NCBI GenBank assembly: GCA_014898425.1
Contig: RCSZ01000006.1
Coordinates: 1,736,001 to 1,800,000, forward strand
DNA: 64,000 bases
From: Botryotinia globosa
Lineage: Eukaryota; Ascomycota; Leotiomycetes; Helotiales; Sclerotiniaceae
Reading direction: 5' to 3'
Shown: one piece after another, positions 1-64,000 of the stretch
How the letters are laid out: each line of letters starts with the position of its first letter
How positions within the stretch are numbered: position 1 is the stretch's first letter
Translations under genes and position numbers: made by a program
Notes under the pieces: model-generated
Told to the model about the DNA's origin: nothing
Database searches by the model: none
The model's input: the letters and a program-made list of their open reading frames with translations, nothing else

Positions 1-32
1 AACTGTTCACCTCAAAACAAAACTCCTTCAAC

Positions 33-477
33 ATGTCTGACAGTCTCCGCAAAGGTGTTGGCGAGCAAGTCTCCGAGAAGGTCACTCCCGACTCCCAAAA
101 ATCCACCACCACCAAGATTGGAGAGAACATCTCTGGAGGTGTCGATAAGGCTGCTGGTGCCGCTCAACCATGTATGTGATCTGCTTCAATTCTTCCTCTC
201 CAATTTCTTCTCGCACAAGATACTAACAATCTATCCTCACAGCCGATTCCAAGTCCACCACCCAAGAGCTCTCCGACAAGACCCGCTCCGGAGCAGATGA
301 TGCCCAAAGCGAAGGAAAGGGTATCCTTGGTTCCGTCACAGACACTGCCGGCGATGCTGCAAACACTGTCTCTGACACCCTCTCCAACGCTGGTACGTTA
401 ATATCCCACTGCATCCCCCAAACAATAACCAAAAGCTGACCTATCTAACAGCCTCTTCCCTCACTGGCAACAAATAA
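33..477 (+). CDS. HSP12: Hsp9/Hsp12-family small heat-shock/stress protein
   Basis: Three exons, 33-171, 243-392 and 452-477, give a 104-residue protein. The family consists of small, hydrophilic, intrinsically disordered stress proteins that associate with membranes and are induced by heat, osmotic stress and stationary phase. Seen here: start MSDSLRKGVGEQVSEKVTPD, then DSQKST, a GGVDKAAG segment and a second block DKTRSGADDAQSEGKG, the usual order in Hsp12/WH11-type proteins. There is no Cys, no hydrophobic core and no signal peptide. The introns (71 and 59 bp) start GTATGT and GTACGT and end CAG; both interrupt a codon after its first base. The upstream promoter is outside the window. It is convergent with PRP6. 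The family call is secure; the symbol follows the yeast family name. Confidence 0.9.
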
Positions 478-1087
478 ACTAATCTCTTTCGAATAATTTA
501 CATTGTTGCGAAGGAAGGCAGGACGATGAATGAATCGATGCATTGGTATTTCTTTTAGCGTGGGCATGAATGGGCTTTTTGCTTGCTACACATGATAGCT
601 TGCTTTTATGAATGTATGATATCCGGAAGGAAGGAAGGAATGGATGGAGGACTGGTAATAGTCTTTAGTGTTGGCGAATAGAAACACCTTCACACATATA
701 CACCTTTTCGTCTTTTGTCTTTTGTGAATATGTTGTGAATATGTTCGTGTAATTGGTTCCATATGCGGCTCTCTACCTGCCAAACACCCATCAAGTCTTT
801 CCGTTTGAGTCTCAACCTTCCTGTCCTCGTTGAGACGTCGACAACTAGACTATTCTATACATTGCCATCACTAATCCAGCACCCAATTCCTTTCGCGTGA
901 TCCAACTGTGCAATATATAACACCTATACAGCATGCTCCATTCAATCATCAACCAACGCAGCAAGCAAGTACTAATGTGAAATACTTATTTTTCTTCATA
1001 TCATATCATACATCCATTACTTCCTCGCTCTCATCTGATTGTATTCCCATTCCTATTCTCATTCTCATTCCCATCTATAACTCCCTC
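478..1087. other. Convergent 3' region between HSP12 and PRP6
   Basis: No convincing gene. It should hold both 3' untranslated regions. Short GGAAGGAAGGAA and pyrimidine-rich runs are the only structure noticed. Confidence 0.5.
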
Positions 1088-4069
1088 TCACTCTACTTTC
1101 TCCACGACCATCTTCAATATTTCCTCGATACCCTTCCCCGCATTCTTCGGATCCTTCGCTACCGCCTGCCAATACTCGCCGTGGCGAGGTTCGCTGAGTA
1201 TACATTTCTGTATCACATCTGCTCGTTTTTCCTATTCGAACATGTTAGTCTTGATCTACATCTCGAATGCAACTACGCCACCGAGCCGCCTATTCTCATT
1301 TTCACGTCTGGAACCAGAGAGGTTGACACTTACTTCAGTACCATGCTGCAACAGAAACTTGTAATACCAAGCCCACGTATCACCCAAATCACTATCTAGT
1401 AAAATAGCCTTCTCGAACCAATTCTGCGCCTTTTCCAATCTCCTCTCGCCCCAGAAGATACGAGCAATAGTGACGAAAAGAATTGGATCGTTATCAACTT
1501 TCTTAATAGCTTCCAATGCCCTTGGTTTCCTTTGTGTACGTGCTTCAAGATTCCAAATCGATTCTGTGTATAATAATCCACTGTTGGGTACCTCTTGGAG
1601 AGCTTTTGCCATCATGATTTTAGCCTGCGCAGTGTTGTTTGCGCGTCGTTCAACTCTCACGGATTCCGTCCATAATTCTGGCGATTTGGGGACTGCCAGC
1701 CGGGCTCTGTCGAGAACACTACGTGCTTTGACGACCATACCAGCTCGCTCTTCGAGTCGTGAATATAATAGCCAGAGCGGAACAGATTTTGGACATGCTT
1801 TTGTACCTGTACTGTAAGCTTCACGAGCTTGTGGCATTTTACCTTCGCCTTCGTAAATTTGGCCTTTCATCATCCATAATTTGGCTGCACCAGGGAAAAG
1901 ATTTAGTCCTTGATTGGCAAGATCCAGAGCTGCGTCAATATTGCCTAACTGTCTTTCGTATGCCACACTCTTTGTCCATACACGATCAGTTGGGGCTTCT
2001 TGTCGTGCCGTTTTGAGAAGTTCCCGTGCTTGTTCTGGTTGGTTGTTTTCTGCCTCTAGTTTCACAGCCGCCAGCCAAATCTCCTCGTTGTTTGGATTTT
2101 GGTTAAATGCTTTACCGAGGACTCTTCGTGCGTTATCGACTTCACCGGCTAGCCACTTCTCCTTTGCCAACATCATCCACAACACTTCACTAGTAGGGCG
2201 TGCTTCGACAGCCTTCTCGAGTAATTGCCACAAAGCTTCCTTGGTACCATGGTTCTTTTCTAGGTCTGCAGCTGCAAGCCAAAGCTTTGTGCTAGTAACA
2301 AATACTCGAAGTGCATAAGCATAAATAGCACGAGCAGTTTCATACTTTCCACGGTTGATGCTAGCTTTTGCATCCTCCATCCAAATGTCTTTTCGATCAT
2401 CATCTTCGTCCAGTCCCCATCCAAGAGTTTCACGAATGATGTTACCGCAAGTCAGAACTGCTCCCTCTTCCTCACACTTTTCTGCTTCAGTAATCCAGTC
2501 TTCTCTTTTTAGCATGGCAGACTCCTTTGCTAGAGCTTTAACAGCACGGTTCATGACATTTATTTTAGAAGCTGTACCCATTTGCTCACCAAGTCGGGCA
2601 GCAGCTATCCAAATTTCATGAGAAGTAGGTATAGCTTTGCGAGCCTTATTAAGGACCTTTTGAGCATTTTCGGATGTTTCTAATCTTGCAAGTGCTAACC
2701 ACAACTCGACTGAAAGAGGAATAATCTCGGTGGCTTTTGCAAGAAGTAGACGTGCATCACTGGGATCTTCCTCGAGGTTGACAGCTTCTTTCCAAAGATT
2801 CACAGATTGAGGAATGTGGTCTAACGCGTGCCTAATGACTCGTTTCTTGGCCCTGGGTTCTGATTCCAATTTCATCGACTCAACCCATAACCGCACTGAA
2901 CGATCATTATTCCTGATGGCATTTGCTGCAATGATCTTTGCGTTGTGGTTGTCGTTTAATCGAATGTTCTCCAGCCAGATATCCTCGCTCTTAGGACAAT
3001 ACTCACAACCACGTGCGATGATATTACGTGCCGCTACAGTTTTTCCTGCAAGCTCTTCGACACGAGCAGCTGCAATCCATCCTGGAGCATGCTTTGGATT
3101 TGTTTTGATAACAGACTCCAGCAGAGTTCGTACACGGACGATATCACCAACTTGGGTTTCTCCCTCGTTGATTTGGGATTTGGCTAAACTTGTAAGATAT
3201 CCTTTCGGGTCAATGTTGGTCGCACTTCCAGACATTGAGTCGGTGCCTTGAGATGCTTGATCAAGTTTTACTTTGAGTACTTTATCTCTCGCTGCTCCAA
3301 TATCCGCAAAATTGGTCATAGTTCCATCAGTTCCATCTCCTCCTGCACTTTCTCCCCCATCATCCATTACAGTGGTTCCCAACTCTGTCGTGTCCCGAGC
3401 TCCAGCAATAACACTATCAGGGACTGCATAGAACCTCTTTCTCAATTCTTGCTTGCTTCTTCGATTTTTGCCAGTCAAATCGCCCACTTCCGGTAAGTTT
3501 GCCCAATCTTCATCACTGACTGTTCCTAATGCTCGTTTCAGGTCCGCGAATTGCTGTTGAATTTTGGGATTATTGCGTTCGTATTCTTCCCTTTCTGCTT
3601 TTTCTCGTGCTTCCCTGTAGGTAAACTCGTCGGTAATCTGCTCATCTATTTTCATATGATAAACCAAATGCATTGGAGGACGGGGACTTGTAATAAATTG
3701 GGAGACAAACCTTCTTATTTTCCGCCTTCTATCCATCTTCTCATCCACTTCCTGGTAGATCCTATCTGCTTCATCATCGTCCTTGTCATAAACGCCACCT
3801 GAAAATAACCCAACTTCATTGTCCGGATCCTGGAAGCGCTCATCGTCCTCATCATCATCTTTTTTTTCTGTAGCTCCGTATGCTGTAGGAGCTGCTTGAC
3901 CAAGTTGAGCAGCGCGCTTTGCAAGAGCCTCTTTGATTTGATCTTCACTTGGTCCCTCTCGCGCAGGACCTAAATCAGATCGTGTTGTAAATCCTGTCGC
4001 TCCTCGACCTAAACCAGCGACATAATTCTCTGGCGCCTTTTGACTAAGGAAATCGCGTCGACCAGACAT
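1088..4069 (-). CDS. PRP6: Pre-mRNA splicing factor PRP6 (U4/U6.U5 tri-snRNP)
   Basis: Exons on the minus strand are 3711-4069, 1334-3614 and 1088-1231, giving 927 residues. PRP6/Prp1 bridges U5 and U4/U6 snRNPs in the nucleus. Seen: start MSGRRDFLSQKAPENYVAGL and RGATGFTTRSDLGP (PRP1 N-terminal domain), an acidic DDDEDDERFQDPDN segment, KNPKIQQQF-like text (NNPKIQQQFADLKRAL), then a long array of HAT/TPR-type helical repeats (PTSHEIWIAAARLGE, CPKSEDIWLENIR and others) to the C-terminus. The first intron (96 bp) is a multiple of three with no stop, so an unspliced reading adds 32 residues; removing it restores the conserved RRREAREKAE. The last intron (102 bp) also has to be removed to reach the conserved tail EPRHGEYWQAVAKDPKNA; otherwise the frame ends early. 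Confidence 0.95.
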
Positions 4070-7000
4070 AATTGCGAACGTTATTGTATTGAAAATTCAA
4101 GGTTCAAAGCATTGAAATACGGAAACCTCGAGAAAAGATGCAAGGCTGAGAGTAAATAAACATATCAATCCCCGACAGCCTAGCGATTGAGTAGCAGCCG
4201 TTTTGAAGTATTTATGTAATCATTAGGGATCCACCGACGCACGGTCCATATGGCTCGTAACTTCACTCGAGCTTCGGTAGATTCAGACCTCGCTTGGTAT
4301 TTTCTTTGCCTCTTCCCTCTAGTTGAAGAGCAACCGGAACAACCCTCTATTGGTTCTGTTTGAGTATAAGAGTCTAGTAAGAGTCTAGTAATAGAAGACG
4401 TAGCGCCGACTCTCTCCTTCGGGAATGTTCTCTAATATTGAAGATCTACGCAGTCTTTTATCTTGGCTTTGGGAAGTCTCCTTGGATCATTGGGAACCGC
4501 AGTCAAAGACATTGATTGTCACATATATTCATCTCAAAGTTATTATACTCATGGCTTCAAAGCACATAAGACTGACGCTTGATACTTCATAGGTGGTATC
4601 CTAGGTTTTCGTTTTTGTGTAAAAGTTTGGTTCATATAAGCTAGTTATATCCCACTAGATCCTCCTGACCTCTTGCAAACTTGAATGAACATAAGTTAGG
4701 ATACTAACGCAGCCTCCTGTTTATTAAGTTCGAAAATTAGCCTATTAGCATTTCATCTCTAATTCCATTTTCTACAAGTGTACAAGGGTTTTCAGTGGAA
4801 CTATTACGCTTCACTTTCTAAATCCCGCAACCCACAGTCAAACACTACCTCGCTGCACATATTACTATGTGTATTGTACATACAAATTTGATAAAGCTTA
4901 AGTAAGACCCTTGAACAAACAAACCTTCAGATTGGACTTGGGTTGGGGATTGGCAAAGGCATCGGAAGTAGCGATCATCTTCGCTCAACCAAACCTCTCC
5001 GTTGTATGGTGCGGAATTCTAGAATTGCTTTCACGAGTACAAGACTCGGTTGGATGTACAGTACAACCCGTGATCTCAAAAGTCTAAGACATCATGTTTC
5101 TACATGGTTTCCTACCTTGCTAATGTTCCCAATAGTAGTGAGAGCCTGCATAGCACGAACGAGTCGCCTGGGCCATAATTCTTACATCATGGAACGAAGC
5201 CTTTGAATTTCCAAATTTCTACGCCATCGATTGTGTTTTGGAATTCTCATCGCAACTATAGAAGCTCAATTATGGCTTGGTGTGTCTCGGTAGATTCTCT
5301 GTATAAGTGGCAAATCGAGGATACTATGATTTTTGTCTCCTTAAATCGAATCGAATATTCCTTATGAAATCTTAAATAACACACCCAACATATAGCTTTT
5401 CCTATAAATTCATAAAAAGATGAAGAGTCTGGCGTATACCGCGCGGATGCTTGCTTAAATTTCGTACCGTTGAACTTGTTTGGATCGTTTGCCCTACCCA
5501 AGACCCAAATGAGCAAACTGAGCATCGTGAGCTTCCCTTAACAAGCCCTTCGCTACCGCTGCTTTATGTTTTTCAGAAAGTAAAACCGTTGGAACAAACA
5601 CACTTTGTGGTCTAGTTGTCTAATTCACCGCTCGAGTCCAAATAGAATTCACAATTCAAGCTGACAGTTGCCACAAAATGCAGACAGCCATTCGCCACCC
5701 TTCGTATAATTATGAAACACCCGGCATAATTTACGAGACCACAGTCAGCGCTAGATGATTTTGAGAAATCCAATCATTCTGCTTAAGTGGTCGCATGGAT
5801 CAAAGCAAAGAATACGCAGTCGCAAACACTGGAGCAAGTGAGAGGTCGCATAGACTAGAAAACTAGCAAATTAGCAAATGGTACGAGGTCGCATAGACCA
5901 AAACAAATGACCGCTTGGAATAGTTGTTCACCAATACCACCAATTCGAACGTATGTAAAACTCCTTCCTTCCGAATATGACAGTTAGACTACCACTTTTT
6001 TTTGCCTTGTTTTATCTTCGTAAGTACTCTCTCTTGAAAACTGATATCAAGACTCTTCTATAATTTTGAGCGTCATAAAAGCGTGGTAGTTAGTCTCTGT
6101 TGTATATTCTGAGAAGAATTGAATTTTGAGATTGCCAATTTCTGCTTGTGAAGGGGTGGGATAGCATCGGAAGCTTACTGCATAAATCACACTCGCGCCC
6201 CATCTCTGCCTTTTATCTACAAAGTCTCTACCTGATATAATAATCAGTAGAATTAGACCCTCATGACCGAGATATCAACTTGTTTTCATTTTGCATAGAA
6301 ATACCTCGATAACATCAGCTGATCAATCATAGATGCAGATGGTTTTTCCTTGCTCAACCACACTATTTGAAATACACGAACACATTTGTTTCTATATTTG
6401 AGGTCCGAATCTCACACTCGTGTAATAAGTATTACCTGCCCAGTGTCCCAATAATTCAGACGAGATACCCTCGATCTCGTTTCCTGGTCTGCACGAGCTA
6501 GATCACAGGGATCTCAATTTCTTTGAAAAAAAGAGAAAAGTCTTGTTGATATTTATTACATTGCTTCGTGATTTAAAAGGATGTTGCTGGTATTAACTTG
6601 GTCGATAAGTGTAAAGTATTTTGGTCTATTGTGGTTGTATTCGTTCTTGATCATTATTATCTATGGGAAGCTAGTACTTGATATAGGGAAGCGCTAGCGC
6701 GACACTAGCTAATACAGTGCCATCTTTGACATGATCAATATCCAGACAGATATCTTCCACAGCATTGCTATTGATACGGTGGTCTCTTTTGCTGTAATCT
6801 ATCTGGTTTTTGAGATATCCCATATTTACATAAAACCTATATGTTCGTTTTTCGCTTATTTCTGGAATATTCGAGGTTACAAGACTTGCTCTAAAAAGGG
6901 CTCATTTGCATTTCTCGTCAGACTACAAAGAAAGCCCCAGGTCTGGTTCTAGTACGGGATTTTGTTTTGCACAGTTTCCTCTCGTAATTGAGATATGGTG

Positions 7001-7284
7001 AAATTGGTAAGGATATTCGATTATTCGTTAGGGCAGCCGTTTTCTTGGCTGTAGATTTTCATGGGACAATCTCATATTTTGCAACATTCAAAACCATAAG
7101 TTTATGTGATAGATACATGTATATTCTGGAAGTATTACTACTAATACTTACATGATAGAGCGGCGAATCTTGCTATTTAAAGAGAAGAGATGATGTTATT
7201 GTGATGGAACAGTTTTTAGAACGAGGTCCCATCTCCTCTCCCACTTCCCCAAAATCTCTACACCATCCACTACAGCTATACGTC
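4070..7284. other. 3.2-kb region without a supportable gene
   Basis: The first few hundred bases form the PRP6 promoter. A direct repeat of GAGTCTAGTAA lies near 4370-4392. The longest open frames (about 4943-5206 plus and 5256-5525 minus) show no family resemblance and no coherent exon structure. A tRNA A-box-like string at about 5607 lacks the rest of a tRNA. Confidence 0.5.
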
Positions 7285-7950
7285 TCATAGATGCCTCCAG
7301 TAGATCTTCTCGTTGGCCTTGGCAGCCGCCACTAGCTCTGGCATCAAGTTTCTGTCTTCCCATTCTGCGATCATCCTATCCTTGTATCCCCAGAGCGGAT
7401 AAGTGGATTTCCCAGAAGTCTTGAAATCAGCAAAGTAAGCGAGGTCGCAAGCCTCAGCTAATTCCTTTGCTTTCTCATACAATCTAACATCAACTTTGGA
7501 AATCAAATCCAGTGCGGTTAATGCATCCTCCTCCTCAATGGCGGCGCTTCCTCCATATGCCGCCTCTACACTGTCAATTCTGGCTTTAACCTCTCGAATC
7601 GTTCCCAGCCATTCTTTGAATACCGGTGGAAATGTGTCCGGCATGAGAAGACTAAAAATCCATCCAAGGGCTTCCAACGTATGCTGTACTTTAAATTCCT
7701 CATCAAAACTTTCGTCCATGCTCTACAAAGGTTTGGCGTCGTCCTTAGAGATTCCGAACGTAGCGTCGAAGATGATTTCCAACTGCGGGTATTTATCGGC
7801 TTGGCGGAGTGAGTCTGGTAAGAAAACTTTAAAGGTCTGTCTGCGTTCCATATCCATAGTATCTAGTTGCGACTGCTGTTTCCTAAGTGCAGTTCCCTTC
7901 TCCTTCACCATTCTGAAATACATTGATCTCAACCTAATCAACTCTAGCAT
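7285..7950 (-). pseudogene. Unrecognised gene interrupted by one in-frame TAG
   Basis: Two minus-strand open frames, 7723-7950 (75 residues) and 7285-7719 (144 residues), are in the same frame and separated only by a TAG and one sense codon. Read through, they form one roughly 220-residue helical product. The first half looks like a coiled coil (EKGTALRKQQSQLDTMDMER), and the frame stays open upstream to about 8027 without another Met. The second half contains WLGTIREVKARIDSVEAAYG and ends EKIYWRHL. A splice acceptor TTTGTAG coincides with the stop, but no well-placed donor was seen. No family recognised. A MITE lies 166 bp upstream of the first Met. Either a decayed gene or a missed intron. 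Confidence 0.4.
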
Positions 7951-8115
7951 ATTTACTCGATCCGTTAAAAGACGTTTTTCGTCGAGCTCCTTCTGGATTT
8001 GTAAATCATGTTCATTGACTCGTCATCATAAATGTCGTGTTTGAAAATGTGATCATTGGCGAAGTTATATTTTGATACATTGGCGTCGTTGACAGTAGAA
8101 TAAGCTAACGACTAA

Positions 8116-8504
8116 GGGCCCGTTCGGATCGTTTTTTTAATTTGTTGCCAAAATGAGTTTAGTAGATTTGTTAACTAATAATTTAATCTATACTTTGTAT
8201 ATTTTATTGATATTGAATTTTAAATTAATAAACTTACAAAATATAAAGTAACATATATTAATAAAATACTAATCAAAACTTTATTACAGATTTGATAAAG
8301 TTATTATATAAATTTTCAAATATATTCATTAATATAATATAGATTTTTGTAATTCAATATTAACATTCAATAAATTTATATTCAAAATATATATATTAAC
8401 ATTAAATTCAAAATAATTTTATAGACTATATTAGTATTCGATAAATATCTATTTAGACTACATTTATTATCTACATCGCCTAAAAAATCGATCCGAACGG
8501 GCCC
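8116..8504. mobile_element. MITE, copy 1 (PIF/Harbinger-like)
   Basis: A 389-bp AT-rich element with terminal inverted repeats: left end GGGCCCGTTCGGATCG, right end CGATCCGAACGGGCCC. It is flanked on both sides by TAA (8113-8115 and 8505-8507), a 3-bp target duplication of the TWA type used by PIF/Harbinger elements. It has no coding capacity. A diverged relative at 54459-54826 shares the internal text after the left end (TGCCAAAATGAGTTTAGTAG). Superfamily assignment is inference from the target duplication and length. Confidence 0.85.
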
Positions 8505-8507
8505 TAA

Positions 8508-9091
8508 ATTATGAGAAACTTGAAACTTATTTGTAGTAGAAGGGTCGATCTGGAGACCGTAGTATCCATAACTACATAGTGTTGGAATAATGATGATGTT
8601 TTGTTTGTACGGCTTCCGACTTCAAGGATAACCAGCTGGGTACCTATTCAGGCCAGTGGCCTAATAATTAAGGCATAAATATGATCTGTCATATTTGAAT
8701 TCACACTTGCAGAGCCGAATATTGATAAAAATTTTGTTAAATCGTTATTGAATTTATATGTATATCCATCAGAACACGTCTCCACAGCTCTCATAATGTA
8801 TGGAGGAGTTAGCCGCCCCCCCCCCTGCCAACGCATACTCTTCGACTTGAAGAATTCAGCGTGACAGGGGCAACTTCGCCAGTGGTAACATCAAACAGCT
8901 GATGGCATGATAGTTAGTAACTTCACGGAGATGGGCCTCCTCATTTGGTTGATGCTGCGTATTCTGTGACCACAATTGATGTATACTTAAATTTGATATC
9001 ATTGCGGCCAACTCCAATCCGCCGGGCGCATGTTTGCGACCAAGTCGACATATATCATACATTCCTTCATTTCTGCCACCCTTCAAATACC
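8508..9091. other. Intergenic region after MITE copy 1
   Basis: No supportable gene. Contains a run of ten C at about 8816-8825. It includes the presumed 3' untranslated region of the bS18m gene. Confidence 0.4.
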
Positions 9092-9891
9092 CTACACCAA
9101 TGTACCTCGTTTGTAATTATCGTTCATCTCATCCTTCTCCCTCGCTTTGTAAAGGACTTCTGGATGTCTATGCACACTCGGCATCATACCCAAACCAATA
9201 GACCTCCTAATTGCCTTTGCAATCTTTCTCTGATTAACTGGTCTTAATCCTGTTTGCTTACTTCCTCTAATCCTTCCCATCGGTGTTACATATTCTGACA
9301 TGATTGAAAAATTCTACAAAATCCATTAGTCATACTCAAGCTTCTCTCGACATCGCCCTATCATTCTACTCTCACAATCCACAAAAGAAAAACTAACCTT
9401 GTAACTCCCCGTAGCTATAGGATCAAAAGCAACCACATCAAAAACATCCCTTGTAACCTTTCCCCTCTTTTTCCATTTCGCCATTTCTATACCGCTCAAA
9501 TCATGCGGCGCATACACATCTCCAGCTCTCCACCTTCTATGTATTTGTTTCGTCAGAGCTGATTTCGAAACATTATCTTCGTATTCCTGAGCCGCAGTTT
9601 GCTGCACCCTAGAATTGGCTGCTAATGCCATGCGTCGCTCGAAGCCCTTCTCTTGAGCTTTGTTCACAAGAGATATCAGACTATCAAAGCCTCTCATTTC
9701 TGAGGGGGGGCTGTCGGATCTTGGAGGAAGTTCTACGGGGAGCATTAGCAACTGGCTTCATGGTCGAAAGATGGTTGAATTATAATTGACATACCTGCAG
9801 CCAAAATTCTACTGGTTGAAAATCGCATTCCGAGGAACGGCGATGAGACCGCATTGCGCGCGGCGTTTAAACATTGTAGTCGAGGAGGCAT
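9092..9891 (-). CDS. RSM18: Mitochondrial small-subunit ribosomal protein bS18m (Rsm18)
   Basis: Exons 9795-9891, 9398-9732 and 9092-9313 give 217 residues. It is a structural protein of the mitochondrial ribosome small subunit. The diagnostic block in exon 3 is NFSIMSEYVTPMGRIRGSK followed by TGLRPVNQRKIAKAIRRSIG and GMMPSVHRHPEVL, the S18 signature. The N-terminus (MPPRLQCLNAARNA, then GMRFSTSRILAAG) is a basic mitochondrial targeting sequence. Introns of 62 and 84 bp have donors GTATGT and GTTAGT; removing them keeps frame exactly. A C-terminal extension of about 20 charged residues follows the S18 core. It shares a short divergent promoter with IMP3. Confidence 0.92.
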
Positions 9892-10110
9892 GATTGCTAT
9901 ACTTGAACGATTCAATATCAAAATCACTTGGTGTTGCTCGATACCAAAATCTTGAAGTCCAAAGCGGGCCGAAACCCCGCATCGGACGTGGTTATTCCGA
10001 TGACCCGCAAAAATTAATTTTGATATCTACAATGGAATGATGATAGACATCAAACATTTGCGCCAGACATAACATCTTTCACATTTTTCAATTGAACTCA
10101 ATTTCACAAA
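9892..10110. promoter_or_regulatory. Shared divergent promoter of bS18m and IMP3
   Basis: Only 219 bp separate the two start codons, which point away from each other, so this segment must hold both promoters. No TATA box was noticed. The arrangement links two genes of ribosome production (mitochondrial and cytosolic), which may be co-regulated; that is inference. Confidence 0.6.
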
Positions 10111-10729
10111 ATGGTTCGTAAACTTAAGCATCATGAGCAGAAGCTCCTCCGGAAAGTCGACTTCACGACCTACGCATCAGATAACAATCATCGAGATGCG
10201 GCTGTGATACGAAGATATGCGATTCACAAACCTGGGGATTATCAAAAATACAATAGACTTTGCGGTGTAAGTTTATAGTTCTCATGAAAGAAACCATAAG
10301 ATACTAATATACATACGTACATAGTCCCTCCGTCAACTCGCCCACAAACTCACACTCCTACCTCCCGACTCTCCAGTTCGTCTAAAGCATGAACAGCTCC
10401 TCCTCTCTAAACTTCACGATATGGGAATTCTTCCCTCCACCGCTTCCACTTCCAAACTTTCCTCGGTTGAATCGCACGTCACTGTTTCCGCATTCTGTCG
10501 AAGACGCTTACCAGTTGTAATGACAAGATTAAGAATGGCAGAGACAGTGCAGGCTGCAAATAAGATTATTGAGCAAGGACACGTTAGAGTGGGTACGGAA
10601 ACTATCACAGACACCGCATTTTTAGTTACGAGAAGCATGGAAGATTTCGTTACTTGGGTGGATGGTTCGAAGATTAAGAGAAATATCTTGAAATACAGAG
10701 AGAAATTGGATGATTTCGATTTGCTGTAG
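10111..10729 (+). CDS. IMP3: U3 small nucleolar ribonucleoprotein IMP3
   Basis: Exons 10111-10266 and 10325-10729 give 186 residues, close to yeast Imp3 (183). It acts in the nucleolus in the SSU processome, helping pair U3 snoRNA with pre-rRNA. Seen: start [18 protein letters not shown], the segment [19 protein letters not shown] just before the 58-bp intron, then SLRQLAHKL and an S4-type RNA-binding domain, [20 protein letters not shown] with GHVRVG, ending [17 protein letters not shown]. All are standard for the family. Confidence 0.95.
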
Positions 10730-11650
10730 AGGATCGGAGATGGAGGCCATGCATGGTTGGAGTCTTGGACGCGGGAAAATTTACTTTGCTTGGAGTTTGG
10801 GGGTTCTTGGATTTTTTGAGATGGATACCTTGAGAAGATCCATGGACTAAATAAGATGTAAAGTATGATAAGAAACTAATGATTTCGATGTTCCCAAATT
10901 TCTGAAGATTGGGTGTGGGTTAGCTTGATTATCAAAATCGTGCAAAGAGAGATGAAAGCAAGACCACGATGGAAAGTCTTGACATTATAGAATATGGAGG
11001 ATGAGTGGGCCCATGCCTGGGTTTACATTAAATCACGGTATAACTAAGGCTATAAAAGAGCGTCTTCATTGGATTCGCCAAATTTATGAGTTGCGTTTTT
11101 GTTGGAGAGAACTCATTTCCCACAACCTTGATTGACACTGTTTTGGGCAGAATACTAGGTAGTTATCCTAGTTTTATGGTCAAGGCTCACCAAAAAGCAG
11201 TCTTTTTCTATCAAATACAATTGCAAGCACGTTTCAGAGCATACATTTTTATTATCTGATATCATTTCATAATTTCTGTCAATCCTTCTCACTTGCATGT
11301 ATGAGGAAACTTTTCTATTGACATTGTAGAGCCATAATGGCAAGTGCTATCTATCTATCATTACATTCGAAGCATTTAGCTTTTCTAACATACGCTCAAA
11401 CAAGAGCAAGTTTTGAAAAACACGTCCTTTCCCCATAAAGAAGTCATGAGTATTTGAAATTCTTGCGCTTGTTTGCCTTCAATACACTAAAGCTTGCCAC
11501 AGTCCATGCGAAGTGATCTCTCAAATATACACGCACTGCGGATCACCTATATTTGTTTTGATACAAGCTTTCTGATCAAAAAACCCAGCACCACCACTTG
11601 CAAAACTGTGAATCTGATTCTCATTCACATGACGAAGAGAAGTCGGCATA
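10730..11650. other. Convergent intergenic region
   Basis: No gene supported. Holds the 3' ends of IMP3 and of the secreted repeat protein. One open frame (11155-11343 minus) has no recognisable features. Confidence 0.45.
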
Positions 11651-13000
11651 CTATTCGCGAAAAATAAGTACACCATCTTCGGCACGGGCATTCAGTATCT
11701 GCCATCCAACATCTATAGTTGTGCTTGATGAAGATGCACTGATTGCAGAAGTTGTAGTCATACTGCCCAGAGCAGCATCGGATACACCGTAATATGTCTT
11801 GGTAGGGTAAAAGTTAGGTTCTTGAATATAAATCGTCTCTCCACAAAGAGTTTCCACAGCGACGAATTCGCCAGTCGTGAGAGCGCTAGCAGGAATCGTA
11901 GTGCCTGCAACTGTGGTATTGCATATCGAAGATGCAGATGTGGATGTGGATATTGTTTCTGTGGTATCGAGTGTCCAAGAAGTGGGAATGCCGTACCAGG
12001 TCTTTGTGGGATAAAAATTGGGCTCTTGGATGTAGATTGTTTCCTCGCAGAGAACTTCGACAGCAACATATTCGCCGGTTGTGAGAGCACTAGCTGGGAT
12101 TGTTACGCCCGCGATGGCGGCGTCGCATGATGATGTTGTGGCGGCGATTCGTTGTTTGTCTTCGATGATGGGTGTTGGGATAAGCGTTGGGATTGAATCT
12201 GCTGATGCTGATGCTGATGCAAATGGCTGAGTCTCGGTGGAATGATTCTCAGAAGTAGTAGCAGAAGCCGGAATATCGGTAGAAGGATCTTCGGATGAAG
12301 AAGCAGATGCAAATGCAGATACAGGAGTCTCGGTAGAGGAATCTTCAGAAGAAGAATTAGATGCAGATGAAGGAGTCTCAGTAACAGGATCTTCGGATGA
12401 AGAAGCAGAAGCAGAAGCCGGAGCATCAGTAAGAGAATCTCCAGATGCAGAAGCATCAATCTGCGTGCTTGCAGCAGGAAAACCAGAAGTCGCAAAACTA
12501 TATGGTGTATTCCCAAACGTGCTAGTCACAGCAGCAGCTCCCGCCGCGAAAGTGCTGGAGCTGGAGCTGGAGCGTGTGGGTTCCGGCACGCCCCATTCCG
12601 TGGCGGGAAAATAGTTGGGTTCTTGGATGTAGACGGTTTGGCTTGAGATGATGACGATCCCGACCTGTTGGGTTGGGGTTAGTGGCGGTGTTCTTCTGGA
12701 AAGGCGGATTAGGTGGCTCTTTTAAGCGATTCCGGGCTGAGGATATTGGTGATAGGGTGATAGGGTGGTGTGAAAAGAGAAGGGTAAGATCAAATCATCA
12801 TGATAGAAAGGATTTCTGAAACTTACCTGTTGACCCGTCGTCAAAGCAGAAGTAGCAATTGTAGTGAAGAGACCGAAAATACCTGAAATTCGCACTCCTG
12901 TAGCGTCATCCTCGCTGCGCTTGATGGGGTTTCCGGGGACAATGACGAAGAGAAAGGATAGGATTGTCAGTAACTTGATTGGAAAGACAGGAACAAACAT
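11651..13000 (-). CDS. Secreted Ser/Thr-rich protein with three IYIQEPNFYPTKT-type repeats
   Basis: Exons 12827-13000 and 11651-12664 give 395 residues. Residues 1-20 form a signal peptide (hydrophobic LLTILSFLFVIV), followed by a KR dibasic site. A first repeat copy is split by the intron: TSALTTGQQ at the end of exon 1 and VYIQEPNYFPATEWG at the start of exon 2. A low-complexity Ser/Ala/Thr/Glu linker follows, built from imperfect SASSSEDPxTETP units. Two near-identical copies come next: IPASALTTGEYVAVEVLCEE with IYIQEPNFYPTKTW, and IPASALTTGEFVAVETLCGE with IYIQEPNFYPTKTY. No hydrophobic GPI-type tail is visible. Probably secreted or cell-wall associated; function unknown. Confidence 0.75.
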
Positions 13001-14289
13001 TTTGAAAGGGTGTTGGGTGGTTATGTGTTTGAGTTTGAGGTTGTGTGTTTTGTTTTGTTTTGTTTGTAGGCTGTTGCTATGTCTGAAAGGGGCTGGACTG
13101 TAAGAAGGGGGCAGAAAGGGAAGAGAAAGAGGAAAACAAGAAATGATAAAACTACCTGGGTGCCAGGAAACATCAAAGAGACCTGTGGGACATTCACTGA
13201 CTCCACCACTTTGGTCCAAATTTCATTCCAATTTCTTTTCATATGTCCAATGTTCCATAAGTAGTGAATACTATGAATCCGAAAAGAGCAGCTAAAAATT
13301 AAATCATGATACTCTCAAGAACGAAATCAACACTCCGAAGCCCGAGAAGTGAATTAATACCTAGGTAACAAGAATGTTTGTGATGAATATACAGAGGTGT
13401 TTGGTTTGTTGAGTGTATTGATGAAGGTTTTTAGATGGAAAGCAAATAGATGGAAAGCAAATAGATGGAGCAAATAGTTGGAGCAAATAGTAAACATTTT
13501 CTAGGGATAGAATCACAGAGTAGATAGACAATCTTTGTAAATGTTTATTACCTTCTTGAATACCTCAATTCGACTCACTACCAAATGCACAATGCGAAGA
13601 ACTATTTAGTCCACATAAATGCCACTCCTAGTGAAATTCTCAGTATCAATATATACATACTACTCATTCATTCGTTCATTCATTCATCTCTTCATTCATC
13701 TCATCAGAATCCTCACTATGTAGTTACTAATAACTATATAATAAATATCAAATTACCCCTCATCAAATAGATAATGACCTTCACCAATCCCTCTCTACAT
13801 TACCAATTTCCCTTCTCCTCTCCAACACCCAAGCTATCCAACCATCACCATCACCAACCAATCCCAAACCAAACCGAGCTAATTTCGCATTCGGCTCGGG
13901 ACATCTAATCTCATCATATCCACAAGCCCATCAAGTAATCAAGTAATCAAACCCCTCACATACCAATCTTAATAGCTACTGTAAAGATGTAACGAGAAGC
14001 GGGGAAACTTGTTTCCAAATGTTTATATATAGCTCCCCAATAACCACCATAACCACCAGATTCTCTCTTTCAAAAGTGTGCTTCTTTCTCAACTACTATT
14101 CATTTCGAAAAACTTTGGAGTTCTTCTTGTCATAGTATAGTTGTATCATAACTATACATACATACATACAATTTGTTTGTACTTTTGAGTTTGGGAAAGT
14201 TTCTTGTACTTTACTTCCAGCTTTCGATATCTTTGTATTATTGTATCTCCATACATAACAAGGAGTCAATCACATACACATTTGTCGAG
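13001..14289. other. Divergent promoter region with ATTC-rich tract
   Basis: Lies between two divergent genes. Notable strings are repeated AAATAGATGGA units at about 13440-13480, an ATTC-rich tract near 13663-13697, and pyrimidine-rich sequence from 13780 on. No gene seen. Confidence 0.5.
14022..14031 (+). promoter_or_regulatory. TATA-like box
   Basis: TTTATATATA lies about 260 bp upstream of the start at 14290 and is followed by a pyrimidine-rich stretch suited to a fungal leader. Position and composition only. Confidence 0.4.
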
Positions 14290-15451
14290 ATGGATCGTCA
14301 AGGAGATGGTTCGGCAAAGGGCAGTCCGGCGAAAGGTAGTGGTAGTCGCAGTATGTGTATCTCCTATTACCCCTGTGAAGCTTACCTGCTGTAGCAAAGT
14401 CCTTACTCGACTAACATATCCACAGACAGGGATTCAAGAGGATCTCAAAGAGAGGCCACTGGGTATGTTGATTCTCTCACCTCTTCCCCCTATCTATTCC
14501 CCCTCTTCTCCACATCTCAACTAACAATCCCCCAGCGTACCCCTCCCTCTCTCCCCACAACCCCCAACCCGCCGGAATCCCTCAATCACAGCTACAGCAA
14601 CCACGGCAAGCACAAGCGCCACATCCAACACCACCCCAGCTCCACAACCTCGGCGGCCACACCAGCACCCCATCCCCCCACCAATCCACCCCCCTTTCCA
14701 CCCCTACACCCCCCAACTCAACCCACCCGTCTCCACACCGGAAAGTCTCCCCAACAGAAGAAACTTCCCAACCCTCGCACCCCTCCCCATCGCCGCCCTC
14801 GACCAGCCGGGACAAGCTCCCTACTCTCCGCACCAAGGATTTTTCGGTGGTGCATCGCTAGGAGCCGGAACAGGAGCTTCCCATGCGATTCCAGTAGGTG
14901 GTGCTGGTGACATGCAAGCCGGCACATCTTCCAACGCTGGACTTCCTAATCCGAAAGGAAGATATACTCTCAAGACGCGAGAGTCTAACCCCAACCGACC
15001 GGCGCCTGTTTCGAAGCCGTACATCGTCAGACCGAAATCCAAATCCGGAGCCAAGTCCTCCCGAGTTTCGAAATCCAAGAAACGCGCAGAGTCCTCGGGC
15101 ACAGCAACACCCGCTACAGAGGATTTCGAAAGAGATATGGATACCGTGATGGAGACCTTAAGTAAATCCCTCTTATTCGGCATCATCTTTCGAAACTTGC
15201 TAATATGATTGTGATATAGCTGGCGTGAGGGACAGTCTGAATGGTATGGCACAGGTTATCCATGATGTTCAAATTCAGCAGCAGCGGAGAATTGAGGCGA
15301 GAGCGGCTGCTGCTGCTGCTGCTGGAAGACGAGATTTCGTACATGAAGAGGAAGAAGATGAGGAGGAAGAAGAGGAGGAGGAAGAAGAAGAAGAAAGTAT
15401 GTTATCTGATTATGCTGTGATGATTGGCTTTGCTAATATGTTCTAGACTGA
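14290..15451 (+). CDS. Disordered low-complexity protein, function unknown
   Basis: Five exons (14290-14350, 14426-14462, 14536-15161, 15220-15396, 15447-15451) give 301 residues. All junctions keep frame and have standard donors (GTATGT, GTATGT, GTAAAT, GTATGT) and acceptors. The start MDRQGDGSAKGSPAKGSGSR is polar. The middle is Pro/Thr-rich, followed by a basic stretch (KSGAKSSRVSKSKKRAE) that could be a nuclear-localisation signal. The only likely folded piece is a helix, RDSLNGMAQVIHDVQIQQQRR, which runs into a short poly-Ala and an acidic poly-Glu end. If the last intron is retained the protein ends MLSDYAVMIGFANMF instead. No family recognised. Confidence 0.6.
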
Positions 15452-16657
15452 TTGACGCCCGATTCTTCCTGATCTTGACGTTGGTTGTCCTGAATTGATG
15501 CCCTAAGCAACAATGTACATACAAAACAGATACAACTTCACGTGTTCTCCAGTACCGATGGGATGAGGTCCAAGGATTGTTCATCCGAAGTTCCAAGGAC
15601 TTCAGTGGCTCTAGCGCACTTTTGGGATGTGTACTTTTGGGTATCTAGAGAAGTGCCATACATGGTTGGATACTACAGAGCTCTTCCAGGACGGGTTCCT
15701 TGGAGTACGGGCGTCTGACTAGATACTTTTGTAGCCTTTGAAAATACTTCGGCATGGGAAGTTTTGGTTTTATGATAGAAATAATGAATGCTTGATTACC
15801 GCATTCGATGGCTTCGTGAAGATAAAAATAATGTGCCACATGAATCATAACTCGCCTGCAAAGACAATAATTAATACCATCGCTACTGTATAAAACGACA
15901 CTTCCAAGTCTCTCAACTTCAAACAGCATTCTCGATTGAAAGAAATTCGGAATAATATGTAAGCCAGTTGATAGTCGATGGCAATCTAAATATCCCATGG
16001 TACCATGATTTATTGTAGTCCGCCCAATATATGGTATCTTGATCAAATCGATTCAATGGAACAAGTTATTCACCTATCATCGCTAAAATGCCCCAATTCC
16101 CCAAGTCCCCGACAACACCCAAATACAACACTCGAAGACCTCATCTCTGAATGCAGCTACCCGTGGACATTCGAGAAACAGCTAACAAGTCGCGAGAAAT
16201 TACATATCATCTGCAGATAGCAAAAGGAAGATCCTTCTACCACAGCCTCGATTCTCTCCAACTTCTCAAGAACATCCCGGATTTGCAGCCAACTTTCGTA
16301 TTGCAGAAGGAAAAAACCAATAGAATAGAATGTCTATGAAATCCGAAGCAAAAGAATATGACCCTTTGACTACAGTGCATTGTTTTCTTTCTCTCGATCT
16401 CATAATTGAAAGAAGATCATGAGTCACTAAGTATTGAATTGACACTCATCTTTCTTAGTCTAAAGAGCAATGAACTCGCGAAAGAATGATAAATTCCGTG
16501 TACAAGATAATGAGAGGACAATCAACCTTTCGATCGACCCCCACAAGAATCAAAATGAAAGATGTAAAAAAATTACCAACTATGCCTAGGTAGTCTATAA
16601 ATGGCATATGTTTCCAACCTCAATAATTGATATGGCAAAACTTCGAAAACGGTCATC
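15452..16657. other. 1.2-kb region without a convincing gene
   Basis: The longest frame is 15645-16046 on the minus strand (133 residues); it resembles nothing known and overlaps other open frames on the plus strand near 16005-16340. It may be decayed coding sequence. No repeats noticed. Confidence 0.35.
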
Positions 16658-17749
16658 ATGAACAATCCAAATAATGTGACCTCTGGCCTCTATTGCGAAA
16701 TAAACAGATTCAGATGCTCAAAATGCGAGCATGACGACTACCTCCATAGATACAGATGTGAGAGACATTTGATTGGGGATGCTTATTGTAGAGAAGCGAT
16801 ACCCATGATCACGCCTGATAGGAATGTGTTTTGTAGAGATTGCGCAGAAGAGTAAGTTTAGAGCCTGTTCACGTTTCCTAGATCATGACTAAGAGAGATT
16901 ATCAGCAGTGACGATCTGAATATAAGTAGCCAGGGTCGTATGTCACCGGAACTACCAGCAACTCGATATGTACCGGTCAGCAGTAATATAACACAAGGAG
17001 GAAGGTCGGAAATCCAGCCTCTGCCTACCAATATTTTGCAATCACCGGGCCTTGCCGATCAAAATATGGCATCAGGAGGGTGGAATGAGCCTGGAGGTGT
17101 TCAACTTTCGACGTTAAACCCACAATCCTCAGCTCATGTATCTCCAGACCAAGATCTCGCAATAGCATCAGTAGCGTCTGAGAATGCCCCCTCAGTACCG
17201 CAATCATCAGAGAATAGTAACACAACCACAGCACCACCACCAACACTAGCAACAGAGCCAACACCACCATCAACACCAGCACCGGAACTAACACCACCAC
17301 CAACACCAACACCAGTACCAGGACCAGCACCAAACCCCAACCCATCACCAAACCCCAACCCATCACCCAACCCCAACCCATCACCAAACCCAAACCCATC
17401 ACCAAACCCCAACCCCAGCCCCAACCCAAACCCAAATCCATCACCAAACCCAAACCCATCACCCAACCCCAACCCATCACCAAACCCCAACCCATCACCA
17501 AACCCAAACCCATCACCAAACCCCAACCCCAACCCCAGCCCCAACCCAAACCCAAACCCATCACCAAACCCAAACCCATCACCAAACCCATCACCATCAC
17601 CAAACCCCAACCCCAGCCCCAACCCAAACCCAAATCCATCACCATCACTCGCACCCGCGCCCGCACCTGCACCCACAACAAGACAAATCAGAATCTGGGC
17701 AAGTTTCCGCCGCTGGTGCTGTTGCACATCCGCCGAATCCTCTACCTAA
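16658..17749 (+). CDS. Cys-rich two-exon family protein with a Pro/Asn repeat tail (member A)
   Basis: Exon 1 is 16658-16851 and exon 2 about 16906-17749 (the acceptor could be CAG or CAGCAG), giving 345 residues. Exon 1 encodes a compact module rich in Cys and His: YCEINRFRCSKCEHD, YRCERHLIGDAYC and FCRDCAEE, spacing that suggests zinc binding. The intron falls in phase 2 three residues after the final CxxC. Exon 2 encodes a disordered tail: about 130 Ser/Pro/Thr-rich residues, then a roughly 105-residue run of repeated P-N-P-N-P-S hexads, and a short end with FRRWCCC. No signal peptide. The plan matches the cluster at 33.9-45.7 kb. Function unknown. Confidence 0.7.
17328..17643 (+). repeat. 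In-frame minisatellite coding PNPNPS
   Basis: Repeats of roughly 18 bp built from CCAAACCCCAACCCATCA variants, within the tail of member A. Higher-order copies recur (a PNPNPNPSPNPNPSP block appears several times). All variants keep frame, which suggests either selection on the protein or recent expansion. Confidence 0.9.
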
Positions 17750-18492
17750 AGAAAATGTTGCAGCAAGAAACGAAGGGGCATCAAGGACAAGGAAATGATA
17801 AGCACAAACACGATGACATTATTTCCACAATGACAAATGAGATATTAGTATTCATCTGACTGCTATGGTAGATATGAAAGTGATTAATGATTATTATGCT
17901 GTAATATTTGATGTATGAATGAATGTAATAAAAGAATGAGATTGTGAATTTCGTGTTGAGGATAACCTTACAAGCAATGATTGATTTTGTGATATGATTT
18001 AGGTTATCACGTGTGTTTGAAGGTATTAAATAGGTATATCCAAAGATATCAAATGATTGTCGTCATTGAATAGAATCGAGCCCGGCTATTAGAAAATAGT
18101 GTAGGATGTCTTGTTGACTTTATAAAGATACAGTTCAATGTTGGTCATTTGCTGGGATGATTATCGTGTTTTGTTTTGTAATTATATAGATAGATGACTA
18201 ATTATATAACATGGTTGTGCATCTTTGGGTGATTAGAATGCACTTGCATGCTATATATTCTATGGTGCAACGTGATGTGTTTTAATATAGATGGTAATGG
18301 TAGTCTATACCTCATACTTGTTGTGAGATAAGTCAACCACCGTATGCTTGAGAATAACAGAAGCCTGTCCGAACAGTTCACTTGTACGAGAAGCAATTAT
18401 AGAACAAGCGAGAAGGTTATCGCAGTTGGTGGCAGAGAAAGAATTTTGAGTGGGATCCGTTACATATCGATAGAGATTTGCATAAAATGCTT

Positions 18493-18622
18493 TGCACTCC
18501 TGGAGAGTTATCGAAAGGGAAGAATGTATCGACAAGCCCTGCACTCCTGAGAGTTATCAAAAAGAATATATCGACAAGCCCTGCACTCCTGAGAGTTATC
18601 AAAAAGAATATATCGACAACCT
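18493..18622. repeat. Three tandem copies of a 42-bp unit
   Basis: The unit begins TGCACTCCTGAGAGTTATCA and ends ATCGACAAGCCC. The copies from 18540 and 18582 are almost identical; the copy from 18493 is 47 bp with several differences. It does not fall in a convincing gene. Confidence 0.85.
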
Positions 18623-20204
18623 CTGTACGGAGTAGCATCTCAACCTGACTGTATCGCGTGTAGGTCATCATATCGTACATCAAACCCATCTTTCCACGAG
18701 GCGAAGTGAAGGATGAGTGGAGACCGATTGAGGATCCTTTCGTAAGCAATACCATAATTATCCAACCAATCACAGTTGGTCACGGTCCACAGCAACACAC
18801 ACAGCCAGCCAGTGTTGAAACCCCAAGATCCGAGATGATCTCGAGGTTAAACCAGCCTTATTATATTCTGAAGATTGATCGACTGCGTGAATACAGTCAA
18901 AGAATTGGGCGCTGTCGATCGAAAAGCCTAATCGCCTTTCCTTGCATGGATTGCGTGCAGGCTGGACTCTGTGATCTGTGGTTTCTACTCGGTCGTTACT
19001 GATGGTTCCGTTTTTTGAAACCTGACCTGTGAATAGAGTTCATCTAGAATCATCATCGTGATATGAAGAGAGCACGTTAACGCCCATGACTGTTCTGACC
19101 GCTGATGTGGCGGTTAAGGTATGACTACCTACTATCTAGGTAGGTATCTGGTTGTATCTAACGGGGCGTCACTAAATGGATGCGAACAGCCGTTATCTCG
19201 TGGCGCAGTATTGAGTTTAAGTATTGGACCATCCCGTCTCCCTAGATTATATGTCACTTCCCATGCGGCTCTGTTGAAGGCTGAGGTCTGGTAGATGGAT
19301 GATATCCTAAGTCTCTAGCTTGTATCATTAGTTTGTAGACTCGAGTACAACCCGCGTTTTGATAGTTACACACCAATATGACTGACCATTAGAAGTTTGG
19401 ATGGAATTGTTTCATTGTTTGCTCTATTGTGAACCTTGATAGATTGTAGATTGTCCCCAAGATACGAGTGCGTCATCGTCATTCATTCGCCTTGCGAGTT
19501 GCGCCGCCAAACTTTCCACGCTGCATGAGTTGGTCAATTTTTCTACAAGGATACGCCCCTCCAGCTCTCAGGCCAGACAAGGTTATATATAATTAATACC
19601 TACCTACCTCTTATAATATGTGCGAAAATGTGAAGAATGGATTGAACCAAACATTCGAGAGGCTGGGGACAACGGAGAGATTAAAAGATATACAGTAGTT
19701 ACTGTAGTAATAATGATATAAACGAAAATACACCATGATACTGACTGTAATTACATAATACCTAGGTCGGTTGTCTGCTTGCTTTGATTCTTTCGTGTGT
19801 AATATGTAACCTATGTACACTGACGCAAATCTCCAATCCACTTCCACTTTCATCCAAAGTCCCCACGGTCAAATTGTTTTAATTAATTACCCCCCAATTA
19901 CTCGAGGTTCGTATCTTGATAGAAATTTAAAGAATCACCCCTCATCTTCTACTCAACGTAAGGTTACATGACATGTATTTGTTATATCCTCGAGTACATA
20001 ATCCATATAATAATAAGCTTCTCACCAACATCATCAAAACATCCGTCATTCATTCACTCACTCTCAACCTATATAACATGATATAAATCAATCATTTGGC
20101 TTACATCACGAGATGTCTACATAAACTATTGGCGCATAACTCAAGGCCGTGGGACCAACCATTTCAAATCCTGATCATTAAATTTATTCACTACCTACAT
20201 ATCA

Positions 20205-20256
20205 CTACCTACCTACCTACCTACCTACCTACCTACCTACCTACCTACCTACCTAC
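20205..20256. repeat. (CTAC)13 microsatellite in the leader of the DUF3824 gene
   Basis: Thirteen perfect CTAC units followed by CTAT, about 290 bp upstream of the start at 20548. Probably in the 5' untranslated region or promoter. Confidence 0.9.
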
Positions 20257-20547
20257 CTATTACCTCCCTACATACACAGATACGCTCGTGTCAGGAGGGC
20301 CAAGAGGAAGAGTGAGCGCGCAAAGTATCAGCAGCAGAGCCTCGATCCAAAGTAATCCTCCAACTTCCCACCCCCCTCAACCAACAAATAACAACAACAT
20401 ACAACTTTGGCTCTTCGGTCTTCTTCTTTTTACAAAAATCACCTACAACCAACACATCTACTTACAAACATATACTGTGTGGTCTCCGGTCACATATACG
20501 CTTTACCCTTACCTTTTGGGCAATAACGACAGGGTAAACAATTCAAA

Positions 20548-23500
20548 ATGCCTGAAAGAGTTGTTCGCAGCTCTTATCATGACCGAGAGGTCGACTATTA
20601 TTCCTCCGATGAAGAACGGTCAACCTACGGCCGTTCGAAACCAAACGGTAGTACTTATCGTACCGTCCAACGTTATCGGGTCGCACCTAGTCGAGGCGAG
20701 GAAATAGACGACACTCGATCCGTTCGTTCTTCCCATCGAGAGTACGAAACTCGACAGGGTGATCGAGTTGAAGTGGATCGTCGAGTCGAAATTGATCGCG
20801 AACGTGAACGATATGAGCCAGAAGTACGACGAACGGAACGCATCGAAGTCGACCGAAGAGTTGAGGTTGATCGCGAAAGATACGAGCCCGAGCCAAGACG
20901 TACCGAACGTATCGAGGTTGATCGCAGAGTTGAAGTTGATCGTGAACGATACGAGCCTGAAAGATCCCGTTCAGCTGTCGACTATGATCGAGCGGTCGAA
21001 TATCAGAGAAGTACAGTTGAGCGAGCTAGAGAACCCGAACGTGAACGAGATCGCACTAGAACGGTAGTTTATGAGCGGGAGCGGGAACGAAGCGGGAGTC
21101 CCCTACCTTGGGAACGGCGTCGGAATGATAGACTATGGGAGACGGATCGCGAAACCGATGTGACAGTCGAAAAGACAATCGCTCGACGTCATAATGAACC
21201 CTATGAACTCGAAAGATATTCCCGAGAGACCGAATACTATGATCGACCAGAACCTACCCCACCACCAATTATCATTCGACAAAGAGCTCCAGAACCCCAA
21301 CAAATTATTGTTCAAGAAGCGCCAAGCCCCGCTCCAATTATCATACCTCAAATTGCGCCAGAATCACAACGGGTTGAAGTTATCGAAAGGAAGACGGAGA
21401 TACAACAAGAAATCGTTCCACGACCTGAACCACGCAGAGAAGAAGATGAATACTATTACCGCCGAGATGTTCGTGAGGTTGGTGGTAGAAGAGACCGAGA
21501 CGATGATTATGATCGTCGTTACGATGATGGATATGATAGTGAAGGTTATGTCATACGCAAAAAGGTTGTCAAGAGAGAAACACGCAGCCGTAGTCATAGC
21601 CCTCATCACCGAAGACATTTGGCAGAAGGTGCCTTGGCGGGAGCTGGCGCAGCTGCTCTTTTGGCAAGCCACAAGGAAAAGCAAGGTTCTGAAATTGCCC
21701 ATCGTGGTAGGAACGTCATTGGTGGAGCTGCTTTGGGTGCGATTGGTGCCGAAGTAGTTACTAGAGCACGCAGTCGTTATCGCGACAGTCGTGAGGGCAG
21801 GAGCAGGTCACGATCAAGCAGCCCACATGGTCATCATAAGTTAAAGACGGCCCTTGGTCTGGCAGCTGCTGCAATTGCCGCTGGAGCTGCTGTCAAATAT
21901 GCCCAGAACAGAACTGCAAACAAGGAAGAGTTGGTTCGTGGCCGAAGTCGACAAAGAAGTATGTCTCGTGGTCGCCGCTATTCTGATGGCGATGAATATT
22001 GGTCCGATGAGTACGAAAAGCGGACTACCATCATACGCGATGCAAGTAGGAGCAGAAGCAAGAGCATACATGCCGACCCAGCACATCGTAAGAAGTCCAT
22101 GGCAAAAGCTGGAGCTGGAGCTGCTATAGTCGCTGGTGTCGCGGAGCATCTCCGGAGTAAATCCCGAAAGCGTAGTGGTCAACGATCGCAATCACGAATT
22201 CGAACTGCTGCGGAGATAGCTGGGTCAGGTCTTGCGGGTGCTGCAGTAGCCGGTTTGTATGAGAATAGAAAGGCCAAGCAGGAAGCCGAGGAGGATGATG
22301 TATACGAGAGACGGGAGAGAAGAAGAAGCAGGACTAGGAGCAGAACTAGAAGCAGGTCGAGAGCCAGATCTACAGGCGTATATTCTGATCCAGGTGTTGA
22401 CCCAGAATTAGGCATGGTTCAGTACGGTACTGAACCTGTATACACGCACCAGCAGCCAGCACCACTCGATCGACCTAACGAGTACGATCCAGCTGTCGCG
22501 GCGGCCGCAGCTGGAGCTGCTTACGGTGCTACCAGACGTAGTCGAAGTCGATCACGCCGACACAAACGAGATTCATCTAGCGAAGATGGAGAACGAGCAC
22601 GATCGCGATCACGAAGTAGAAGCCGTAGCAGGGTACGAGATCTTGCTGCTGGTGCGTTGGGTACAGGTGCGGCCGCTATTGGAATCAATGAATATAGAAA
22701 GAGAAAGGAGAAAAAGGAGAAGAAAGAGAAAAAGGACGCAGAAAAACATGAGCGTGAGCGCGAACGAAGACGTGAGGTCCCCCAGCACTCTAGATCAAGT
22801 TCCCGCTCGGTTTCCCCGTCGGAGATAAGATCGTCTCTATCCAAAAGATTTTCAAATCTTATCCCCAAAAATCCCGAATGATCTCGTTATTTCATTTTCA
22901 TGTCCATAGGTACTTCCAATATCTGTTAAATCATTTGTTCGAGTGGCTCGGCCTCATGCATCTCTTTCTTTCGTACTAACATTCGTTTTGAATCAGGCTA
23001 TGAAGACGAAGCACCTGAAAGTTACTACACGAATTTCCGTGATGAGACATATTCGCCTTCGCCGCCTCACGCTTCTGGAGGCTCATATTATCCTGAAAAT
23101 AATGCAATCCCACCACCTCCTCCTTCTAACCCAGAAACTTTCACCCATCATGGAAATAAATCCACACCTTTTGTTAATGAAATCCCTCCTATTCCTCCTT
23201 ACAATCCCCAAGACTATGCAAGTCAACGCCCTACTACTCATGATCCTCCTCATTACCCACCTTCATCCAGAGTTCCTGGTGACAATGTGAGTACTCATCA
23301 ATCTTCGAATCCCGAACCTTTTATGACAGTACCTCCTCATACAAGAGAGGAGTCTTATTTCCCTTTTCATGAAACCTCTCCACCTCAAACTGATCATGTT
23401 TACGACCGGGAGGGTGCGTTGCTATTATTCATTCCTTTCCATGTGTACAACATAATTATTCTGATTCATCAATATACTAATACTTATTTTCCTAGATCGT

Positions 23501-24178
23501 CTAAACATTCCAAAACCATCAACACCCGATTTACCCTTGACACCAATCGAAGCTACTCCCTCAAACAAATCTGTCATGTTCGCTCCTCTATCTCCCACCT
23601 CTTCCCGCCGCTTGGAACGTATACGCAATTCTAAAGCGGATCAATCAACTTCCACGGTAAATACATATGAACAACCAAATCCTTCTTCGGATCGTCGTTA
23701 CAGAAGAAGACGAAGACGTAACTCGGATCCTTCTTCTGACCGACCTTCCAGGCCTCGTAAACACCGTAAACACAAGAAAGGAAGACATGGTGATGAGAGT
23801 GATAGTGAAAAGAGCGAGGTTGATGATGTGGAGGTGTTGCCAGCAAGGTTTGATAGAGATGGGAGACCGTTGAGTCGGAGTAGAGATGGGAGTGGGAGTC
23901 GAGAGAGAGAGAGAGATATTGCGAAGGAGTTTGGTGGTGGGAATGAAATGGTTGAAAGGGTGGTTAGGGGGGTGGGAGATGTCGTTGCTGGAAAACAGAC
24001 GTGGGGGGATCTTTTGATGGGGTTTGTTAAGGAGGGTGGGTTGGCGGGAAGTTCGAGTCGTGGTTCGGTTGCGGATGCAGAGGATGAGGAGAGGGAGAGG
24101 GAGAGGAGGAGGGGGAGAAATGGTAGGAGAGCTAGTAGGAGTAGAGGGAGGGATATGGATAGGGATGGAGGCATCTAG
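20548..24178 (+). CDS. DUF3824-domain protein
   Basis: Exons 20548-22771, 22997-23413 and 23496-24178 give 1107 residues. The N-terminus MPERVVRSSYHDREVDYYSS leads into tandem copies of ERIEVDRRVEVDRERYEPE (about residues 78-140), then a long Arg/Glu/Ser-rich charged region. Three Ala/Gly-rich helical segments follow (EGALAGAGAAALLASH, RNVIGGAALGAIGAEVV, KTALGLAAAAIAAGAAVKYA), which is the DUF3824 pattern. Exon 2 has YSPSPPHASGGSYYP, seen in other fungal members, and exon 3 ends basic. The donor at 22772 (GTGAGG) is chosen because its phase fits exon 2. If that intron is kept, translation continues through an RS-rich end to TGA at 22879-22881. Molecular function is unknown. Confidence 0.82.
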
Positions 24179-25536
24179 GGATTGGATATAGCGGATCTGT
24201 TTTCTTTTCTCGCTTTTTATTTTTGCTTTTTGTCATCTTTCCTTGCTGCGATACTTGGGATGGGTAATGATGTCACGGCCGTGGAAACAATACCTCTTCT
24301 TTGCTCTTGGTTTTGCATTGGATTTTCTGCATTGGATTTTCTGCGTTGGATTTATTTCGTTGTTTTTTTCTTTTAGATATGCATTTTATGATTATCATGA
24401 TATCATGGATATGGATATGGATATAAAATATGAAATATGATTACGAAATATGGATACAAATTTCTTTTGCATTCTGCATTCTGCATTTGTATTTGGATCT
24501 GGACTTGTAGATGAAATTCAAATACTCGTCTACCTGCCTACCTCACTGATGTATAGGTTGAGTTGAGATGTATTGGAATATGAATGTGAAGGATGTGGAA
24601 TCTTGATAATTGCTTTTCGTTTGTATCGTTTAGATGTTTAGATGTTTAGATATTTAGATATTTAGATGTTTAAATATTTAGATGTTTAAATATTTAGATG
24701 TTTAAATATTTAGATGTTTAAATATTTAGATGTTCAAATATTTAGATGTTCAAATATTTAGATGTTTAAATATTTAGATATTTAGATATTTAGATGTTTA
24801 AATATTTAGATGTTCAAATATTTAGATGTTTAAATATTTAGATATTTAGATATTTAGATTCCTATTCAAATATTCGAGGCGCTTGAATAATAATTGAACG
24901 ATACTTGAATAATATTTGATTATGTGATGTGTGATGTATGATATATGATATATGGAGGGTATGTGATGTATGGAAAGGAGGGAATATATGGAATGCGATG
25001 CTGATGAGATGCGAGATATACTATACTTTCTATGATAGACTTGAAGGTCTGCTGTTATTTACTAAGGAAAAGAATAAGAGGTAGGTGGATAGATGAGTAG
25101 ATGGATGGGTAAGAGGGTGATTGTATGATTGTATGTATGTCCTACATATAAGTTACTTTGTTTTGTGAATGAACTGGAGTTTGTATTGGGTTGGGAGTGG
25201 AAATGGGGAAAGGGAGAGAATAGTGAGGATGAAGGAGAGAGGAGAGGGAGATGCTGGTGCTGGTGCTGCTAATATACTTGAAAATTAGTAATCAGAAGGT
25301 GGGAGTCAGAATTAGGAAGTGGATTTTTCCACGATTACGATACTGAACGGGGTAAGACAAGGGAGGATTGGAAGCGTAAGAGCAGGAAGAAAGGAGAAAG
25401 ACGGTTATCTTGAGAGGGGTGTCTTTCACATACTATGTATGTGTAAACAGTGGAAATATGTGTATGTGAATGCTCATATGCTTTTCCCATCCTTCGCTAT
25501 GCTATGTATCAATTGGGGTATCAACGCTTCAAAATG
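24179..25536. other. Convergent intergenic region with a TTTAGATR array
   Basis: Holds the minisatellite at 24629-24860 and further ATG/GAT-rich simple sequence up to about 25250. No gene seen. Confidence 0.5.
24629..24860. repeat. 8-bp-unit minisatellite (TTTAGATG/TTTAGATA/TTTAAATA)
   Basis: About 29 head-to-tail 8-bp units over 232 bp. The variants alternate, giving a 16-bp higher-order unit TTTAGATGTTTAAATA. Non-coding, between the 3' ends of the DUF3824 gene and DCD1. Confidence 0.9.
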
Positions 25537-26738
25537 CTAATATAGTGACTGTTTTTCTAGATGGATCAAACCATTTGCTGGCTGTGAAGAAAAAGGAATC
25601 AGTGAGTGAACTCGCTCATGCTGCAAGCTAGCTGGGAATTTTCACATACCGGAATAAATTGCCTTAATTTAATTCCCGCCTGACCGAATACTGCTGCTGT
25701 TTCTGCATCCATACTGTATCCTTGACTGTAAACCACTTCTGAAATCCCGACTTGCACAATCTTGATACTGCATGTGAGACAGGGACAGGTATCGCAATAG
25801 AGGATGGCATTTTCGCGGACTCTTTCTCGACCGGCTTCGAGAAGGGCGTTTTCTTCTGCGTGGAGACAGAGACATGTGCCGAGTCCTACTCCAGAGCCTT
25901 GTCCTTCGTTACAGCGAGAACAACCTCCTTCTCCGCAGTTGAGTAGACCTCTGGGTGTACCATTGTAGCCGGTTGAGATGACTCGTTTTTCGCGGACTAG
26001 GACGCAACCCACACGTCGCTTCATACAGTTACTGCGCTGGGCGGCGAGGGAAGCTAGTTGCATGAAATATTGATCCCAGCTTGGTCGGAGACGGTCCTCA
26101 TTTGTTAAATCGAGTTTGCCGAGTGTAGCGTATAGGTGGGCGAGATCTGAGGAGGTATTGAGGAGACGAATGGTAGCGCGGGAAATGAGGGATTGAAGAC
26201 CGTGTTCGGGGTCGTAGAGATGCTGATCGGAACGCAGGAGGAAATCTTCGAGAGTGATTGGTGTGGAAGGTGTGTTGGGACGTGCTTGGAAGCGTTTCCA
26301 GCGGATGGAAACTGGGGCGTCAACGCTGACGAGAATAAAGAAGGGGCGCCGGAGAAGGGCGTCAAGGATAGACTCAGTGTAGATATTGGTTGTTACCCAT
26401 CGTTCGCGCCAGCGCTTGGTTACGAAGTCGAGGAGGTCTGTGGTGCTTGTAAAGGTATATTGGGATTGCGATTGAGGTTTTGACTTCTGTCTCAGAGCTA
26501 TGCTATTCTCTTCCACATTTTCTGATTCTTCGGTTGAAACGCCATTGCTGATGTGAGTAGAGCTTTTGTTGCCTTGATCCGGTCGAAGGTAAAGGTGAGT
26601 AAAGCCATGGTGCTCTACGAGATATTGTGCGATTGTACTCTTGCCAGCACAAATTCCTGTGATCAAAGGTCAACTAAATATTGTTGTCCATATATAAGCT
26701 TAGAATATTCACTTACCTCCACACAGACCTATAAACAT
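25537..26738 (-). CDS. DCD1: Deoxycytidylate (dCMP) deaminase
   Basis: Exons 26717-26738, 25650-26656 and 25537-25581 give 357 residues. It deaminates dCMP to dUMP, feeding thymidylate synthesis. The N-terminus MFIGLCGGICAGKST has a P-loop-like fold and carries the extra N-terminal region typical of fungal enzymes. The C-terminal half is the zinc deaminase: KRRVGCVLVREKRVISTGYN, the zinc/catalytic motif HAEEN (His about 273, Glu about 275) and CPCLTC (Cys about 300 and 303). The first exon is only 22 bp; splicing it on restores the conserved GLCGG. The last 15-codon exon is inferred from a GTATGT donor and a TTCACAG acceptor. Shares a divergent promoter with ATG7. Confidence 0.93.
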
Positions 26739-27314
26739 GACTTTTTTAACTTTCTTCTTATCCCAAAGTTATCTGAAACCTTTACTACGATTTTTGCTTC
26801 TCCAATTGTGTGAAAATGTGTGGTGGGAGGTTTTGTAAATTCCCATGGAAGTGTGAAATAGCAAAGACAGCTTGGAGAGAAACAATCATAAATATGCCGG
26901 AGTATCACCGATTGGCTGATTATATAACCTCGGACCATGTGAGTTGAATCCTTGTCTTACTGCATCACTCGACATGCTGTATCCCACTAACCTAATTGCC
27001 CCTCCTCCATATATCTCATGATTTCAACCTAAGACTCTAGTGTCACACTACACCTCTTACAACTTGACTTCATTCATAAGATACTTTCACTTCTTGCACG
27101 ATCTCTAAATACCACATCAACTCTTACAAAGGCTTAACAAAGCTAACCAAATTGCTTTTATCTTTAGAGTCAAGACTGTACCCAAGATACCGACGTTGCC
27201 TTTATTGAAGAAGGCCCTTGGGACGGTGAGGTAGAAGAATTAATAACCTCATTTTCTACTATTGAAGAGCTATACACAGCTGTTCGCGTGAGAAAGGATA
27301 ACAACCAACTCGAC
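26739..27314. promoter_or_regulatory. Divergent promoter region, DCD1 and ATG7
   Basis: 576 bp between two start codons pointing apart. No clear TATA box. An open frame continues upstream of the ATG7 start without another Met, so 27315 is the first usable ATG. Confidence 0.5.
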
Positions 27315-29573
27315 ATGGCTTTAAAGTTCGCCCCATTTGCTTCTGAAATAGAGCTACCATTTTACACAGCTCTTTCCCAACTAAAGATCGATCATGATAA
27401 ACTGGACGATTCTGCAAGACCTGTTCTTGGGTTATATGAACCAAGAGCTACACAGAGCCCTGATCAAAGTTCTCGCATGAGAGTTCTTGGTAATGCTTTG
27501 AGTAGCAACGAGTATGGATTCACCTTCGTGTTTCAAATACGCGTACTGATTCATTCATAGTGTTCCATCTGGTCACATTCGAGCTGAGGGCAAAATCAAG
27601 AATGTTAATACCATCGAAGATTTCAAAAATATGGACAAACAAGCAATGTTACAAACTTCTGCTAAACAAGTAAGTCCCGTGATCTTCTGATCGACTCGCT
27701 TCGATGCCGTTCTGACAGGGGCAGATTTGGGATGCTATTAATGATGGCACCATTTATTCCATCCCTTCATTACTTTCTTCATTCACTATTCTGTCGTTTG
27801 CAAATTTGAAGAAATACACTTTTACATACTGGTTTGCTTTTCCTGCTCTCCATTCGGAGCCGGCATGGCGGAAAGTTGAACAGCCGCCCAAATTCAGCGC
27901 TGAAGAAACCACGGCGCTTACGGAAGAACTTGGTACATGGCGTTACAGCCACGACAATAGAGAGCATGGATTCTTTCTAGCCAAGCGAGTATACACATCC
28001 TCGGACCAGCCACAAGATCCGGAGAATGAATCGACCTCTGACCTGCCCTTCAGGTGGGTTATTGGATCCTTGAGAGAATTCGAAAATGGGTTCTTTAATG
28101 GTGTGGAGAAAAAGGATCAATATGTATCTTTTGTTGATCCGTCTACTTATCATGAGAATCCGGGGTGGATGCTACGTAACCTGTTAGTTCTAATTAGACG
28201 GAGGTACAAGCTCGACAAAGTCCAAATACTTTGCTACAGAGATAATCATGCAAAACGCCATGTGCCTCAGAGTTTAATCTTGATTTTAGAGAGCATCTAC
28301 GACCCAGAATATCAACTCACTGCCCCTGATCAGATTCCTAAAGTAACAGGCTGGGAGCGTAATAGTCTTGGAAAGCTCACTGCGAAAGTCACCAATCTGG
28401 CTCAATACATGGATCCCGCTCAATTAGCCGACCAGGCGGTAGATTTGAATCTAAAATTGATGAAGTGGCGCATCGCACCTGAATTGAATTTGGATGCTAT
28501 CAAAAACACGAAATGCTTATTGCTCGGAGCTGGAACCCTTGGGACATACGTTTCGAGACTTCTGATGGGTTGGGGAGTACGCAAGATCACCTTCGTTGAC
28601 AATGCCTCTGTGTCTTTTTCGAATCCTGTTCGCCAGCCATTGTTCGACTTCAAAGATTGTATTGATGGCGGTGCCAAGAAAGCATTTAGAGCATCTGAAG
28701 CTCTTCAGGAAATTTATCCAGGAGTTGATAGCACGGGACATGTAATGGCAGTACCAATGCTTGGACATCCGATCACAGATGAAGCTGCTACGAAGGCGAA
28801 TTTCGAGCTTCTACAAAAGCTTATTGAGGATCACGATGCCATCTTTTTATTGATGGATACTCGTGAGAGTAGATGGCTCCCAACTGTAATGGGAAAGGCG
28901 GCTGGCAAGATTGTTATGAATGCAGCTTTAGGATTTGATACGTACGTTGTGATGAGACATGGGGTTACTCCTCAAGATGGAGGCCCTGCCGCTCTAGGCT
29001 GTTACTTCTGTAACGACGTTGTAGCGCCATCTGACGTAAGTTTCTAGCTATCCTTCGTTTCTACATGATATACTAACATGACTCTTTTAGTCCGTAAAAG
29101 ATCAAACTCTTGATCAACAGTGCACAGTCACTCGACCAGGTGTTGCACCCGAAGCATCTTCTAAGCTTGTGGAACTGCTTGCGTCTGTCCTTCAACATCC
29201 GTTGAAAGGTGCTGCTCCAGCTCCGAAGCTCTCCTCAAATCAACAATCTGGTCAACTGGAGTTCGATCGGGACCCACCAAACCATCCTCTAGGTCTCGTG
29301 CCTCATCAGATTCGAGGCTTTTTGGCCGCTTACAAAACAATGCTAATCAGCGGCCCTTCTTACGATTGCTGTTCAGCCTGCTCGCCAAAGATTGTGAATG
29401 CATACAAAGAAGATGGATGGGAGTTTATCAAGCGCGCATTAACTGAAAAGGACTACATTACCGAATTGAGCGGCTTGGCAGAGGTTCAACGCCAAGCTGA
29501 AGCAGCTGCAAACGATGTAGAATGGGATAGTGATGAAGAGGGCATGGAAGATGAAGAGCCTGAATTACTATGA
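27315..29573 (+). CDS. ATG7: Ubiquitin-like-modifier-activating enzyme ATG7 (autophagy E1)
   Basis: Exons 27315-27511, 27561-27669, 27725-29035 and 29091-29573 give 699 residues. ATG7 activates ATG12 and ATG8 by adenylation and thioester formation, then passes them to ATG10 and ATG3, in the cytoplasm. Seen: start [20 protein letters not shown], the N-terminal domain segment [18 protein letters not shown], the nucleotide-binding [14 protein letters not shown] (about residues 368-381), and the catalytic cysteine in [16 protein letters not shown] (Cys about 550, eleven codons into exon 4). The C-terminus is acidic ([17 protein letters not shown]). All four exons join in frame with standard splice sites. 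Confidence 0.96.
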
Positions 29574-30261
29574 CTGTGAGCTTTATACATGTCCCCGGAC
29601 ATCGAGATGGCGTTAAGCTATATATGGAATGGGCATTGATGGTATGACTTATGATTCTGTTGGCGTTTTGCAGATGGTGGTGGAGGATTTTAGATTGGTT
29701 GGCGTGTTTTTGGGGATAATATATGGATGATGAGCTTTCTCGGGGTAGTAGTAGACTAGATATCTCAGATTGGTGGTTCTGATGGTTTTGGTAGTTTTAA
29801 GTCTCATGGAATCGAGATAATTGAAACGATCTTTAAGGGCAACTGGTTATGTCTAAATATAAGCTCGACGTGACTATTCTGTATGTGCGATGGTAGTTTC
29901 AATCTTGTCAAAACTTTAATATTTTAATTGAGTCTCTAAAATAGTTCATCGATATCTTAATTCAATTGGTGACCCAGTCCAGCAAAGCTAATAAGTTGTT
30001 TCAAATAGGGATTAGTGAGGGGTAGCTCTCCACCATCAATGATTGGCTGCATTTTAGTGCGGATCTAAACGGGAGTTGCCGCACATTCTCCAAGCTTCGA
30101 AGGCCAATGGCAAAAAAGTTAATGAACACCTTGAAGCTTCTTAGTACGTCAATTGTAATTCTTCTATCATACCGTGAGTCAAACGACTTTACTGCTTCTT
30201 CTATTTTCATCTAATCCTTTGGTTCTTTAGATACTGTACATAGCATTACCATTTCTCAACC
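29574..30261. other. Intergenic region ATG7-CIA84
   Basis: 3' end of ATG7 and promoter of the next gene. Nothing else recognised. Confidence 0.5.
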
Positions 30262-32722
30262 ATGCGCTCCCAATTGACCCGCAGAGTCTTCCGTGGACTT
30301 TTGTCAAACGAAGGCCTCATATTACCATGCCAAAATCGAGCGCCATCGTCATTAACACTCCGACGTCGCCGGAATGCACTTCCTACGGTATCCTACGCAC
30401 CTCGTCGTTCTCTTTTTGGATTTTCTCGGAAACCTCCACGACAACCAAAAGCACCAGACTTGGAACCCGGAATGAAAAAAATGGCAGAATTTAGCTTAAT
30501 GACGAAGATTCATGCACGAACCGCGAATAAAGACGATATGCTCAAAGCTTTCAATGAATTCTTCAAACATAAGGTCGATACAGAGCGAGCAGTAAATAAT
30601 ATCGAGGCGGGGCATGCGTTGAGGACTTTGAAGTATCTGGTTAGTTGCGGGTTGGGGGATGGACACCTTAAGGATTTTATGACGGCTTTGAAAGCCTTGA
30701 CGATCATTCCTAAAGATGAGACGAACGATTTTCTGGAACTGGCAAGACTTCTTTTCCTAGAGATCAAGAAGCTGTCGGAATTATCTGGGTCTAATGAGAA
30801 TGCGCCAAGTTATGAACGCTTTATAAAAATACTGAGTGGGGTTGGGAAATCCTTAGAGGCTAGAGAGCTTTGCGAAGAAGAGGCTCGAAATTTTCTAGAA
30901 GATGAGAAAACTTCCTCGGGATCTTCAATTAAAGAGTACAGTGCCACGCAGCGCAAAATCATGAAACGGAACTGGTTTACCGTTTTATCTGGATTTGCGC
31001 GAGAAGGGAACGAGATAGAATTACTGAAGACATACGAGAGATTGGAAGAGCTACGCATAGGACGTAATAACACCAGCAAGGAAATCGTCGTCAAGTTTTA
31101 TACGTCTAGGGACCGTGTTCCGGAAGCGCAAGCATGGTTTGAGAAAGTTTTCTATGATCCGGTGGAACTTACCTCTAGCATGCTGCAAAATATGCTCAAA
31201 TTCTGTCTCCGTCACGAGGAACTGCTAGACTGGTGTAAAAATATCTTTCGCAAAGTTCTGGAATCAGAAAAATTGCAAAAAGAAAAGTGGGATGTTGTGT
31301 TCCAATGGGCTGCAAGTGCTATGGACAAGGGCGTTGAAGATGTGGAACGTATGATGCGTATCATGGAAAAGCGTTACCCTGACGATTATTCTATGAGACC
31401 TGATATTGACACTATCAATGGTTTGGTCGAATATGCAATCTCGAAAAATGATCCATATCTTGCAGAGCGTTATATCGCATTAGGGCAAAAGTTCAATATT
31501 CGTCCAAATGCAAGAACTTTCATCCTGCAGATGGACTATCGAGTTGGTGCTGGAGATCTTTCGGGTGCCCATGCATCCTATAACCTGCTCCAAGGCGAGG
31601 AGATATACAAAGACGAGGATTTGCCCGTCATTAATAGATTCGTCCGAGCACTCTGTGCCTCTGAGAATCTGCCTTACAACGAAATCTCATCAATCGTTTC
31701 CGATCTTGACGAGCGTAATGCAAGGTTAGAGGCAGATACAGTTTCGTCACTCTCTACGATGTACATTGCCCGCAATGAGCTCCATGATGTAGTAGATTTG
31801 TTACAAGTCAATACTTACCACTATACCCTTTTAGAGCGAGCTCAGATACGAAATGCGATACTCGCTTTCTGTTTTGACAGAAACAACCATGAGGATCGTA
31901 TATGGGATGCTTATCGTGTCGTCACCCACATCTTCGACGAGACTGATGTTCCAACACGGACGCGCATTATGAACGAATTTTTCGATCGCAAAAGATCGGA
32001 TATGGCTTGTCATGTCTTTGGTCACATGCGTCAGCATATCAGCCCTAACAGACGTCCTGTGTTAGATACTTACATAGATTGTTTTGTTGGTATAGCATCA
32101 TGTGCGGATGCCGAGTCTCTCGACATGATTCATAACATGTTGAAAATGGACAGTACCATAGAGCCTAACACCCGTCTATATAACTCTTTGATGCTGGCTT
32201 ATACAGCTTGCGAAGATGCTAGTCGATCTCTACATTTCTGGGATGATATCACAAATTCTCGCGAAGGACCTAGTTACAAGAGTCTGGAAATAGTGTTTCA
32301 AGCATGCCAGAGAAAACCTTTTGGGGATGGACCAGCAAGGGAGATTTGGACTAAGATGAAGAGGATGGAGATTGAAATTACGAGGGAAGTTCATGCTGCT
32401 TATGCCGGTGCATTAGCTGGACAGGGAAAATTAGATGAGGTCAAGGTGTTGGTGGAGGCTATGGAGAAGGATGTTGGGTTTGGCCCGGATATATTGACGT
32501 AAGTTATGTTTTTGCTATATTGCTCTAAAGGGTTCTCTAACATAACGCAGTATTGGAACGATTTATAATGCAATTCAAGGCTCAAATAGGAAAGATCTGG
32601 TGGCGGAATGGACAAGCGAATTATATCCAGAGGTGTGGAAGGAGGCGGAGAAACTCGGATTTACGGAACATGAGGAGGGTCATATGGTGTTGAATATGCC
32701 AGAGAGGAAACTTAGAGCTTGA
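30262..32722 (+). CDS. CIA84: Mitochondrial PPR protein, complex I assembly factor CIA84-like
   Basis: Exons 30262-32498 and 32551-32722 give 802 residues. The N-terminus MRSQLTRRVFRGLLSNEG with RRRRNALPTVSYAPRRSLFG is Arg-rich with few acids, a mitochondrial targeting sequence. The block RKPPRQPKAPDLEPGMKKM matches the start of fungal CIA84 (complex I intermediate-associated protein 84) as I remember it. The rest is helical-repeat sequence with PPR-like units (IEPNTRLYNSLMLAYTACED, GPSYKSLEIVFQACQ). CIA84 binds assembly intermediates of the complex I membrane arm without being part of the final complex. The 52-bp intron has a GTAAGT donor; the second exon gives TIGTIYNAIQGSNRKDLVAE, continuing the repeat. 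The exact orthology could be to another mitochondrial PPR protein. Confidence 0.75.
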
Positions 32723-33480
32723 GTGAAGGTTGTATGTTAGATACATATTTATATTCAAATTTAAGCTGGTTGTGACTAGTCGGTAGTCAAAGTTTACTAC
32801 AGACAATACTAAAGTTTTTTTGCTTGTGTAATGATATATACTTTATTGAGTCTCGATGTATCTTGTTCCACTGTTGATCTCTATCTTTTATGGATAGATC
32901 AATTAGGACAAGAGGAATCTAGATTTTAAAACAGTTGTGTTCAGGTGGTAGATTGTAGGGCCGCTTGATAGGATCGACGTTGATATGCTTTCCCCATTTC
33001 TTCGGCGAAGAAAAATTAAAATCTCGTCTCCGATGACTAAAGTCTGACATAAGATTCAAGGGGCATGAGAGTCATTTGCGGTCATTATATTAGCATAAGG
33101 GGATGAAATATCCAATACAAGTGAGATCATTTTTAGTGTTTACTACGTCGTTATAATTTATCTTCTTATTGAATAATATGAGGCTGTTGTTTGATGTCTT
33201 TTTTTTATATTCCTTTTCATAAGATGAGTTTGGGTAGTGACTAGGTAATCTTTGAGAATTCCACTGTTAAAGTTGAAGGCTATTAGATGGCAGTTGCTGT
33301 ACTCATTGTATCGTCTGATCCAAGCAGTGGGTAGCTCTTGTTCTTCTGTCACTGAAAAGCGCCAACTTTCATTGCCGTAATGGTTTCGATATGTTGGGTT
33401 ACGGTGAGTTAAATACTCTAGTGGTAATTTGTCATCAACCGTACCTGTGTATACCTAGGTAGTATGGTATCCTTATTTCG

Positions 33481-33678
33481 TAACAGCGTTGTATGTGAGT
33501 GATATCGAGTGTGATACGGTCAGAATATATCATGCTTACGGTATGTCAAGTTCTCTATTGGCAACCTAATATCAATATTATCTCTGTATAGTATAGTGAC
33601 TCAATTCTTAACAGCCTCGTATGTGAGTGATGTCGAGGGTTATACGGTTGAAATGTAGCATGTTTACGGTGTGTCGAA
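33481..33678. repeat. Diverged direct duplication, 70-bp copies 128 bp apart
   Basis: Copy 33481-33550 begins TAACAGCGTTGTATGTGAGT; copy 33609-33678 begins TAACAGCCTCGTATGTGAGT. Both continue with GATRTCGAG, ATACGGT and TTACGGTRTGTC blocks. It lies 300-500 bp upstream of member B, so it may be promoter sequence. Confidence 0.75.
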
Positions 33679-33751
33679 TGATTGTTAAGCTAACAGCACA
33701 TACGCTTACGCCGTATCATCCCCTTCGGTTGCGGACATCTCTTCCTCATAT

Positions 33752-33760
33752 CTATATATG
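33752..33760 (+). promoter_or_regulatory. TATA-like box of member B
   Basis: CTATATATG, about 215 bp upstream of the start at 33975. A CRE-like TCACGTCA follows at about 33767. Composition and position only. Confidence 0.4.
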
Positions 33761-33974
33761 TTCAAGTCACGTCAGCTTCATCACAATCATTTATTCTTGA
33801 TTCCCAGACGCAAAGTCGCAACAGTTAAATCAATCCAAAAACATTACCACCAATTAATTGTTCCTCATTCGTCGTTAACATTATCAAAATTACACCAAGA
33901 TCATCAGAACTAAATCAAGTCAACTTCTTTAAATCACAGCAAGTCGACTTCTTAAAGTCACAAGTATCATCAAA

Positions 33975-34706
33975 ATGAATACCCCAAATTCCATCTTCTC
34001 GGGACGCTGCCAGATAAACATTTTCCAATACAGATGTCTCCACAGCGGGCAGGAAAACACTGCAAGATGCAGGAGTCATTTCGACAATCAGCCCTGTATC
34101 CCTGATGTGGTTTATACGGAGGAAGTCAAGGATAGAGATTGCGCAGAATGTGTCATGAGGTTAGTACCCCCTTTCAATTAGGATTTGAGATTCGAGATTT
34201 GATGGTGTGAGATCTGTGGCTAACTGCAGACTGTTAGTAGAGATTCCGGCTATGCTTCCGACGAAATTTACATGAATACTCCCACGAACACTGCCACCAA
34301 ATCATCAGGATCCGATGATAGCAGAGGATTCAAACGATCCAGTCTTTTCCATAAACAGCGAAGTGGTATCAAACACAAATCGACATCAATTGGCACAGGA
34401 GGAGATAAGTTGTCAAGAAGCAAGGATATTAAAACCCACCAATCTAGAGGTGATGAATTGAGGTATAGAAGAGCTATTGTCAAGTCGCGCAGTGAAGGTG
34501 GATACAGAACACCTATGAATCCACCCACGAAGATATCCAAGAAGATACCCAAGAGATCGAGAATGGGTGCAAAAGCACAATTGAAGTCAAAGATGGAGGC
34601 TGAAATGACGGATGAAATGGAATTGGATATGGAGATGCATGGATATGAAGACAAGAACGATGTAGCTGATCTATCTCGCAAGTTGAACTCTCTTACATGC
34701 GATTAG
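33975..34706 (+). CDS. Cys-rich two-exon family protein with a basic tail (member B)
   Basis: Exons 33975-34159 and 34238-34706 give 217 residues. Exon 1 (start MNTPNSIFSGRCQINIF) holds CQINIFQYRC, CRSHFDNQPC and DCAEC, the same Cys order as member A, which also starts MNxPN. The donor GTTAGT is in phase 2, three residues after the CxxC. An earlier possible acceptor (GCAG) gives a stop at once; the one at 34236-34237 opens a long frame. Exon 2 is hydrophilic and disordered, with repeated Lys/Arg clusters (KISKKIPKRSRMGAK), then an acidic Met/Glu segment (MELDMEMHGYEDKND). The basic cluster looks like a nuclear-localisation signal. No known domain recognised; function unknown. Confidence 0.7.
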
Positions 34707-35451
34707 TTGGGATAGCTAATCAGCGCTGGATTGGACTTAACTGAGGTTATCAATTGAAGAAAAGCAGTTTTTTTCAGGGCTTGACGCGCAGCAGGAATTG
34801 TATTTACTCTGATTAGTAGCTAGTTTGCATGTAACAACCGGCATCCCTTAATTATTGGGGAGATTGACATTAAATTATTTAGCATTCAAATCTGATCCGC
34901 TAATCTAATGCCATATTTAGCGCAAACTCTACACACTCTTATTCATTTGGTCGTTTAAATCTTCGGCTATTTTGCTAACCCCCTTCCCACGTCGTGAACA
35001 AAGTCTAAGTGAAATATAGAGTCGTAATTTCAAGCAACACAGTGTATTCCTCAATAGCTTATATATTGGTAATTTACCCACAACAAATGCATATTCAAAA
35101 CTCATGGGGGAATCTGTCCCTTTTTCATGACATTTCATCACCAACATGATATTTTGGCTTCCTTCGGCTCTTTCGCTTACTAATGATGATATATTCTAAA
35201 ACTTTCGTTGTTGTGGGTATTTGTGACTGGCTACTTGCTAGATGTTTGATGAATCATGTTTCGAATAACTTTTATGACTTGGGGTTACAAATTTTGTGAG
35301 AAGAGTTGCATAGCCCTCTGTCATCGAAGCTCATTCAACGTTTCAAACGCCATTATGCGACAGAATGAAGAATACTCAACGAGTCAGATTAGGCAGAGTT
35401 ATAAAGTAAAAGTACCTAAATTATGCCATCTGTTACGGAAATTCCTGGAAA
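34707..35451. other. Convergent intergenic region in the Cys-rich cluster
   Basis: Between members B and C. Short open frames at 34929-35147 (minus) and 35256-35474 (plus) resemble nothing known. Confidence 0.4.
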
Positions 35452-35938
35452 TCAAGAATTTGTCTCGTCCTTAAACCTTGACCTCCATCTCATGTTTACC
35501 ATCTTCTCTTTGAGTCCCAATATTTCTTTCGGTGTTGCCCTAATTGACAGTGGTATTCTTGGTTCGCAGATGAGTGCTGTACTTTTTTGACCCATTTCTC
35601 TTTTCGGGGCGTCTCGGGCCCTTTCTCTCATTATTTCTAAATCTGGATACTCCAGAGGGAAAACGTCCCCGTTAGTCCTAGTTCTCAGATCCAACCAGAA
35701 GAATTATTGAATTCTCTTACTTTCTTTGGCAATCAGGACAATCGTAATTCTTGATCTCTCCAGTTTCAACGCGTCTGATGCAACAGCAGGACCAAGGAGT
35801 GAACACATGTCTGGCACATTTGTAGAGATCTTGATCCTTACCGGGATCTCCGCATCTGTACTTAAACCAGTATGAAGTGCATTGTAGAGGTTGAGGAGGT
35901 ACATTTTGCGCATTTTGGTTTGAGTAGTTGGTACTCAT
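35452..35938 (-). CDS. Cys-rich two-exon family protein (member C), tail uncertain
   Basis: Exon 1 is 35721-35938 and codes CTSYWFKYRCGDPGKDQ, CARHVFTPWSC and YDCPDCQRK, the family order with an extra CC. The donor GTAAGA is again phase 2, soon after CxxC. Two tails are possible. An acceptor at 35678 (43-bp intron) gives a second exon 35452-35677 ending RWRSRFKDETNS. A better placed acceptor, with a CTAAC branch point, at about 35648 gives a basic tail starting KFRNNERKGPRRPEKRNG that hits TAG after about 34 residues, although the same frame stays open beyond it for about 24 residues more. The gene may be intact or recently broken in its tail. Confidence 0.55.
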
Positions 35939-36834
35939 CCTGGATATGATTCGTAAGAGTAGCCATTGCTAAAACCCTCAGGTTTCGCAGAGTATATACT
36001 ATCATTCTCAAAGGGTATATCGAAATAAATGAGCCTATTCCATGTCAATGGTTATGTTTGTTTGAGGAAAGTATTACTTTGTGTGTCAAAGATATCTGTC
36101 AACTCTATTCTGCGAGATATTTCGAGCTTAAACCGTATTCAATCCCATTAATCCAATGGAAAAGAAAGTGTATGACAACTACTGATATAGATATGTGTAA
36201 TATGCTTCTTTGTATGTTGAGCACGACAATAGTAGTTGGATGGCTCGAAACTTCGATCATTGTAATGATGGCACTCCAAAAGAACAAGTGTTTGCATGAT
36301 GAGGATTAAAACTTCAGCTTAGATCGTTTATGAGTTACGTCGGTAGAAAGTTCACGATGAGCAGAGCCAATCCTACGCGATATGAAAGCTTCTAGGTTAA
36401 GAATCTCCTGGCAGGATTGATGCAATTTATCATAAACTTGGTGAATGAGTACACCTGTTTTTGTCATGTACTTCTATGAAATAGATCAAAGAAAGACGTT
36501 GGAAGAAATGACCAGTATATGCTTGATGACTGTCGGTGAACTTTAGAGATTTTCACACTTCGCATAATCTTCACGGTCGTATTGGCATCGACCCAAAGAA
36601 TGTATGGAAAAAAAAGGTGAATTGTTGGTAATCACATATCTTGTCAATAGAAAAAGCTAATTGTCCGGTTTATAGATTTGTGGGTAATTTCCTATAAGGG
36701 GGAGTGAAAGGGTATGGCTCAACAAGATAATACTGAGTATTTTTTGTATTGTTATATTTCTAAGTCAACGATCACCTTTGAATCTAGATTTTGCAAGGAT
36801 TCTACTTTGATATAGTCGGATATTCATACATATT
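35939..36834. other. Intergenic region in the Cys-rich cluster
   Basis: Apart from the short frame at 36148-36297 described separately, nothing recognised. Confidence 0.4.
36148..36297 (-). pseudogene. Possible degenerate Cys-rich family exon 1
   Basis: A 49-residue frame begins MQTLVLLECHHYNDR and continues NYYCRAQHTKKH then SSCHTLSFPLD. The spacing C, then YYCRAQH, then C recalls the family, but the final CxxC and the phase-2 donor are missing. The weakest of the family calls. Confidence 0.2.
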
Positions 36835-37140
36835 TTATAGTTCGATGTTCATTGTTTTAGAGTTGATGACGTTATAGTTATTGAAGAGAGAAATCAGATG
36901 AACCAATGAACTATTTAACAGCCATCCCTCAATGAAGTCGAACAGATTGACTGTATATAATGAATTTACCATCGACAGAAATCCTAAAAGAATCGCAATG
37001 ATTGTGGCGAGTGATTGACATGTTCTGCGGTAGATCCTACCAATCTTTCCTTTCCAATGTGATAGCGTAACATGCTCGTTCCTGGTCAATGGCGTGTAGA
37101 GCATCTTTTGGTTTGCTATCTTCATTTCCATTCGTGTCAT
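36835..37140 (-). CDS. Small open frame with one hydrophobic segment
   Basis: 101 residues starting MTRMEMKIANQKML with a single likely membrane span (SLATIIAILLGFLSMVNSLY). It lies just downstream of the HET gene on the same strand. An alternative frame from 37143 is also open for about 35 residues. No family recognised; may be untranslated. Confidence 0.2.
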   Translation of the reverse strand: MTRMEMKIANQKMLYTPLTRNEHVTLSHWKGKIGRIYRRTCQSLATIIAILLGFLSMVNSLYTVNLFDFIEGWLLNSSLVHLISLFNNYNVINSKTMNIEL

Positions 37141-37244
37141 TCATAGTTCTAGAGATCAAAGAAACCTCGTATAGTACAGAAGTAAATTCAGATGAAATCC
37201 CAATTAAGAAAGGTTATTTATGTAGGATTCGATACTCCGAGTTC

Positions 37245-39340
37245 TCATACCAGCTTGAAAGACAAATCCTGAGCGAACGTGAGTGGTGTCTCAGCTTCAA
37301 GTATGCTGCAGACCCCAATTCTTATAATTTCAATCTCTTTCGTTGTTACTTCTAAAGGTGTGCATATCAAAAAATGTAGCCAGGAAGTTTTTTGGTTGGT
37401 CTTTTCATCTGTGTGGTATCTTCTTGCTACTAGTAAACAGTATATTTCAGTACCGTTTGCAACAGAGCAGGTTTCATCAACTGTCACAACACATGGAGGC
37501 ACATCCAAGTTGACTTTGAAATTTCGGTTATAGTCACACTTGAAGACAAGTCTGGGTCTGATGGAACCACCAGAGTGCTTTCGTTCCTTGTACACGATGG
37601 CAGGTATAGATAGACATTGGATGTTGATATAACCTGTGCCTTGCATATTGTGCCATTCACTAGCTGTATATGGTATATTGGTCCCCAAATATTTGAAGTT
37701 CTCGTGGGGTGTGAGCACTTGGCCTGGGTGAAACACAATTGAGGTGGTGAAAGTACCGACGCCTTGAATCAGAGAAGCCCAGGACCAAGTGGGGGCAAAA
37801 GGCTTTTTAATTCGTCTTAGATCCATTCTTTCTCTCATATAAGGGCTTCCAGTAATATCCCACAACAAGCCGTTTGCAATATCAGAACTCCATAGTCCAG
37901 CTAGATACCCACAATTGACTTTCCTCTGGAATTGGGTTGCGATTCCAATAAGCGCAATCAACCGGTCTGATTCCCTGGTGATCAACAATTTCGAATACTC
38001 TCTGACCAATTCATTCCATTCATTGAATATTTCGTAAGCTTCAGGTCTTAAGCTATCTTGATCCTTCGAATTGCTACCTGAACCATCATTCATTCTTTCA
38101 AGAATTGCGCATTCGCAACGGAGACCTGATTTACATTCCATTACGAGTTCGGAAGGATGGAAATGTAAAGTTCGCGGTGCTAATTTTCGTTCCTGAAAGA
38201 CCCAAGCTCGAGACAAAAGAGGGGTATTTATCTCATCTAACACGTCTGTGCCAGAGCTTACGCGACTATTGTAACGGTGATGGACTGACTCAAATGAAGG
38301 GCGGAGTCGAATTCCCCAATCGATATTCCTGTATTGATCGGTGATGGGGTGTGACTTTGTTCCAAGTGTGAATGACAGTTGTTTCAAACATCTTATCTTA
38401 AGACATCCACCCTTACTATCTCTTGCACCTGTTGCAGCGATATTCAAATAGCTGTTAGAATAGATGGCAGCCATGCATGCTGACTCGCGTTTCCAGTCCG
38501 CATCATCATCTTGAACTATACAGAGACTATCTATCCATACAAACTGAATCCTAAGAGCTTGAAGTACTTTTATTGATTCGCGGAAGGTTTTAGGCAAAAC
38601 CCTTAGTCGTATTCCCTTTTTATGTTTGCTTAAAGAATTCTTAGTTGTTTTTAGAAGCTGGACTTTCCCCCAACAGTGACTAAGTGTCGCATAATGTGTA
38701 ATGGCTGATTTTGACTCCGAGCTGTTGTTTCCATGAACCTCCACAAGAATGATTGCATTGTGAGCTCTTTTTCTTATATCAAGTAGCCTTGATGGAAGGG
38801 CTTGTTCCTCTGCTGCTTTGATACAACAAGAGCTGTGCTCATTCTCGCATTCTTTTATCCATCTATCAATGCTAGATTTGCATTTCTTTATCGATAATTT
38901 TGGAGGCACTTCTTCGGATATGCCAAAGGATTTTATCCAAGGATTGTTGGTATCAGTTCCCTGACATGCATCTAGTAACACTGTGAATAAAAGCTTGGCA
39001 TGAGAATTCTGTGTGCCCTACCTCTTTTGGAAAAGTACTCGAAGCGTAGCAAGTTCTTGAGTTCCAATATCAGTGGAAACCCTTCACGAAGAATTAAAGT
39101 TCCCCCTTCTTTCACATCTATCCGATGATTTCTAGTCGAATACTTCTTCTCGATCAAGCATATGCCACTTTGAATAACCGAGCAACTGGAACAATGAATT
39201 CCAGTAGAATTTCCAAATTGGGCACTTTCAAAAGCCAGACGATATTCACAAGCACAATCATCTGTGATGTGAATCTTCCAGTTGATCAATCCACCTTCGG
39301 AGCCAGGATTTAAGTCAAAACATACTTCACAATCAGGCAT
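37245..39340 (-). CDS. HET-domain (heterokaryon incompatibility) protein
   Basis: Exons 39022-39340 and 37245-38980 give 684 residues. Fungal HET domains act in nonself recognition between mycelia and trigger a cell-death response; specificity usually comes from other regions or partners. Exon 1 is Cys-containing (MPDCEVCFDLNPGSEGG, HCSSC). The HET domain lies at about residues 200-350: YATLSHCWG, LPKTFRESIKVLQALRI, FVWIDSLCIVQDDDADW and AAIYSNSYLNIAATGARD, all canonical, followed by SRAWVFQERKLAPRTLHF. No NACHT or other C-terminal domain is visible. The 41-bp intron is very short but keeps phase 1. The gene sits inside the Cys-rich cluster, with members B and C to its left and E to H to its right. 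Confidence 0.88.
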
Positions 39341-40187
39341 ATTGACGCGAAGTTATCTAGACTGATTGATGAAAATCGAGGAAAATCGATGTTTTTATTG
39401 GGGCCTTATGGGAGCAATAAAACAACTCGGCGACAAGCCTTATGAGTCGCTTCATATATGGCAACATACTCGAAACACCATTCAACTGAGAACTACATCA
39501 CGAGTTCAATGGATACACGTTGGTATCCTTCTAGGAGTCCATAATGCTGTGCAACTGGTTGTCCACGTCATCTGCGTGTTACCACATATCTCTTTTCTTC
39601 TTTTTTTAAAGCCTTGCCCTTTTTTGGATTTTGTATGAAAATTTTGGAAACGAGATCTGATGAATTGCCTCAACCTCTTTTGTCTGATGTCAATAAAATC
39701 AAGTAGATCACTGATAAATTTCATCGTCGAATCAAAGAAACGGCTTCGGCATGACAGAATCCAACAAGCTCTCGTTTATTGAAGGATAGATTGAGTGTTC
39801 CTGTGAATACTTGACTGTGTATTCCCAACCTGGGAGTTCATGCGGCAGTATTAGTATCACTGTGACACTATTTCTCGAAAATTGCTTCTTTTTCACGATT
39901 ATTGCTGCTATATTATAGACATCGCTATTATTCTTTCATATGCATGTAAGATCTTGGGAATTTGCAAGTTTCGTTAGTGTAACAAGCAACAAACGTTTTT
40001 TATTTACTCTCTGACTTTCAATTTTTGAAAAGCACTGAATGCGTTGTGATCAGCCACAAATTCTGATTAACAAAACTCCTTCAAAACCTGAATGAATTCA
40101 TGCCCTGTGTCTCTTCAACGATTGATGTGTGCACAAAACTAAAGCCTGAAGTGAAACCAACTGAATAATCACGATTTCATTCTCTTT
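39341..40187. other. Intergenic region, promoter side of the HET gene
   Basis: No supportable gene. The frames at 39366-39638 and 39506-39724 overlap on opposite strands and resemble nothing known. Confidence 0.4.
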
Positions 40188-40652
40188 TCACCTATTTTTT
40201 TTCGGCCCTTTGTATTTCCGACGCTTCTTCTTGTCACGATCGAAAGGTGCAAGTGCTCTACTCTTCTTCTGTTTTCTCCTCTTATTAGGGTGTTTATTAC
40301 GAAATCCAGGAGGATGTTTTAAAGATCTACAATGTTATTAGTCCATATAACTTTTGAATCAAAAAAGTTCGAACACATACTTCCTCCTACGTATGGCCAA
40401 ACAACCATAACACATTTCTATCGCCAATTGTGCGCGATAATATTGAGTGTAACGTTTTCTACAATGATAATTGGTACCTTCATGCACATTACACCAGGAG
40501 TAATAACGCACATCGGCTCTCTTGTTACATTCATTGCAGACATAGACTATGGCTCGACAATATCGACGCCCGTTCTCCAACAAGGCGCATATGGTGATCC
40601 ACGCCAATCTTGTGACCTCGGGTTCAAGAAAATCTTGGGGATTAGAAACCAT
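40188..40652 (-). CDS. Cys-rich two-exon family protein with an NLS-like tail (member E)
   Basis: Exons 40381-40652 and 40188-40326 give 136 residues. Exon 1 holds YCRAIVYVCNECNKRAD, WCNVHEGTNYHC and MCYGC in the family order, with a longer N-terminal extension (start MVSNPQDFLEPEVTRLAW). The intron (54 bp, GTATGT to TGTAG) is phase 2, seven residues after CxxC. Exon 2 is short and extremely basic (HPNKRRKQKKSRALAPFD, then KKKRRKYKGPKKNR), a strong nuclear- or nucleolar-localisation candidate. No signal peptide. Function unknown. Confidence 0.7.
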
Positions 40653-41537
40653 TTTTAGTCGTGCGAACTATGAGTGCGCGATGCTTGTGACTGTTATGGG
40701 ATAAAGTTTGTTGATGGGATGGCAACCTGTGTTTTGAGAACACTTTTGTGGCGTTGCGATGGGCTGACATTTATATATATGAATCAGAGGACTTCTAGTA
40801 TCTTCTCATCTGTCTTTCCCATTACAAGATGAGCTGAAAGACTTGATTAAGAAGACATCCCAGCTTCTCACATTTGAGGTCTTCTTGAAGTGCACAAGAG
40901 AGCTTTAAACTTATACAGGAAAGGGCGTGATTGTTTAAATTGCTTCTGCTCTTCGAAATCACATCTTTGAAGTATCATATTTTCAAAGTAAATTTGCTTC
41001 GGGTCTGTCTGAGGGAGTGAGTTTGTTTTTATGGTAGAAATTTGTCTTATAAAAATCTTTCATATCTCCTGCTTGAATTTCTTTCTGTGGAAATAATCCA
41101 ATGCTTGAGTTTATCTACAAAGCTTCCAATGTTCCAGGGCCCGCAAGAACATTACTCTGCCGGGAGTTCTGGGCAAGTTTTTTGCATACTCTACCATTCT
41201 ATAATAGACGTTATGCATAATTGTATCATCTGATCTGAGGCATTCCAACACAAGGAAAGAAGGAACTGGAAAGACATAAGTATACGACCGCTTCCTCTTG
41301 GTGAATAGAGGGGGAGGGGGGAATTGAAAGAGATAAAGGTAAGGAGAGAGAATGGATATCAGTGATTTAATTCTTGGATCTGGCAGCTTCTATAGAATAT
41401 GTACGGGACACCAAGCTATATATTTCTCCACGAAATTTGCTCTCAAATAAAAATATTACGTCAAGTTTCTGAATCCTTATCTGTCGTCATCCCTACCAAA
41501 TTCACACAAACTTATTCCCAGATATCTGAACTAGACA
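40653..41537. other. Divergent intergenic region, members E and F
   Basis: Presumed promoters of both genes. No other feature recognised. Confidence 0.4.
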
Positions 41538-41994
41538 ATGTGTAGTTTTGAGATCATAATTTGCTCAGCCAAGGATCCGCATTGGATAAAGCTCGATGCA
41601 ATTAACCTGTGTGCACGAGCACGGTTAAATTTCATTCCCTGCAGCATCTACTCAGCAGGTGAAGGAAATCTTCGAAGACTTGCTCTTCGGACGTATCCTG
41701 AGCCTTGCCGTAAATGTCATCCCAATATAGAGCAAGACGTGTAAGTATTTCTAATACCTAGATAACAGTGTTCACATTCATTCTTCAGCTCACTACAGCT
41801 AACTCACGCAATACAGAAAGGAAGCAATGTCTACTCCTATCGGGACAATTCTCAGTGATCAAGAGACCATTTCTCAATCCCAGACGACGGTCAACGATAT
41901 TAGTCATGAAACAAATAGAAAGCTCTGTTTGGAAGATAGTCCTGCTTCAGATAAACTGCGTGATAGGCGAGGTGATATGGATGGCGGATGCTAG
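41538..41994 (+). CDS. Cys-rich two-exon family protein, divergent (member F)
   Basis: Exons 41538-41740 and 41817-41994 give 126 residues. Start MCSFEIIICSAKDPHWIKLD; Cys continue as LCARARLNFIPC and CRKC. The His positions of other members are lost, so metal binding is less sure. The donor GTAAGT is phase 2, ten residues after CRKC. The chosen acceptor (ATACAG, 15 bases after CTAAC) opens a polar acidic tail with DQETISQSQTT and ending DRRGDMDGGC; the two earlier acceptors stop quickly. The tail has no strong basic cluster. Function unknown. Confidence 0.55.
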
Positions 41995-43337
41995 TTACCG
42001 CGCTCTTGTGATTTAGGGGCGATGATGTCATTTATTCGGGATCTAGCACTGATACTTCCTCTTTCATATCGATATGTGTCAGGATAGTATTTGCAATTAA
42101 GTCTCAAAGTATTAATTTGGCGCAAAATACGGGGAGACATTGGTGTGACTGGAGTTTGAGATGTAGTCGAGGTATTTTGATATTTTCAGCTTGGTTTGCT
42201 GTGCGAAATGTTCAAAAGTCAGCAATAGTTAATCGAAGCATGACATTCTAGTTTGCTCGATCAACCTGTTGATGCGGGCGGCCAGAAGATTTACGAAATT
42301 ACGTCAAGGGGGTTTGTTGTCCACCCTCTAAACATTCCAGGTGTTACAATTGCCCAAGTCACCTCCCTTTTACAACTGCTTCTCATAAACTCGATCAGAA
42401 TGGTGTTACGTACAATTTAAATGTCATATCGGTTGCTACGTTCTTTGATCATCACGCCAAATGAGGCGCTCCCGTGCCATATGAAGATTGCACAATCAAC
42501 GCCATGGTAGGAAGCTATCAAGCGCGTGTCGGAGTATAAGCTAAAAAGTATCTCAGAGCCGGTGATTCAATGCAGGTGGCTGACAATGGAGGAGTAGATA
42601 TACAGTCACATATTGAATAGTTAGATCAACATGAATCATAGTAACGCTAGCATTAGACAAAGAACTTTTATTGAATTTGTACAAAAACCTGTGACCGGAA
42701 TGAAAGTGTTTCTAAACCAACTAAGAAAAGTCCATGCAAGCGTCCTGACTTAGATCAGCTCTCAGGAACAAATTTCCAAAGAGATATCAAACACCCTTCA
42801 ATTTTACGCAACTCTCTAATAAAGGTGTGAGGAAAATGATACCCATTTGGAGTATTATTGTGCCAAATTTTAGTCCCTTATTTAGCTCCGTTTATTCCTA
42901 ACAGAAATTATTCCACTGTGACCACCATCAGATGATGTCTCATGATATTTCCACAGGGTTAAGTCTGATAGTAATGAGAGTTCAAAATATTTGATTGCTA
43001 ATAAAAATCCCATTGAATGAAATCACTCTTGAGACATCTAATTGGACTAACAAACATTAGAGTAAGCTGAAAGCCAGTTTTTCCATTTGAGGTTCGTTCT
43101 CAAACAATACTACATGAGAGTATAAGGCACTTTACAAGAATTCAAAGCATCTTTTTCTACTTTTTCTCTTTTAGTGTACGATCGACGAAGAATTTCTTGG
43201 AGATTAGCTAGCCCAATTGTCCCAGAATTTATCTTTGTCGAAATTGCTACACATAAGCATTGCTTCTTCTTCTATAATTTGGCCCAAAGTTTTGGTTCTC
43301 ATCCAATTTTCTCTTGAAATCCGACGTCTAATTGGAA
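41995..43337. other. 1.3-kb intergenic region in the Cys-rich cluster
   Basis: No gene supported on either strand; only very short open frames. Promoter of member G on its right. Confidence 0.4.
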
Positions 43338-44025
43338 ATGTGTATCTACTACATTGAGACTTGTCTTGAAGGCCACGAATGTTCTCTCGTTTTCACCAAG
43401 GCCTGTAATTATGCAAACAGTTGCAGACCGCTCAGATATTGTGACATCGAAGAAGTAAGAACTGGCAATGTACGGAAAAGCAAGAACGCGAGAGAATATT
43501 GTAGGATTTGCGAAGTAGATAAGTAAGTAGTGATATCCGCTCATTTATCGTTCTACGAGTATGTCAGGTACCAGCTCTTCTTTGAGGTGCCGGAGGAAAC
43601 CATGAATCGCTTCGCGAGTCTTGATGCAATTCAGCGTGTATCACTAATAAGACGTGGTTAGGTTATGGGACGCTCAAGAAGACGCTGCCGAGGCCGCGAC
43701 CGTTATCAACGAGGAAGACGAGGAAAAAGAAGTTGAAGAAGAGGAGCCGACGATAGCGTTGAAGAAAGAGGAAGCATATGAACAGAAGAATGAGAAAAAG
43801 GAGGAAACAGACAAACTAGACCAATGTACATTGACTCAGAGTGGGCGTCCCCAAGCTCCGACCGCAGCAAGACGCGGTAGGAGCACTGGAAGGGGCTTCA
43901 AAAGTTCGATGCCGGCGAATAATACCCCAACAAAACGTGGACATGGTCAAAATGAGAACTTTGGAGAAAAAATCCCAACTGCCAAAAAGCAAAGAACAAA
44001 TCAGTCAAGAAAATCAATGGGCTGA
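43338..44025 (+). CDS. Cys-rich two-exon family protein with an acidic/basic tail (member G)
   Basis: Exons 43338-43522 and 43662-44025 give 182 residues. Exon 1: MCIYYIETCLEGHECSLVF, KACNYANSCRPLRYC, and YCRICEVDK before a phase-2 GTAAGT donor. It is the nearest relative of member H (MC, YY, C-x2-GH, AC, YC, CxxC at matching places). The 139-bp intron contains a CACTAATAA branch-like site before TTAG. The exon 2 tail begins acidic (EEDEEKEVEEEEPT), then becomes basic with KKEEAYEQKNEKKEE, ARRGRSTGRG and a final TAKKQRTNQSRKS. This acid-then-base layout is shared with member H. Function unknown; nuclear location is inference. Confidence 0.7.
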
Positions 44026-44998
44026 TATCATGGGCGGTAGTGGTCGGAGTAAACTGAGAAAAGACGAGGTTCACTTGATACAAAGATAGACTTCGAATAT
44101 GGGTGGCTCTATTGGGTCAGCTTAGAAGAATGATTTGACTGCGTACAAATAAGAGAATCTTCTCGCGTCTTTAATATTGTTTAAATTGAGACATATCGCA
44201 CATAATAATTAAAGCTTTTGAATAAAAATAATCCGTAGAACTGAATAAGTGAAAGATTCCCAACACCTCATGGCGAACCACTTTATAGTTATCAACATTT
44301 TCGTGTAGAACTCCAACTTCCGAAATTGGATTCCACTATCATTTTGAAACTCTTGCTAACAGCGTTTTAATAACAGCAGCTTTCTGGTTTTCTATGCAAA
44401 GTTCAGAATTTTTCTCCCGAAGGGCTTCTCGGGAAATCAAATAAAGAAAGTAGAAGATGTGAAGATGTGAAGATACTGGATTGATTCTTGTTTCATTGAT
44501 TGTATATCATCACTCTTTGGTGCCGCGGGATAAAAAGAAAGCCAGATGCTGAGTGAATCCATTCAGATACTGTCATGCACGTTCAAAGAACCTGTTGGTC
44601 CTATCAACAGATAACAATGTCGCATGTCTCATTTCATTCAACGCTATCTAAGTCAGAGTGTTCAGAGTAGCAATTTTATAGTGATTCTTGAGCTGGATTT
44701 CTATTATTAAAGAGATTTTCTTTCAAATGATACTACAAGAAACAGGACTTCCTCCAGAACTTTCATATTAATCTGTAATGTTTCTTCTAGTTGCTTTATT
44801 TAGGGTCTGCTCAATAGAGGATTATATTATAAACGTTCTTGCTTCCGATCTCGTTCAGGGGTTTTGACAAAGCTCGTTCGAGCCATTTTTTTCTTTGTGA
44901 AGATTTGAATATATAGCTACAATGTTTAGGCTCTCGTATCCACTTGATTCCAAGATATGTAATTTTCAATTAAGGCAATCAAACAGTTTTAAACAGCG
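44026..44998. other. Intergenic region, promoter side of member H
   Basis: A TATA-like AATATATAG lies at about 44907-44915. An upstream ATG at 44922 opens a 64-residue frame that overlaps the start of member H out of frame, so a leader intron or leaky scanning would be needed. No other gene. Confidence 0.4.
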
Positions 44999-45718
44999 AT
45001 GTGTGTCTACTACACCGATTTATGCCCTTGGGGCCATAGCATTCTTGTTCACACCACTGCCTGCCGACGAGCACATCAAGAAGGAAAATACTGCGAACAC
45101 AATGAGCAAACAATAAATAATAGGCCCCAGCGGAAATTGAGGCCAGCGGAGTCATGTCCCGTATGCCATGATTTGTAAGTAACTGTCTTCTATTACCTCC
45201 AGCACTCAGGAATTTTGATAACCCCGGATCCCACGATAGTGGCTTAAACAAGCTCCATCTTTATTCATAATACGGCAATATTGACTAAATTTAGAAGGTA
45301 CCCAGCTGCGAGACCAGGAGAGGATCAAAATGATGGTGGCGGTGACAATGGTAGAGACGACGACGACGACGAAGACGACAAGGATGATGATGAGGATGAC
45401 AATAGTGGCAAGGGGAGAAGAAAAAACGAGCGAACAGGATTTTTTAAGCCGAGTTCTCTACCTACGATGCGAGGAGGGAAGCGTAAGCGCTTCCCAAAGA
45501 TTATTCCGCCAAGAAAGAGAGCTACACGCATTATAAGAAGGAGTGAGCCAGGCCATCAAGAGGACGTCTCGAAAAACGCACTCTCAGGACAAGCAAAAGG
45601 AAGACAACAATACCCACTGCGTCCCAAGATACTGGAGATGAATTCAATAATAAAGGCCGAGAAAGTGACAAGGGATAGATCTTCGAGAGATGAATATGAA
45701 GAGGAAGAGGAATTCTGA
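44999..45718 (+). CDS. Cys-rich two-exon family protein with an acidic/basic tail (member H)
   Basis: Exons 44999-45174 and 45295-45718 give 199 residues. The first exon is only 58 complete codons and so is easily missed: MCVYYTDLCPWGHSILVHTT, ACRRAHQEGKYC, and ESCPVCHDL before a phase-2 GTAAGT donor. It matches member G position by position. The exon 2 tail is first very acidic (DDDDDEDDKDDDEDD), then strongly basic (GGKRKRFPKIIPPRKRATRI), and ends EEEEEF. The acceptor at 45293-45294 (TTTAG) is weakly placed, only a few bases after CTAAA, but gives the only long frame. Likely zinc-binding module plus disordered charged tail; function unknown. Confidence 0.68.
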
Positions 45719-47294
45719 GGGAAGATGCAAAGTACTAACATAAGGAAGCAGCTTGATGGTCGTGCGGGTGTTCGGATTCTACTGGTAGGCCCAGGTACAC
45801 AGAGACAGACTTGCTACAGAAGCAGACCATGGTGACTTATGTAAGAAGCCTGCATGCATCCAACATCTGAATGTTTTCTCGAACACGCTACAGCAATTCC
45901 AGGTAGCTTCTTGAGCCCTTGCTTCGCACTAAAAACCGATCACATTAATAAGTCGAGTGAAACATGTGGTGAAAATGATGTAGTAACCCCTGACTAAACA
46001 ATGCACCTCTACACAAATCCAAGACTAAATTTCAACGAAGTTTTTCATACTTATGGAAAATGGATACGACCTGGAGCTCCTGATCGTATCAAAGCGTACT
46101 GCATAATATATAAGAAAGGTACTCCGTCCATCTGTTATTCATAATGCAATGCTAACTCATCGCAAATTCTAACCCAGATATCCGAAAGTTATTCACCGAT
46201 ATTAGAGTTTGAGTTTCCTCGATGACATCTGATGTGTTTGAAAGACGACTACACATCTACTTTTCTAGACCGCTTTTTGCTGAAGAAACAAAAACAACAC
46301 TACTCAATAGTCTATACTTGGCTTCATTATCCATTGTTCAAGCCACTTCTAGCAATCTATTATGACTCGTCGCAGCGTGCAAGCCGTCAGTGCTTCATTG
46401 TGTCAACTGAAATGAGCACATATGCATAGAAGTTGACGAAAATAGTCAAACACTGAGCCATCTGGTATCTCTAGGTTACAATAGGCACTCTACAATCAGT
46501 GGTTATGCTTTTGAACGGACTTTGTTCTCTTGTGACGTGGGAGAGTGCCATGACTTCGCTGACCTTCCGAATGTTAATTACCGCTTAAAAAACATGTCTG
46601 GACGCTCTCTGAACATCCGTGCATACATTACTAGCGAAAGTTATTTTAGATCTCATCAATCTCGCGAGGATCAAACCCAAGTTTTAACGTTTGATTGACT
46701 AACCTTCTGGTGATTGGTTGAATGATAGTTGAGGACTTCGCTGAGCTCAGCCACGACGACTACCTAATCATTGGACTTTCAGCACGAAAACCAATCGACT
46801 ATTGCTTACTGACGCCTTGAAGTTAGATTTATACCAATTTCTCTCTTCCATAGAAGTGGCTTGGAGCTGTCTGCATGGCTAGGAACTTTCCCAGATAGTT
46901 CTACAATTGCAATTTTGGGTATGATATGCCACATCGACGAATATATAAAATTTGTTCAAAGAATTCTTTATAATATCTGTATTTCTGTTTTACTTTGGTA
47001 TCGCATGGAAAAAGAAAAGAATCGCGAATGCCACTTCCCGGAGTAATTTATGAGCTTCGATATCCCGGATCGGTGCTGAGGCCACCGCGAAGCTATCCAA
47101 ACCACAAATCACAAATGTTGTCCTATCCTATTCCTTCATTTTATATTTGGTATCTAATTCATCACTCATTTCCATCCGTCTTACTTCCACTGAATTTCAT
47201 GGTGATGTGCTCACGACAGCCGGTTCAACTCAGACATGTAGCGCACACGAGATACGTGCGGGAAACTCCACGTTCAACATCATGACAGCAAATT
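45719..47294. other. Right edge of the Cys-rich cluster, mostly without genes
   Basis: Apart from the possible small gene at 46001-46212, short unrelated frames only. Right end is the 3' side of the 371-residue gene. Confidence 0.4.
46001..46212 (+). CDS. Possible tiny two-exon gene
   Basis: An ATG at 46001 opens MHLYTNPRLNFNEVFHTYGK and reaches AYCIIYKK. Splicing GTACTC (46119) to AACCCAG (46177) gives a 50-residue product ending DIRKLFTDIRV. The M-H-L-Y-T start recalls MCVYYT of member H, but only one Cys remains and the intron is phase 1. Weak: it could be a decayed relative or chance. Confidence 0.2.
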
Positions 47295-48410
47295 TCAATA
47301 TTGTTTGAAGTCGCCCTTCGGTCGTGAACTTCGGTGCTTTCGTCTCTTCTCACCTCTCACTATCTGTCGTGTTTCGGGTTGAATCTGGATATCCTCTGGA
47401 GCTTCGAGTTTCTCGTCTTCATTGTCTTCCAATGAAATAGGAGCATTAGGACTAATGTTTCCCCTTCCAAGAACTATTGGGGGTGGCTCTTTTCTCGGCA
47501 TTACCATACTCCCTACCCAGGTTAACGCATGCTGCCATAGTGCCGGTGGCTTTGGTAAAGTAGCAATATTGCCCACATTTGACATTTCGAACAAGTCGGA
47601 AGGAACATCTTTCATCGTAGGGAGATTTAACCAGACATATTCTTTCGAGTTATGAATATGTCCACGGACGGTCAAAGGGTAGAGTTCTTCTGGAAAGACG
47701 AAAGCCGTTCTAACAACCATGGGTCTATACGCAGGGATCAGGAGATGAAAACGTGCATTAATCCTTGATCTCTCAAGTCGTTTCCGCATAAATAACATCC
47801 AAGTACACAGGGCGTGAAGATTCTCGGACATGCCGACAAAATTACTTGGCACCGGCTTATTTTGGACGATGTCGTGGAACTCGCCGTGCCAATCTGTATC
47901 TGGGTGATAAAGAAAATAGAGATGCTCCTCATCACCACCATAGACACTCGCTGCCTCTTTCCGGATATATTTGTCAACATGCTTCGCGAATTTGTCAGGG
48001 GCAGCAAGTCCTGTCTGTGCTTCGAGTTCGCCATAAATTTTTAACCCGATTTCTTCAAGACCTGACGAACCCTGCAGTACCTCCATGAAAGCAGCGACAA
48101 CATTCGCCCCCACCAGGAAGGTTTGAAACAAATCCAACCAGTTCTTGTTCTTTAAATATCGGTTCATCCCTGAAGCAAATGTTTGCACCTCCGGCACAAC
48201 GGATTCCAGCTGATTCCTAAGCGCTGCCCCATTTTGATATGTTGTGTAACCTTCTGATAGATTCTTGACAACGCTCGAAACTTCGGTCAAGACTCCAGGA
48301 AATCGAAAGATCTGCTCGAGATGCATCGGTGCTATGGACGTTTGATTCGACGGTGATCTCGATGATCCTTTCTTAGGCGCTGCGACAGCGAAGAGCTTTT
48401 CGAGACCCAT
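47295..48410 (-). CDS. Uncharacterised fungal protein, 371 residues
   Basis: Single exon, start MGLEKLFAVAAPKKGSSRSP. The N-terminal third is helical (VVKNLSEGYTTYQNGAALRN, QTFLVGANVVAAFMEVLQG). The centre has HLYFLYHPDTDWHGEFHDIV and NLHALCTWMLFMRKRLER, then a beta-rich part (RFHLLIPAYRPMVVRTAFVF). The FLYHPDTDW text is familiar to me from unannotated ascomycete proteins, but I know no function. The C-terminus is charged and disordered, ending in a basic GEKRRKHRSSRPKG. No signal peptide, and no membrane span beyond a moderately hydrophobic LVGANVVAAFMEVL. Intact, uninterrupted frame. A TATA-like ATATATATG lies about 195 bp upstream (near 48606). Confidence 0.65.
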   Translation of the reverse strand: MGLEKLFAVAAPKKGSSRSPSNQTSIAPMHLEQIFRFPGVLTEVSSVVKNLSEGYTTYQNGAALRNQLESVVPEVQTFASGMNRYLKNKNWLDLFQTFLVGANVVAAFMEVLQGSSGLEEIGLKIYGELEAQTGLAAPDKFAKHVDKYIRKEAASVYGGDEEHLYFLYHPDTDWHGEFHDIVQNKPVPSNFVGMSENLHALCTWMLFMRKRLERSRINARFHLLIPAYRPMVVRTAFVFPEELYPLTVRGHIHNSKEYVWLNLPTMKDVPSDLFEMSNVGNIATLPKPPALWQHALTWVGSMVMPRKEPPPIVLGRGNISPNAPISLEDNEDEKLEAPEDIQIQPETRQIVRGEKRRKHRSSRPKGDFKQY

Positions 48411-51400
48411 TTCGTAATGTCTTATGCGTTACTGTACTGCTTTGTGGCCTGTCTATCTCGAGAAAAGTTTTTTTCTGTGAATGAATGGACGCAGAGAGGG
48501 ACAGGGCGTAGTAGGTGTATTGAGGGGGAGATGCGAAAAAATACTGTTCTAATGTCAATATCAGGTCGGCTCTTTGTGACTAATAAGACTCACATCAACC
48601 TCCAGGGCAGATATATATGTATGTAGCGTACGCAAAGAAATGAAATGAGAGAGGAAGAAGTAGTAGAACTAATGTTCCCCTCTGTTATCAAGAGTCATCA
48701 GGTAATCAATCATGTTGCGGTGAGAGCTTCCGAGGTTCTAATGAGTGATATAAAAGTTTGACGGCGGATGATGTTTTTTCGAGATGGATTGCTTTCTCAC
48801 AACATTGATAGATGATTCTAAAGATTGCAGATAACGCGCCCCTCATTCACTTATCAGCAGCATTAATCTTATTATGTGAATCACATACATATTTACGATT
48901 TATGCAAACATGAGCAATTGGACTTGTCAAAATGGGGCTGTCGACGATGGGCCCGCTGTCAACGTAGCTGGCGGTGAGTGGTGAAAAAGTTTATCTAGGA
49001 CTATTTAGGCTTAGCGAGTGTTTCCGATTCTCAATGTGTGGGGTGCTATCATTTTCAACTCTATAGGCTTGAGAACCTTGGAGCAACGCGACTTGCCACG
49101 ACTAACAAATCGGCATACAACACGACTTTGACAATTGAAACAATCAAATTTACCAGTATGGGTTTCTATAGGTTCTTCAACCCCATCATCGCTGGACACT
49201 CAAATGATAGCGTCCAGGTATGTCTCCTTGCTTGGTATCAGAGCTCAAGGATAGCGGAGACGATAGACTACAACATTGTTCTGGTATCAAGTCCGTAGCT
49301 TTCAGAGAGTCTCATGATGCATTTTTTCCTGGGCAGGAGGGGCTATTTTGAAAAGTTGAGAACACAATGTGGCTATGCTATTTGTCTCCTAACACAACTA
49401 TAATCGCCACCCTATGATTGGCCTGCTATTGAAGCTGAATACGTGAATTTCAAAGATACATCGATTGGTTTTTAGGCTCACAGTTACAAATTCATGTGGA
49501 TATGCTCGCTTCGGATAGACTGTTCTCGACGTCGAAGCTACGAATGTGGAAATCTAATACAAACTCACATCGGAATGATATAGTTAAGGTCGAATTTTAC
49601 TTCAATTGTGTTTCCCCGGCCAGCCTCCTAAGGTGTAAGCTGGGTAACCCGGACAAGATCCCTTCAATCGAGCTAGGTTCAAATGAAGAGCTATTGATGT
49701 TCGGATGTCTAGTTGAGTCGTTGGAACACTCTTGTCTAAACTCTGGTGAGAAATTCCAACGCGAATATAACCTACAACCCGTACCATAGTTTCGAATTCT
49801 CTGCTCTGGCAGAGTATTTCATCAAACAAATCAAATAGAGCAATCCGCTCTTTATTTTAGAGACATTGTGTTCTTGACTACAGCTGTTCCGATAACCCCC
49901 AGAGTCTTGTTGAGGTTCAGACTCACATAGCTTCCTATTATTTATTTGACTGCAATAAGTGACATCGCGACAAACCATTCATATTGCTGTCGGAAATTAC
50001 TTGTAGCAATGAATAGAGAGAAAATACGAAACCCATGGAAACCTACATCGGCTTGGTTCGAATAACAAAACGCTTCTTATCTTTGACCACGACACGACAA
50101 TTTTGAATTGTTTCTTGACAAATTTATCCATCATGCAATTATAATGTTACAAACACCTGGAAAGATGGATTTATACTTTCCCCTGTACCACAACTTTTGT
50201 CCTATTCGTTTTGATTCTTATGATGACATCTTTGGTTCCCCCCGCTCTCACACTCGATATGGCGGCTTTCAAAGTAACAAAAAAAACACGAAATAATCTT
50301 TTCAACCTTTTGTATATGTAGTACGCATAATCGCCAACTTGATGCTTATCAACTCGTGTGCGGATTCATGTCTTGACATCATGCGATGCTCGGGTAAAGA
50401 AGTGAAAATGAAGTCGATATCTGTATGATTCACAAACATCAGCATAATGTCTTATGCTGTAACCTGGACTCTTCGAACTTCAGAAGTGGTCTTTGCCAGA
50501 GGTAGTGGGATTATAAGGGAGTTTCTACTTATGTTTATCACAGGCACAATGACTGGAGAACAAGGTGAGTAATGCAAATCAAGATGATAGTTTGTTTCCG
50601 AATCACAAAATGTGAATCTTAAAGCTCGAATAGAACATTGAAGCTTTGATGTTCGATGTTGATCTGAGCAATTCCTGTGGTGGCAGAATCAATATTCGAG
50701 ACGAAGAGAAATTCAATATAACTTCCTATTCCAAAAAAATTACATGTATATTATGATATTAATAATATATTTGTTATTGACGATATACTTTATTTGTTAA
50801 TGATGAGTCGAATTAGAATTTTTTGCGATCCGTTTATTATTAAATTTTAATAGAAAAAAAGAAAATAAGGGTTTTAGAAGGCCTTAGGGATTTTCAGATC
50901 TCTGAATATTAGAGTTGGGAAAGGCGGACGAAGGTATCGAGTGTATGAATTAGGAAGAGATCAAAGAGGTGAATTATTAGAACTAAGAAGGAGGAGGGGG
51001 GGGAATAAGTGGGAGAGTTAAAGGGTGGGTGGAAGATATTAGCCGAAAGCTTAAAGGGGGGTTTGTTCATTTTACTTTCGATTCATTTTTTAATTAGAAG
51101 CTTTATTATTATACCATACAGTACATAATGTATTGTATAAATAGCAATTTTGAATAACTTTAATATATATATGTATATTTATATTTCATTGATTATTAAT
51201 CGAATTCAAGAAATAAGCTTTCAATTTAACTTTCGAAATTCAAGGAGTTAATTTAGATTTTATTGATTAAAATAAGCTTTGTAATATATAGATTTTTAAA
51301 TTAATCATTTTAATTTATCAAAAATAAACCTTTCAATATATAATTGATTATCTAAGATTTTATTATGGTTGACGAAGTGATGGTTTTGTCAACTACGGAT

Positions 51401-52008
51401 TTTGCCATCATAGGGAATGAGACCTTATTAATGTTCAAGATTATACAGGACGATGGAATAAAGATATTTACGGTTGAATTAGATAATTTGACCTCAATGT
51501 CCCAGATCTTATACGACTACGAGATCGCAATGATCGATATAGTATTCAAAAATAGGATCTAGGTTTTGGGATTTGAGTTTTAGTGAATCAGGTTCAAATT
51601 TCGTTCGCTAAATGGGTATCGAAGGAATAGACGAGAAGGTTAATGATGAAAAGGGAAGAATAGAAAACCCCAGCAGCCCCACCTCTTTACAGCAACATTT
51701 TAGAAATCTTATGTATGTTTTTAGAGCAAGGAGATTACGTAAGATGACGCCGTATTAGAAGAAGAATACCTGAATAACAGCCATGCCTGATATAGTGTCA
51801 CTCAAGATTTAGCTTTCACTTTTGGCAGATCGCGGGTCTGTACTCGAATTAGATACTACTGTTCTGGTTGAATACGTGGCACATTGAAATAGCTTGATTG
51901 TTTCAGGTTCAGTATATCTCATAAATATTTGATTGTGACCGATTCCCATTACTACAGATATCCTCAATCCAACCCTTGATAAACATGACATGGGTTTGGC
52001 ATCAATAT
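48411..52008. other. 3.6-kb gene-poor region with an AT-rich core
   Basis: Open frames at 49038-49298, 49496-49789 and 51365-51562 resemble nothing I know. From about 50730 to 51365 the sequence is strongly AT-rich with G-rich patches (AGGAGGAGGGGGGGG near 50990) and could be an old degraded element, but no inverted ends were found. Confidence 0.4.
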
Positions 52009-55000
52009 CTATACTGAAGCTTCCGCAATTGTCCTTCTTAATCCGTCGATAACTTCTGCACTTTGGTCACCTGCTAGATATCTCCTTTGCAGCTTTTGTC
52101 CTTTTTGGCTCATGGCACGTTTCAACTGCAACGCCTCAGGAACATCAAATGCTCTGATAGGCTCCTCTTTACCAATCTCTACTAGAAATTCTCGTTGTAA
52201 CTCGAGCGGCTATGAGCAATTGAGGTGTTTCCAGCTGTATAGACGCATTGTCACGTAGATTGCGGCGTGCATTATCCGACCAAAGTTCTATCCCATAAGC
52301 CTCGCCCAGAATCCGCAAAACCGTTAGAATATTCTCTTTCGGGTTGACTTCAGCACAGTCGACAAGACCATTCTTGCTATCCATGCCAAGCTCCTCGTTC
52401 AAAGCTTCCCGAATGCGCAGAAGTAACAGGCTGCATTGGCGTGTAAGCTTAATATACGGTATTTCGACTCTGGCGATGATTTGCGGTAACTAAATCCTCA
52501 TCTCTGCAAGTATCTCAAGAGGAGTTCCCTGGCGAGCCTTGGCTTTCTTGTTGACATCGTTGATACGGCCATGCTTTTGAGCTTGTATGAGTAGAGTATC
52601 AGCAGTGATTGGGTTCTCGAGGTAGCTCATCAACGCGCCAGAAAATTCAGTAGTCTTGAGCATGCTTTTTGTACCCTTGACAACATTGACGCTTAAGTTC
52701 TTTGAGCTTGAAGCTGAGCGACAATTTGGTGCAAATGCGCTGGCTGGAACACCCAACTTCATGATGAATCGACTGATGATTTGCTTGTGCGTGGTGGGTA
52801 GAATGTCATTGAAGAGATGCTTCAGTTGAGATTCAATTGCACCATCCAATACGGTCCAGTTACTTTAAATAAAACCATCTTGTTTGGGCGCATTGTAAAG
52901 ATTTGCAACAACGAAAAATTATGTGAACGTGTTGCAAAGGTCAACACCTTCCTTTTCCATCTTGATGGCAATTCTGAACCATTCGAGCCCACAGTAAATC
53001 GGATTATGGTTGTAGTAGAATGCTCAATCTTTTGAAGGCCAGATGGTTTCAGGCTGTAGTTGTTTGAACTCTCTGAAGAGTGGGTGATGTTCTTGGATCT
53101 TATTTGCCGTGTCCCGCAAGTTCCTACTTTTTATGGCCACTAAGGAATTTTCCTTGGCAGTTTATTGAATCAATTGAGAAAGATTTATTGCTCGTTGCGT
53201 CGTTTCCGGTGTGATCCAATCCTTATCTAGTTCTTTGATACTATTCTGAACCCCATGCTTGGTTGTAGCGTCGAAGCGGATTCCTAGAGTGTGTGATGCA
53301 ATAGATGCCTTCAGACGCAAGCTTTCGTACGACTTACCAGCGCCGTTGCCCAAAACCTTCAAAATTTCCATGAGAGCTCTAGCTCCAAATACGACAGAGA
53401 CTCTAATATTGCCAGTTTTATTGGTAGACATGGGACTCTTCGTGAATTCGTCTTCAAATGGTGATGAGATTATTCGTTCAACGATACGTCTCTGCTCTTT
53501 CACTTCTTCGCTAATTTGTATCTCATGATGATAATTCAAGAAAGTCTTGTTCGTGATTTCGAGTAAGATTTGAGAAAGCAATAGGTCCTCATTCTTCCAA
53601 TCATCAATGGCGGAGGCTGTGACTGGCATGATATGCTGACCCGTTTGTTGGTAGGCCAAATCGTTTGCAGATAACAGAGTGCTGATAGGTATGACACACT
53701 GTGCGCCATCGCTTTGAGTCTGTCCGTATTGAAGATACTTCGATAGAATACGAAAAATGGGGTAGTACACAAACTCGTCGGAAGTGGATCTCTTCGACTT
53801 GTTGTCTTGTTGCTCCAACTTTTGATTGACGTAGTTGACTTCGTGTAGGATTTCCGCAATCTTAATATAAGATGGAATGACACCGAAAAATTCTGCGTGG
53901 CTTGAGGTAAGCTCATCTTCAATCTGACGAGCAAGACTTATAAAGCCAGGTTAGACACAAGAGAAGCGGTTATGGCGTCCAGTTCTTCCTTCACAACCAA
54001 TTTCCATGTCTCTTTCAAAAACTCCTGTATGCGTTATAAATCCTCAAAGAAACAAAAGACGACAAATTCTAAATCTATCTTATCCTCAATTTCCATCTGA
54101 CATATATTCAGATGTTTCTTCGTTTTAGATTTGGACGCATTGATGATGTCATCAGTCGTGATATCGGGGTTTTCCGCACCAACATCTTCAACCTCCAACA
54201 TGTCATAGATGTTTGTGCTATGAGCTGCGCTGCTGCCTAGTATTTGAGAATCAGAACTAGAGCCAGTGCCTTTCTCTTTTTTAGTACAAGGCTCAAGTGT
54301 TGCAAGTGCCCTTTCAAGTATTGCGATGAAATACGCATGTGTACGGTTGGACTTATCAGCGTTCTGGTCAGTCTTGGTGTTACGAAACCACTGTATGTTC
54401 AATTAGCATGACGTCATATTCAAGATAAATATTCTTCGCTTGAAGTTGGGTATTCTAAGAGCCTGTTCAAATCGATTTTTTTAATTATTGCCAAAATGAG
54501 TTTAGTAGATTTGTTGACTAATAATTTAGTTTATATTTATTGATATTAATATTAGATTTTTAAACTTATAAAATGTAAAGTAATATATATTAATCAAATG
54601 CTAATCAAAGCTTTATTATAGACTTGATAGATTTATTATACAAATTTTCAAATTTATTGATCAATATAATATAGCTTTTTATAATTCAATATCAATGTTC
54701 AATAAAACACTTTTATTTATTTATATTATTAATATAAATTGTTGATTAATATTTGCATTCGATAAATATCTATTTAGACTACAATTGTTATCAATATCAC
54801 CTAAAAAAATCGATCCGAATGGGCCCTTACACTGGCACAGCGTGTTCGTGCTCTTATCGCACGCTCCAAGGTGTTCCAAATATTCTTTGGCATTTCCATA
54901 GGCGGCTTCTTATGTTTTGCGACAATTTCTGCCTGCAGCAACATCTCTTTCGTTGAGATGTACCTCAATTTAGTTTGTAGAATTGGTGTCGAATCGACTG

Positions 55001-55193
55001 CAGCTTTCTTTGCTTCTTTTCTTGCCTTCGCCTTGAGTCTAGTGCTTGGTTGCGGTAACTGCGGCTTGGGAGTTTCGTCATCATACCCCGGATTGTATCC
55101 ACAAGTCTCCGCAGTATTCAACAACCATGTTGCAAATACATTGGTATCTTCCCTGTAGCGTCGGTAGCTTCCAGCTAGATTACTGGGTAACAT
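52009..55193 (-). pseudogene. DUF6604-type protein, broken by stops and frameshifts
   Basis: Exon 1 (54831-55193) starts MLPSNLAGSYRRYREDTNVF with STRLKAKARKEAKKAA, TKEMLLQAEIVAKHKKPP and ends RAIRARTRCAS. It splices to WFRNTKTDQNADKSNRTHAY at 54390. This N-terminus resembles fungal DUF6604 proteins (large proteins of unknown function). Lesions: TAA at 54034-54036 inside an otherwise continuing frame; a one-base shift near 53940; TAA at 53162-53164, TGA at 53024-53026, TAA at 52919-52921 and 52865-52867; TAG at 52490-52492; another shift near 52195. Coding-like sequence resumes after each, to a final TAG at 52009. The first intron (440 bp) holds MITE copy 2. Confidence 0.75.
54459..54826. mobile_element. 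MITE, copy 2, inside an intron
   Basis: 368 bp, related to the element at 8116-8504: right end CGATCCGAATGGGCCC, left end GAGCCTGTTCAAATCGA (decayed), and shared internal sequence (TTTAGTAGATTTG and beyond). Flanks are TAA on the left and TTA on the right, so the 3-bp duplication is imperfect. On the minus strand it begins four bases into the intron, so the donor reads GTAA plus the element's first G. Confidence 0.85.
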
Positions 55194-56153
55194 TATTGAT
55201 CTAAGTATAAAGAGAATAATCGTTCTCAGATGTGTTGATGTGAAGCTAAAATATGCTATCAAACAGAGTGTGTCAAATACATTATCGTAAACTTAATCGA
55301 TGGAAGTGGGCTGGACTAAGATAGCCCGAGCCTTACAGTAGACCCCATGTCTCGGAAATTGGATGGCATACACCGAAAGGATGTTAGTGGTCAATAATGT
55401 TCACATGGCAACACGAGTGATTATCAGTTATTCACTCCAGTAAAAAACAGTATTCATTATATATTGTTTTGTTTTTGAGATATCCTATAAAAAAGTGAGG
55501 ATTATTTTTGATTTGAAGTAAAATGATAATTTGTTATAGGTTCTTTATATACAAAAAGCTATTATCAATGAGATTAAGTTGTAATAGACTTGATTCAACG
55601 AGCAGTTGAAGGGGTTAAACAGTCAATATTTATACTCGCACTTACAAACAAAACAAGTGATTGATAACACTGCAAACAATGGTTAGTTTTACTCATGTAG
55701 CACACCAGTTGTACCTTGGCACCCCGGGTGATAGGTCAAGCGATTTTTGAACAAAGCTTGTTCGAAGCGAGATTCAAGAATACTTTTCGAACCAACTCAT
55801 TAAAGCTCTCAATTGCCTGAAAAGCTATCATTTTGATGGACCGCTAAACTCTAGTTAATAGCACGAAATCAGTGTTGCGCTGGCCGAACTCAAAAAGATC
55901 AAACAGAAAGCGAGTGATATATTATTAGTAGAAATCTAGTTGTAGAACGCCCAAAACAACCCAAAAGTTCAGGCTGCTCAAAACAAAACTGGCCCCTGAA
56001 AGTGTCTTCCCGTGAAGTCAATTAAGCGAAGACCTATCGAACCCAATCGAGAGGCTAAACCCCTAGACTCTACATCTCGAGTGTGTTCTGCGGGTACATT
56101 TTATTCATCATACCCGCTCGTCCAGGCATCCCATTCATTTTCCAAGCCTGACA
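55194..56153. other. Intergenic region upstream of the DUF6604 pseudogene
   Basis: No gene seen. Contains AT-rich stretches around 55440-55620. Confidence 0.4.
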
Positions 56154-56432
56154 TTATTCCAGCTTTACTGACCGTGCTCTATAGCTGACCGAAGTCTTCA
56201 AAACATTGAGCTGCCATCCTAGAAGATGCGTGCGAAGTTTGAGCGGTAAAGGATTAGCCCTGAGTGACGAGAAAGGAAACATGTCGAGAGAAGTAAAAAT
56301 TGTATTGAGGAGAGGATCGGGATCACTAACAACATGACAGTGAAGAGGCCAGGCTCCAGAGTTGATCATGCAACAGCCAATCATCAAACATCCTTTCTGT
56401 GGTAGCATCACAGCGCATGTCTGAGTGCTCAT
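56154..56432 (-). pseudogene. Fragment of a multicopper oxidase (laccase-like) C-terminus
   Basis: The reading from 56432 contains VMLPQKGCLMIGCCMINSGA followed by WPLHCHVV, which matches the last copper-binding region of fungal multicopper oxidases (LP-x-G-x-L-x-I, NPGAW, xHCH). The expected continuation (W-H after HCH, then a C-terminal helix) is lost, and upstream sequence in the next 200 bases only faintly recalls the preceding HxHGH region in shifting frames. So it appears to be a decayed fragment. The family call rests on about 35 residues. Confidence 0.5.
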
Positions 56433-57693
56433 ACAACGGCTGGGGGCAGATATGTGTCATAGCAGGTTGATGAAATCCCACAAGCTTCCACGCCACCATA
56501 AGGAGCAATTTCGATGAAAAATCATGAAGAAAGCTAGCGGAAATATCCAACAGTACCAGAAAATCAACATAACGTGAGACTTTTTGAAATATAAATTGCT
56601 GAGGTGGCACGATCTATTCAGGAGGGCCAAACACACTACTTTCGATTACACAAGCACCAAAGTTGGTGAACTCATCATTGTGGAACTTTGCCGATAGATA
56701 GACGAGAAACACGTGTTCACGTCCGCAATATGAAATTCACTCGTCCCGCAGGTGGGATTGAGATTGGTAGAACTTCATTTCAATGTATACTCATTAGACC
56801 CCGCCGCCAATTTTGGGGTTTCATGGACGGGAGCAGGAGTTATATCCGCATTGCAGAAAGGTCAATCACGCACGTGAAACAGTGATATGTCAAATGTTCA
56901 TCCACAGTCTTTCGACACCTCATACTCATGGTAATGAAAAATTTGGATATCTATCCAAGAAATATTCTTTAGAGACCGGAATGCAATTCATATTCTAGTC
57001 TGGGATAATCACGTTACAAAAGTTTCTAGCGCTCGCTCATCACTCAAATTAAATTCGAACACCGAATTCGAACGCGGAGGGACTGTTGTGGAAACTGAAA
57101 TGGGAAATTGGTGCGATGTAATTTCCACATATAATTGAAATTTCGACACTTCCATATTCCATCTAAACCCGAATAATAATAACTATGTTGGTAGTTCGTT
57201 GACTGTATCATTTCTACATATCGAGAAAATTGCGTACTGTTTATGGATACAACTTTAGGTCCTCACAAGTGAAGTCTAAACATCTGACTAGTGTCATTTA
57301 AATTGGTTAATTACTGTGAGATGAGGTCTCCTTGCGTTAAAATTTGAGGGTTATGTTGAAGGTATTATAATCTTGGGCCTAGGGCTGAAGAATTGATTAC
57401 GCTCATCATAAAACTCCTGGCAGTTGATGGAGCATTGCATTCACTGACTTCCACTCATATATCTAAGAAATTGGAGATGATATGAGAGATTGCATATCGA
57501 ATGTAATACTACCTAGGTACATGAGGATATATTCGTGTGGTTGTACCACTGCTCCTGTGGAATGCTACTCAAGTTATTGTGGACTCGTGACACGAACTTG
57601 CTGGTAGGAATCATTTCAACTTGGAAATCATATATCAAATCCTGAGCAAGTGGCTTATATTACATTCCATAGAGTTTTAATAGATCCTTGAAT
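56433..57693. other. Region between the oxidase fragment and the GH16 gene
   Basis: Left part may carry more decayed oxidase sequence; the right part is the promoter of the GH16 gene. A 65-residue plus-strand frame at 56688-56885 is unassigned. Confidence 0.4.
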
Positions 57694-59102
57694 ATGATAC
57701 CAGGTCGCCTGTTCTTCTCAATCTGTTGGGGATTGTTCGTAGGTGTCGGAGCACATCCCAAACAGTGGTACCATCTGGACTCAAAATATGAAGGAGCGAC
57801 ATTTTTCAGTGGATGGCAATTTTTCACTGTGGGGATTTAAGAAATCTTTCACTCTAATAAGGATATTTTTTGCTAAAATATTATAGGATCCAGATCCCAC
57901 TCATGGTTACGTTACGTTAGTCAGTCATCCTTTTAATACTGAGCGCTACTAACAACCTTTCCCAGATATGTCGATGAAAGAGATGCGAGGACAAATCAAC
58001 TCATAGATACAAATACTTATGGACCAGTATATTTGGGAGTCGATCATGATACTCTTTTAGATCCTGCTGGCCCGGGACGAAAAAGTGTACGTATAATGAG
58101 TCAGAAATCATGGACACATGGATTGTTCATTGCAGATATTTTGCACATGCCTGGTGGAACTTGTGGTACATGGCCAGCTTGTAAGTTCAAAAAATCAGTA
58201 TGAATAAAGTAGCTATTGACGACCCACAAAACAGTTTGGTTGCTTGGCCCAGACTGGCCGAATAACGGGTATGTTTGTTTCCAAAACAAAAAATTTGGCG
58301 ATGTGTCTAATTTGCAATCAAGGGAAATTGATATCATCGAAGGCGTCAACCAACAGCTTGACAACATAATGACTCTCCATACGTAAGCAATTTGCCTTTT
58401 CAATGTTTTCGGCCCACTAACAGTGAAAGCTCGGCAAATTGTACCATGCCAAACAAAGACAACGCACAGCTAGGCACGATGAATAGCAATCAATGTGATG
58501 GCACCGTAAGACGTCCCTTTCTATTCGCAGTTTACACTACTCATAAGATCGCTAGTTGAACAACTACGCCGGATGCGGCTCAACAGCTCAAGCCGGAGCA
58601 TCTACCTATGGTAAATCTTTCAACTCCAATGGTGGCGGCATCTACGCCACAGAATGGACCTCAGACTATATCAAGATCTGGTTCTTTCCCCGGGATGTTA
58701 TTCCGTTTGATATTAAGAGAGGAACCCCGGAGCCTAATTTCTGGCCAAAGCCTCAAGCAATATTCCAAGGTTCTTCTTCCTGTGATATTGACAACCATTT
58801 CGCGAATCAGAGCTTAGTATTTGATACTACTTTTTGTGGAGACTTTGCAGGAGGTGTTTGGGGCAATGATGGTGGGATCTGCAGCCGAGGGAAAACGTTG
58901 ACTTGCGAGCAATTTGTGGCGGAAAATCCAGATGCCTTTAAAGATATGTGAGTTTGACGTTGGATTGTACTGTGCATCAGCGCTGACATGGAAATATGAT
59001 AGGTACTGGCTGATTAATTCCGTCAAGATCTACCAATTAGGCAAACATCCAATGGATCTACGCATGCCGGCAAGCACAAGTACAGATGCACTTAGAGATT
59101 GA
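57694..59102 (+). CDS. Secreted GH16 endo-beta-1,3(4)-glucanase
   Basis: Eight exons (57694-57828, 57887-57915, 57966-58180, 58235-58268, 58323-58382, 58424-58505, 58556-58947, 59003-59102) give 348 residues, all in frame. A signal peptide covers residues 1 to about 20 (FFSICWGLFVGVGA). GH16 landmarks follow in order: FFTDPDPTHGYVTYVDERDA, THGLFIADILHMPGGTCGTW, PAFWLLGPDWPNNG, the catalytic EIDIIEG (nucleophile Glu about 139, acid/base Glu about 144), LHTESSANC, GGGIYATEWTSDYIKIWFFP and NSVKIYQLG. It hydrolyses beta-1,3 or mixed-linkage glucans of plant or fungal walls outside the cell. The first donor (GTGGGG) is weak. No GPI tail. An intact gene between decayed neighbours. Confidence 0.92.
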
Positions 59103-59977
59103 ATCTTGGTGCTTCTTCAGGAATTCAGAATGCTCGGTCTTATTACGAGCTCTACCAGCAATAAAGCTTCTACACTTTGTTGATTGGATAGCTCAAAATA
59201 CCAGACTGTTTATCTATTTCTTATAACACTGCAACTAGCGCTCAATTTTATCCAGCATCCAGGACTTCATCAAATTCTCAGAAATTGAAATACCGTCGTT
59301 TGACTGAAATATTTCAATTTTTCTATTTGAATCTGATTACAATTTCGACTGCTTCAAGAGCCGAAAATTCGATTTTTGTTACAAGGTATAGTTCGCGTGG
59401 TGCTAAAGTAGGGGGGGCTAGCCCTAATTAGTACTAGTAAGAGCTCTATTATAATAGAGCTCTTCTTTTTATAGCTAGCACTAAAACAATTAATCTACTT
59501 CAAACTCTGAATGCCCTCAATATTTAGCCTATTCTTCCCACTATATCCTGTAGAAAGTCATACTTAAAACAATTTTGCTATAAAACACTGTGATATATAC
59601 TTTACAAACCTCTCAAACCAGCTCTCAAACAAGAGGAAGCCAGATGAGGCATAGATGCGAAGAAGAGCTTTTTGCGTTCATCATTAATTTCTATGTTTAT
59701 TAAATTTCTTGCATATCACTTAATGACACCATATGATTCTAGTTCTTGTTCTACTTCGTCATGTCATTAGTATGATTTTCGCTATTCACAGAGCATTTTT
59801 GTCGGAGTTTAGAACTAAGCCATTGACACATATTCACCAAGAAACAACATGGGGGAATCTTCAGCAAGATACTCTACAAGAAGATAATCACATATAGGAT
59901 GTTCATGGTCTGTTGATCGTTTCAATTTGTGTCTTCAGGTATGAGTCTAAGCCCCGCATTATCATCACTGTTCCATC
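59103..59977. other. Convergent intergenic region with a palindrome
   Basis: Includes the perfect palindrome at 59439-59464, set between GCTAGC copies (about 59418 and 59473). No gene. Confidence 0.5.
59439..59464. repeat. Perfect 26-bp palindrome
   Basis: Each arm is AAGAGCTCTATTA read on its own strand, with no loop. Outer text also pairs loosely: TGCTAAAG and GCTAGC on the left, GCTAGCAC on the right. This could be a tiny foldback element or a bidirectional terminator between the converging genes. Confidence 0.8.
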
Positions 59978-61081
59978 TTAATTCAAATCACTCTGCCAGC
60001 GAATCTTGACTGGATTGTTAGGCTTCCATTCACGACTCTTCACACATAACCAAGTCCCAATTTTCTGTTCGTAATCTGTCCGTTCGTGATAGATTCGATG
60101 CCACCCGACAAATAAGACCCAACCACGCTCCTCAAGCCTCTCCATAATCCTGAGCATCATCGTCTTTTTCTTGTCAGGGCCTCCAGAACGGAGAAAGGAG
60201 CCCTTGATGCAGAATTGGTGCCAATTTTTCGCAGAATCAGTATGCTCTTTCTTGAGCCTTGAGATAAGATTCATTTCTTGCAAAGTAAGGCGGATGGTGT
60301 CGATGAGTTCGTCTGCTCCACCCAGAATGCTTAACTGATCTTTCAGACGCCACTTCCCGGCATGCCCGTATGTCATGGCAAGCCAGTAACATTTTGGGAG
60401 GGGCTTTGTACATTTTCGAAAATTCAAAGTGTCGTATGGATCTAAAAGTGATGGAACAGGTTGTACTTTCCAACCCTCGGAGGCCAAGTACGCAATCATG
60501 TTGCGTGTCATTCGAGTTACCACATACGTATTTCCACTACCAAATGGTCTCTTCCTGAGTTTGAAGTAATAACCCTCATCGTCCCTGGCACATGGGCCTT
60601 CTTTTTGGATACCATGCTCCCAACCTTTTTCTAAGAGTGTTCGAATGCCGTCCTTAATTCTTTCAGGGAGATGTTTAATTTTAACACAATTGGCGTTATC
60701 GAACCCGAAAGAGGCATGCACGGCGGGGCTTTTGAGATATTCGGTCTCTATACGATAACTGGAGCTTTTCATAATTTTTCTTCCAGCGCTTTGACTGCAA
60801 CTCCGCCGAGGTTCGGTAGTTGAGTCCCCCCCTTTCGCAATTTCTTTCCCGGATTTACGATTGCACGACTGTGAAGGCTTGGCACAAGAGTCCTCAACAT
60901 CTGTTACTTGGTCAGTGTAGCTCAGAGCTCTTGATCCTGCATTTGGACATGAGCTTTCACTTGATCTGGAGTCTAAAGACGCGGGCCGAACAGGTGGAGT
61001 GACCATTGATGATATATAAGCCGTAGGCGGTGGAAGTGAGAAGGCTGATGCAGGTATGTAGCCAGGCATGATTCTGGGCAT
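59978..61081 (-). CDS. Uncharacterised protein, 367 residues, with repeated GW-type units
   Basis: Single exon; starts MPRIMPGYIPASAFSLPPPT. The first 115 residues are Ser/Pro-rich and disordered. The rest shows related units of about 50 residues, each a helix ending in a GW-like pair and followed by a beta-type strand: IRTLLEKGWEHGIQ with GYYFKLRKRPF; MIAYLASEGWKVQPV; LTLQEMNLISRL with WHQFCIKGSF; IMERLEERGWVLFVGWHRIY with IGTWLCVKSREW. The internal similarity is by eye. No family recognised. No signal peptide or membrane span; one Lys-rich stretch (PDKKKTMM). The frame is intact, so it is probably a real gene. Confidence 0.6.
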   Translation of the reverse strand: MPRIMPGYIPASAFSLPPPTAYISSMVTPPVRPASLDSRSSESSCPNAGSRALSYTDQVTDVEDSCAKPSQSCNRKSGKEIAKGGDSTTEPRRSCSQSAGRKIMKSSSYRIETEYLKSPAVHASFGFDNANCVKIKHLPERIKDGIRTLLEKGWEHGIQKEGPCARDDEGYYFKLRKRPFGSGNTYVVTRMTRNMIAYLASEGWKVQPVPSLLDPYDTLNFRKCTKPLPKCYWLAMTYGHAGKWRLKDQLSILGGADELIDTIRLTLQEMNLISRLKKEHTDSAKNWHQFCIKGSFLRSGGPDKKKTMMLRIMERLEERGWVLFVGWHRIYHERTDYEQKIGTWLCVKSREWKPNNPVKIRWQSDLN

Positions 61082-61627
61082 GATTCTGTTCTAATATTGT
61101 TATCCAGAAGTTTTTGGGGATTCGATCAAGTAGCGTCACCGATAACGGCGAACGATCAAGCTCCTCAACTAAATTATTGTTTAATGACAGGTTCGTGACT
61201 GAAGTTGAATGACTTCCAATGAGTAGGAACTTTTGATTTGGGCAAGACGGAAAGGCAAACCAGAACTTGAAATAAAAATTATGAGAATGAATAAGTGAGA
61301 AGAGGCTGTATCCACATGTAGGTAATTGGAAATAAGGATTGATAAGGTGAATGATGTTGACCAAAATGATGTATGAGGAAAACGATTTTATTTAAGAAGA
61401 AAAAATCCTCCATAGATTACAAACTGGGAAAGAGTAGAATCGGATGTTTGTGTAGCGATATTTCACACTAATGATGAAGTCGCTACTTCCAAAATCGTAA
61501 AATTTAAGAATCGCATCGAAGATTTAGTGTAGCTTATATGGGTTCAAATAAAAACACCATGGGCAGGAATCTTCGGGAAAGGGGCTAGCAATTCAAAAAA
61601 GTAACATGATCAATCGTTTTTAGAATT
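61082..61627. other. Upstream region of the 367-residue gene
   Basis: No gene supported. The 135-residue frame over 60957-61364 is a shadow. Confidence 0.4.
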
Positions 61628-61939
61628 TCATATAATTTCTGCCATACCTGCACAACGATTAATGCCCCCAATTGAGATTCTTGCATTTCTTCCTGTACTC
61701 CCAACCAAGCTTAAGTAATCCTCAAATTGCCCAAGTAATATTATGAGAATGACTTTTTGGTCGAATTTTCCGAATACCTTGAACCTTCCATACAATGACT
61801 TCCCCGATGAGATAGTTGGGATGACAACGAGGATTGAGTTTGACCCTTTCAACGAAAACCGCATATCGATATCGCCTTCAACAAGAAACCTTGCCATCCC
61901 ATGCCCTTGGCTCAACAAAACCTTCATAAACTTGATCAT
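61628..61939 (-). CDS. Small open frame following the acidic protein gene
   Basis: 103 residues from MIKFMKVLLSQGHGMARFLV. Its ATG overlaps the TGA of the preceding frame (ATGA). In a fungus this is more likely a second exon or an untranslated frame than a second cistron. A longer plus-strand frame (61743-62195) overlaps it. No family recognised. Confidence 0.25.
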   Translation of the reverse strand: MIKFMKVLLSQGHGMARFLVEGDIDMRFSLKGSNSILVVIPTISSGKSLYGRFKVFGKFDQKVILIILLGQFEDYLSLVGSTGRNARISIGGINRCAGMAEII

Positions 61940-62415
61940 TCACTGTGAGATCCATAAGGTCTTGGAGTCCTCGGTCGAAACTCCGGAGCGATATCTCCCG
62001 AGCCTTCCTCTTCCTGTGACACACTCTTCTCTTCGACATGGCCTACCCAAGCTGGCCTGTTATCCTGTGTTGTTCCTCCCTCTGAGGCTTGGGTTCCTTC
62101 GTGTCTCACCTCCTCCCATGATCCATCACTACTGTTATCTTCCGCCTCGCGTACGTTGCCTTGAGATTTCGCGGGCGGGCCTTCAACAGGACTGACAGCT
62201 TCTGCAACTCCATCGCTAGCACTACCGATTTCGACCTTCATACTGTCTGGTGTAGAAATAGTACTGTCGCGATGTTCAGTGGGGAGCTTGAGTCGGTGAA
62301 CGTCGGCCTGTGAAGGCTTGGCGTTTTCGGTTGAGGTAGGATCGACTGATTCGGTCTCTCCTTTGAATTCTCGAGATATTGTGGGTACTGGCGTACTATC
62401 TGAATCTGAAGACAT
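61936..62415 (-). CDS. Acidic disordered protein, function unknown
   Basis: 159 residues, start MSSDSDSTPVPTISREFKGE. Rich in Ser, Glu, Asp, Thr and Pro with no hydrophobic core; contains NSSDGSWEEVRHEG and VEEKSVSQEEEGSGD, and ends RPRTPRPYGSHSE. A GTGAAT donor just before the stop could join it to downstream sequence, so the C-terminus is uncertain. No family recognised. Confidence 0.45.
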   Translation of the reverse strand: MSSDSDSTPVPTISREFKGETESVDPTSTENAKPSQADVHRLKLPTEHRDSTISTPDSMKVEIGSASDGVAEAVSPVEGPPAKSQGNVREAEDNSSDGSWEEVRHEGTQASEGGTTQDNRPAWVGHVEEKSVSQEEEGSGDIAPEFRPRTPRPYGSHSE

Positions 62416-62731
62416 TTTATTTTGGGGTTGAAATAGTATTCTGATTTTTTATTGTATTTGTTGATTAATGAGAAGATGTTGTGGTAGAAATAAATTTGTG
62501 AAGACAAAGAAATGCAGCGATGGCATGGTGAGGGGCTATGACGAAATCCAAATCAGGATCAGAACAAAGAAGTTGTACCTCGGACTCACGCGACTAAAGC
62601 CAAGAGATATCTTGATTGGTTCATTTCCTATGTATTCAAATTAGCCTCGATTAATTTCGCTCATATGTAAGAAGTTTTCAGTAGTCCCGATAAAAGGCAC
62701 AACTACTCCACCGACATTTTTCTTCCCTTGT
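62416..62731. other. Short intergenic region
   Basis: Promoter of the acidic protein gene and 3' end of the GH39-like gene; nothing else seen. Confidence 0.5.
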
Positions 62732-63948
62732 CTAACTGATATTGAATTCAAAGGCATACGCAGTGCTAGTATCCACTTGATAAATAGGAAAAGTCACACT
62801 ATTCCCCGAATAAGTATGAGCCACAGTACCAAGATCGTTTAGCGCTGTAACGGAACCAAATGAACCACCAGTATTTGGGAATCCCCAAGTATGAATGTTC
62901 AAACTACCAGATGTTGGTAATCCAACTGAGGACAGACTGTTTACCGTGATCTGCCAAGTTCCGGTTGCAACGCGTGCTCCGCATAAAATCTTTACTTGGG
63001 TCGATCCAATTGTAGCATAAGTATCCAGTTTACCATCTACTGACGCTGAGGTTCCGACTCGATGCCCGGTCATATTTAGGTTATAGTACTTGTAAACCTG
63101 CCATTCTCCATTCGGCCAATAACCAGTAGTAGTCGAAGAATAGGCTGAGGTTCCAGCATTTGGTTTACCGAGAATACCAGCCATGAAATCGTGAAGTGCT
63201 CGCCCACTGAGCCAATTCCCTCTTAGCCCAATAGCGTTATATCTCTCTAATTGCGAAATCCACCAAGCGGTCCCGGAAGGTACTTGCTCGGCAGAGGTTC
63301 CATACTCATCGATGTTGAGAGTCTTTTGAGGGAGTCCGTATCTGGTAAGGACTTGCTGAAGCCCCGAATAAGCTGTTCCCATGTTTGCACTACCACCGCC
63401 TTCCATGTGCCAGACCCATTGATCTGGAACACTGTTGTTTGTCTTTACAAATGTAGCAAACCCAGTCCACCAAGTATTGCTGAGGGATGGAGAATTTGCA
63501 TAGGCGGGACCAAGGAGAAGAACACCTGGAAATGCCGCTCTAAAATGTTGATTTAGCATATAATTCTATTATTCCAGTATTTACCTTAACCTGTAATAAG
63601 TTCGACTCCACATTTGGTAGTACTGGGCTTGACTCCTGTTCCAGAATATGGTGAGATCCGGCTCATTCCACTTTGTAGTCAGTTAAAAAGCTTGAGAGGG
63701 CGATAGCTCAACGCAGCTTGACTTACAACATCAATTGAAAGACCAGCTGTGGCACCATTCGCATTGATGTCCGAGATCAATTGAGTCAAATAGGCATCCC
63801 ATGAGGCCCAGTTTCCATTGTCTCCGGGGTAAAGAGCACTTGAGTTTTGAGATCCGTCTGCACCCCACAAATCGTGGATGAGGAATATAAATCTACCACC
63901 ATGTGCTCGAGTGGATCGGTAGTTTGACAAAGCTGACGCGAATCGAAC
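62732..63948 (-). CDS. GH39-like (clan GH-A) secreted hydrolase, 5' end outside the window
   Basis: Three visible exons: 63727-63948, 63585-63670 and 62732-63539, about 372 residues. Clan GH-A barrels carry an acid/base Glu after Asn and a Glu nucleophile. Seen: FIFLIHDLWGADGSQ, then WNEPDLTIFWNRSQAQYY (acid/base Glu in NEP) in the short middle exon, and LNIDEYGTSAEQVPSG (nucleophile candidate Glu in DEYG). A beta-rich C-terminal domain follows (HRVGTSASVDGKLDTYATIG, SGNSVTFPIYQVDTSTAYAF). This combination matches fungal GH39-type proteins, probably acting on plant wall polysaccharide; exact substrate unknown. Introns of 56 and 45 bp have GTAAGT and GTAAAT donors. The exon at 63948 begins after CCTAG; earlier exons and any signal peptide lie beyond 64000. 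Confidence 0.75.
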
Positions 63949-64000
63949 CTAGGACCATTCAGCAATTTGTACATGCTTGCTTTGCAAAAAAATTCAACGG

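Follow-up and report, generated by a model that had tools for sequence, protein, structure and literature searches.

A cluster of two-exon genes with a common Cys/His module and paralogue-specific tails in Botryotinia globosa

Results

Gene set and shared architecture

The DNA analysed was a 64,000-nt window of Botryotinia globosa (assembly GCA_014898425.1, contig RCSZ01000006.1, positions 1,736,001-1,800,000, forward strand), and the coordinates of genes A to H are positions within this window, position 1 being its first letter. Seven two-exon genes were found, six of which (B, C, E, F, G and H) lie between 33975 and 45718, in about 12 kb, the seventh (A) being located at 16658 (Table 1). When the window DNA was spliced in silico, every one of the seven models yielded an uninterrupted reading frame that ends in its only stop. 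Exon 1 comprises 58 to 90 complete codons in all of them and codes for a Cys/His module ending in C-x2-C. The intron, of 54 to 139 bases, is in phase 2 in the seven genes, and the distance from the last Cys to its start is 2 residues for A, B, C and H, 3 for G, 6 for E and 7 for F. The donor reads GTAAGT in A, F, G and H, GTTAGT in B, GTAAGA in C and GTATGT in E. Upstream of the final C-x2-C, all the modules carry C-x2-[HA]-x(5-8)-C, and the seven have in common a core of six Cys in which one position is occupied by His or Ala. The clustering, two-exon Cys/His architecture and phase-2 intron described in the initial annotation were thus reproduced, with open models in 7/7 genes and the intron 2-7 residues past the last Cys. 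The cluster itself is confirmed at the sequence level; the two-exon models are open and bear consensus splice signals, from which splicing at these sites would be expected.

Models B, F and H were letter-for-letter identical to the whole proteins EAF00_004991, EAF00_004993 and EAF00_004995. An alternative acceptor for B resulted in an early stop and was discarded, the acceptor being set at 34237 instead. The HET-domain gene D was ruled out as an eighth family member by its phase-1 intron.

Table 1 Features of the gene cluster, in window coordinates.
Gene	Feature	Position	Strand	Description
A	exon 1	16658..16851	+	Cys/His module, 7 Cys, 3 His; orthologues P0005, P0006, P0024
A	intron	16852..16905	+	phase 2, 54 bases
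A	exon 2	16906..17749	+	Pro/Asn/Ser repeat tail, end near WCCC cluster
B	exon 1	33975..34159	+	Cys/His module
B	intron	34160..34237	+	phase 2, 78 bases
B	exon 2	34238..34706	+	charged tail, 156 residues
C	exon 1	35721..35938	-	Cys/His module, related to B
C	intron	35643..35720	-	phase 2, 78 bases; second fitting acceptor 6 bases further on
C	exon 2	35540..35642	-	basic tail, 34 residues
D		37245..39340	-	HET-domain gene within cluster, non-member; first intron phase 1
E	exon 1	40381..40652	-	Cys/His module; orthologues P0014, P0017, P0018
E	intron	40327..40380	-	phase 2, 54 bases
E	exon 2	40188..40326	-	short tail, very basic
F	exon 1	41538..41740	+	Cys/His module
F	intron	41741..41816	+	phase 2, 76 bases
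F	exon 2	41817..41994	+	mildly acidic tail
G	exon 1	43338..43522	+	Cys/His module, closest relative H
G	intron	43523..43661	+	phase 2, 139 bases
G	exon 2	43662..44025	+	tail acidic, then basic
H	exon 1	44999..45174	+	Cys/His module
H	intron	45175..45294	+	phase 2, 120 bases
H	exon 2	45295..45718	+	tail acidic, then basic

The motif spacing reappeared in 1.3-4.3% of shuffled heads, a significance that is overstated because the motif had been derived from these same seven genes. A scanner for the architecture, whose settings were picked with knowledge of the seven genes, detected 8 donors in 264 kb (the 64-kb window plus 200 kb of flanks), corresponding to the seven genes and a low-complexity hit at 12924. 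It found 0 such genes in the 200 kb of flanking DNA, 0 hits in 10 first-order random sequences and, in 40 kb taken from four other contigs (C1-C4), a single donor that was unrelated and in phase 1. The acceptors chosen by the scanner for F and H differ from those of the database proteins.

Relationships between the modules

By sequence, the modules fell into the groups A-B-C and G-H, with F attached more weakly. Comparison of single profiles gave E-values, each for one comparison, of 2.3e-6 (A-B), 5.6e-5 (B-C) and 1.1e-6 (G-H), and comparison of group profiles, likewise for one comparison, gave 3.9e-4 for GH-F and 0.0029 for ABC-GH; the link between A-B-C and F-G-H lies at 0.003-0.022 per single comparison. 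The best value for the module of gene E was 0.012 (E-G) singly and 0.076 by group, and BLAST aligned the E orthologue P0018 to G over 27 residues with an E-value of 0.005 in a tiny comparison. Genome searches with single proteins, which reach close relatives only, returned A for A, H for H, and for G itself and H (E-value 0.005). These similarities indicate that A-B-C and G-H, and F more weakly, are neighbouring homologous genes forming a tandem duplicate family. Descent of the whole set from one ancestor is only partly visible in the sequences, and single ancestry of all seven is presumed; gene E joins the family mainly by its spacing and intron, and could be a case of convergence.

Orthologues in other species

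Protein database searches returned 29 proteins, 28 of them named Botrytis/Botryotinia. Orthologues outside B. globosa with the same module and tail were obtained for A (3), B (10), E (3), F (6) and H (3), and among the matches listed nine species had at least two family members with nearby locus numbers. No orthologue of C or G appeared among the proteins returned, an absence of little weight because one of the searches missed H even though the H module was a query row. The initial annotation had proposed a profile check against other Pezizomycotina; made here with a search that needs shared five-residue words and is no real test of absence, it returned Botrytis/Botryotinia proteins and P0023 only. 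Within the reach of such a word-based search, the family is so far seen in the genus Botrytis/Botryotinia only. The His at position 13 is missing from the H orthologue P0004 and kept in the other three H proteins. The protein P0023 diverges from the B. cinerea protein P0017, an orthologue of E, at the residue of the E intron, and was ruled out as a spliced transcript, its sequence running into the intron. The proteins in the database probably stem from gene prediction; in a paper on Botrytis genomes, with B. globosa outside its coverage, MAKER was used with ab initio predictors (PMC6417074). In titles and abstract openings of the literature matches listed, no paper names this family, and the genes of the cluster are so far unstudied.

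Tails differ between paralogues and stay with their module between species

The tails had been described as having no common sequence, and between paralogues this held true: when the 21 paralogue tail pairs were compared with windowed shuffles none clearly stood out, the lowest being A-E (11 of 200 shuffles). That the tails of G and H are homologous seemed plausible by eye but was rejected, as 36 of 200 windowed shuffles reached the same level. The WCCC of the gene A tail is also present in P0005, P0006 and P0024.

Of 26 orthologues found, 25 entered the identity comparison, P0023 being excluded because it reads into the intron. Across these 25, identity ranged from 0.55 to 0.96 in the tail and from 0.56 to 0.98 in the module. 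The tail was less conserved than the module in 19 (A 3/3, B 10/10, F 4/6, H 2/3) and more conserved in the other 6 (E 3/3, F 2, H 1). The term hypervariable, which had been applied to the tails, is therefore apt between paralogues but not between orthologues, where identity is 55-96%. Moreover, the best match of the tail was the same paralogue as that of the module in 28/28 proteins (P0023 excluded), which lends no support to the earlier suggestion that module and tail evolve separately. Modules with different partner exons, the mark of an exon-shuffled family, were found neither among the orthologues, 28/28 proteins keeping their own pair, nor elsewhere in the genome by a word-limited search. 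In that search, which covered the non-repeat part of A, no second copy of a tail scored better than an E-value of 0.09; the best other matches were 0.09 for G, 0.17 for H, 0.54 for the non-repeat part of A and 0.69 for F (a stretch across the junction), and for B, C and E the same kind of search listed no other match.

Domains, predicted zinc binding and location

The initial annotation had stated that most members lack annotatable domains, and none of the seven exon-1 modules gave a match to a named Pfam domain above cut-off. The treble-clef zinc finger zf_Tbcl_2 (PF23477) scored 11.5 bits against A over 10 residues (cut-off 27), and zf-CCCH_tandem (PF25543) 14.8 bits against G (cut-off 24). 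When alignment members were compared with zinc-finger models at E-values up to 1, the matches were 0/14, 1/12 (zf-CCCH_tandem, 0.03) and 0/5. The modules resemble the named Pfam zinc-finger families in being short, Cys/His-rich and provided with paired Cys, but differ from them in scoring below the cut-offs. AlphaFold2 models of H (mean pLDDT 47.5, pTM 0.20) and B (38.4, 0.12) were both below usable confidence. The fixed Cys/His spacing generally associated with zinc binding is present in 7/7 modules; spacing alone is no proof of zinc, and on this basis zinc binding is a prediction.

The nuclear role proposed in the initial annotation is weakly indicated by one simple pattern, by which K/R clusters are present in B, E, G and H and absent from A, C and F. 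With regard to the signal peptide that a secreted cysteine-rich effector would carry, an N-terminal hydropathy scan was low in 5/7 proteins and gave 1.68 at residue 13 in E and 1.33 at residue 1 in F; these fairly hydrophobic N-termini make an intracellular location less sure for E and F. There is presumably a kind of short protein in other Pezizomycotina starting MC...C-x-G-H...C...C-x2-C, not encountered in the present searches, and F, G and H look like it in the N-terminal MC, the second Cys, the His and the final C-x2-C. A probe invented for this MC...GH class had no match in this genome, a result uninformative either way.

Discussion

We consider it probable that these genes are a tandemly duplicated family, restricted to Botrytis/Botryotinia, with one inherited intron position and a disordered tail particular to each copy. 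The ancestor would have been a two-exon gene in which exon 1 encoded a compact Cys/His module and exon 2 a disordered tail, and several duplications of it would predate the separation of the sampled species. The copies would have retained the spacing of Cys and His and, directly past the C-x2-C, the intron in phase 2, while the less constrained tails diverged between copies beyond recognition, each then staying with its own module between species. The products may be small intracellular proteins in which zinc on the conserved Cys/His residues folds the module, the module binds a partner or nucleic acid, and the charged tail (K/R-rich in B, C, E and parts of G and H) sets location and charge contacts; the tail of A would perhaps be lipid-anchored through its terminal Cys cluster.

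Unrelated Cys-rich neighbours might instead have converged on a zinc-binding spacing, an explanation that draws on the lack of a good profile link for gene E and on the E-values of only 0.003-0.022 joining A-B-C to F-G-H. We regard it as unlikely, given one intron phase at nearly the same position in 7/7 genes and the presence of six of them in 12 kb against 0 in 200 kb of flanks. Somewhat less credible is that certain models, in particular C and G, represent decayed copies or chance frames. C and G have no orthologues among the proteins returned, and at most one annotated gene fits between B (004991) and F (004993), the site of C, D and E, if numbering is consecutive; both, however, keep the full spacing, an open frame and good splice signals, profiles match C to B and G to H, and their missing orthologues count for little since one search overlooked H as well.

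The strict phase and near-constant intron position in 7/7 genes, together with the unrelated tails of paralogues, would also suit exon shuffling, in which one Cys module exon was joined through its phase-2 intron to various ready-made tail exons. In Tetrahymena LRR genes, phase-2 introns accompany exon shuffling (PMC6564038), which speaks for this idea. Those genes are, like the present ones, young, duplicated and uniform in their phase-2 introns, but their exons are internal, repeated and shuffled (PMC6564038), whereas the Botryotinia genes have one intron preceding a terminal exon, and stable module-tail pairs. With module and tail of the same paralogue paired in 28/28 proteins and no second good tail match in the genome (best E-value 0.09, word-limited search), this already weakened explanation appears improbable. 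We give least credence to an allorecognition locus in which the Cys-rich proteins work with gene D. This gene (Pfam HET, E-value 4.3e-30) does sit between C and E; fungi like this one frequently carry HET genes, the tie is one of position, and the intron of D differs in being in phase 1.

Beyond a duplicated family with inherited tails, it is conceivable, at long odds, that exon 1 acts as a portable exon (zinc module plus fixed phase-2 donor) that captures or creates disordered tails, a factory of new genes, each tail being later fixed in the genus. The present stability of the tails would be compatible with this if their gains were older than the sampled species, and every copy would then obtain a new partner or location.

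The cluster adds a linked family devoid of a named domain, and congeneric species carry orthologues of 5/7 of its members. It also suggests that annotation omits short two-exon genes: if locus numbers are consecutive, two or more of the genes C, D and E seem to have received none in the interval from EAF00_004991 to EAF00_004993. Grey-mould biology gains conserved genes of unassigned role, with no tie to disease in this analysis, and a case in which the origin of wholly different tails on one module may be dated species by species.

Gene models and architecture

Two-exon models of the seven Cys-rich genes (A to C and E to H) were rebuilt from the window DNA, and in every one of them the predicted splicing gave a reading frame that stays open up to its one terminal stop, with the intron in phase 2. 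The coordinates, exon sizes, Cys spacing and intron phase of the initial annotation proved correct. The spliced H model was identical to the Botryotinia globosa hypothetical protein EAF00_004995, the F model corresponded to EAF00_004993, and gene B, with the acceptor AG at 34237, encoded the 217-residue protein EAF00_004991; the other B acceptor tried was ruled out by an early stop. Between B and F (34707-41537, holding C, the HET-domain gene D and E), the locus numbers would allow at most one annotated gene, provided that they run consecutively.

Features of the window (contig RCSZ01000006.1: 1736001-1800000, from a 45.7-Mb fungal genome)
Feature	Position	Strand	Remarks
Gene A	16658-17749		two-exon model
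Gene B	33975-34706		two-exon model
Gene C	35938-35540	minus	two-exon model
Gene D	37245-39340	minus	HET domain; mid-cluster, between C and E; Cys-containing first exon, phase-1 intron
Gene E	40652-40188	minus	two-exon model
Gene F	41538-41994		two-exon model
Gene G	43338-44025		two-exon model
Gene H	44999-45718		two-exon model
DUF6579 frame	47295-48428	minus	Pfam family of unknown function
DUF6604 frame	54801-55292	minus	Pfam family of unknown function

Gene D was excluded from the family because its first intron is in phase 1. Other frames in the window matched PRP1_N and TPR (splicing-factor type), a deaminase, ATG7 and, weakly, PPR.

The pattern shared by the seven genes is real and non-random. 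We scanned for frames of 45-110 codons that open with ATG, hold six or more Cys and have a C-x2-C no more than 12 residues from the donor; a branch-like site and an acceptor had to follow, and exon 2 had to continue the frame for 15 residues or more. These settings were picked with knowledge of the seven genes. When the window was scanned together with the 100 kb to either side of it, eight donors were found, those of the seven genes and a low-complexity match at 12924, and the flanks (200 kb in all) contained none. Ten first-order random sequences yielded no donor, four 10-kb stretches from other contigs of the genome (C1-C4) yielded one, unrelated and in phase 1, and relaxing the Cys minimum to five added none. 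The acceptors chosen by the scan for F and H differed from those of the database proteins. The last Cys lay 2 residues from the intron in A, B, C and H, 3 in G, 6 in E and 7 in F, and C-x2-[HA]-x(5-8)-C, a pattern derived from these same genes, was present in 7/7 modules (exon 1 products) versus 1.3-4.3% of shuffled heads.

Two groups of modules

Profile comparisons, all given as single-comparison E-values, connected modules A and B (2.3e-6), B and C (5.6e-5), G and H (1.1e-6), and F with the G-H profile (3.9e-4), while the A-B-C and G-H profiles matched each other at 0.0029. At the sequence level these values show two groups and suggest a link between them. The best match of module E to the others was 0.012 singly and 0.076 by group, so that E is a member mainly through its architecture and place; by BLAST, its orthologue P0018 matched G over 27 residues (E 0.005, in a seven-sequence comparison).

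Tails and their pairing with modules

As initially annotated, the tails (exon 2 products) had no common sequence between paralogues: none of the 21 pairs was clearly above window-shuffled controls, the lowest being A-E and B-G, whose scores were reached in 11 and 15 of 200 shuffles, respectively. The term hypervariable, however, did not fit the orthologous tails, which were recognisable throughout. All 26 orthologues outside B. globosa were compared with the B. globosa protein and 25 were counted, P0023 being set aside because its sequence would continue into the intron. With gap columns set aside (many, 88-127, in A), identity was 0.55-0.96 in the tail and 0.56-0.98 in the module. The tail was less conserved than the module in 19 of 25 (A 3/3, B 10/10, F 4/6, H 2/3) and more conserved in six (E 3/3, F 2, H 1), thus usually evolving somewhat faster, and slower in E.

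It had also been suggested that the intron lets one module be joined to different tails. Instead, in all 28 tail-bearing proteins the tail was most similar to that of the paralogue to which the module was also assigned, with scores of 164-802 for the own paralogue versus 25-55 for the next best. Word-limited searches of the genome itself, in which the queries were whole B, C, E and F, the G and H tails and the part of A outside its repeat, detected no second good copy, the best other match over all of them having an E of 0.09. This constant pairing and the lack of a second tail copy in these searches favour duplication and subsequent divergence rather than shuffling, at any rate for the time after the sampled species separated.

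As to the intron, P0023 equals the B. cinerea gene E protein P0017 up to a Lys, where the sequences part, as expected had the translation of P0023 continued into an intron at this position. Directly after the B module there are 0-2 extra residues, varying by species, as differing predicted acceptors would give. One Botrytis genome paper (PMC6417074), which does not mention B. globosa, reports that genes were annotated by MAKER using ab initio predictors.

Domains and possible role

Most members had been described as lacking annotatable domains, and none of the seven modules had a Pfam match above cut-off; four exon-2 frames gave only sub-threshold matches or none. Best Pfam matches of alignment members, reported without cut-offs, were scattered (TrAA12, E 0.0045, 1/12; GlutR_dimer, E 0.016, 1/14), a third set (n=5) had none, and six proteins had no NCBIfam match. 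Three alignment profiles found nothing relevant among solved structures, the single match (E 0.21) lying in the tail, and structure prediction gave no usable fold (mean pLDDT 47.5 for H, 38.4 for B).

Because of the Cys/His spacing, the low N-terminal hydropathy in 5/7 proteins and the charged, disorder-type tails, we infer that the modules may be intracellular and zinc-stabilised, with a disordered tail steering location. K/R clusters matching a simple nuclear-signal pattern were present in B, E, G and H and absent from A, C and F. Close to its end (17700-17749), gene A encodes a WCCC cluster that is kept in the orthologues P0005, P0006 and P0024 and could be lipid-anchored, a possible membrane anchor. 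The A tail also carries a long Pro/Asn/Ser repeat (17300-17690), and its Pro-rich stretch is shorter in these orthologues.

Relatives and linkage across species

Three overlapping protein searches (E up to 10) returned 4 of 4, 20 of 172 and 25 of 388 scored candidates, amounting to 29 distinct proteins, whose best-matching modules were A (3), B (11), E (4), F (7) and H (4), with no orthologue of C or G among them. All were named Botrytis or Botryotinia (15 species among the matches listed) save P0023. Since the searches require shared five-residue words, and one missed H despite having the H module in its query, they are no proof of absence beyond the genus. The family is unnamed among the matches listed in open-licence literature, which omits most subscription journals. 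Its novelty is that of a genus-level orphan family, by word-limited searches, rather than of a demonstrated new mechanism.

Members were linked in several species, by locus numbers in B. globosa (B 004991, F 004993, H 004995), B. fragariae (A 008356, B 008361, F 008364) and B. byssoidea (A 001882, B 001887, F 001889), and nearby numbers were likewise held by A and B in B. convoluta, B and H in B. porri, E and H in B. tulipae, and B and F in B. sinoallii, B. cinerea and B. calthae. The cluster would thus be older than the split of the species with linked members.
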